Below, piece after piece: positions 1-35,439 of a DNA stretch of 35,439 bases. Under the pieces are notes generated by a model. The model did not search any database, had not been told where the DNA came from, and saw only the letters and a program-made list of their open reading frames with translations. Both the position numbers and the translations under genes were made by a program. Every line of letters begins with the position of its first letter. The stretch's first letter is position 1. The DNA is taken from contig JAKSBX010000248.1 of NCBI GenBank assembly GCA_022360905.1, positions 1-35,439 on the forward strand, in the 5' to 3' direction. This DNA comes from Chromatiales bacterium (lineage in GTDB: Bacteria; Pseudomonadota; Gammaproteobacteria; Chromatiales; Chromatiaceae).

Positions 1-1
1 A

Positions 2-598
2 AAGTTGCGGGAGGATTTTCGCATCGATCGCATCGAGTCGGACATGGGGCCGTTGATCGATGGCACCATGGAAGGGGCTGAAAGAATCAGTAATATCGTA
101 CTCGACCTGCGTCGCTACTCCGGGGTGCAGAAGGAGAAGCCAGAACGTTTCGATCTCGGCCAGGTCATCAAGACCGCTGTTCACTGGGTGGTGAAGGCCG
201 CCAGAGAGAAGCTGGATATTGTCTGTGATCTGCCGGGTGATCTGCAGATCATTGGGCGACAGGGACAGGTTCATCAGATCCTGATCAATCTGCTGCAAAA
301 CGCCATCGATGTGATGGAGCAGCAGGATTCCAAGCTGGTTATTGGTTGCAGCAAAGCTCAAACCCAGGTTTCAGTTACGGTCAGGGATGCGGGGCCGGGG
401 ATTCCGAAATCCGATCTGAAAAAGATATTCGATCCATTTTTTACCACCAAGGCGGTGGGCAAAGGCACCGGTCTGGGGCTCTATATCAGTTATGGTCTGG
501 CACGGGATATGGGCGGGGATCTGCAAGCGGACAACCACCCGCAAGGGGGAGCCATCTTTACCCTGCAGCTGCCGTTGAATGGAGTTGACAATGAGTGA
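2..598 (+). CDS. hupT: Sensor histidine kinase, HupT/HoxJ-like (5' truncated by window edge)
   Basis: This is the C-terminal part of a histidine kinase; the reading frame is open to the left edge, so the N-terminal sensory region is missing. Visible are a degenerate dimerisation helix (the [13 protein letters not shown] stretch) and a complete HATPase_c domain: N-box [15 protein letters not shown]1 box DAGPGI, F box FDPFFTTK and G2 box GKGTGLGL. In Ralstonia and Rhodobacter the kinase next to the H2-sensing hydrogenase (HoxJ/HupT) forms a complex with it and controls the response regulator that switches on uptake hydrogenase genes. The assignment rests on its immediate neighbours: the stop codon overlaps the hupU start (ATGAGTGA), implying translational coupling. 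Without the N-terminus the phospho-accepting His and any PAS domain cannot be checked. Confidence 0.85.
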
Positions 599-1604
599 TC
601 AGCCGTCACTCAATCTGCTCTGGCTGCAATCCGGTGGGTGTGGTGGATGCACCCTCTCTCTATTGTGTGCCGAGGGGCCGGATCTGTTTACCCTGCTGGA
701 GAGTGCCGGCATCAATGTGCTTTGGCACCCCTCTCTCAGCGAAGCCAGCGGCAGTGAACTGATTGAGTTGCTGCAGAGCATTCTCGATGGAGAGGTTAGG
801 CTGGATCTGCTCTGTCTGGAGGGCTCCGTGGTTTGTGGTCCGAACGGTAGCGGAAAGTTTCACCGCTTTGCCGGAACCGGCCAGCCGATGATGCAGTGGA
901 TCGAGCGGTTGGCCAAGGTCGCCGGCCATGTGATCGCAGTGGGCAGTTGTGCCGCCTATGGTGGTATTACCGCCGCCGGTAACAATCCCAGTGAGTCCTG
1001 TGGTCTGCAGTACGACGAACATGAGAAGGGGGGCTTGCTGGGTGAAAGCTTCAGTGACGAGTCGGGTCTGCCGGTGATCAACATCGCCGGTTGCCCGGTA
1101 CATCCCAACTGGGTCAGTGAGACCCTGGTGCAACTGGCCTGCGGGGAACTGCAACAGCAACACTTGGATCACGTGGGACGGCCACGAAGCTATGCGGATC
1201 ACCTGGTCCATCACGGTTGTCCACGCAATGAGTTTTATGAATACAAGGCGAGTGCGGAGAAGTCCTCCGACCTGGGCTGCATGATGGAGCATATGGGCTG
1301 CCTCGGTACCCAGGCTCATGCGGACTGCAATACCCGCCTGTGGAATGGCGAGGGTTCCTGTCTGCGGGGCGGCTATGCCTGTATCAACTGTACCGCACCG
1401 GGTTTTGAAGAGCCGGGGCATCCGTTTACCGAAACTCCAAAGATCGCCGGAATACCGGTCGGTCTGCCCACCGACATGCCCAAGGCCTGGTTTGTCGCGC
1501 TGGCTTCACTGGCGAAAGCGGCGACCCCGAAACGTCTGAAAGAGAACGCGGTGGCCGATCATATCCGGGTACCGCCAAGTCGAAAACCAGGTGAGAAGAC
1601 GTGA
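591..1604 (+). CDS. hupU: H2-sensing [NiFe] hydrogenase small subunit (HupU/HoxB)
   Basis: Small, Fe-S carrying subunit of the regulatory (sensor) [NiFe] hydrogenase, which reports H2 to the HupT kinase in the cytoplasm. An in-frame ATG at 579 is possible, but GGAG at 581-584 sits 6 nt before ATG 591, so 591 is preferred, giving 337 residues. There is no Tat signal peptide, as expected for the cytoplasmic sensor type and unlike energy-converting HupS. Cluster ligands are visible: CGGC near residues 17-20, GSCAAYGG, INIAGCPVHPNW for the proximal cluster, then HHGCPRNEF and a Cys-rich stretch ending CINCTAPGF for the medial and distal clusters. The stop overlaps the hupV start by 4 nt (GTGA). 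Confidence 0.93.
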   Translation: MSDQPSLNLLWLQSGGCGGCTLSLLCAEGPDLFTLLESAGINVLWHPSLSEASGSELIELLQSILDGEVRLDLLCLEGSVVCGPNGSGKFHRFAGTGQPMMQWIERLAKVAGHVIAVGSCAAYGGITAAGNNPSESCGLQYDEHEKGGLLGESFSDESGLPVINIAGCPVHPNWVSETLVQLACGELQQQHLDHVGRPRSYADHLVHHGCPRNEFYEYKASAEKSSDLGCMMEHMGCLGTQAHADCNTRLWNGEGSCLRGGYACINCTAPGFEEPGHPFTETPKIAGIPVGLPTDMPKAWFVALASLAKAATPKRLKENAVADHIRVPPSRKPGEKT

Positions 1605-3049
1605 CTCGACGCATCATGGGCCCGTTCAATCGGGTCGAGGGAGATCTGGAGGTTGAGCTGGAGATCGAGTCCGACCAGGTGGTTTCGGCCCAGGTCTCTT
1701 CATCGCTCTACCGTGGCTTCGAGCAGATCCTGCAGGGTAAAGAGCCTGCTGATGCGCTGGTCTACACCCCCAGGATCTGTGGTATCTGCTCGGTATCCCA
1801 ATCGGTGGCCGCAGCGCGGGCACTGGCTCAATTGACCGGTGTCACCCTGCCTGAAAACGGAGACCTGGCAATCAACCTGATTCTGGCCAACGAGAATGTG
1901 GCGGATCACCTGACCCACTTCTATCTCTTTTTCATGCCCGACTTTGCCCGAGAAACCTACCGCAGTGAGCCCTGGTACGAGCAGATCGCCAGCCGCTTCC
2001 GTGCACAGACCGGGAGTGCCGCCAGAGAGATGTTGGCAGCACGCGCCCAGTTCATGCACCTGATGGGCTTGATGGCAGGCAAGTGGCCACACAGTTTAGC
2101 CATTCAACCGGGCGGGGTGAGCCGCTCGATCGAGATGCAGGAGAAGGCGAGACTGCAGGCGATTCTGTTCGGTTTCCGCCGGTTTCTGGAATCTCAGCTG
2201 TTTGGCGATAGCCTCGAAAATATCGTCTCACTGGATAGTGCTGAAGCCCTGCAGGCCTGGTCTGCCGAGCATCCGGTAGATCGGAGTGATTTCAGAGCCT
2301 TTCTCGAAGTGGCAGAACAGCTTGAGTTGGATAAGCTGGGACAGGCTGAAGACCGTTTTATGAGTTACGGCGCCTATCAACTCAGTGGCAGTTACAGCTT
2401 TGCACAGGGCGTCTGGGAAAGAGAGCTCGAACCCCTTGATAGTACGCTGATCACCGAAGATATCAGCCATAGTTGGATGGGGTATCAGAATACACCCAAG
2501 CATCCCTTCGAAGGTGTCACACTGCCGGATGCGGAGATTGAACAGGCTTACAGCTGGTGCAAGGCGCCCAGGCTGGATGGCAAGGTAGTGGAGGTCGGTG
2601 CCCTGGCCCGTCAGCAGGTGGATGGTCATCCCTTGATCAGGGATCTGGTGAGCCAAAGCGGCGGTAATGTGAAGAACCGGGTGATTGCCAGATTGCTGGA
2701 GATTGCCCGGGTGACGCTCCTGATGGAGTCCTGGGTCAGACAGATCCAGCCAAAGGAGCCCTTCTGTGACCATGCGGCAATGCCACAGGAAGCACAGGGG
2801 GCCGGTTTGGTGGAAGCGGCACGGGGCAGTCTGGGGCACTGGATAAGAGTCCGCAACGGACGTATTCTCAACTATCAGATTGTTGCTCCGACCACCTGGA
2901 ACTTCTCACCCCGGGATGCCAAAGGTCAACCTGGTGCGCTTGAGCTGGCCTTGCAGGGGGCCAAGCTCCGGGCAGGGGAACAGGAACCTGTCTCAGTACA
3001 GCATATTGTTCGATCATTCGATCCCTGTATGGTCTGCACAGTGCATTAA
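1601..3049 (+). CDS. hupV: H2-sensing [NiFe] hydrogenase large subunit (HupV/HoxC)
   Basis: Catalytic large subunit of the regulatory hydrogenase, 482 residues, starting at GTG 1601 which overlaps the hupU stop. The Ni-Fe ligands are present as RICGICSVSQS (Cys60, Cys63) and DPCMVCTVH at the extreme C-terminus (Cys476, Cys479). Two features identify the sensor class: the N-terminal motif reads CGICSVSQS rather than the CxxxH form of uptake hydrogenases, and the protein ends directly at the His after the last Cys pair, with no C-terminal peptide to be removed by a maturation protease. Both are known hallmarks of HupV/HoxC. It is the last gene of the coupled hupTUV set; the structural and maturation genes must lie outside this window. 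Confidence 0.95.
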   Translation: MTRRIMGPFNRVEGDLEVELEIESDQVVSAQVSSSLYRGFEQILQGKEPADALVYTPRICGICSVSQSVAAARALAQLTGVTLPENGDLAINLILANENVADHLTHFYLFFMPDFARETYRSEPWYEQIASRFRAQTGSAAREMLAARAQFMHLMGLMAGKWPHSLAIQPGGVSRSIEMQEKARLQAILFGFRRFLESQLFGDSLENIVSLDSAEALQAWSAEHPVDRSDFRAFLEVAEQLELDKLGQAEDRFMSYGAYQLSGSYSFAQGVWERELEPLDSTLITEDISHSWMGYQNTPKHPFEGVTLPDAEIEQAYSWCKAPRLDGKVVEVGALARQQVDGHPLIRDLVSQSGGNVKNRVIARLLEIARVTLLMESWVRQIQPKEPFCDHAAMPQEAQGAGLVEAARGSLGHWIRVRNGRILNYQIVAPTTWNFSPRDAKGQPGALELALQGAKLRAGEQEPVSVQHIVRSFDPCMVCTVH

Positions 3050-3300
3050 GTATTAGATGATCTGATCTCTTTGTTAGTCGCCATAAGAAGTGTGCGTAAT
3101 CCAATCAAGTATTAGTGTTTACGAATGCACTCTTCTGGCATAGAATGGCTCCATTATGAATGCCTAATCTACATAAGCGGGAAGAACGCAGCTGATTTTG
3201 CTGAGCAAAAGCCACTGGCTGGCGACTATCCATTTCCCGTCAAAAATCCAAAACATCCAACAAAGAACTATGAAGCCAAATGGCTTCGAAGGGTTTTATT
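3050..3300. other. Intergenic spacer, no gene recognised
   Basis: A 251-nt gap between hupV and the methyltransferase gene. An open frame from 3125 runs through it into the next gene in another frame but has no convincing ribosome-binding site or recognisable protein. No strong hairpin with a T-tract was seen after hupV. Confidence 0.5.
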
Positions 3301-4128
3301 ATGTACGAATTTATTCATGACATTGCTATGCGTCCCAGCCCATTTTCTCGCTATACAGCGAAGCAGCTCTGGACGAAACAGCATCTTTCCAAACAGATGC
3401 TCGACTATCATCTGAGCCAGGAGACTGATCTTGCGTCCAGGCGTATCGAGGTTATCGATCGCGTTGTAAACTGGATTGATGGGCAAATCGAACTGTCCGG
3501 CAAGAAATTGTGTGACCTGGGGTGTGGACCTGGGCTCTACACCAACCGTTTTTCTGAGCATGGTGCGCAGGTGACTGGGGTTGATTTCTCCGAATATACC
3601 CTGAACTACGCCAAATCAAACTCGGGTGAAGTGGTTAACTATCTACAAGCAGATTATCTTGTCGATCGATTACCCTCAGGATTTGATCTCATCACCCTGA
3701 TCTATACGGATCTCTGCGTGTTATCACCAGAGCAGAGATCGATACTGCTGCGTAAGATGCGCGGCATGCTGAATCCTGGCGGCAAAATCGTGTTCGATGT
3801 TGCCGGCATGGGCCTGTTGGATGGGAGGCAAGAGGTCACTCTCATCGAAGATCGATTGATGGGTGGCTTCTGGGCGGCAGGTGACTATGTTGGGATTCAG
3901 AAATCTTATCTATACGATGAACAGCATTTGGCACTGGACCGTTACATTATTGTCGAGCCTGGTGAAACCTGGCAGATCTACAATTGGTTCCAGCACTACA
4001 CTCCGGAGAGGATAGCAGTGGAACTGCAGGCTTCCGGTTTTGCTATTACAGAACTGGCAGGAGACCTGACCGGTAAACCCTTGGTTGAAAATGGCGATTT
4101 GATGGGAATCATCGCGACTCCATGCTAA
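3301..4128 (+). CDS. Class I SAM-dependent methyltransferase
   Basis: A 275-residue methyltransferase of unknown substrate. Motif I of the Rossmann-like fold is clear: KLCDLGCGPGLYTNRF around residues 69-84, followed by an acidic end of beta-2 (VTGVDFSEYTL) and a later NPGGKIVFDV strand typical of methyltransferase domain families. The frame is open from 3280, but ATG 3301 is chosen because GAAGGG at 3288-3293 gives a 7-nt spacing. The N-terminal 40 residues resemble a small helical cap and the C-terminal half probably shapes the substrate pocket. It appears to be a single-gene unit, followed by a stem-loop at 4138-4166. Substrate cannot be deduced from the sequence or the neighbours. Confidence 0.85.
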   Translation: MYEFIHDIAMRPSPFSRYTAKQLWTKQHLSKQMLDYHLSQETDLASRRIEVIDRVVNWIDGQIELSGKKLCDLGCGPGLYTNRFSEHGAQVTGVDFSEYTLNYAKSNSGEVVNYLQADYLVDRLPSGFDLITLIYTDLCVLSPEQRSILLRKMRGMLNPGGKIVFDVAGMGLLDGRQEVTLIEDRLMGGFWAAGDYVGIQKSYLYDEQHLALDRYIIVEPGETWQIYNWFQHYTPERIAVELQASGFAITELAGDLTGKPLVENGDLMGIIATPC

Positions 4129-4137
4129 ACCTCATAT

Positions 4138-4166
4138 GGAGGTGTCGGCTGACTGCTGACATCTCC
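4138..4166 (+). terminator. Stem-loop after methyltransferase gene (possible terminator)
   Basis: GGAGGTGTCGGC (4138-4149) pairs with GCTGACATCTCC (4155-4166) through 12 positions, two of them G-U, around a 5-nt loop. It begins ten bases after the methyltransferase stop codon. The following bases are not T-rich, so it is either a Rho-assisted terminator or an mRNA 3'-end stabiliser rather than a textbook intrinsic terminator. Confidence 0.45.
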
Positions 4167-4206
4167 ACTCTCTGAGGCCTACAAGATTAACGAGAATGAC
4201 ACAGTT

Positions 4207-4716
4207 ATGATAGAAATTCGCAAAGAAGAAGCCAAAGACCGAGAGGCCATTCACCAGCTGAATTCAATCGCATTCGATAACGGTCCGGAAGCCGCACTTG
4301 TTGATAAACTCCGAATTACCTGCCAGGAGTATTTATCATTTGTCGCCGTTGAAGAAGACTCTGTAATCGGCCATATCTTATTTACTCCGGCTAGCATAGA
4401 AGATCGCTCCGCAGTTGGTATGGGATTGGCGCCAATGGCGGTATTGCCTTCACATCAGGGGGAGGGGATTGGATCCCGCCTTGTCCGTTACGGCCTAGAG
4501 TCTTTGCGCGATGCAGGTTGCCCATTTGTCATTGTTTTGGGTCACCCTGACTACTATCCGCGTTTTGGTTTCGAACTCGCGTCAAAATATCAAATTCGCA
4601 GTCAGTGGGAAGGTGTTCCGGATGATGCCTTTATGATTGTGGTGTTCGATCGGGAGGTGTTACCGAAGCATGGTGGCGTAGCAAGATATAGGGATGAATT
4701 TGATGAGGCGATGTAG
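4207..4716 (+). CDS. GNAT family N-acetyltransferase (YhbS-like)
   Basis: A 169-residue single-domain acetyltransferase. The acetyl-CoA pyrophosphate-binding motif A is visible as VLPSHQGEGIGSRLV at about residues 79-93 (Q/R-x-x-G-x-G/A pattern), preceded by a beta strand LAPMAV. The C-terminal part has PFVIVLGHPDYYPRFGFE, a stretch characteristic of the YhbS/COG3153 subgroup. The acceptor substrate is unknown. The upstream ribosome-binding site is weak, with only GAG at 4192-4194, so the start is less certain than the fold. Separated by 78 nt and a stem-loop from the methyltransferase gene. Confidence 0.85.
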   Translation: MIEIRKEEAKDREAIHQLNSIAFDNGPEAALVDKLRITCQEYLSFVAVEEDSVIGHILFTPASIEDRSAVGMGLAPMAVLPSHQGEGIGSRLVRYGLESLRDAGCPFVIVLGHPDYYPRFGFELASKYQIRSQWEGVPDDAFMIVVFDREVLPKHGGVARYRDEFDEAM

Positions 4717-4804
4717 ACTGCACCATCCAAAATCCTAATAGATAATTAATAGATATTAAATTTCTACAGTTGAGGCAATAATAATCACCCAACAAGTGCA
4801 CCTA

Positions 4805-4863
4805 TGACATTAACAATGTCAAGAACTCAGAAAACTATACAGTGGTTAGTAGTAAACTATACT
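4805..4863 (+). promoter_or_regulatory. Putative regulated promoter of the PepSY gene: dyad plus direct repeats
   Basis: Two kinds of symmetry lie just upstream of the PepSY gene. TGACATT-AAC-AATGTCA at 4805-4821 is a perfect 7-bp inverted repeat. AAACTATAC occurs at 4832-4840 and again at 4854-4862, 22 bp apart, i.e. two helical turns. The second copy overlaps a -10-like TATACT at 4858-4863, which would give a start near 4870. No good -35 is visible, which fits an activator-dependent promoter. The regulator is unknown. Confidence 0.35.
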
Positions 4864-4893
4864 TGAGTCGCATAAAGGTCAACGGAGATAACA

Positions 4894-5439
4894 GTGCACA
4901 ATCCTAATCGTAAATTAATACCACATCTTATGCAGACCGCCACGATTGCCTGTGGGGTTCTGATATGTACTAATTCTTATGCGGCATCCCTGGGTGATTG
5001 TCTGCACGCTGCAAGTCAGATCAAGCAGGGGGATTTCGTTAAAGTCGAATATCTCAATCCGTCCGCTGAGGGGCGTCCTACCTATGAGATTGAGGTCCGT
5101 ACGTCCAGTGGGCGTGAGTGGGAGTTTATGTGTGACGCTACCTCGGGCATGATCTACGAGATGGAACAGGAAGTTGAGTCTGCGGAAGATCCCTTGTTCA
5201 GCAAGCACGCGAAGGTCACCGCCAAACAAGCCAGTGATACTGTATTGGAACTCTATCCGGGCAAGATCGAAGAGATTGAGTATGAGATTGAAACGAACGG
5301 TGATGCCAGTTATGAAATTGATGTGGTGGACGAGGGAGGTACCGAGTTCAAGGTTGAAGTGGATGCTGCCAGCGGTAAGGTGATCGAAGTTCATGTGGAA
5401 CAATGGGAGATCGGCGAAGAGGGTGATGAACGTCAGTAA
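4894..5439 (+). CDS. Secreted PepSY domain protein
   Basis: A 181-residue exported protein starting at GTG 4894, supported by GGAG at 4884-4887 with 6-nt spacing. The N-terminus has a basic stretch, a hydrophobic core and a likely signal peptidase site after NSYA, near residue 32. The mature part shows two PepSY-like repeats: one around YEIEVRTSSGREWEFMCDA with SGMIYEME, and a second around YEIDVVDEGGTEFKVEVDA with SGKVIEVH. PepSY domains are small periplasmic modules linked to protease inhibition or to cation/redox sensing two-component systems. The protein is markedly acidic. Its promoter region carries repeated sites, so it is probably inducible; no sensor kinase is adjacent. Confidence 0.85.
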   Translation: MHNPNRKLIPHLMQTATIACGVLICTNSYAASLGDCLHAASQIKQGDFVKVEYLNPSAEGRPTYEIEVRTSSGREWEFMCDATSGMIYEMEQEVESAEDPLFSKHAKVTAKQASDTVLELYPGKIEEIEYEIETNGDASYEIDVVDEGGTEFKVEVDAASGKVIEVHVEQWEIGEEGDERQ

Positions 5440-5580
5440 GGCCTAGCTAGCGGAGAAGGGTTACCCTTTTCTATGAGCCACTGCATAGAGCATGGGCAGG
5501 CTTTGATTCAGTGGTTTACCTAGGGTCTATGTATCAGTTTATCTCCCACCCGGTCTTCGTCTATTACCGATTCAGTGTTA

Positions 5581-6177
5581 CTACGGGGACGTCTCTACCT
5601 GAAACTCTTTTACCCATACCAACTCACAGGCGCCTCCGCCCGTATCACTGCGCGATAATGAACTTGTCCAATGCCACCCGTCTTCACCATCGACCCTGAC
5701 TAGATAGCCAGAGAAACTAATGATCTCACCTTTGCGAGCACGTTTAATGGCCGCTTCAGTGGTTTCGTCGAAGGGGATGAGGTGCATGTTGCTGGCGTGG
5801 GTTTCGATCTCCTTGCGAGGTATGGGAAGCTCATCTGCACGCCAGTGAAAAAAACGATTGGACTGTGAAATACGTATTGTCTCGAGCACGCTTTCGTCTG
5901 ACATATTACCCCAGCCCAGCGCAAGGTCGATAGGAGAGAGGTCCGCCTCACGACCAAACCGGTAGGTCATCTTGGATAGGATTTTGGCTTTTATAGAGAA
6001 GTTGGCCAAGGGGGTGATACGGTAGCCTTTGTAATCGAACGATTTAGTGTCATCCAATAACTCCTGTTGCGGTTCCGCCGCTGCCATCACTCCGGGGCTT
6101 AAAGTAACCTCCGCCTCGCGTAAGAAGAAAAACCAGAATATACCGTAGGCTGCCGCCAATATCATGAGTTTTTTCAT
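5581..6177 (-). CDS. Conserved hypothetical membrane-anchored protein
   Basis: A 198-residue protein with an N-terminal hydrophobic segment of about 15 residues (LMILAAAYGIFWFFFL) that looks like a signal anchor, followed by a soluble domain facing the periplasm. The soluble part contains FDYKGYRITPLANFSIKAK, a DLALGWGNMSD motif and a conserved-looking SGYLVRVDGEDGW followed by Cys and acidic residues near the end. I do not recognise a named family with certainty; the overall pattern is that of a widespread proteobacterial hypothetical protein with no enzyme motif. No strong Shine-Dalgarno sequence precedes the ATG. It lies downstream of, and in the same direction as, the AHSA1-domain gene, with 92 nt between them. 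Confidence 0.75.
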   Translation of the reverse strand: MKKLMILAAAYGIFWFFFLREAEVTLSPGVMAAAEPQQELLDDTKSFDYKGYRITPLANFSIKAKILSKMTYRFGREADLSPIDLALGWGNMSDESVLETIRISQSNRFFHWRADELPIPRKEIETHASNMHLIPFDETTEAAIKRARKGEIISFSGYLVRVDGEDGWHWTSSLSRSDTGGGACELVWVKEFQVETSP

Positions 6178-6269
6178 GGATTATTTTGGCTCTTTAAATT
6201 GGTTTGACCTTAATAATTGTTCGGTTTTATGTTACCCATATCTGTCTGATCCATACGCCGGACCTTGCC

Positions 6270-6713
6270 TCAATAGGAGTTCGGCGTCCCGCCATTGCCA
6301 TCAAGATAATTTTTGAGGCTGGTGAGAATATAGTGGTCCCAGCCGTTCTTGCAGATCTCATAGCAGGCGATTTGCGGCGTAAGACCGATATGTGTGAAGA
6401 CGATCTCGGTGCCGTCTTTGTGTTCGACGAACTCAAAAACAAGCTTGGTTCCACGCCACTCCTCGGGGTCATCAAGTGCATCGGAAATCATGTGGGACTC
6501 AACGCAGTCGAGTTCGATCAAGCTTGGTTCGTTCAGGGAGCGGGCTTCAAACACCCAATAGGACTCTCCCCCGAAATCTGTTTTTGCCCGATCTCCGGTT
6601 TTGCGGAATGGGGCACTCATTGGCGTCCACCACTGATCCATCTCTTCGGTAATTGCATGATAGGCACGGGAAGGAGAAACAGGACAAATAATCGAGGATC
6701 GATAATCGCTCAT
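6270..6713 (-). CDS. SRPBCC / AHSA1-type domain protein
   Basis: A 147-residue protein of the Bet v1-like START/SRPBCC superfamily, AHSA1 subgroup. It begins SDYRSSIICPVSPSRAYHAI, followed by EEMDQWW and a series of beta strands ending in a long C-terminal helix with HYILTSLKNYL, the usual closing helix of the fold. Such proteins bind hydrophobic ligands in a cavity; no ligand can be assigned. ATG 6713 is supported by AAGGAG with a 7-9 nt spacing on the minus strand. It is divergent from an HxlR-type regulator, and a perfect -10 (TATAAT, minus strand, 6753-6748) lies inside the palindromic operator at 6741-6759, so it is very probably controlled by that regulator. Confidence 0.85.
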   Translation of the reverse strand: MSDYRSSIICPVSPSRAYHAITEEMDQWWTPMSAPFRKTGDRAKTDFGGESYWVFEARSLNEPSLIELDCVESHMISDALDDPEEWRGTKLVFEFVEHKDGTEIVFTHIGLTPQIACYEICKNGWDHYILTSLKNYLDGNGGTPNSY

Positions 6714-6740
6714 GGTGTGACTCCTTGCTTTCTTGAATAA

Positions 6741-6759
6741 TACTTCTATTATAGAAGTA
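6741..6759. promoter_or_regulatory. Palindromic HxlR-type operator overlapping a -10 box
   Basis: TACTTCTATTATAGAAGTA is a perfect 9-bp inverted repeat around one central base. It lies in the 83-bp gap between divergent genes for the AHSA1 protein and the HxlR regulator. On the minus strand it contains TATAAT (6753-6748), a perfect -10 for the AHSA1 gene, with TTGAGT (6778-6773) as a possible but wide-spaced -35. The outer TACT...AGTA halves match the pattern known for HxlR/DUF24 regulators such as YodB. Binding here would block RNA polymerase and probably also autoregulate the regulator. Confidence 0.7.
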
Positions 6760-6796
6760 ACATAGCTTAATAACTCAATTATGCAAGTGATTGCTC

Positions 6797-7246
6797 ATGG
6801 TCGCGAAAGTCGAACATAGGAACAGAACCGGTTGTCCCATCGCCTGTGCACTGGATATCATTGGAGATCACTGGACCTTGTTGATCATTCGTAATTTGAT
6901 GTTTTTGGGGCTGCATGAATATAAGGAGATGCTTGAGACTGAAGAGCAGATCTCGAGCAATATTCTGACCATACGTCTGAAAATGTTGGAAGAGGCTGGT
7001 CTGATCGCTTCCGCTTCACACCCGGAAAGCAAACGGCGCAAGCTCTATTACCTGACGCCGACGGGCAAGGATCTGATTCACGTGATGGTGCCGCTGGTGT
7101 TGTGGTCGCGGCGAAACCTGCGTGAGCACTTGAAGATTCCCAATGATATCGATCACTTGTTGGAAACCGACCCGCAAGCTTTCCTGGAAGAGACTCTGCA
7201 ACGGCTCAGTGACTGGGAGCAAATTAATCTGAGATCGTTGGTTTGA
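6797..7246 (+). CDS. HxlR family winged-helix transcriptional regulator
   Basis: A 149-residue winged-helix DNA-binding protein. The HxlR signature is clear: a conserved CP near the N-terminus (Cys13 in RTGCPIACALD), IGDHWTLLIIRNL for the first helices, then ISSNILTIRLKMLEEAGLI for the recognition helix and PESKRRKLYYLTPTGKDL for the wing. Members respond to aldehydes, quinones or disulfide stress, often through that Cys. The open frame reaches TTG 6791, but ATG 6797 is the natural start; no strong ribosome-binding site is present. Its C-terminal extension of about 40 residues is longer than in minimal family members. The stop codon overlaps the left arm of the palindrome at 7245-7281. Confidence 0.9.
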   Translation: MVAKVEHRNRTGCPIACALDIIGDHWTLLIIRNLMFLGLHEYKEMLETEEQISSNILTIRLKMLEEAGLIASASHPESKRRKLYYLTPTGKDLIHVMVPLVLWSRRNLREHLKIPNDIDHLLETDPQAFLEETLQRLSDWEQINLRSLV

Positions 7247-7281
7247 TCAATGGGCAACCACTGACAGCTTGCCCATTGATC
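7245..7281. terminator. Bidirectional stem-loop between convergent genes
   Basis: GATCAATGGGCAA (7245-7257) and TTGCCCATTGATC (7269-7281) form a perfect 13-bp stem with an 11-nt loop. It fills the 44-nt space between the convergent HxlR and ferredoxin genes, and its left arm starts inside the HxlR stop codon. Neither strand has a run of T after the stem, so it acts either with Rho or as an RNA 3'-end stabiliser for both messages. Confidence 0.6.
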
Positions 7282-7290
7282 GGAAAACAA

Positions 7291-7659
7291 TCAGGCGCCT
7301 CCAGGTTCACCAGTAAACTGCACAAGCAGGTCCTCATCCGTTACAACGGTCTGACAGGCAAGACGGAAGGTTGGCGGTATATCTTTTACATTGGCCCGCT
7401 CCTCTTCATGCTTGGGAAGTTTGCCAATGGACTTGAGCACCTCTCTCTCCTTGTCGGTGAGCATAACGCCTTTGATATGATCACCATCCAGATGGGTGAC
7501 TTTGATCAGGCATGAGCCGCATTCGCCATCCTGACATTCGAATGGGATTTTGATGTCGTTTTCCTTGGCTACAGCCAACAGGGTATCGCGCTTGCCAGCG
7601 ACAGCGGATACTTTTTTATTTTTATTCATGATAGGAGATGAGAAGTAGATTGTGGCCAT
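7291..7659 (-). CDS. fesII: 2Fe-2S ferredoxin, Shethna protein II (FeSII) type
   Basis: A 122-residue plant-type [2Fe-2S] ferredoxin with ligands Cys42, Cys47, Cys50 ([10 protein letters not shown]) and Cys102 (FRLACQT). The start MATIYFSS, the AGKRDTLL segment, the long charged insert ([17 protein letters not shown]) and the ending [10 protein letters not shown] are those I associate with Azotobacter vinelandii FeSII, which has the same length. FeSII binds nitrogenase under oxygen stress and holds it in an inactive but protected complex. The frame extends to ATG 7671, but GGAG at 7669-7666 is spaced 6 nt from ATG 7659, and the shorter start matches the family. No nif genes lie in this window. 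The identification by recalled similarity should be confirmed by alignment. Confidence 0.88.
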
Positions 7660-7869
7660 AGTCTGCTCCACTGATTAGTCAAAAGATTAAAAGATAAAAG
7701 TTGATTCTGATGTCCGCATAAACCCGGATATTTGATTGGCAACGTATCACAGCATAGTGTCAGGACAGGCTTCATCATACGTAAAAAAAAGCATATATAA
7801 ATAGTAATTTTGTAATGCACTTAATTGAGGCTCGAAATTAAAATGAGGCGTCGGTTTATGTTTTTTTGA

Positions 7870-7980
7870 TGCACTATTTGGATGCATGAACAAGAGCTTT
7901 ATTATTAAACGCACCAATATGATGCCGCGTAAAAAAGTGATTTTGATCGATGCTTGTAAAAAGCGCACCAATATGAAACG
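7870..7980. promoter_or_regulatory. Three NtrC-like enhancer sites between fesII and the SMR exporter gene
   Basis: Compared with the enterobacterial NtrC consensus TGCACCAWWWTGGTGCA, TGCACTATTTGGATGCA at 7870-7886 matches at 14 of 17 positions. CGCACCAATATGATGCC at 7910-7926 also matches at 14 of 17, and at 14 of the central 15. A third copy at 7964-7976 repeats CGCACCAATATGA exactly but has a poor second half. The last two are 54 bp apart. I found no sigma54 GG-N10-GC element on either strand within the 365-bp gap, so which gene they serve, and whether NtrC is the factor, is unresolved. The rest of the gap is AT-rich with no gene. Confidence 0.45.
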
Positions 7981-8024
7981 CTCTCATTTTAATCGTCTTT
8001 TTTTAATTTACCCTGGAGTGATAG

Positions 8025-8336
8025 ATGGCCTGGCTGTGGTTGATGTCTGCAGGTTTTTTTGAAGTTTTTTTTGCGATATTTCTCAAGCTGTCAGATGGTT
8101 TTACCAAACCTCTCTATACTACTCTATTCGTGTTGGCGGCAGGATTGTCATTTTACTGTTTAACCAAAGCGATGCAGATCATCCCAATCGGTACAGCTTA
8201 TGCTGTATGGACGGGTATAGGTACGGCAGGTGTGGCGTTGCTTGGAATACTACTTTTTTCAGAACCGGTAACCGGTTTGAGGCTCTTTTTTATGGCGACG
8301 TTGATTGTTTCAATTATCGGCTTAAAGCTGGCTTGA
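8025..8336 (+). CDS. sugE: SMR family transporter, guanidinium exporter (Gdx/SugE) type
   Basis: A 103-residue, four-helix small multidrug resistance protein. It aligns without gaps to the Gdx subgroup, which exports guanidinium in exchange for protons: Gly10, the proton/substrate-binding Glu13, Ser42, and the IPIGTAYAVWTGIG signature with Trp62 are all present. One usual active-site residue differs: Trp16 of Gdx proteins is Phe here. GGAG at 8014-8017 lies 7 nt before ATG 8025. Guanidinium export fits the guanidine degradation operon 6 kb downstream. No guanidine riboswitch is visible upstream of this gene; instead NtrC-like sites lie at 7870-7980. Confidence 0.88.
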   Translation: MAWLWLMSAGFFEVFFAIFLKLSDGFTKPLYTTLFVLAAGLSFYCLTKAMQIIPIGTAYAVWTGIGTAGVALLGILLFSEPVTGLRLFFMATLIVSIIGLKLA

Positions 8337-8431
8337 ATGATGTCTGTTCAATACGGATTGGTGGGGCAAGGTCCCACCTTGAACCATTCATCCGTTTCAG
8401 ATGTGATTGACTAGGTCTACATAAGAAACTA

Positions 8432-8890
8432 TTAGTCAGCCGTTGCGCAAAAGTCACTTTCCCAATATCCGGTGCCGGGTAGATAGGGTGATGAGGGGTC
8501 TGAGTTTGTTGGATGAACGGCTCGAACGTCCCATAAAATCATCGGTGTGCAAACACCTGCTTCCCATTCACTCGTGATTCTGACATCCGTATTGCCATCC
8601 AGATAACGGTCGACCAGCGATTCTGATAACAGAGAGTTATTCGCGTATTGGTAGGTATAACCAAAATCGTCAGCGAATTGATCAAGATCGGATCTGAATT
8701 CAAAACTTGTTGGTTGGTTATCAGAGTTGAACGTAAAACTGAAAACCATCTCACCGATACTGGATGTATTTGGCGTTGTGGCGATTACCGATTCACAATT
8801 GCCGTTGCATCTCGACTGAAAGCGGAATAGTCGACACAGAAGGATGGATAAAAAGTCAGAAGATACGGTTGAGGCCGTTGAGTGCCGCAA
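8432..8890 (-). CDS. Hypothetical protein, start uncertain, possibly a 5'-truncated remnant
   Basis: The open frame gives up to 152 residues, but its first codon is a TTG inside the 3' end of sthA, and the first 24 residues are simply sthA DNA in another frame. The first ATG is at 8749 (105 residues), with no ribosome-binding site at proper spacing. The rest looks like a real folded, exported domain: Cys pairs at CNGNC and later EAGVC...DFC, aromatic-rich strands ([17 protein letters not shown]) and an Asp/Asn-rich composition. The absence of a signal peptide suggests that the beginning of the gene was lost. I do not recognise the family. It may be a pseudogene. Confidence 0.4.
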
Positions 8891-10253
8891 CGCGATAGGC
8901 TTCCGCCATCGTCGGGTAGTTGAATGTGGTCTCTGCGAAGTAGAGCAAGCTGTTGGCCTCTCCCTGTTGCGCCATAATTGCCTGACCGATGTGGACGATT
9001 TCAGAGGCCTGTTCGCCGAAGCAGTGGATGCCCAGGATCTCCAGGGATTCCCTGTGGAACAGCAGTTTCAGCATGCCGACTTCATGATCGGTAATCTGCG
9101 CACGGGCGATTGTCCTGAAGCTTGCTTGACCCACCTCGTAGGGGATTTTGCTGGCGGTCAGCTCCCGCTCTGTTCGACCGATCGAGCTGATTTCCGGCAG
9201 GGTGTAGATGCCGGTGGGAAAGTCATCGATCAACTGCCAGTCTGCACTGCCGGTGGCGATCTGGGCGCCAACAAAGCGTCCCTGGTCGTAACTGGCGCTG
9301 GCCAGAGCAGGAGGACCGACTACATCGCCGACCGCATAGATGTGGGGTAGAGAGGTGGCATAGGTTTTGTCGATCTCGATCTGACCCCGGTGATTGACCG
9401 CTACGCCGATCTCATCCAGCCCCATATTTTCCGTATTACCGCTGCGCCCATTGGCCCACAACAGGTAGTCTGTCTTGAATTTCTTGCCCGACTTGCAGTG
9501 CAACACGACACCGTCATCCACGGCCTCCACCTGCTCATAGACCTCATCATGACGTATCACAGTACCCTGGTTACGCAGGTGATAACTGAGGGCGTCGGTG
9601 ATTTCATCGTCGAGAAACGAGAGCAGGCGATCCCGAGTATTGACCAGATTCACTTTGACATCCAGATTACAGAAAATCGAGGCATACTCACAGCCGATGA
9701 CGCCTGCACCATAGATGGTAATGGAGTCCGGTGTGGTATCGAGCCGCAATACCGAATCACTATCCAGAATCCTGGGATGGTTGAAGTCGATATCTTCAGG
9801 GTGATACGGACGGGATCCTGTGGCGATTACAAAATGCTCCGCAGTAACCTCTTCACTGACCCCGCGCTGTTGAGCAATTTCAATCCGGTGGGTGTCGATG
9901 AATCCGGCCCGGCCATGGATCACTTCGATCCGATTACGGGCATAGTGGCGTAGACGACTGCGGACCTGTTGGTTGATTACCTTGCCCGCCGCCTTCAGTA
10001 GATGGGAATACTCAACTTGAACCTGGTCGTGTGTGTGTTGAAAGAGAGGATTGCGGCGATAATCCCTTAACAGCTGAATATTGTGTCTGAGTGCTTTGGA
10101 TGGAATGGTGCCCCAGTGGGTGCAACCACCCCCCACCATATCGTGTGCTTCAATCACGGCTACTCGCTTGCCGCTCTTGACCAGTTTCATGGCAGCCCCT
10201 TCACCGCCGGGACCACTACCAATTACTACCACATCAAAATGTTTCGCACTCAT
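8856..10253 (-). CDS. sthA: Soluble pyridine nucleotide transhydrogenase (Si-specific NAD(P)+ transhydrogenase)
   Basis: A 465-residue flavoprotein disulfide-reductase family member that interconverts NADPH and NADH in the cytoplasm without a proton pump. The FAD-binding Rossmann motif is [10 protein letters not shown] near residues 10-19 and the NAD(P) motif is [14 protein letters not shown] near 179-192. The diagnostic region [17 protein letters not shown] (Cys44) has Thr where disulfide reductases have their second redox Cys, the hallmark of SthA/UdhA. The dimerisation domain ends with [19 protein letters not shown]. The length equals that of E. coli SthA. It lies downstream of the GGDEF-EAL gene on the same strand, with 106 nt and a stem-loop between them. 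Confidence 0.96.
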
Positions 10254-10342
10254 CGTCTCTCCGCTTCCGCTTCTGCGCTGACCGGCTACAGTCTAACACT
10301 TTTTTGCAGTGCAATATGGTTGTTTACATGTTTTTAACTTTC

Positions 10343-10359
10343 AGGCCCCTGCAGGGCCT
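10343..10359 (-). terminator. Short stem-loop directly after the GGDEF-EAL stop codon
   Basis: AGGCCC (10343-10348) pairs with GGGCCT (10354-10359) around a 5-nt loop, immediately after the minus-strand stop codon at 10362-10360. The bases that follow on the minus strand (GAAAGTTAAAAA) are not T-rich, so termination is uncertain. Confidence 0.35.
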
Positions 10360-12336
10360 TTAAATTGGATTTTCAGCAGCTTTTCTACCTTGCTGCTGAC
10401 AAAAGTTGATGAATCTGTCCAGATCCATCGGTTTTGCGATGATATCGCCTTGCACGATATTGCAGGCATAGCTCTTCAACAGTTCAAACGTCGATTGCTC
10501 TTCCACGCCCTCTGCAACCACTTTCAGGCCCAGTTTTTTAGCCATATCGATGGTGCCTTCAACAATCACGGCATCGGTCTTTTCTCTGGTGATGTCCTTG
10601 ACCAGTATCCGGTCGATCTTGATCAGGTCGATCGGCAATTTTTTGATGTAGGCGAGTGAGGATTGTCCGCTGCCGAAGTCATCGATTGCCAGGGTGAAGT
10701 TCGCCCCGCGCAGCTGTTCCAGTTTTCTGATGGTGTCCGCCCAATCCGGCAGCAGGGCGTTTTCAGTAATTTCCAGTAACAGATGTTTTGCTTCGATACC
10801 GTAACGGTTGATGGTGGCCTGGATATCGCTGACAAAATTTTGATCGGCAAACTGCAGCGGACTGACATTGATTGAGATTTTGAAGTGATCATTCAGCAGA
10901 CCTGAATCGGCCAGTCTGTTGAGGTGCTGGCAGACCTGATCGAGCACCTGTTTGCCAAGCTCTATAATCAGACCGCTCTGTTCAGCATGCTCGATAAAGC
11001 TATCAGGTGCCACCAGACCATCCTGCGGGTGGTGCCATCGGACCAGGGCTTCACCGCCGATCACTTCTCCATCGATGCTTATTAAAGGCTGGTAGTGGAT
11101 AACCAGATCGTCATTTCTCAGGGCATTACGCAGACCCTGTTCCAGGGTCATCAGCAGGTGGGCCTGTTCCTGCATATCGGGGTTGTAGAGGCTCATTGTA
11201 TTGCGGCCGATGGCCTTTGCCCGGTACATGGCAAAATCTGCCCGTTTCAAAAGGTCATCGGCGTTATCCCCATGCAGTGGGAACAGTGCGACGCCAATAC
11301 TTGCCGAAATATGAAACTCCCCATCTCTGAGCATAAACGGGCGTGCAAGGGTCTCTTGTATATTTTTAGTTGTCTGTTCCACCAATTTGACAGCTTCGCT
11401 CTCCTGATCGGCCAGTTCCGGCATCAGCAACACAAATTCATCACCGCCAAGACGTGTGGCTGTATCCTCTTCACTTAGGCAACTGTTCAATCTGAGCGCC
11501 AACTGCTTGAGCAATTCGTCACCCTGCTGGTGCCCCATGGAATCGTTGAGGGTTTTAAAGTTATCCAGGTCGAGATAGAACAAAGCTCCGATATGAGTAT
11601 GATGGATCGAGCGTGCGATATCCTTGCTCAGACGCTCGGTTAGCAGACGACGATTCGGCAGATTAGTGAGTGCGTCATGATAGGCGAGGTGTTCGATAAT
11701 CTTGCGGGAATGACGCTGCCTGATGTTCATCGCCAGTGATGCTGATAAATTACGATTGATACTGATCGCACCTGAACCCATCACGACCAGGTAGATACAG
11801 AGCATGAAACCCAGACCGATATTGGCCGGCCCACCGAGGGTGAACAGTCTGATGATCAATGGGATGATGACCAGTAACATGTAACCCAAAGAGGCGGGTA
11901 ACAAGGCAGCTTGAGTTATCACACCGCCTGCGGCCATACCGATCAGGCTGGCTATGATTATGGTCTGATGGAACGACTGCTCTCCCAAAGGTACCAGTAG
12001 AAATGCGGCGGATCCCCAGATGGCACCTGAAGTCAGCGTGCCTGTAATGGCTCGTTTACGCCAGATCTTTAGGGAGCCCTCAGTGGATTTTCGGGCTTGA
12101 TAGACACGATAGTTGTAGTATCGATAGAGGCTCAAACCGAGCATCCCTACAAACCAAGCCACTAGAATCTGCCATTGAATCACTGACCATTGGGCAACCA
12201 CGATGACGGTGGTGTTGATCATGATTGCCGCCAGCGAGGCGGGCAGCCCGGTAAATGACAACTCTACCTGGTTCTTCCTTAGGCGGGCTGCAAAATCGGG
12301 CGGATCGCTGAGTGACGGGTCGGTGTATTCTGTCAT
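10360..12336 (-). CDS. Membrane-bound GGDEF-EAL protein (cyclic di-GMP turnover)
   Basis: A 658-residue inner-membrane protein. Residues 30-200 contain about six hydrophobic segments arranged as a membrane sensor; no known MASE name is certain. A GGDEF domain spans about 215-385 with an intact RLGGDEF (GGDEF at 297-301), so cyclase activity is possible. The product-inhibition RxxD site is absent (SEED in its place). An EAL domain spans about 400-645 and retains the usual catalytic set: EAL at 429-431, Asn490 in SINVSP, Glu522 in EITE, the DD of IDDFGSG, Lys574, Glu609 in AEGVE and Gln629. The phosphodiesterase half therefore looks active. No strong Shine-Dalgarno precedes ATG 12336. Confidence 0.93.
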   Translation of the reverse strand: MTEYTDPSLSDPPDFAARLRKNQVELSFTGLPASLAAIMINTTVIVVAQWSVIQWQILVAWFVGMLGLSLYRYYNYRVYQARKSTEGSLKIWRKRAITGTLTSGAIWGSAAFLLVPLGEQSFHQTIIIASLIGMAAGGVITQAALLPASLGYMLLVIIPLIIRLFTLGGPANIGLGFMLCIYLVVMGSGAISINRNLSASLAMNIRQRHSRKIIEHLAYHDALTNLPNRRLLTERLSKDIARSIHHTHIGALFYLDLDNFKTLNDSMGHQQGDELLKQLALRLNSCLSEEDTATRLGGDEFVLLMPELADQESEAVKLVEQTTKNIQETLARPFMLRDGEFHISASIGVALFPLHGDNADDLLKRADFAMYRAKAIGRNTMSLYNPDMQEQAHLLMTLEQGLRNALRNDDLVIHYQPLISIDGEVIGGEALVRWHHPQDGLVAPDSFIEHAEQSGLIIELGKQVLDQVCQHLNRLADSGLLNDHFKISINVSPLQFADQNFVSDIQATINRYGIEAKHLLLEITENALLPDWADTIRKLEQLRGANFTLAIDDFGSGQSSLAYIKKLPIDLIKIDRILVKDITREKTDAVIVEGTIDMAKKLGLKVVAEGVEEQSTFELLKSYACNIVQGDIIAKPMDLDRFINFCQQQGRKAAENPI

Positions 12337-12571
12337 CTTTACAGTTACTTATTTTTATCAGCGCTGGTTTGCTGAGATCCTGTATCGAATAATATTCCAT
12401 GTCCGGAACCTCAACAGATTCAGAGGGTCCGTGCGTATGTTACTGTAACCCAACATTTTATGGGATTTTTTGCCCGGCAAAAGCAGATAGCAAGGCACCT
12501 CGATCGAAGCTCCTAACAGGCCCTAAGATAATGTCAGAAATTAAATGATGAAGATAGAGCCGTTACAGACT

Positions 12572-13537
12572 TTAACGCCAGATGCGGAATATGGTCCTGT
12601 GCCCTGGCGATAGCCTGGTTGTGTAGGTGGTTGGCAGATTTATTGGCTGATTAGGCCAATCTTTCATCGGGCTTCCGTGGGCATCTGATCTATCCCCAAA
12701 TTCGAGGAGTCGTTCGATGCGTTCACCGGTTTTAGGGTGTGTGCGTAAGAGCGAAGGCTCGGGTCTGCGGTATCCCGGGAACAGCAGTTTTTGCCAGAAC
12801 CTGCCATGAGGATAGGCAATTTTGTTCAACGCATGGGCCAATCCTGCCGGATCTCCTGTCAATTCAGCGGCCAACAGGTCGGCATCGAATTCCCGTATTC
12901 TGGAGAGACCGAGTTGCATGAGGGCACTCAGTGAAGGGGAGACAATCAGCAGCAGTATGCCCCACGGGGAGAAAGGGGTATAGCCAAGGAACATCAAGGG
13001 AAATGTGATCAATAGTAAGATGACTCCCAAGCTGGACATCAGATGAGTCAGCCGGCTGATCAGATCGGCGATACTCATCAGTCGGATGTCATTGTTCGCA
13101 AGGTGGGCGGTTTCATGGGCCAGTACCGCCGTCAGCTCGCGCATGGAGAGCAGTTCCAAAAGCCCATCGGTCAACGCAATCGCCGAATCATTCGTACGAC
13201 CCACGCTGAAGGCATTGGTGGTTTTACTGGGTATCCAGTAGAGAGCAGGGATGGTTTTGAGTTTGGCACGACGACTCAGCTCTTCGATAATCATCCACAG
13301 TTGGGGAGCCTGATCGGGGCTGATTGGCCGGGCCTGATAGAGATGCAATAACCAGCGGGGAGACATGTCCGGCAGGGAAAAGATGATCACTGCGGTGCTG
13401 ATGAAGACCCAAAACCACAACGCTTGTCCAAACAGCAGTTCCACACAAAGTGCCAACAACAGAGACATGCCGCCGAGCAACAACACAGTCTGCATGAAGT
13501 TTCTGAATTTATGCCGTGAGATACGTGTGGAGTTCAT
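12572..13537 (-). CDS. M48 family zinc metalloprotease, HtpX-like
   Basis: A 321-residue membrane protease. Two hydrophobic segments lie near residues 14-55, then a domain with the zinc-binding HEXXH at 141-145 (AVLAHETAHLANND), two more membrane segments at about 165-210 and the third zinc ligand Glu216 in IREFDADLLAAELTGDP. The tail has the THPKTGERIERL motif shared with HtpX. HtpX-type proteases degrade misfolded inner-membrane proteins. The frame also has a TTG at 13543. GAGGAGA on the minus strand is nearer to that TTG (about 12 nt) than to ATG 13537, so the start is uncertain by two codons. HtpX identity itself is not certain; other M48 subgroups are similar. Confidence 0.9.
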   Translation of the reverse strand: MNSTRISRHKFRNFMQTVLLLGGMSLLLALCVELLFGQALWFWVFISTAVIIFSLPDMSPRWLLHLYQARPISPDQAPQLWMIIEELSRRAKLKTIPALYWIPSKTTNAFSVGRTNDSAIALTDGLLELLSMRELTAVLAHETAHLANNDIRLMSIADLISRLTHLMSSLGVILLLITFPLMFLGYTPFSPWGILLLIVSPSLSALMQLGLSRIREFDADLLAAELTGDPAGLAHALNKIAYPHGRFWQKLLFPGYRRPEPSLLRTHPKTGERIERLLEFGDRSDAHGSPMKDWPNQPINLPTTYTTRLSPGHRTIFRIWR

Positions 13538-13671
13538 GATCAACTAAAATTTTATCTCCTCTGGTGGCAACGATTGATTCTCGACTTCATAGTGAATCTG
13601 AAAACTGACTGTGATTTTAACTGAAAACTTTGACATGGCGGTGATGCTCGAGTGCTCTGCATGCGTGTTTT

Positions 13672-13700
13672 TGGTGCGAAGAGGTCGCAGGCGTGCACCA
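13672..13700. promoter_or_regulatory. NtrC-like half-sites upstream of the guanidine operon
   Basis: TGGTGC at 13672-13677 and GCACCA at 13695-13700 are exact NtrC half-sites. Each can be extended to a degenerate 15-bp site (about 11 of 15 matches) on its outer side. They lie about 110-140 bp upstream of the start predicted from the sigma54 promoter at 13786, the usual enhancer distance. The 134 bp before them, back to the protease gene, hold no gene. Confidence 0.5.
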
Positions 13701-13765
13701 TTCTGCTTCGGGAAACATGGCGGAGTTGATCAGGTACGAGAGAGTGGTTTGGCTAACATATTGAA

Positions 13766-13778
13766 TATCAATCAATTA
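13766..13778 (+). promoter_or_regulatory. IHF-binding site (consensus match)
   Basis: TATCAATCAATTA matches the IHF consensus WATCAANNNNTTR at every defined position. It lies between the NtrC-like half-sites and the sigma54 promoter, where a DNA bend would bring the activator to the polymerase. Confidence 0.6.
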
Positions 13779-13785
13779 ATTGTGT

Positions 13786-13801
13786 TGGCCTGGGTTTTGC
13801 A
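13786..13801 (+). promoter_or_regulatory. Sigma54 (-24/-12) promoter of the guanidine operon
   Basis: TGGCCTGGGTTTTGCA has GG at 13787-13788 and GC at 13799-13800 with exactly 10 bases between. The -12 half (TTGCA) is perfect and the -24 half is TGGCCT against TGGCAC. Transcription would start near 13812, about 40 nt before the guanidine-I riboswitch. Confidence 0.75.
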
Positions 13802-13852
13802 GTATGGATTGCGTCCGTGCCCTTGTTATCAGGACAATACAATTTAACCGAA

Positions 13853-13990
13853 ATAGAAGGCTAGGGTTCCGATCCGGCTCAATACCAGACAAGGTGGTGA
13901 GCTGTGATGACTGGTCCAAGAGCATTCGACCTCTCCCTCTCATTGCGGGGTATGGGTTACACGGCGGGATAAAAGCCCGGGAGACTTGCT
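13853..13990 (+). promoter_or_regulatory. Guanidine-I riboswitch (ykkC class)
   Basis: The conserved blocks of the ykkC RNA appear in order: CTAGGGTTCCG at 13861-13871, ACTGGTCCAAGAG at 13910-13922, ACACGG at 13959-13964 and GGGATAAAAGCCCGGGAGA at 13966-13984. Guanidine-I RNAs bind guanidinium and switch genes on. The leader continues about 55 nt to ATG 14045. A weak stem (CTTGG/CCAAG, 13989-14006) follows without a T-tract, so the switch may act on translation; ACCTCTC inside the aptamer (13929-13935) could pair with the start-site GAGAGGT (14033-14039). Other ykkC subtypes bind ppGpp or PRPP, but the guanidine genes downstream support subtype 1. Boundaries are approximate. Confidence 0.92.
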
Positions 13991-14044
13991 TGGTCTGACT
14001 GCCAAGGGTGCTCCGTGTAGACAGATGTAACTGAGAGGTTCTTC

Positions 14045-15085
14045 ATGAAACGTTTTGCCGCTTTAATACTCGTACTTTCTCTTAGCTCTGTGGCTCAGGC
14101 TGCAGAGAGCTTCAAAATATGTTGGTCGATCTATGTCGGTTGGATGCCCTGGGCCTATGGGGCAGAGCAGGGGGTCGTCAAAAAATGGGCCGATAAATAT
14201 GGTATCGATATCGAAGTGGTGCAGATCAACGACTATATCGAATCGATCAATCAGTACACCGCCGGTGCGTTCGATGCCTGCACCATGACCAACATGGATG
14301 CTCTGACCATTCCGGCAGCCGGTGGTGTGGACAGCACTGCACTGGTAGTGGGTGACTTCTCCAACGGCAATGACGGTGTGGTGTTGAAGGGCAAGAGCAA
14401 GTTGGCGGATATCAAAGGTCAGCAGGTCAACCTGGTTGAGTTGAGTGTCTCACACTATCTGTTGGCCCGTGGCCTGGAAAGTGTCGGACTGAGTGAGAAG
14501 GATCTCAGCGTGGTGAATACTTCCGACGCGGATATGGTTGCCGTCTATGGCACCGACGATGTCACCGCTGTCGCCACCTGGAATCCTCTATTGAGTGAAA
14601 TTACTGCTATGCCCAACAGCACCAAGGTGTTCGACTCCTCCATGATTCCGGGCGAGATTATCGACCTGCTGGTGATCAATACCGAAACCCTCAAGGCCAA
14701 CCCGAAACTGGGTAAAGCGCTGGTGGGTGCCTGGTATGAAATCATGGCTGTCATGAGTGGCTCCGATAAGGCTGGTGTCGAAGCGAAAACCCATATGGCA
14801 ACCGCATCCGGTACCGACCTGGCAGGTTATGAAGCGCAATTGGCCAGTACCGAGATGTTCTATACTCCGGCGGCCGCTCTGGAACTCACCAACAGTGAAA
14901 AGCTGCTGGCCACCATGGAACATGTCGCCAAGTTCTCATTTGATCATGGCCTATTGGGCGACGGTGCCCCGGATGCGGGATTTATCGGAATCGAAATGCC
15001 CGCCGGTACTTTCGGGGACAAGGGCAACATCAAGTTTCGCTTCGATCCGAGTTATATGACGATGGCGGCTGAAGGCAAGCTATAA
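14045..15085 (+). CDS. ABC transporter substrate-binding protein, guanidine/urea carboxylase-associated
   Basis: A 346-residue periplasmic binding protein of the NMT1/SsuA-like fold, matching the family annotated as urea-carboxylase-associated ABC binding protein. The signal peptide is clear, with cleavage predicted after VAQA (residue 19). The mature start FKICWSIYVGWMPWAYGAEQG and the tail GNIKFRFDPSYM are typical of this group. GAGAGG at 14033-14038 is 6 nt from the ATG. It is the first gene after the sigma54 promoter and guanidine-I riboswitch. The aromatic-rich start of the mature protein could form a cation-binding cage, so guanidinium is a reasonable ligand, but this is inferred from context. 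Often annotated as urea-binding. Confidence 0.9.
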   Translation: MKRFAALILVLSLSSVAQAAESFKICWSIYVGWMPWAYGAEQGVVKKWADKYGIDIEVVQINDYIESINQYTAGAFDACTMTNMDALTIPAAGGVDSTALVVGDFSNGNDGVVLKGKSKLADIKGQQVNLVELSVSHYLLARGLESVGLSEKDLSVVNTSDADMVAVYGTDDVTAVATWNPLLSEITAMPNSTKVFDSSMIPGEIIDLLVINTETLKANPKLGKALVGAWYEIMAVMSGSDKAGVEAKTHMATASGTDLAGYEAQLASTEMFYTPAAALELTNSEKLLATMEHVAKFSFDHGLLGDGAPDAGFIGIEMPAGTFGDKGNIKFRFDPSYMTMAAEGKL

Positions 15086-15145
15086 AACAGATCGCATTCG
15101 GTTTGGCAAACTATCAAGCTCGCCGGTTCTGATTATTCTGTTCAT

Positions 15146-15233
15146 CGTCATCCCGGCGAATGCCGGGATCCAGAGTCATCAAACCGTTGGATTACTCGCT
15201 TAGCGCTTTTGTCCAGCATTTGCCGGAATGACG
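15146..15233. repeat. REP-like palindromic element between ABC transporter genes
   Basis: An 88-bp element bounded by CGTCATCCCGGC (15146-15157) and its near inverse GCCGGAATGACG (15222-15233). The left end forms a perfect 8-bp hairpin, ATCCCGGC-GAAT-GCCGGGAT (15150-15169). The CGTCATCCCGGCGAATGCCGGGATCCAG pattern is of the kind scattered between genes in many gammaproteobacteria. Only one copy is in this window. It occupies the 281-nt gap between binding-protein and permease genes; the remaining 133 nt of that gap, to 15366, hold nothing I recognise. Confidence 0.7.
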
Positions 15234-15366
15234 GATAAGAAGAGTAGCTCCAAAATGAGCTGATCGTTTGCTGGCCAGGCAATCCATCCAAATTGAGTAG
15301 CAAAGAGCACCTTCTGCCGAAACTGCAAATGCAGATCGGTCGCTGAGGTTTGCGCCGAGAAAGCCT

Positions 15367-16188
15367 ATGAAGAAATTCATCAATCAACAGCCGAGCAGGG
15401 CATTCAAGCTGCTATTGGGTATTGCACCCTTTGTAGTTTTGATCCTGCTCTATGTGATGGGTTCGGATGCCCGTTTGGAAGTGAATCCGAATGACAAACT
15501 GCTGCCCAGCATGAGTCAGATCGCCGACGGTTTGGAACGTATGGCGTTTGAGCCCAGTAAACGATCCGGTGAGTATCTGTTCTGGCAGGATACCGCCAGC
15601 AGTCTGACCCGTCTCGGTCTGGGGATCCTGATTGCGGCAATGCTCGGATTATTGATCGGACTGGTGACCGGTGCGTTGCCCATGTTTGCCGCTTCGCTTT
15701 CGCCATTGCTGACCGTGGTCTCTCTGATACCGCCGTTGGCGATTCTGCCGATACTGTTCATAGTTTTCGGCCTGGGCGAGGTCTCCAAAGTGGTGTTGAT
15801 CGCCATTGGAATCACTCCCTTTATCGCCAGGGACATTCAGCGGCGCACGCAAGAGATCCCCACTGAGCAACTGGTGAAAGCCCAATCTCTGGGGGCCAAC
15901 ACCTCACAGATCATGATACGGGTGCTGCTGCCCCAGATCATGCCGAAGCTGTTCGATGCGGTGCGTTTGTCTCTCGGCGCAGGCTGGCTCTTTTTGATCG
16001 CTGCGGAGGCGGTCGCAGCAACAGACGGCCTGGGGTATCGCATTTTCCTGGTAAGGCGTTACATGGCGATGGATGTGATTCTGCCCTATGTGGCCTGGAT
16101 AACCATGCTTGCATTCCTCATTGATGTGAGTCTGCGGGAGCTGACTAAAAAACTCTTTCCTTGGTATGTGCAGGGAGGTAAGTCATGA
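15367..16188 (+). CDS. ABC transporter permease, guanidine/urea carboxylase-associated
   Basis: A 273-residue inner-membrane permease of the SsuC/TauC-like BPD_transp_1 family. There are about six membrane segments, starting with FKLLLGIAPFVVLILLYVM. The cytoplasmic EAA loop that contacts the ATPase is visible as EQLVKAQSLGANTSQIMIRV followed by LLPQIMP, at about residues 165-190. The start codon is preceded only by a modest GAGAAAG. The stop overlaps the ATPase start by 4 nt. It forms the transporter with the preceding binding protein and following ATPase, importing the nitrogen substrate of the operon. Confidence 0.93.
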   Translation: MKKFINQQPSRAFKLLLGIAPFVVLILLYVMGSDARLEVNPNDKLLPSMSQIADGLERMAFEPSKRSGEYLFWQDTASSLTRLGLGILIAAMLGLLIGLVTGALPMFAASLSPLLTVVSLIPPLAILPILFIVFGLGEVSKVVLIAIGITPFIARDIQRRTQEIPTEQLVKAQSLGANTSQIMIRVLLPQIMPKLFDAVRLSLGAGWLFLIAAEAVAATDGLGYRIFLVRRYMAMDVILPYVAWITMLAFLIDVSLRELTKKLFPWYVQGGKS

Positions 16189-16991
16189 GTGAGGCCGATC
16201 AAGATACCACGCCGATGATTCAAGTGAACCAGGTATGGAAGCAGTATGACGACAACATTGTATTGGAGCGACTCAACAAAACCGTCGATGAGGGAGAGTT
16301 TGTCACCTTGGTTGGTGCCTCGGGCTGCGGCAAGAGTACCTTCTTGAATATGTTGCTGGGCACCGAACAGCCCTCCAAAGGCGAGATACTGCTCGACGGA
16401 AAACCGATCCCGAATGAAGCGGGATCGGATCGGGGTATTGTCTTCCAGCAATATTCGGTGTTTCCCCATATGACCGTGTTGGAGAATGTGATGGCGACCT
16501 GCGGCTTTCAACGTCCCGGCATTACCGGCTATCTGTTCGGTTCGGGGCGAAGCGCAGCCCGTGAAGCGGCCGAGTCGATACTCGAACAGGTCGGTCTCAG
16601 CCAGGCGTTGAAGAAGTATCCCCATGAACTCTCCGGCGGTATGAGGCAGCGTCTGGCCCTTGCCCAGGCATTGCTGGGTAAACCCCGAATACTGCTGCTG
16701 GATGAATCTTTCGGTGCCCTCGATCCGGGTATCCGGGCGGATATGCACGATTTGGTGTTAAACCTCTGGAGCGAACACAAACTGACTGTCTTCATGGTCA
16801 CCCATGACCTGAAAGAGGGTTTCTATCTGGGCACCCGGTTGTGGGTGTTCGACAAGCTGAGACACGATCCCCAGGCCCCGCAAAGGTACGGTGCAGTGAT
16901 TACCTATGACCTGCCGGTGGGGCATATGGATCAAACAACCTATCAACAGATCGATGACCACTTGAGACCGATACCGGCTCAGGCTGGTTAG
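16185..16991 (+). CDS. ABC transporter ATP-binding protein, guanidine/urea carboxylase-associated
   Basis: A 268-residue ABC ATPase of the SsuB/TauB-like family. Walker A is GASGCGKST (about 45-53), the Q-loop VFQQYSVFPHMT, the signature LSGGMRQRLALAQALL, Walker B ILLLDESFGALDP and the switch His in MVTHDLKEG. The C-terminus after the core (residues 215-268) is longer than minimal and includes an aromatic-rich stretch. ATG overlaps the permease stop (ATGA), so the two are translationally coupled. It energises uptake by the preceding two components. The next gene starts 13 nt downstream. Confidence 0.95.
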   Translation: MSEADQDTTPMIQVNQVWKQYDDNIVLERLNKTVDEGEFVTLVGASGCGKSTFLNMLLGTEQPSKGEILLDGKPIPNEAGSDRGIVFQQYSVFPHMTVLENVMATCGFQRPGITGYLFGSGRSAAREAAESILEQVGLSQALKKYPHELSGGMRQRLALAQALLGKPRILLLDESFGALDPGIRADMHDLVLNLWSEHKLTVFMVTHDLKEGFYLGTRLWVFDKLRHDPQAPQRYGAVITYDLPVGHMDQTTYQQIDDHLRPIPAQAG

Positions 16992-17004
16992 TGGAGAGAT
17001 CAGT

Positions 17005-17739
17005 ATGAGCGATATGATCAAATCGATTGACTATAAAACGGAACTGCCCACTGGGGCCCATTGGTCGCTGCGTATGCGCCGTGGCAGCATCATGCGACTG
17101 ACCGATATGAACGGCTCGGCCAATCTGGGGATGCTCTTCTACAACCCGGAAAATCTTCTGGAACGCTACAACGCACCGGATACCCTGAAGTGTCAGCATA
17201 CTTTCAAGTTGAGCAGAGGGAACTGTCTCTACTCGGATATGGGACGGATCTTTGCCTCCATCGTGGAGGACAGCCTGGGTTGGCATGAGACCGTGGCAGG
17301 TAACTCACACGCCAGTCATGTGGAAGCCAGATGGGGGGCGAGAGATTATCAGCACGACCGTAACGACTGGAAACAGAACGGCCATGATGCCTTTCTGGTG
17401 GAGCTGGCCAAGTATGGCCTCACAGCGGCAGACCTTGCCGCCAACATCAACTGGTTCAGCAAAGTGATGGTCAACGATGAGGGTAACTTGGAACTGGTCT
17501 CTGATCACAGCCAGGCGGGTGATCAGGTGACTCTGCGCTTTGAGATGGACACCCTGGTGGTGATGCATACCTGCCCACATCCGATGAACCGCTCGGCAAG
17601 CTATCCGCAAGGCAAGGTGCAGATCGAATTGGGTGTGGCCCAAGCGCTGCAGCAGGATGACTACTGCATGCACTTCAGAGCGGAAAACGGCCGGGGTTTT
17701 CAGAACAACGCCCTCTATCATATCGGCCTTGGAGAGTAG
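17005..17739 (+). CDS. DUF1989 protein, carboxyguanidine deiminase subunit (larger; UAAP-type)
   Basis: A 244-residue protein of the DUF1989 family, long called urea carboxylase- or urea amidolyase-associated protein. Work on Pseudomonas showed that the pair (CgdA/CgdB) is a carboxyguanidine deiminase, turning the carboxylase product into allophanate plus ammonia. Visible landmarks: a RLTDMNGSANLGMLFYNP strand-turn shared with its neighbour, SLGWHETVAGNSHASH (His94, His102, His105) and HTCPHPMN (Cys190, His192). In the first motif it lacks the Cys residues that its partner has there, so the two subunits may not be equivalent. GGAG lies 8 nt before ATG 17005. I cannot say which of CgdA or CgdB this is. 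Confidence 0.9.
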   Translation: MSDMIKSIDYKTELPTGAHWSLRMRRGSIMRLTDMNGSANLGMLFYNPENLLERYNAPDTLKCQHTFKLSRGNCLYSDMGRIFASIVEDSLGWHETVAGNSHASHVEARWGARDYQHDRNDWKQNGHDAFLVELAKYGLTAADLAANINWFSKVMVNDEGNLELVSDHSQAGDQVTLRFEMDTLVVMHTCPHPMNRSASYPQGKVQIELGVAQALQQDDYCMHFRAENGRGFQNNALYHIGLGE

Positions 17740-17742
17740 ATC

Positions 17743-18387
17743 ATGATCAAAGAGTCAGAGCTGTTAGCGGAGCACGCAAGTCGTAGAACCACTGTTGATG
17801 CAGGCGATTATTTCATTGGTATCGTTAAAGCGGGCGAGACGATTCGTATCCTCGATCTGGAAGGTAACCAGGCTGCTGATACCCTGTTTTACTCGGCAGA
17901 CAATCCGGCAGAGCGCTACAGTGCCATGGATACCATCAGGGAGCAGGGCAATGTCTATCTGACGGCTGGTTCAAAACTCCGTTCCAATGAGAACAACGTG
18001 ATGCTGGAAGTGGTGGCGGATACCTGTGGCCGTCACGATACCCTCGGCGGTGCCTGTGCCACCGAAAGCAATACCGTTCGGTACGACTTGGAAAAGCGCT
18101 GTATGCACGCCTGTCGTGACAGCTGGATGCTGGCGGTGGCGGAACATCCCGAGTATGGCATCAGCAAACGGGATATCACCCACAACATCAACTTCTTTAT
18201 GAATGTGCCGGTCACCACAGAAGGTGGATTGACCTTTGAAGACGGTATCTCCGCCCCGGGTAAGTATGTAGAACTCAGGGCTGAGATGGATGTGGTTGTG
18301 CTGCTCTCGAATTGCCCCCAGTTGAACAACCCCTGCAACGGTTACAACCCGACGCCGATCGAGTGTCTGGTCTGGGGTGCCGCCTGA
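17743..18387 (+). CDS. DUF1989 protein, carboxyguanidine deiminase subunit (smaller; UAAP-type)
   Basis: The 214-residue partner of the preceding gene, three bases downstream of it, from the same DUF1989 family. The shared core is [20 protein letters not shown], followed by a likely metal site [11 protein letters not shown] (Cys95, His98, Asp99, Cys105) and a further Cys pair in NCPQLNNPC (Cys191, Cys198). These Cys/His positions are those expected for a zinc-dependent deiminase, so this subunit may carry the active site. It should release ammonia from carboxyguanidine to form allophanate for the last enzyme of the operon. GGAGAG precedes ATG 17743. The 86 nt after its stop contain the guanidine-II riboswitch. 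Confidence 0.9.
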
Positions 18388-18414
18388 TCGCTTTGCAGCA
18401 TTGATTCACTAAAG

Positions 18415-18468
18415 ATCAGTGGACGACCACTGATGACGCTTTTTTTAACCGGGACGACCCGGTCAAGG
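18415..18468 (+). promoter_or_regulatory. Guanidine-II riboswitch (mini-ykkC) inside the operon, before the carboxylase gene
   Basis: Two perfect hairpins with identical ACGA loops closed by G-C pairs: ATCAGTGG-ACGA-CCACTGAT (18415-18434, 8 bp) and ACCGGG-ACGA-CCCGGT (18448-18463, 6 bp). A 13-nt linker containing seven T joins them. Two hairpins with GG-ACGR-CC tips are the definition of the mini-ykkC/guanidine-II RNA, in which the two loops join and bind guanidinium. The ribosome-binding site AAGG (18465-18468) begins 2 nt after the second hairpin and 5 nt before ATG 18474, the usual place for translational control. GACC in each hairpin tip (18425-18428, 18456-18459) is complementary to GGTC at 18467-18470, a possible off-state pairing. 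Confidence 0.88.
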
Positions 18469-18473
18469 TCAGC

Positions 18474-21400
18474 ATGTTTTCCAAAGTATTGATTGCCAAC
18501 CGTGGTGCCATCGCAACACGTATCATCCGCACCCTGCAAAGACTCGAAATCTCATCGCTGGCAGTTTATGCAGAGAGTGATGCGGATAGTCTGCATGTTC
18601 GCCAAGCAGACCAGGCCTTCTCCCTGGGAGATGGTGCAGCCGCCGATACCTACCTGGATGTGGAAAAGATCATTGCCATTGCCAAAGCCAATGGTGTGGA
18701 TGCGATTCACCCCGGCTACGGTTTTCTCAGTGAAAATGCCGCCTTTGTCCGACGCTGTGAAGCGGAAGGAGTTGTCTTTATCGGACCGACCCCGGAACAG
18801 ATGGAGCTGTTCGGCTTGAAGCACAAAGCCAGGGAGCTGGCGCAACAGGCGGATGTGCCCCTGACTCCGGGCACCGAACTGTTGCAGGATCTCCAATCTG
18901 CGGTGGAGTCTGCAGAGAACATCGGCTACCCGGTGATGCTGAAGAGTACCGCGGGGGGTGGGGGCATCGGCATGCAGTTGTGCCACTCGTCCGAAGAGGT
19001 GACTGCCGCCTTCGATTCGGTAAAGCGCCTGGGCGCCAACAACTTCGCCAATGACGGGGTATTTATTGAAAAGTTTATTCCCAGAGCCAGACATATCGAG
19101 GTCCAGGTGTTTGGCAATGGTGAGGGGCAGGCCCTGGCCATTGGCGAACGGGACTGCTCGAGTCAGCGGCGTAACCAGAAGGTTGTGGAAGAGTGTCCGG
19201 CGCCCAATCTGACGGATCAGATACGCCAACAACTCTATCGCACGGCGGAATCCCTGCTCTCCAGTGTCTGCTACCGGAATGCGGGCACGGTTGAGTTTAT
19301 CTACGACGCGGATACGGATGAGTTCTACTTTCTCGAGGTCAACACCCGTCTACAGGTGGAACATGGGGTAACGGAGGAGGTCTATGGGGTCGATCTGGTC
19401 GAGTGGATGGTCAAACAGGCGGCAGGCGATGCAATCGACCTGCAGACGCAGCGTGCCATGCTCTCACCACAAGGTCATGCGGTTCAGGTCAGACTCTATG
19501 CGGAAGACCCCTATCGGGGGTTTCAACCCTCCCCCGGCCTGTTGACCGAGGTGGTCTTCCCTGAAGACAGGGATGTGAGGATCGATCGCTGGATCGAGTC
19601 GGGTGTCGAAGTGCCCGCCTATTTCGATCCGATGCTGGCCAAGGTGATCGTCCATGGAGCAGACCGAACAGAGGCGTTTGAAAAACTGCAGGCCACACTC
19701 TCGGCTATCCGACTCTATGGCAGTGAGACCAATCTGGATTATCTTTCCGTGCTGAGTCGGGATCCGTTGCTGTTGGCGGGTGAAGTGACAACCCGTTATC
19801 TCAACGACTTTGTCTATACTCCGAGCCGCATCGATGTACTGCAGGGGGGAACCCAGACCACCATTCAGGACTATCCCGCAAGACAAGGTTACTGGGATGT
19901 GGGAGTACCCCCGTCCGGACCTTTCGATAGCTACTCCTTTCAGCTGGCCAACCGGCTGCTTGGTAATGAAGCGGGGGCAGCCGGCATGGAGATCACCATG
20001 CAGGGACCAAACCTGAAGTTCAGTTGCGATAGCAGGATTGTGCTGACCGGTGCGGATATCGAGGCGACTCTCGATGGTGAACCCTTGGCGATGTGGACGG
20101 TGGTGGATATTCGTGCCGGGCAGACACTCACCCTGGGCAGAATCAGGCAGCAGGGGGCGCGAAGTTATCTGGCGGTTAGCGGCGGTATCGACTGCCCGGA
20201 CTATCTGGGTTCCAAATCGACCTTCACCCTGGGACAGTTTGGCGGCCACAACGGCCGGGCACTGCGCGCTGGGGATGTTCTGAAAATCACCCGATCCAGC
20301 ACGGCATGTGGTAATGAGACACTGCCTGAAAATGCCAGGCCGCAGATCGCCCATGAGTGGCAGCTGCGGGTAATCTATGGTCCCCACGGCGCTCCCGATT
20401 TTTTTACTCAGCCCGACATCGATAGATTCTTTTCACATCAGTGGGAAGTCCACTACAACTCCAGCCGCACCGGTATCCGTCTGATCGGGCCCAAGCCCGA
20501 GTGGGCGCGCAAGGATGGGGGGGAAGCCGGACTTCACCCCTCCAATATCCATGACAACGCCTATGCTTTCGGTACCGTGGACTTTACCGGAGACATGCCG
20601 GTGATACTCGGACCGGACGGCCCCTCTTTGGGCGGCTTTGTCTGCCCGGCAACCGTAATCCAGGCCGATCTGTGGAAGCTGGGACAGCTGCGTGCCGGAG
20701 ATAAAGTCAGTTTTGTGGCGGTGGATCTTGAAACGGCGGTCAGGCTGGAACAGGATCAGATCAAGGCTGTCAGCCAACTGAAACCTCTGGCCGATCGATA
20801 CCAGTCCGCTGAGATCACCACGCCTATTCTTGACCGGCTCGAGAGTGATGAGTTTGGTGTCGATGTGGTCTATCGTGTTGCCGGTGACCACTTCATGTTG
20901 GTGGAGTATGGTGATCAGGTGTTGGATATCTCGCTGCGATTTCGTGCCCATGCATTGATGCAGTGGTTACAACAACATCCTCTCGAAGGGCTGCGGGAGC
21001 TGACTCCGGGAATCCGTTCACTCCAGCTCCACTATGACAGTCAGCTACTGAGCCATGGCAAACTGTTGTCCCATCTGAAATCAGCGGAGCAGTCACTGGC
21101 CAGTCAGATTGATCAACTCCATGTACCGTCGAGGATTGTGCACATCCCCCTCTCATGGGACGACGAGGCCTGTCACAAGGCGATTGAAAAGTATGATCAG
21201 TCGGTGCGCAAAAATGCCCCCTGGTGTCCCAGTAACCTGGAGTTCATACGCCGGATAAACGGCCTGGAAAGCATCGATGAGGTAAAGCGGATTGTCTTCG
21301 AGGCCTCCTACCTGGTGATGGGTTTGGGAGATGTCTATCTCGGTGCACCGGTTGCCACGCCGGTGGATCCCCGTCATCGTCTGGTGACCACCAAATACAA

Positions 21401-22070
21401 TCCGGCCCGAACCTGGACTGCTGAGAACTCGGTGGGCATCGGCGGTTCCTATCTCTGTGTCTATGGCATGGAAGGACCGGGAGGTTATCAGTTTGTCGGG
21501 CGTACCCTGCAGATGTGGAACCGCTACAAACGGACAACAGCTTTCGAAAAGCCCTGGCTGTTGAGGTTCTTCGACCAGATACGTTTTTATGAAGTCTCCC
21601 AGGATGAGCTTCTTACCATTCGAAAAGATTTTCCCCAGGGTCGCTATCCGATCAAGATCGAAGAGAGTCGTTTCAGTCTTACCGAATACCAGGATTTTTT
21701 CCGTTCACAACAAGCGGAGATCGAAGCCTTCCGCACCCATCGACAGCAGGCCTTCGAAACCGAACTTGCCCAGTGGCACGCCGATGGAGAGTTCAACTTT
21801 GAAGTGACCGAACAGACGCAAGAGCAGGCAGAAAACAGTTGGCCGGAGGAGAGCCTGGTGATCGATAGTCCCATCAGCGGCAGTGTCTGGCAGACAGAAG
21901 TCAGTGTCGGTCAGCAGGTGAAGGCGGGAGAGTGCCTGATGATCCTGGAGTCGATGAAGATGGAGATTCCGATCTTCGCCTCGGCCGACAGCAAGGTTAC
22001 CCATGTGTTAATGGGCAATGGTCAACGAGTGGCTGCGGGACAGGCGCTTGTGGTGTTACAGGAGGGATGA
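18474..22070 (+). CDS. Biotin-dependent guanidine carboxylase (urea carboxylase family)
   Basis: A 1198-residue multidomain carboxylase, usual length for the family. Residues 1-450 are biotin carboxylase (KVLIANRGAIATRI; glycine-rich AGGGGIGM at 160-167; EVNTRLQVEH at 288-297). Residues 453-1090 form the carboxyltransferase region (GVGVPPSGPFDSY at 476-488; GDMPVILGPDGPSLGGFVCP at 706-725). The C-terminal biotinyl domain has ESMKM with biotin-accepting Lys1162. Riboswitches of two guanidine classes and adjacent DUF1989 genes point to guanidine rather than urea. An Asp at 703 (VDFTGD) lies where I believe guanidine enzymes have Asp and urea enzymes Asn (residue 1330 in yeast numbering); this mapping is from memory and needs alignment. 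Translation is probably controlled by the guanidine-II element just upstream. Confidence 0.93.
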   Translation: MFSKVLIANRGAIATRIIRTLQRLEISSLAVYAESDADSLHVRQADQAFSLGDGAAADTYLDVEKIIAIAKANGVDAIHPGYGFLSENAAFVRRCEAEGVVFIGPTPEQMELFGLKHKARELAQQADVPLTPGTELLQDLQSAVESAENIGYPVMLKSTAGGGGIGMQLCHSSEEVTAAFDSVKRLGANNFANDGVFIEKFIPRARHIEVQVFGNGEGQALAIGERDCSSQRRNQKVVEECPAPNLTDQIRQQLYRTAESLLSSVCYRNAGTVEFIYDADTDEFYFLEVNTRLQVEHGVTEEVYGVDLVEWMVKQAAGDAIDLQTQRAMLSPQGHAVQVRLYAEDPYRGFQPSPGLLTEVVFPEDRDVRIDRWIESGVEVPAYFDPMLAKVIVHGADRTEAFEKLQATLSAIRLYGSETNLDYLSVLSRDPLLLAGEVTTRYLNDFVYTPSRIDVLQGGTQTTIQDYPARQGYWDVGVPPSGPFDSYSFQLANRLLGNEAGAAGMEITMQGPNLKFSCDSRIVLTGADIEATLDGEPLAMWTVVDIRAGQTLTLGRIRQQGARSYLAVSGGIDCPDYLGSKSTFTLGQFGGHNGRALRAGDVLKITRSSTACGNETLPENARPQIAHEWQLRVIYGPHGAPDFFTQPDIDRFFSHQWEVHYNSSRTGIRLIGPKPEWARKDGGEAGLHPSNIHDNAYAFGTVDFTGDMPVILGPDGPSLGGFVCPATVIQADLWKLGQLRAGDKVSFVAVDLETAVRLEQDQIKAVSQLKPLADRYQSAEITTPILDRLESDEFGVDVVYRVAGDHFMLVEYGDQVLDISLRFRAHALMQWLQQHPLEGLRELTPGIRSLQLHYDSQLLSHGKLLSHLKSAEQSLASQIDQLHVPSRIVHIPLSWDDEACHKAIEKYDQSVRKNAPWCPSNLEFIRRINGLESIDEVKRIVFEASYLVMGLGDVYLGAPVATPVDPRHRLVTTKYNPARTWTAENSVGIGGSYLCVYGMEGPGGYQFVGRTLQMWNRYKRTTAFEKPWLLRFFDQIRFYEVSQDELLTIRKDFPQGRYPIKIEESRFSLTEYQDFFRSQQAEIEAFRTHRQQAFETELAQWHADGEFNFEVTEQTQEQAENSWPEESLVIDSPISGSVWQTEVSVGQQVKAGECLMILESMKMEIPIFASADSKVTHVLMGNGQRVAAGQALVVLQEG

Positions 22071-22076
22071 GCGGAA

Positions 22077-23888
22077 ATGGCGAGCCACTATCCCTACAAT
22101 ATGACCATCGCTTCACTACGCAAAGCATACGCCGAAGGAGATCTGACACCGGCGCGAGTGTTGCGTGATATCCGGGAGCGTGCGGCAGAGTTTGAATCCC
22201 ATAACATTTGGATTCACCTGCTCAGCGAATCAGAAATAGACGAATACCTGCAAAGATTACAGCATATGGATCCAGTGGAGTACCCTCTATGGGGTATCCC
22301 CTTTGCAATCAAAGATAACATCGACCTTGCCGGTATTTCGACCACCGCAGCCTGTGAAGCCTTTGCCTATACACCGCAAAAATCAGCAAAGGTTGTCGAT
22401 CGCCTGATTGCAGCCGGGGCAGTACCGGTGGGCAAGACCAATCTTGATCAGTTTGCCACAGGATTGAATGGCACCCGCTCTCCCTGGGGAGCTTGCAAAA
22501 ACGCCTTCGATCCCGAATATATCAGCGGCGGTTCCAGCTCGGGATCGGCCGTTGCCGTTGCACTGGGATTGGCCTGTTTCAGTCTCGGTACCGATACCGC
22601 CGGATCCGGACGTGTACCGGCCTGTTTCAACAACCTGATCGGACTTAAGCCCACCAGAGGCCTGCTTTCCACCGATGGCCTGGTTCCTGCCTGTAGAAGC
22701 CTGGACTGTATAACGATCTTTGCCTACGACACCAATGATGCCGATCTTGTGTTGTCCATTGCTGAAGCTTACGACCCGGGTGATGCCTACAGTCGCAGCA
22801 ATCCATACCACAATCAGAAACGAAACTACGGCGTCAGGGAGGGTAAGCTGAAGTTTGGCGTTATACCCGACAACCAATTGAATTTCTTTGGCGATCGGCA
22901 ATATGAGCAGGCCTATCGGGCGACGCTGGAACGGTTGGAACTCGATGGCATCGAGTTGCTTGAAATCGATTATGAGCCGTTCGCAGATGCCGCCAAGCTA
23001 CTCTATGAAGGCCCTTGGGTGGCGGAGCGTTATCTCGCAATCCAACCGCTGATCGACACTGACCCGGAGGCAATATTTCCGGTCGTCCGGGATATCATCG
23101 CACCGGGTAAAACACTCACAGCCACGGCGCTGTTTCAGGCTCAGTATCGGCTTAATGCGTTGAAGCAGAACTGCGATCGGCAGATGGCGGGATTGGACGC
23201 TTTGCTCACTCCGACCGCGGGGACCTGTTTCACCATCCGGCAGATGTTGGAACAACCGGTTCTGCGTAACAGTCAATTAGGTTACTACACCAACTTTATG
23301 AATCTGTTGGATCTATCCTCGATCGCCGTACCGACACAGATAACCCCAGGCGGTCTGCCTTTCGGCATTACCCTGGTCGGTTCTGCATTCAGTGATCGGG
23401 CCTTGCTTTCGATTGCCAATCGAATCCACAACTGCTTCGATCTTAAATCGGGGGCTTCGCAATTCGATAGTGAACCGGCCCCGGTTGCTGCTGTGGGGGT
23501 TAGAGATAAAATCGATATCGTGGTGTGTGGCGCCCATCTGCAAGGACTGCCGCTCAACTGGCAGTTGACAGAGCGGGGCGCGACCCTGGTCGAGAAGACA
23601 AAAACAGAACCGGTCTACAGAATGTACGCCTTGGCCGGCGGTCCTCCCGATCGACCGGGACTGATCTTGGATGAACAGCATGGAGCGGCGATCGATGTGG
23701 AGGTCTGGTCTATGCCGGCGAGCCAGTACGGCAGCTTCGTCGAGGGTATACCGGCGCCGTTGGGTATAGGAAAGATTCGCTTGGCAAACGGGTCGCTCAC
23801 CAGCGGTTTTATCTGTGAACCATACGCCATTGCCGACGCGCTGGAGATCACACAGTTTCAAGCCTGGAGATCCTATTTGGATCGTTGA
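22077..23888 (+). CDS. atzF: Allophanate hydrolase
   Basis: A 603-residue amidase-signature enzyme that splits allophanate to ammonia and CO2, the last step of the operon. The Ser-cisSer-Lys triad is readable: Lys79 in IPFAIKDN, the cis-Ser at 153 in GGSSSGSA and the nucleophile Ser177 in GTDTAGSGR. The C-terminal 120 residues (from about 475, IDIVVCGAHLQGLPLNWQL) form the extra domain found only in allophanate hydrolases, with ALAGGPPDRPGL and a SGFICEPYA motif. AGGAGG at 22060-22065 overlaps the end of the carboxylase gene. ATG 22077 is 6 nt after that gene's stop; ATG 22101 is a less likely alternative. Confidence 0.95.
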   Translation: MASHYPYNMTIASLRKAYAEGDLTPARVLRDIRERAAEFESHNIWIHLLSESEIDEYLQRLQHMDPVEYPLWGIPFAIKDNIDLAGISTTAACEAFAYTPQKSAKVVDRLIAAGAVPVGKTNLDQFATGLNGTRSPWGACKNAFDPEYISGGSSSGSAVAVALGLACFSLGTDTAGSGRVPACFNNLIGLKPTRGLLSTDGLVPACRSLDCITIFAYDTNDADLVLSIAEAYDPGDAYSRSNPYHNQKRNYGVREGKLKFGVIPDNQLNFFGDRQYEQAYRATLERLELDGIELLEIDYEPFADAAKLLYEGPWVAERYLAIQPLIDTDPEAIFPVVRDIIAPGKTLTATALFQAQYRLNALKQNCDRQMAGLDALLTPTAGTCFTIRQMLEQPVLRNSQLGYYTNFMNLLDLSSIAVPTQITPGGLPFGITLVGSAFSDRALLSIANRIHNCFDLKSGASQFDSEPAPVAAVGVRDKIDIVVCGAHLQGLPLNWQLTERGATLVEKTKTEPVYRMYALAGGPPDRPGLILDEQHGAAIDVEVWSMPASQYGSFVEGIPAPLGIGKIRLANGSLTSGFICEPYAIADALEITQFQAWRSYLDR

Positions 23889-24241
23889 CTTTCACCTCAC
23901 CCAGGACTAGAGCTACTCTTCCCCCCCTGGGGTGTGGTCGTTCGCCCATTCTCCTTTGTCGGGTGGTAAATGGCTCTAGGAGGGGTGATTGGATTTGTGG
24001 TTTGCGGCTGTTACCCAATCCACACTCCGGCAAAAATCGTTCTGCCCTGTCAAGCCGTTTTCCGGTAAACTCTCACTTACTCACTATAATGGGTATGTTG
24101 GCTGAGGGACGTGAATTTTTGGGGAAAATTACGCTTTAATCAGGGGCTCCTTGTCGAATGGATGCTGTTCAAGTGACGCTGTTACCGTTTGAAATGATGG
24201 AATCCGAGGCAACCCGGATCCAAGATTAGATGAGGGACTAA
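23889..24241. other. Gene-free region with a promoter candidate for the kinase hybrid
   Basis: No convincing gene in 353 nt. A C-run and an imperfect inverted repeat (TCACC...CTAGAGC near 23892-23914 against GCTCTAG...GGGGTGA near 23972-23988) could form a long hairpin behind the allophanate hydrolase gene. TATAAT at 24085-24090 is a perfect -10 with no good -35. A transcript starting near 24097 would have a leader of about 145 nt before GTG 24242. Confidence 0.4.
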
Positions 24242-27200
24242 GTGTCGGCACTCAAAGACTACAGGATTGTTGAGACGATTCATCATGGGGAACTCACACT
24301 CATAGATCGGGCGATCCAACTGACTGATAATCGCCCCGTGATTCTCAAATCGTTGCGAAAGGCTCAACCCACGCCGGCGGATCACTTACGTCTCCAACTG
24401 GAGTACGACAACACCAGGCTGTTTGATGACGCCCACATCATCGGCGCAGTCGAGTGTCTTACCCAAGTGAACGTGCCGACTTTGGTGCTAGAAGATTTTG
24501 GCGGCATCTCACTTGACCGGGTCATAGCCCGAGAGCATCTGAACCTGGAAACCTGCCTCAAGATCGCCCTCAAGGTGATCCATGGCATGGAGTGTCTGCA
24601 CAGTAAGGGCATGGTGCATAAAGACATCAATCCATCCAATATCACCTGGAACCGGGAAACCGATCAGGTCAAGATTATCGACTTGGGATTCGCCACCGTT
24701 CCCCCGGTTGCGCGAGCGGTGCGATTCGATACGGATTTTGTTGAGGGGACCCTGTTGTACATCGCCCCGGAACAGACCGGGCGCATTAATCGACAGCTCG
24801 ATTACCGCAGCGACTTCTACTCCTTTGGTGCAACTCTCTATGAGATGGTTACCGGTGTACCGCCATTTCAATTCGGCGATGCGATGGAGTTGGTGCACGC
24901 CCATATCGCCAAACAGCCGACACCGCCCCATGAATTGGATGAGCGTGTTCCCGCATACATCTCATCGGTAATTTTGAAGTTGTTGGCTAAAACCGCCGAG
25001 GAGCGCTATCAAAGTACCTACGGGCTACGCCAGGATATCGAGACCTGCTTGCGCTGGTTACGTGAGGGGGAGGGCGATGACAATTTCGAACCCGGCAGTC
25101 AGGATATCTCGAGCACCTTCACAGTCACGCAGAATCTCTACGGTCGTGAATCGGAGGCCGAAACGCTGCTAAAGGCATTCGAGCGTGTCAATCAGGGTAG
25201 TCGTGAGCTGGTGATGGTCGGCGGCTATTCAGGCATCGGCAAAACCACGCTGGTTAACGAGGTACAGAAAACCGTTGTCGAAAAGCGCGGTAATTTTGTC
25301 AGCGGAAAGTTCGATCAGCTCAACCGATGCATACCTTATCACGCCTTTATTCAGGCTTTTAAGGAGTTGGTCCGGCACCTGTTGTCGGAAAACGAGGTCA
25401 AGATTCAACAATGGCGGCAACGCTTGCAGGATGCATTGGGACCGAACGGTCAGGTGGTTGTATCGGTTATTCCGGAAGTTGTACATATCATCGGTCCACA
25501 ACCCGGGATCCAAAATCTACCGCCCGAAGAGTCACAAAACCGCTTCAAATTGGTATTTCAACGCTTTATTCAGGCGTTCTGTACAGCAGAACATCCGCTG
25601 ATACTTTTTCTCGACGATCTGCAATGGGCCGATAGCGCCTCGTTGCAACTGTTGGAGTTGATGATAAGCGATTCGGAAACCGGCCACCTTCTGGTATTGG
25701 GAACCTTTCGTGACAACGAGGTGGATGGGGCGCATCCGTTAACCCTGACCCTGGAGCAGATACGAAAAGCTCGCGCCACAATATCGGAAATAACCCTGCA
25801 ACCGCTGGATCTGCAACATGTCTCTTCTATTATTGCCGATAGTCTGCAAACGGATGAACAGCGGGTGCAAACCCTCGCTGAGGCCTGTATGGCCAAGACC
25901 CAGGGGAATCCTTTTTTTCTGATTCAATTGCTGCACAATCTACACAGCCGGGGCTACATTCACTTCGACCGTAAGCTGGGGCAGTGGGGTTGGGATCCGA
26001 ATCAGATCGCCGGATCGGTGATCCCGGATAAAGTAGTGGATCTGATGGTGGATAAGATCGGCCATCTGCCCGATTCCACTCGTGAAGCGCTTGAGCGCTC
26101 CGCTGCGATCGGTGAGCGTTTCGATCTCAAGACCCTCGCCATCGTACATGAGCAGACGGAAGACGAGTGCATCAGGGCCCTCAGTCCGGCCGTTCAAAGC
26201 GGACTGATCTATCCGATCGGTGGCAGTCGGGTAGTTGCCGAAGCCTCCGATAATCAAGAATCCGTGTATCGTTTTCTACATGACCGGGTTCACCAGGCGG
26301 CCTACTCACTGATATCCGACGACCAAAAGCAAGCGGCCCATCTCCGCATCGGTCATCTGTTGCTGCAACGCCTCGATTCGGCTCAACGTAGCGAGCATAT
26401 ATTCGAACTGGTCAACCATCTCAACTTGGGCATCTCTCTGATTGACGATCCCGGTGAACGAATGGATGTTGCCCGGTTGAATCATGAGGCAGGACAAAAG
26501 GCAAAAAGCTCTGCGGCCAATAGCGCGGCCTACGGCTATTTTACACAGGGTATAGATCTACTGCCGGCCGGCTCTTGGGAACAACACTATGCGTTGACCC
26601 TGGCGCTGCACGAAGAGGCCGCCGAAGCCGCCTATCTCTGTCATCGCTATGATGATATGGAAGCCTTGGTCGAACGGATACTTACCCATGCCGCCGACAA
26701 CCTGCAAAAAGCCAAGGCCTGCCGTATCCGCATTCTATCCAACACGGCCCGCAATGATCTGAAAGCAGCGGTAGAGTGTGGGCTGGAGTATCTCCGTACC
26801 CTTGAAGTCGAATTTTCTCAACCTGTCGATCCCCAGGCAATTGGTGAGGGGCTGGGTCATATCCGGGAATCCTTGGGGGATCGCCGCATTGAGAGTCTAA
26901 GTCGGTTGCCGAAAATGACCGATCCTCGCGCATTGGTCATTATGGATACCCTCACAGCGTTGGCGAGTCCGGCCTATAACTACTCACCGGAACTGTTCAT
27001 ATTGTTGGTGCTGAAGCAAGTGGAGATCTCGCTGCAACGGGGCAATGCACCGCACTCGACCTTCGCGTACTCGATCTATGCACTGGTGTTATGTTCGGCG
27101 GAAGGCCGGTATGAGGATGGGGATGCCTTCGGTCGTCTTGCGATCGATTTGATGAAGCGTCTGAATGCACAGCACTTCAAGGGCAAGATCTATCTCACTG

Positions 27201-29317
27201 TCTATCTTTTCGTACACCATTGGCGGCATCCTTTGCGAGAGACCCTCTCTCCGCTTTTGGAGTCTTACCGCAGTGCTATGGATCAGGGTGATCTACTGTT
27301 TGCCGCATTGAGTGCCCATGTCTATTGCCATCACACCCTGTTCAGTGCGCGGAACCTTGCGGAGACTGCCTCAGAGTTTGCCACCTATCACAAGGCGATT
27401 ACCCGCCTTGATCAGCAAGCGGTTGTCTCCTGGACCGAGATCTTTCAGCAGACTGTACTTAACCTGATGGATGAGGATGGAAATCCCCTCGAGCTGATCG
27501 GCGAGGCATTCAACGAAGTTGAAGAGTCTCATCTGTTCCAGCAAGAGAACGACAAGACCGTCTGCTTTCTCTACTACTTCAATAAACTGATTCTCGCTTG
27601 CCTGTTCAACGCCAAAGAGCAAGCCCTGGAGCATGCGCAACAGGCAGAAAAGTATCTGCATAGTGTGATGGGAATCATTCATGTGCCGCTGTGTCGTTAC
27701 TACGCCTGTTTGACCCGGCTCGCGGTTGCGGGTAATGCCCAAAGCGAAGAGAGAGATGGCCTATTGGCAAGCGTTGAACAACATCGTGAGGAGTTGGCGG
27801 AGTGGGCGCAAAGCGCACCGATGAACTACGCCCATAAACACAAATTGGTAGAGGCTGAGTATTGGCGATTGTCGGGGGATCAGAATCGTGCGGAGGCCTA
27901 TTATGATCAGGCCATCAGTATGGCTGGTGAGAATGGTTATACCCATGATGAGGCTCAAGCCAATGAGAAGGCCGGCATCTACTATCTGTCGAAGGGACGA
28001 CTCAAGATTGCCCAGATGTATCTTAGTGAGGCGTTACAGGCCTATAGCCGCTGGGGGGCGACCTCCAAAGTGGCTGTTCTGCAGGAAAAGTATGGCGAAC
28101 TTCTGGCCGGTGCGGTGATTTACCGGGAGAGCAAGCCCGTTGATCATAGACGATCCAGTCAAACCGCGATGCACAATCTCAATTTGACTTCGGTGTTGAA
28201 GGTGTCGCAGACGATCACCGAAGAGATCGTGCTGGAGTTTTTGCTCGATAAAGTGATGACCACCGTGATGGAAAACGCCGGCGCACAGCGGGGATTTCTC
28301 ATCAGTACGGATGCGGAAGGGGAGTGGCACGTCGATGTGAAGGCGAACATGGCCGCGAAAAAGGTACAGGTATTTAAATCAGATGCATTGGAGAACAGAG
28401 ATGACCTCTCGTCGGCCATTGTGCACTATGTCGCCAGAACCAGGGAGCCGCTGGTATTGCACGATGCAGCCAACGAGGGATTGTTCGTAACCGATCGCTA
28501 TGTGCTCGAATACCATCCGAAATCCATACTCTGCATGCCGCTCTCCCATCGCGGACGGGTGACAGCGATTCTCTATCTGGAAAACAACCTGATCACCGAT
28601 GCCTTCACCCCGAGTCATCTAGAGCTTCTTGAATTGCTCAGTTCTCAGATGGCGGTATCCATAGAAAACGCTAAGCTCTATGTCGGTATGGAAGAGATGG
28701 TCGCGGAGCGTACCGAGCAACTGTATGAAAAAGTCGATGAACTCTCTCGCGCCTACGAGACTCTGCAACACACCCAATCGGAACTGAAACAGGCCAATGC
28801 CAAGCTGGAGAGGGATAAAGAGCTGCTGCAGGAGCTTTCGTCAACCGATCGTCTGACCAAACTTTACAATCGGGCGAAACTGGAAGAGCTGTTTGAATAT
28901 GAGATCAGACAGAGCCAAAGATATAAAACGCCCTTGTCTGTGATCATGGTGGATCTGGACCATTTCAAAAAGGTCAATGATACCTATGGCCATCATGTCG
29001 GAGACATGGTGCTACAGAATATGGCGGAGATACTCAGCAAAACCTCCCGTGCGAGCGATGTGGTTGCCCGTTGGGGCGGTGAGGAATTCCTCATCCTGGC
29101 GCCCAAGACCAACCTGGATCAGGCATTTCAGTTGGCGGAGAAGGTTCGGGTTGCGATCGAAGGTTATAACTTCGATCAAGTCGGACAGAAAACCGGCAGT
29201 TTTGGGGTGGCTTGCTATCGTGAGATGGAGACATTGAGTGCTCTACTGCAGAGAGCGGATATAGCGATGTATCAAGCTAAAAATGGCGGGCGTAACCGGG
29301 TGGTGGTCGAGGATTAG
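24242..29317 (+). CDS. Ser/Thr kinase - AAA ATPase - GAF - diguanylate cyclase hybrid
   Basis: A very large (1691-residue) cytoplasmic signalling protein starting at GTG 24242, with GAGGG 5 nt upstream. Order: a protein kinase domain (1-270) with Lys36, catalytic HKDIN (Asp128, Asn133), DLG (Asp147) instead of DFG, and a degenerate glycine loop; a STAND-like AAA ATPase (about 290-650) with P-loop GGYSGIGKTT (Lys334) and Walker B ILFLDDLQWAD; a long helical/TPR-like region (about 700-1290); a GAF domain (about 1320-1480); a coiled coil; and a GGDEF domain with GGEEF at 1612-1616 and an RxxD inhibitory site at 1603-1606. The cyclase and ATPase look active; kinase activity is plausible. The stop overlaps that of the convergent LysR gene by 3 bases. 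Confidence 0.93.
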   Translation: MSALKDYRIVETIHHGELTLIDRAIQLTDNRPVILKSLRKAQPTPADHLRLQLEYDNTRLFDDAHIIGAVECLTQVNVPTLVLEDFGGISLDRVIAREHLNLETCLKIALKVIHGMECLHSKGMVHKDINPSNITWNRETDQVKIIDLGFATVPPVARAVRFDTDFVEGTLLYIAPEQTGRINRQLDYRSDFYSFGATLYEMVTGVPPFQFGDAMELVHAHIAKQPTPPHELDERVPAYISSVILKLLAKTAEERYQSTYGLRQDIETCLRWLREGEGDDNFEPGSQDISSTFTVTQNLYGRESEAETLLKAFERVNQGSRELVMVGGYSGIGKTTLVNEVQKTVVEKRGNFVSGKFDQLNRCIPYHAFIQAFKELVRHLLSENEVKIQQWRQRLQDALGPNGQVVVSVIPEVVHIIGPQPGIQNLPPEESQNRFKLVFQRFIQAFCTAEHPLILFLDDLQWADSASLQLLELMISDSETGHLLVLGTFRDNEVDGAHPLTLTLEQIRKARATISEITLQPLDLQHVSSIIADSLQTDEQRVQTLAEACMAKTQGNPFFLIQLLHNLHSRGYIHFDRKLGQWGWDPNQIAGSVIPDKVVDLMVDKIGHLPDSTREALERSAAIGERFDLKTLAIVHEQTEDECIRALSPAVQSGLIYPIGGSRVVAEASDNQESVYRFLHDRVHQAAYSLISDDQKQAAHLRIGHLLLQRLDSAQRSEHIFELVNHLNLGISLIDDPGERMDVARLNHEAGQKAKSSAANSAAYGYFTQGIDLLPAGSWEQHYALTLALHEEAAEAAYLCHRYDDMEALVERILTHAADNLQKAKACRIRILSNTARNDLKAAVECGLEYLRTLEVEFSQPVDPQAIGEGLGHIRESLGDRRIESLSRLPKMTDPRALVIMDTLTALASPAYNYSPELFILLVLKQVEISLQRGNAPHSTFAYSIYALVLCSAEGRYEDGDAFGRLAIDLMKRLNAQHFKGKIYLTVYLFVHHWRHPLRETLSPLLESYRSAMDQGDLLFAALSAHVYCHHTLFSARNLAETASEFATYHKAITRLDQQAVVSWTEIFQQTVLNLMDEDGNPLELIGEAFNEVEESHLFQQENDKTVCFLYYFNKLILACLFNAKEQALEHAQQAEKYLHSVMGIIHVPLCRYYACLTRLAVAGNAQSEERDGLLASVEQHREELAEWAQSAPMNYAHKHKLVEAEYWRLSGDQNRAEAYYDQAISMAGENGYTHDEAQANEKAGIYYLSKGRLKIAQMYLSEALQAYSRWGATSKVAVLQEKYGELLAGAVIYRESKPVDHRRSSQTAMHNLNLTSVLKVSQTITEEIVLEFLLDKVMTTVMENAGAQRGFLISTDAEGEWHVDVKANMAAKKVQVFKSDALENRDDLSSAIVHYVARTREPLVLHDAANEGLFVTDRYVLEYHPKSILCMPLSHRGRVTAILYLENNLITDAFTPSHLELLELLSSQMAVSIENAKLYVGMEEMVAERTEQLYEKVDELSRAYETLQHTQSELKQANAKLERDKELLQELSSTDRLTKLYNRAKLEELFEYEIRQSQRYKTPLSVIMVDLDHFKKVNDTYGHHVGDMVLQNMAEILSKTSRASDVVARWGGEEFLILAPKTNLDQAFQLAEKVRVAIEGYNFDQVGQKTGSFGVACYREMETLSALLQRADIAMYQAKNGGRNRVVVED

Positions 29318-30192
29318 TCCGATACGACTTCCCGCAGCAGGTTCGAGAATGCCTGTGCCGCTGGAGAGAGCGATCTATCCCGACGAGCAATCACCGCCAG
29401 TTCGCGTTCAATCTTGAAGTCCTCGATTTCGATTTCAGCCACATCTTCCAGGCTGTCTACTCCAAGCTGACTGACAAACGCCAGGTTGCCGGTGGTCGCC
29501 ACCATGCGCAATATCGCCGGAATGGAACGTAGCTCCATGACCACATTCATCGTCACTCCGGCATCGCGCAGGGTTGCGTCGATGATTTGTCTTACCGCCG
29601 TATCGGCCTCGAAGCCAACGAAGGAGATACCACCCAACGCACCGGCACTGATCCGCTGCTTTCTGGCTAGCGGATGTGTCTTGGGTCCAACCAGAACGAT
29701 ACGGTCAGTGAGTAGTGGCCAGACGATGAGATCCCGATTCTTTACCGGCATGGTGACCAGACCCAACTCCAGGCGGCCGCTGATGACATCCTCGGCGACT
29801 TCGTTACTGCCTGCCTCTTTGAGCTGAAATTTGACCCCCGGATGGCTACCCTGAAAAGAGGCGATCGCCTTGGGTAGCAGAAACGAGACCGCAGTGGCGC
29901 CACCGCCGATTCTCACAGTGCCTCCTTCAAGCCCCTGGTGTGCCCTGACCTGATCCCGCAGGTGGTCGTAGCGGGCGATCAGGATGCGGGCCTCGCTCTC
30001 CACCAGGCGTCCAATTTCGGTCAGCTGCACCCCCTTGCGACCCCGGGAGAGCAGCTCCGCGCCAAAGTGTTCCTCCAGTTGCTGCAGCCGGCGGGAGAGG
30101 GCGGGTTGGGTAAGACCGATGCGATCCGCCGCTTCGGTGATCGAACCGGTATCGGCAATCGCAACCAGTGAACGCATCAATAATAGGTCCAT
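29314..30192 (-). CDS. LysR family transcriptional regulator
   Basis: A 292-residue LysR-type regulator. The N-terminal winged helix is standard (MRSLVAIADTGSITEAADRI, then LTQPALSRRLQQLEEHFGAEL), followed by the LysR effector-binding domain with GTVRIGGGATAVSFLLPKAI and the FVSQLGVDSLEDV region. The frame extends to TTG 30219, but ATG 30192 places the helix-turn-helix at the usual distance from the N-terminus; the ribosome-binding site is weak for both. It is divergent from acnB with a 281-bp spacer, so control of acnB is possible, but AcnB is usually constitutive or otherwise regulated. The effector is unknown. Its end overlaps the end of the kinase-cyclase gene. Confidence 0.92.
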   Translation of the reverse strand: MDLLLMRSLVAIADTGSITEAADRIGLTQPALSRRLQQLEEHFGAELLSRGRKGVQLTEIGRLVESEARILIARYDHLRDQVRAHQGLEGGTVRIGGGATAVSFLLPKAIASFQGSHPGVKFQLKEAGSNEVAEDVISGRLELGLVTMPVKNRDLIVWPLLTDRIVLVGPKTHPLARKQRISAGALGGISFVGFEADTAVRQIIDATLRDAGVTMNVVMELRSIPAILRMVATTGNLAFVSQLGVDSLEDVAEIEIEDFKIERELAVIARRDRSLSPAAQAFSNLLREVVSD

Positions 30193-30473
30193 GGCAGTTA
30201 TTTCCAGGTAAGAGGACAATCGGACGAGATAGCTTGCATGGGCTCAGACCTATGGGTAATGGCAACGAATTCCAACCGCAAGAACCTAAGATGGAGAAGG
30301 CATAGCAGAATTATAGCATGCAAAATATTTATACAATACATGCGAACAATCAATTATACGTATGTTAAACGGTCTGATATCGTGCCCACCATTATCTGGT
30401 TGGTTGACCAGAACGATCACCATCGGACAACGGGCATGAGTGGCCGTTGATCCCCGAACCGAGGAGAGAGAGT
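30193..30473. promoter_or_regulatory. Divergent LysR-acnB intergenic region
   Basis: A 281-bp AT-rich spacer between divergent genes. It contains GCATG/CATGC halves flanking an AT-rich core (about 30316-30343), and a TATACGTA palindrome near 30355-30362 which includes -10-like hexamers. These are plausible LysR-type and promoter sites, but I could not define an unambiguous T-N11-A box or a -35/-10 pair. Confidence 0.3.
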
Positions 30474-33077
30474 ATGCTCGAAGCCTATCGTCAACATGTT
30501 GCAGAACGTGCCGAACAAGGTATCCCCCCACTGCCCCTGAATGCACAGCAGGTCGCCGATCTGGTCGAACTGTTGAAGAGCCCGCCGGCGGGAGAGGAGG
30601 AGACTCTGCTCGATCTTCTGACCAACCGGGTGCCGCCAGGTGTTGACGATGCGGCTTACGTCAAAGCGGGTTTCCTGGCTGCCGTGGCCAAGGGTGAGGC
30701 GGCGAGTCCTCTGGTGGACAAGGCCAAGGCAGTTGAGCTGCTGGGTACCATGCTGGGTGGCTACAACATCCAACCGCTGATTGAACTGATGGATGACGCG
30801 GAGCTGGGAGAACTGGCCGCCGAGCAGTTGAAGTTCACCCTGCTGATGTTCGATGCCTTCCATGATGTGAAGGAGAAGGCGGATGGGGGTAATGCCAACG
30901 CCAAGGCGGTGATGAGCTCCTGGGCGGAGGCCGAGTGGTTCAAACGTAAGCCTGACGTGCCGGCAGAGATCAAGCTCACTGTATTCAAAGTTACCGGCGA
31001 GACCAATACCGACGATCTGTCACCGGCCCAGGATGCCTGGTCCCGTCCCGATATTCCGCTGCATGCCCTGGCGATGCTGAAGAACGAGCGTGAAGGTATC
31101 AAACCGGATGAGCAGGGTAAGATCGGACCCATCTCCGACCTCAATGCACTCAAGCAGAAGGGACTGCCCCTGGCCTATGTGGGCGACGTTGTAGGTACCG
31201 GCTCCTCCCGTAAGTCGGCCACCAATTCGGTACTCTGGCACATGGGTGACGACATCCCCTTCGTTCCCAACAAACGTCAGGGTGGGGTTGTACTTGGCGG
31301 CAAGATCGCACCGATCTTCTTCAATACTGTTGAGGATTCCGGTGCCCTGCCAATCGAGTGCCCGGTTGAGAAGCTCGCGATGGGCGACGTGATTGTGGTC
31401 AAACCCTATGAAGGCAAGATCGAAACGGAATCCGGTGAACTGCTCTCCGAGTTCAGCCTGAAAACCGAGGTGCTGCTCGACGAGGCGAAGGCGGGCGGTC
31501 GAATTCCTCTGATCATCGGACGCTCGCTGACTGAACGGGCACGGGAGGCTCTGGGCCTGGGTGCAACCGATCTGTTTCGTCGCCCCGTCGATCCTGAAGA
31601 TTCCGGTAAGGGTTTCACCCTGGCGCAGAAGATGGTCGGCAAGGCCTGCGGAGTGGAGGGTATCCGTCCCGGTACCTACTGTGAGCCACGCATGAGCACG
31701 GTTGGTTCCCAGGATACTACCGGTCCGATGACCCGCGATGAGCTGAAAGAGCTGGCCTGTCTCGGCTTCAGTGCCGACCTGGTGATGCAGTCCTTCTGTC
31801 ATACCGCCGCCTATCCGAAGCCGGTGGATATCAACACCCAGCATACCCTGCCGGACTTCATTCAGAATCGCGGTGGTGTCTCCCTGCGTCCCGGTGACGG
31901 CATCATCCACTCCTGGCTCAACCGTATGCTGCTGCCCGATCAAGTGGGCACCGGTGGTGACTCCCACACCCGTTTCCCGCTGGGCATCTCTTTCCCGGCC
32001 GGTTCCGGCCTGGTCGCCTTCGGCGCGGCTCTGGGCGTGATCCCGCTGGATATGCCGGAGTCGGTACTGGTGAAGTTCACCGGTGAGATGCAGCCCGGTA
32101 TTACCCTGCGTGATCTGGTCAATGCCATTCCTTACGCCGCACTGCAGCGGGGTCTGCTGACGGTGGAGAAGAAGGGCAAAAAGAACATCTATAACGGTCG
32201 CATCCTGGAGATCCAGGGTCTGCCCGATCTGACCGTGGAGCAGGCCTTCGAACTCTCCGATGCTTCGGCCGAGCGCTCCGCGGGTGGTTGTACCATCGAA
32301 CTCTCCGAGGAGTCTGTGGCGGAATACCTGCGCTCCAATATCACCATGCTGCGCTGGATGATCGACAACGGCTACGAGGATGCCCGTACCCTGGAGCGTC
32401 GCGCCCGGGCGATGGAAGAGTGGCTGGAGAATCCAAGCCTGATGCGCGCCGATGCGGATGCGGAGTACGCCGAAGTCATCGAGATCAACATGTCGGAGAT
32501 CAAAGAGCCTCTGCTGGCATGCCCCAACGATCCGGATGATGTGAAACCCCTGTCGGAGATCGCCGGTACCAAGATCGATGAAGTCTTCATCGGCTCCTGC
32601 ATGACCAACATCGGTCACTTCCGTGCTACCGCCAAGCTGTTGGAGGCCTCCGGGGCATCCATCCCGACCCGGCTCTGGTTGGCTCCGCCCACCAAGATGG
32701 ATGAGCAGCAGCTGATGGAGGAGGGTGTTTATAACATCTACGCCGGTGCCGGCGCCCGCACCGAGATGCCCGGATGCTCTCTCTGCATGGGTAACCAGGC
32801 GCGCATCGCCGCAGGCTCTACCGCGGTTTCGACCTCAACCCGTAACTTCCCTAACCGACTGGGGCAGGGCGCCGACGTCTTCCTCTCCTCGGCGGAGCTC
32901 GCTGCTGTAGCTTCTGTGATGGGCAAGCTGCCGACCGTGGAAGAGTACATGGCCTATGCCACCAAGATCGACTCCATGGCACCGGAGATCTACAAGTATC
33001 TCAACTTCGACAAGATGGATGATTATGTTGAGTCGGCGAAGCGGGGGCAGGAGATTGCGGTTAAGTTGATTGCTTGA
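30474..33077 (+). CDS. acnB: Bifunctional aconitate hydratase 2 / 2-methylisocitrate dehydratase (AcnB)
   Basis: An 867-residue aconitase of the AcnB type, starting [20 protein letters not shown] at ATG 30474 with GAGGAG at 30461-30466 (7-nt spacing); upstream in-frame codons are ignored. It isomerises citrate and isocitrate in the TCA cycle and can act on 2-methyl intermediates of propionate breakdown. The [4Fe-4S] ligands are Cys709 ([11 protein letters not shown]), Cys768 and Cys771 ([10 protein letters not shown]), each one residue lower than in E. coli AcnB. The N-terminal HEAT-like domain unique to AcnB is present. A 12-bp stem-loop follows 8 nt after the stop. Base composition is higher in GC than its neighbours, as for a highly expressed gene. 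Confidence 0.97.
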
Positions 33078-33085
33078 GGATCATG

Positions 33086-33113
33086 ACAGACCGGAGGGGT
33101 ACCTCCGGTCTGT
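33086..33113 (+). terminator. Strong stem-loop after acnB
   Basis: ACAGACCGGAGG (33086-33097) pairs perfectly with CCTCCGGTCTGT (33102-33113) around a GGTA loop, starting 8 nt after the acnB stop codon. No T-run follows, so termination may need Rho or the stem may mainly protect the acnB mRNA end. Confidence 0.65.
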
Positions 33114-33345
33114 ATGAGACTCGATGGGTGTTGGTAAGTACCGGTCTATATGTAGTCGAGGATAGCGCTTGGCTACACAAAGAACATTATGAGAACATAG
33201 ATAGCTCCGATGGAATGGAGCACGCTTACGCAAATATTTCGAGGCTGAAATGTACCCGATGTCTTGCTTTGTAGATATGTGTACATGACTTGATAGCTGG
33301 AAATCCTTTAAGCTTAACGGACAATAAATAGCCATAAGGATTGAT

Positions 33346-34944
33346 ATGCTACTGGGCCGCTTCATTGTGTTTTTTTGTGTGGTAAGTTTCCTATTGACCG
33401 CCTGTGGCGAAAGCGGTGATTCAACGCCGGTATATACAATTGATCTTGCCTTTGAGCGTCAGGTGTCGGATAGACTCAGCCCTTTCACTGTTACGGTGAC
33501 ACTGAAAAGGGATGGCAGTTTGGAAAGTGGTGCGGCACATGAACTGGCGGTTTCCTTGAGAGAGGGTGCAAGTGATATCCCCACCGAAATATCGACGGGT
33601 GTCTATCGTTTTACTGTCACGCCAATGCGAAGCGGGGAGCATCCGGTAACCGTTTCATATCAGGGGGTCAGCGTCAGCCGCACGGCCCTGGTGCTGGAGA
33701 TGGTGGATCCGGCCTGGGGGCAACCCCTGGCGGTAGAGGGAATGGTCAACACACCGGGCTACGAGGATGGCGTGACCATTTCCCCGGACGGGGAGTATCT
33801 CTTTGTACAGTATGGGCCGTTCTATTTCAGCGCTTATCATCTGTTTGAAATGCCGCGGGCAAACGGTGGTTGTGGCGGCGACCGATTGAGCCCTGTCCGT
33901 TGCACCCATACCTGGCTTGATCAGGTTATCGGTCCCTATGACGCCCCTGAACGTCCTGGTTTCTTTGGCGGACGCATATCTGCGGCGACCCATCTACACA
34001 ACGCCAATTCCTGGGGGGTTGGTATCGATCAGGCGCCGAACTTTGCTGCTTCGACGATGTTCTATGGCTTTAAACGTCAGGCGGATGGGAGTTTTGCCGA
34101 ACCGTTCTATCTGGCCTTTAGCGATGAGAACGATGCGCTGATCAGCCCCTATGGCCTCAGTTTCATAATGCACGGAGACGGTACTGCCACGGCGCTGTTT
34201 TCGATGGATGATCCGAGCGATCCCGATTGGGTCGACCTGGATAGTGACGGTAGACTGGATGTGCAAAGCCAGAGTGACGTGTTTATGTCGGAGATCATCT
34301 TGGGGCAAGACAATCTACTGGGGTATTTTGTCGCCTCCGGCCTGCCGGGTACTCCGCCGGTACGGAGTACGTCTTTCCCTGCACGGATGATCAACTTCGG
34401 AGGGACTGGCGCAAACGGTATCGCCGGTACTCAAGGCAACCCGCATCTGTATCAAAGCAATGGCTCGGTTAAGTCGATCTGGACAGACGATGAGCGTGAC
34501 CTGGATGCGGATTACGGTGACATAGCCGCCTATGTGCCGGATTCCGGTATGCTGACCGCGGAGAGTTGGTCCAAGGTCGTACTCCCGGCCCCTGTGAATC
34601 AGCCCGGTCCCAGCAACGAGATCCAGCCGTTTTATAGTGGTAAGGGGCTCTATTTTACTCACGCCAGCGATGTTGCGCTGCCGGAGATTTACTACTCTGC
34701 CTACAGTGGCGATGACAGTGTGGCGGATTATCGGAATGGCGACAACTGGAGCGAACCGGTCAAGATCCTGGGTGTAGGTGTCGCCGACCAAGCCGGCAAG
34801 GTGATTGCCGTTGGCGAGCCGACCGTGGCTACCCGCAGCGACGGGGAATACCTTTACTTCGTTTACGGCGCCATCCGTGATAACAGTGATCCAACAGGCA
34901 TACCCGATATCGATATGCAGGCCGGTTATGTTAGAAAACGGTGA
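33346..34944 (+). CDS. Lipoprotein with beta-propeller-like repeats, unknown function
   Basis: A 532-residue predicted lipoprotein. The signal peptide ends in a lipobox LLTAC, with Cys20 as lipidation site and GES after it, which favours the outer membrane. Residues 25-120 look like an Ig-like or cadherin-like beta domain (FTVTVTLKRDGSLESG, VSYQGVSVSRTALVLEM). The rest carries repeated blades such as GVTISPDGEYLFVQYG and VATRSDGEYLYFVYG, the PD40/TolB-type beta-propeller pattern, and a DWVDLDSDGRLDVQSQSD stretch that looks like a calcium-binding loop. AAGGA lies about 6 nt before ATG 33346. No enzyme motif is recognisable, and no neighbour suggests a partner. The 230 nt before it, after the acnB hairpin, hold no gene I can support. 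Confidence 0.85.
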   Translation: MLLGRFIVFFCVVSFLLTACGESGDSTPVYTIDLAFERQVSDRLSPFTVTVTLKRDGSLESGAAHELAVSLREGASDIPTEISTGVYRFTVTPMRSGEHPVTVSYQGVSVSRTALVLEMVDPAWGQPLAVEGMVNTPGYEDGVTISPDGEYLFVQYGPFYFSAYHLFEMPRANGGCGGDRLSPVRCTHTWLDQVIGPYDAPERPGFFGGRISAATHLHNANSWGVGIDQAPNFAASTMFYGFKRQADGSFAEPFYLAFSDENDALISPYGLSFIMHGDGTATALFSMDDPSDPDWVDLDSDGRLDVQSQSDVFMSEIILGQDNLLGYFVASGLPGTPPVRSTSFPARMINFGGTGANGIAGTQGNPHLYQSNGSVKSIWTDDERDLDADYGDIAAYVPDSGMLTAESWSKVVLPAPVNQPGPSNEIQPFYSGKGLYFTHASDVALPEIYYSAYSGDDSVADYRNGDNWSEPVKILGVGVADQAGKVIAVGEPTVATRSDGEYLYFVYGAIRDNSDPTGIPDIDMQAGYVRKR

Positions 34945-35040
34945 TTGGTGACAAGCTGTGTCATGACCGGCGACATTTGATTTGAGGTCGGCGATAATAG
35001 GTGAATTCACCCGGAATGATGTACTCATAGGAGTAGTAGC

Positions 35041-35439
35041 ATGAGCGAGTCGGCAGATTTGGTGGAGAAGGCGGAGAGTCTCGCGTTTGATCTCGAGATG
35101 AAATACGGCTGCTGTCCGCAGTGCGTGCTGACGGCCGTCAAGGATACGGTAGGAGGCGTTTCGGACAATACCATCAAGGCCAGTCATGGGTTGTCCGGCG
35201 GCGGCGGGCTGATGGGGCAGGGTGCTTGTGGCGCGCTTACCGGTGGGTTGCTGGCTTTGAGCACAAAGCGCGGTCGGGATGCCGACAAGCTGGACAAAGG
35301 GCGTGGTATGTCGAATTTCCAGATTGGCAGGAAATTGGTCGATAGATTCGTCAATGAATATGGGGGCGTCACCTGCGAAGCGTTACAGCAACGTTTTACC
35401 GGACGCACCTGGGATATGTGGAACCCGGTTGAATATAAG
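35041..35439 (+). CDS. C_GCAxxG_C_C family redox protein (3' end cut by window edge)
   Basis: An open frame of 133 codons from ATG 35041 to the right edge without a stop, preceded by TAGGAG at 35028-35033 (7-nt spacing). The protein shows the Cys pattern of this small family of putative redox proteins: YGCCPQCVL near residues 22-30, GACGALTGGLLAL near 62-74 and GVTCEALQQRF near 109-119. A glycine-rich loop (LSGGGGLMGQ) precedes the second motif. Family members are about 140-150 residues, so little is missing. Their reaction is unknown; they are often linked to selenium, sulfur or oxidoreductase genes. It is 96 nt downstream of the lipoprotein gene, with no evident link. Confidence 0.85.
   Translation, partial: MSESADLVEKAESLAFDLEMKYGCCPQCVLTAVKDTVGGVSDNTIKASHGLSGGGGLMGQGACGALTGGLLALSTKRGRDADKLDKGRGMSNFQIGRKLVDRFVNEYGGVTCEALQQRFTGRTWDMWNPVEYK

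Follow-up and report, generated by a model that had tools for sequence, protein, structure and literature searches.

Results

Organization of the locus

The window, a stretch of 35,439 nucleotides (contig JAKSBX010000248.1, assembly GCA_022360905.1), comes from a Candidatus Thiodiazotropha-type bacterium, a relative of clam symbionts with a genome of 4.59 Mb. As shown in Table 1, a guanidine-I leader, the genes of an ABC importer, cgdA, cgdB, a guanidine-II RNA, gca and an allophanate hydrolase gene follow one another on the + strand, and the gene order and gaps point to a single transcript. Judged from protein family matches, the gene set is a guanidine-assimilation operon, with importer, carboxyguanidine deiminase, guanidine carboxylase and allophanate hydrolase. 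The substrate-binding protein and its partners likely form a guanidine importer, and CgdA and CgdB are putative carboxyguanidine deiminase subunits by name transfer. The gap between gca and the allophanate hydrolase gene is 6 bases, so that mgdH and mgdL do not fit between them and are absent there.

Asp703 of the carboxylase aligns with an Asn of 3va7, in a column that we take to be the published Asp/Asn specificity site. Asp was found in this column in 51 of 56 carboxylases compared. According to the accessible text of PMC12186494, Asp versus Asn at the specificity site separates guanidine carboxylase from urea carboxylase. Carrying Asp and not Asn at the candidate site, the window enzyme would belong with the guanidine carboxylases.

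Table 1. Genes and RNA elements of the operon, with predicted pairing strands (SD, Shine-Dalgarno sequence).
Feature	Position	Strand	Evidence or remark
Guanidine-I (ykkC, RF00442) aptamer, operon leader	13850..13985	+	cmscan 70.5 bits, gathering 63, E 9.4e-11
Pyrimidine stretch ACCUCUC-CCUCUCAU, 5' arm of aptamer P2, predicted anti-SD	13929..13943	+	two CCUCUC copies
UACACGG, aptamer core / P2 3' end	13958..13964	+	predicted partner of 14013-14019 when ligand-free
CCGUGUA, predicted anti-aptamer strand of expression platform	14013..14019	+	fold models
SD GAGAGGU of substrate-binding-protein gene	14033..14039	+	5 bases 5' of ATG 14045
ABC substrate-binding protein	14045..15085	+	TIGR03427 ('putative urea ABC transporter') 564.6 bits, cut-off 333.9
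ABC permease	15367..16188	+	family-level match, under equivalog cut-offs
ABC ATPase	16185..16991	+	family-level match, under cut-offs
cgdA, DUF1989 protein (UAAP1)	17005..17739	+	TIGR03425 314.9 bits, cut-off 205.95; PF09347
cgdB, DUF1989 protein (UAAP2)	17743..18387	+	TIGR03424 333.2 bits, cut-off 284.7; PF09347
Guanidine-II (mini-ykkC, RF01068)	18415..18463	+	cmscan match 18415-18462, 41.1 bits, gathering 32, E 5e-5
Guanidine-II P1	18415..18434	+	8 bp, ACGA loop
Guanidine-II linker	18435..18447	+	U7 at 18440-18446
Guanidine-II P2	18448..18463	+	6 bp, ACGA loop
SD AAGG of carboxylase gene	18465..18468	+	predicted pairing with U-rich linker, extending P2
gca, biotin-dependent guanidine (urea-type) carboxylase, 1198 aa	18474..22070	+	TIGR02712 1868.6 bits, cut-off 1303.85
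Allophanate hydrolase	22077..23888	+	TIGR02713 776 bits, cut-off 511.05

The initial annotation had proposed that two unrelated classes of guanidine riboswitch lie in this co-directional gene set. Both Rfam models scored above gathering, and the positions given were correct to within 5 bases. At the gathering threshold, cmscan matched no Rfam family in the window other than RF00442 and RF01068, and in the source genome each had one match among the first-look candidates scored (150 of 333 for one family and 150 of 164 for the other).

Predicted masking of the first ribosome site by the guanidine-I leader

A scan of the + strand from the aptamer end at 13985 to the ATG at 14045 found nothing terminator-like. 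The leader therefore departs from the usual guanidine-I platform, for which the accessible text of PMC12186494 describes an intrinsic terminator as usual and not required. In 17 of the 23 two-switch leaders no 7-base stretch held more than 4 T; five of the 23 are near-identical genus copies. The remaining six had 5 or 6 T in 7, and a terminator is therefore possible in each of them. All 27 Firmicutes leaders counted, a set without three leaders whose chosen start is distant, had at least 5 T in 7 bases. Terminator-like sequence was also present in some leaders of the class survey (L066, L068, L075, L091).

The leader was described by folding. In the free fold, the second CCUCUC copy (13936-13941) held the SD at a probability of 0.94-0.96 and the first copy at 0.03. 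The first copy (13929-13935) can form seven Watson-Crick pairs with the SD, and an OFF form built on it was less stable by 5.0 kcal/mol than the free ensemble, where the second copy serves instead. Positions 14015-14019 paired with 13958-13964 at 0.92-0.97 in the free fold, and 14013-14014 at 0.04-0.11. The mean unpaired probability of the SD was 0.10 in the free fold and 0.40 with the aptamer forced; the forced aptamer lay 16.9 kcal/mol above the free ensemble in a model that has no ligand or tertiary term.

Pairing was compared across 38 leaders, comprising 45 non-Firmicutes, non-cyanobacterial leaders minus 7 near-duplicates; cyanobacterial leaders were wholly excluded. In the 33 leaders not flagged as terminators, the P2 strand paired with its own SD at -7.85 kcal/mol per leader, against -6.79 for mismatched combinations (35/20000 permutations), and this signal was absent in the 5 terminator-flagged leaders (4702/5000). 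All 38 leaders together gave 83/20000 and the 19 two-switch leaders 152/20000. The Firmicutes leaders, intended as a control, also leaned weakly toward P2:SD pairing (375/5000). Pairing of the aptamer core with the downstream strand gave 21/20000 permutations and, with 25 leaders pooled, was reached in 0/400 shuffles; taken singly, 8 of the 25 had p <0.05, and the isolated duplex of the window leader alone was no better than shuffles (p 0.16). A first permutation set of 25 leaders, picked by eye for a GACCU-type P2, had given 9/20000 for P2:SD and 84/20000 for core:downstream pairing. Leaders L014 and L085 (+) were excluded for a chosen start codon lying >137 bases away, and L072 was trimmed by hand to the first ATG bearing an SD. 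L083 is a two-switch leader flagged as a terminator by pattern that looks like an anti-aptamer stem by eye, and L029 was counted as two-switch from the guanidine-II motif only. Although Methylocella L024 carries both elements, the search pattern did not pick up its leader, which is in none of the leader counts. Since the leader has no intrinsic terminator and P2:SD pairing covaries, these results suggest that the window guanidine-I RNA probably gates translation rather than transcription.

The guanidine-II RNA before the carboxylase gene

Guanidine-II lies between cgdB and gca, and both of its hairpins are perfectly paired. Its stems were compared over 25 distinct rows drawn from 29 sites before gca; L094 (distant start) and L111 (one hairpin read), both also before gca, were omitted. 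In 277 of 300 cells the bases pair, a value reached in 0/2000 shuffles (shuffle mean 214.2, sd 5.5). Both sides had changed in 9, 12, 12 and 11 of the 25 rows at P1 pairs 3, 4, 5 and 6. The loops read ACGA or ACGG in all rows, by construction, because the sites were located via the loop motif. That the short guanidine-II model had matched by chance was rejected on the recurrent position and the covariation.

In the minimum-energy fold, the linker pairs with the carboxylase SD as an extension of P2. This pairing had a probability of 0.48 in the window and 0.61-0.65 in five genus relatives; it was present in the best fold of 6/6 genus sequences and reached 0.3 in just 14 of 37 folded sites. Forcing P1 and P2 left the SD masked, in a secondary-structure model that cannot represent loop docking. 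The U-rich linker is thus predicted to be able to mask the carboxylase SD, in keeping with the initial annotation, which had put the second switch directly before the biotin-dependent carboxylase as a gate on its translation. The scan lists P1 with U7 as an intrinsic terminator; this candidate was rejected, because the stem ends 5 bases short of the U-run, which in the best fold is paired with the SD. A search by sigma-70 consensus found no promoter-like site just 5' of guanidine-II.

Recurrence in other genomes

Both families were found in at least 15 of 369 genomes sampled evenly from the class, and in 11 of those 15 guanidine-II lay 3.3-5.1 kb 3' of guanidine-I on the same strand. The order guanidine-I, substrate-binding protein, permease, ATPase, cgdA, cgdB, guanidine-II, gca and allophanate hydrolase was repeated in relatives, with both switches at the same place. 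The switch searches covered 50 of 59 carboxylase loci (L021, L023, L028, L043, L050, L055, L058, L059 and L061 were omitted). Counts from searches of more than 40 genomes are lower bounds, because filters were stricter and few candidates were scored per genome.

Discussion

The initial annotation took this arrangement to be undescribed. The two-switch layout was already published in 2025 and is not new: it has been reported in Vreelandella boliviensis, where both RNAs were also studied by in-line probing (PMC12508155), and in three enterobacteria (PMC12186494). As far as the accessible text of PMC12508155 goes, the V. boliviensis (Halomonas) operon has the same guanidine-I leader, three ABC genes, cgdA/B, guanidine-II between cgdB and gca, and allophanate hydrolase gene. 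It differs in having mgdH and mgdL between gca and atzF. These two genes are an extension of that operon, not a defining trait of the two-switch type. In the enterobacteria, importer and deaminase genes are placed under guanidine-I, and carboxylase and allophanate hydrolase genes immediately 3' under guanidine-II; the host group is different, and the likeness rests on the published description (PMC12186494). A tandem-riboswitch review, in its accessible text, reports no tandem with any guanidine class (PMC9481103). The SAM-II/SAM-V-like tandems that it covers likewise join two riboswitch classes for one ligand in one transcript, but they are consecutive and precede one gene, whereas the window switches are 4.4 kb apart and precede different genes. 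Our survey shows that Proteobacteria use the two-switch guanidine operon repeatedly, and that it is not a peculiarity of a single halophile.

We favour, with moderate confidence, a reading of the window operon in which both switches are turned on by guanidine and work chiefly on translation initiation. In the ligand-free state, the P2 5' arm (13929-13943) would pair with the first gene's SD, and the core of the aptamer with the nested downstream strand, so that the importer would be made poorly. Guanidine would stabilise the guanidine-I aptamer and free this SD. About 4.4 kb further 3', the U-rich linker of guanidine-II would extend P2 across the carboxylase SD, and docking of the two ACGA loops, driven by guanidine, may strain or move the linker so that the SD opens. 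Uptake and deamination would therefore be subject to one control point, and the large carboxylase, which consumes ATP and biotin, to a second one as well. We infer ligand binding by both window RNAs, as well as both SD-release steps; the V. boliviensis homologues bind guanidine with KD values of 44 and 93 uM (PMC12508155). The balance tips slightly toward a wider statement, that the guanidine-I switches of such operons in Proteobacteria are mostly translational, not terminators, with the P2 arm as anti-SD. The same bases would then either build the aptamer or mask the ribosome site.

Alternatively, guanidine-I could control transcription through termination, either intrinsic or Rho-dependent, with guanidine-II acting on translation. 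This is presumed for V. boliviensis in the accessible text of PMC12508155, guanidine-I is 'usually' a transcriptional ON switch according to that of PMC12186494, and the T-runs of the Firmicutes leaders and the terminator-like sequences of the class survey are consistent with it. The window sequence, however, indicates SD masking: the interval from 13985 to 14045 lacks a terminator-like element, and P2:SD pairing covaries in the leaders not flagged as terminators. We regard the transcriptional reading as somewhat unlikely here. Rho-dependent loss of transcript could accompany SD masking. Gating of the whole transcript by the first switch, as in the initial annotation, was not supported; control of the first importer gene was retained, through predicted SD masking.

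The second switch might mainly broaden the inducer range: since guanidine-II binds methylguanidine too, the carboxylase would be inducible by methylated guanidines that guanidine-I ignores. In V. boliviensis, guanidine-II treats guanidine and methylguanidine alike and guanidine-I discriminates (PMC12508155), and at one locus (L110) guanidine-II precedes a fatty-acid-desaturase-family gene. The window operon, however, has no room for mgdH and mgdL and so would not itself convert methylguanidine to guanidine by that route, and we hold this role as the main one to be rather doubtful. It is very improbable that guanidine-II is a redundant remnant of the fusion of two formerly separate control units, with no control role of its own. 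Each switch was seen alone at some carboxylase loci, guanidine-I where guanidine-II was not found (L011, L014) and guanidine-II where guanidine-I was not found in the genome (L012, L096, L115), but compensatory changes maintain the guanidine-II stems, and its site directly before gca is retained across many loci.

If two translational ON switches are indeed present, the operon would carry two translational checkpoints on one mRNA, as against the printed 'transcription first, translation second', and the mechanism presumed for guanidine-I in these operons would receive a directly testable correction. A limited literature search found no paper joining 'Thiodiazotropha' and 'guanidine'; the operon suggests guanidine as a nitrogen source for lucinid-clam symbionts.

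Two guanidine riboswitch classes in one operon

The initial annotation had placed a guanidine-I (ykkC) riboswitch in the operon leader and a guanidine-II (mini-ykkC) riboswitch between the second DUF1989 gene and the carboxylase gene. Both placements were confirmed by the Rfam covariance models, which gave exactly two matches at gathering score in the window; no second match of either class was found in the genome. The genes between and after the switches lie on the same strand and encode a substrate-binding protein (SBP), an ABC permease, an ABC ATPase, the DUF1989 proteins UAAP1 and UAAP2 (genes cgdA and cgdB), a urea-type carboxylase (gca), and an allophanate hydrolase. Little space separates neighboring genes, apart from a 281-base gap behind the first gene and one of 86 bases at the guanidine-II site, and we infer that the guanidine genes and both switches form one transcript. 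The 281-base SBP-permease gap contains a dispersed inverted-repeat element, with 11 copies in the genome at ≤3 mismatches and none of the reversed pattern.

Positions of the features discussed
Feature	Location	Positions	Strand	Evidence
Guanidine-I	window	13850-13985	+	cmscan, gathering score
P2 5' arm, first copy (ACCUCUC)	window	13929-13935
P2 5' arm, second copy	window	13936-13941
Aptamer core segment	window	13958-13964
Downstream partner of core	window	14015-14019
Leader SD (GAGAGGU)	window	14033-14039
Inverted-repeat element	window	15146-15173
Guanidine-II	window	18415-18462	+	cmscan, gathering score
Guanidine-II before cgdA	L024, Methylocella	8429-8477		Rfam
Guanidine-II before cgdA	L029, Rhodobiaceae MAG	8454-8517		motif only
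Three-riboswitch series	L110 (genome G193)	2331-12001	one strand

The window carboxylase has Asp703 at the column where the yeast-type urea carboxylase 3va7 has Asn, which we take to be the published specificity site. Asp is described for guanidine carboxylases and Asn for urea carboxylases in PMC12186494. Among 56 carboxylases readable at the specificity motif (most Firmicutes carboxylases were not read by it), 51 had Asp, 3 Asn, and 2 Cys. In one two-switch operon (L117, genome G268), gca has Asn, a residue suggesting that guanidine switches may here control a urea-type enzyme. Cys is found in gca of two Verrucomicrobia loci (L026 and L027), in whose genomes the covariance-model search gave no match to either class.

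Distribution of the two-switch layout

Among the named loci, the carboxylase most similar to that of the window is from Candidatus Thiodiazotropha endoloripes (L003; 90% identity, full length), which places the window in the Candidatus Thiodiazotropha group of lucinid-clam symbionts. A urea-type carboxylase of all or most of the length was present in 6 of 22 same-genus genomes (own included; split across two contigs in G009), so the operon is patchy within the genus. Guanidine-II was present in the same six genomes and guanidine-I in five, indicating that the switches accompany the operon; in the sixth (L008), the contig starts inside the operon.

Related genomes were surveyed for both classes together, with all counts being lower bounds because stricter filters were used. 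Among 50 genomes with a carboxylase relative, guanidine-I was over cut-off in at least 39, guanidine-II in at least 12, and both lay co-directionally on one contig in at least 10 (the close kin L003, L004, and L005; L006; L009; L010; L022, Thiobacillus; L024, Methylocella; L046, Shewanella; L049, Derxia). L007 is a further case if its motif match is accepted. An even draw of the class (369 genomes) gave guanidine-I in at least 29, guanidine-II at E ≤0.001 in at least 27 (25 over cut-off), and both in at least 15. In 11 of these 15, guanidine-II lay 3.3-5.1 kb downstream of guanidine-I on the same strand, including G268, where it scores 30.7, under the cut-off of 32. It directly precedes gca in 10 of the 11 and another gene in G193. 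In two alphaproteobacterial loci it precedes cgdA instead of gca.

The layout, of which the initial annotation knew no description, is real and recurrent, and is already published. PMC12508155 describes it for the operon of Vreelandella boliviensis, adding "like in several other bacteria", and PMC12186494 in three enterobacteria; an earlier review reported no tandem containing any guanidine class (PMC9481103). By in-line probing, V. boliviensis guanidine-I bound guanidine with a KD of 44 uM and did not bind methylguanidine within the range tested, and the values for guanidine-II were 93 uM for guanidine and 83 uM for methylguanidine (PMC12508155).

Conservation of guanidine-II and predicted masking of the carboxylase SD

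The guanidine-II hairpins are conserved in related operons. In the 29 sites compared that precede gca, which form 25 distinct rows (their kinship ignored), 277 of 300 stem cells pair; redealing the 3' letters gave a mean of 214.2 (sd 5.5) and reached the observed value in 0 of 2000 shuffles. P1 pairs 3-6 carry compensatory changes on both sides in 9, 12, 12, and 11 of the 25 rows.

In the best fold of the window guanidine-II, the U-rich linker pairs with the Shine-Dalgarno (SD) AAGG, extending P2. The modeled pairing probability is 0.48 in the window and 0.61-0.65 in the other five genus sequences; it was ≥0.3 in 14 of 37 sites folded (44 tried; six had a distant start and one was unread). An anti-SD belongs to the general guanidine-II model published in PMC7544219. 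Forcing P1 and P2 did not free the SD in the secondary-structure model, so its release would have to come from loop docking. Of the two-stage control suggested earlier, masking of the carboxylase SD by the linker is predicted by folding, but the guanidine-I leader has no terminator-like site between the aptamer and the ATG (~60 bases).

A predicted translational platform for guanidine-I

Two CCUCUC copies complementary to the leader SD lie in the 5' arm of helix P2 of the aptamer, and the first could form 7 pairs with this SD. The second copy holds the SD at 0.94-0.96 in the free fold and the first at 0.03, and the aptamer core pairs downstream at 0.92-0.97. As both aptamer strands are diverted, the free fold would be a nested OFF form. 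The SD unpaired probability was 0.10 in the free fold and 0.40 with the aptamer forced. Counting against translational control, forcing the aptamer costs 16.9 kcal/mol relative to the free ensemble (ligand and tertiary energy not included), and in the window leader alone the inner core-downstream duplex did not outperform shuffles (p 0.16).

When leaders were compared, P2 and SD strands from the same leader paired more strongly than mismatched ones. The observed sum was reached in 9/20000 permutations for 25 leaders picked by eye, 83/20000 for 38 leaders of all kinds, 35/20000 for 33 without a terminator flag, and 152/20000 for 19 two-switch leaders. For five terminator-flagged leaders it was reached in 4702/5000 permutations. 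The 27 Firmicutes leaders, at 375/5000, show a weak lean in the same direction. Core-downstream pairing gave 21/20000 permutations, and 0/400 shuffles for 25 leaders together. A run of at least five T in seven was present in all 27 Firmicutes leaders and in 6 of 23 two-switch leaders, being absent in the other 17.

The new, testable part is this predicted translational platform. The V. boliviensis layout is alike, whereas its guanidine-I is presumed to act via a terminator (PMC12508155) and SD masking is predicted here. No translational guanidine-I was found in the literature searched; one may be described in work beyond it (Nelson 2017; Sherlock 2017; Schneider 2020).

Variant arrays

In L110, three guanidine riboswitches stand in series. 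Guanidine-I is followed by distant SBP, permease, and ATPase genes, a creatininase-family protein, and a glutamine-synthetase-like ORF (by eye); then come guanidine-II, a fatty-acid-desaturase-family protein, a xylose-isomerase-like protein, a second guanidine-I, cgdA, cgdB, and gca. By analogy with mgdH/mgdL, this set may serve alkylated guanidines as a further route. L121 (genome G100) has a comparable set that includes two guanidine-I in one row, the two genes between them being named by eye.
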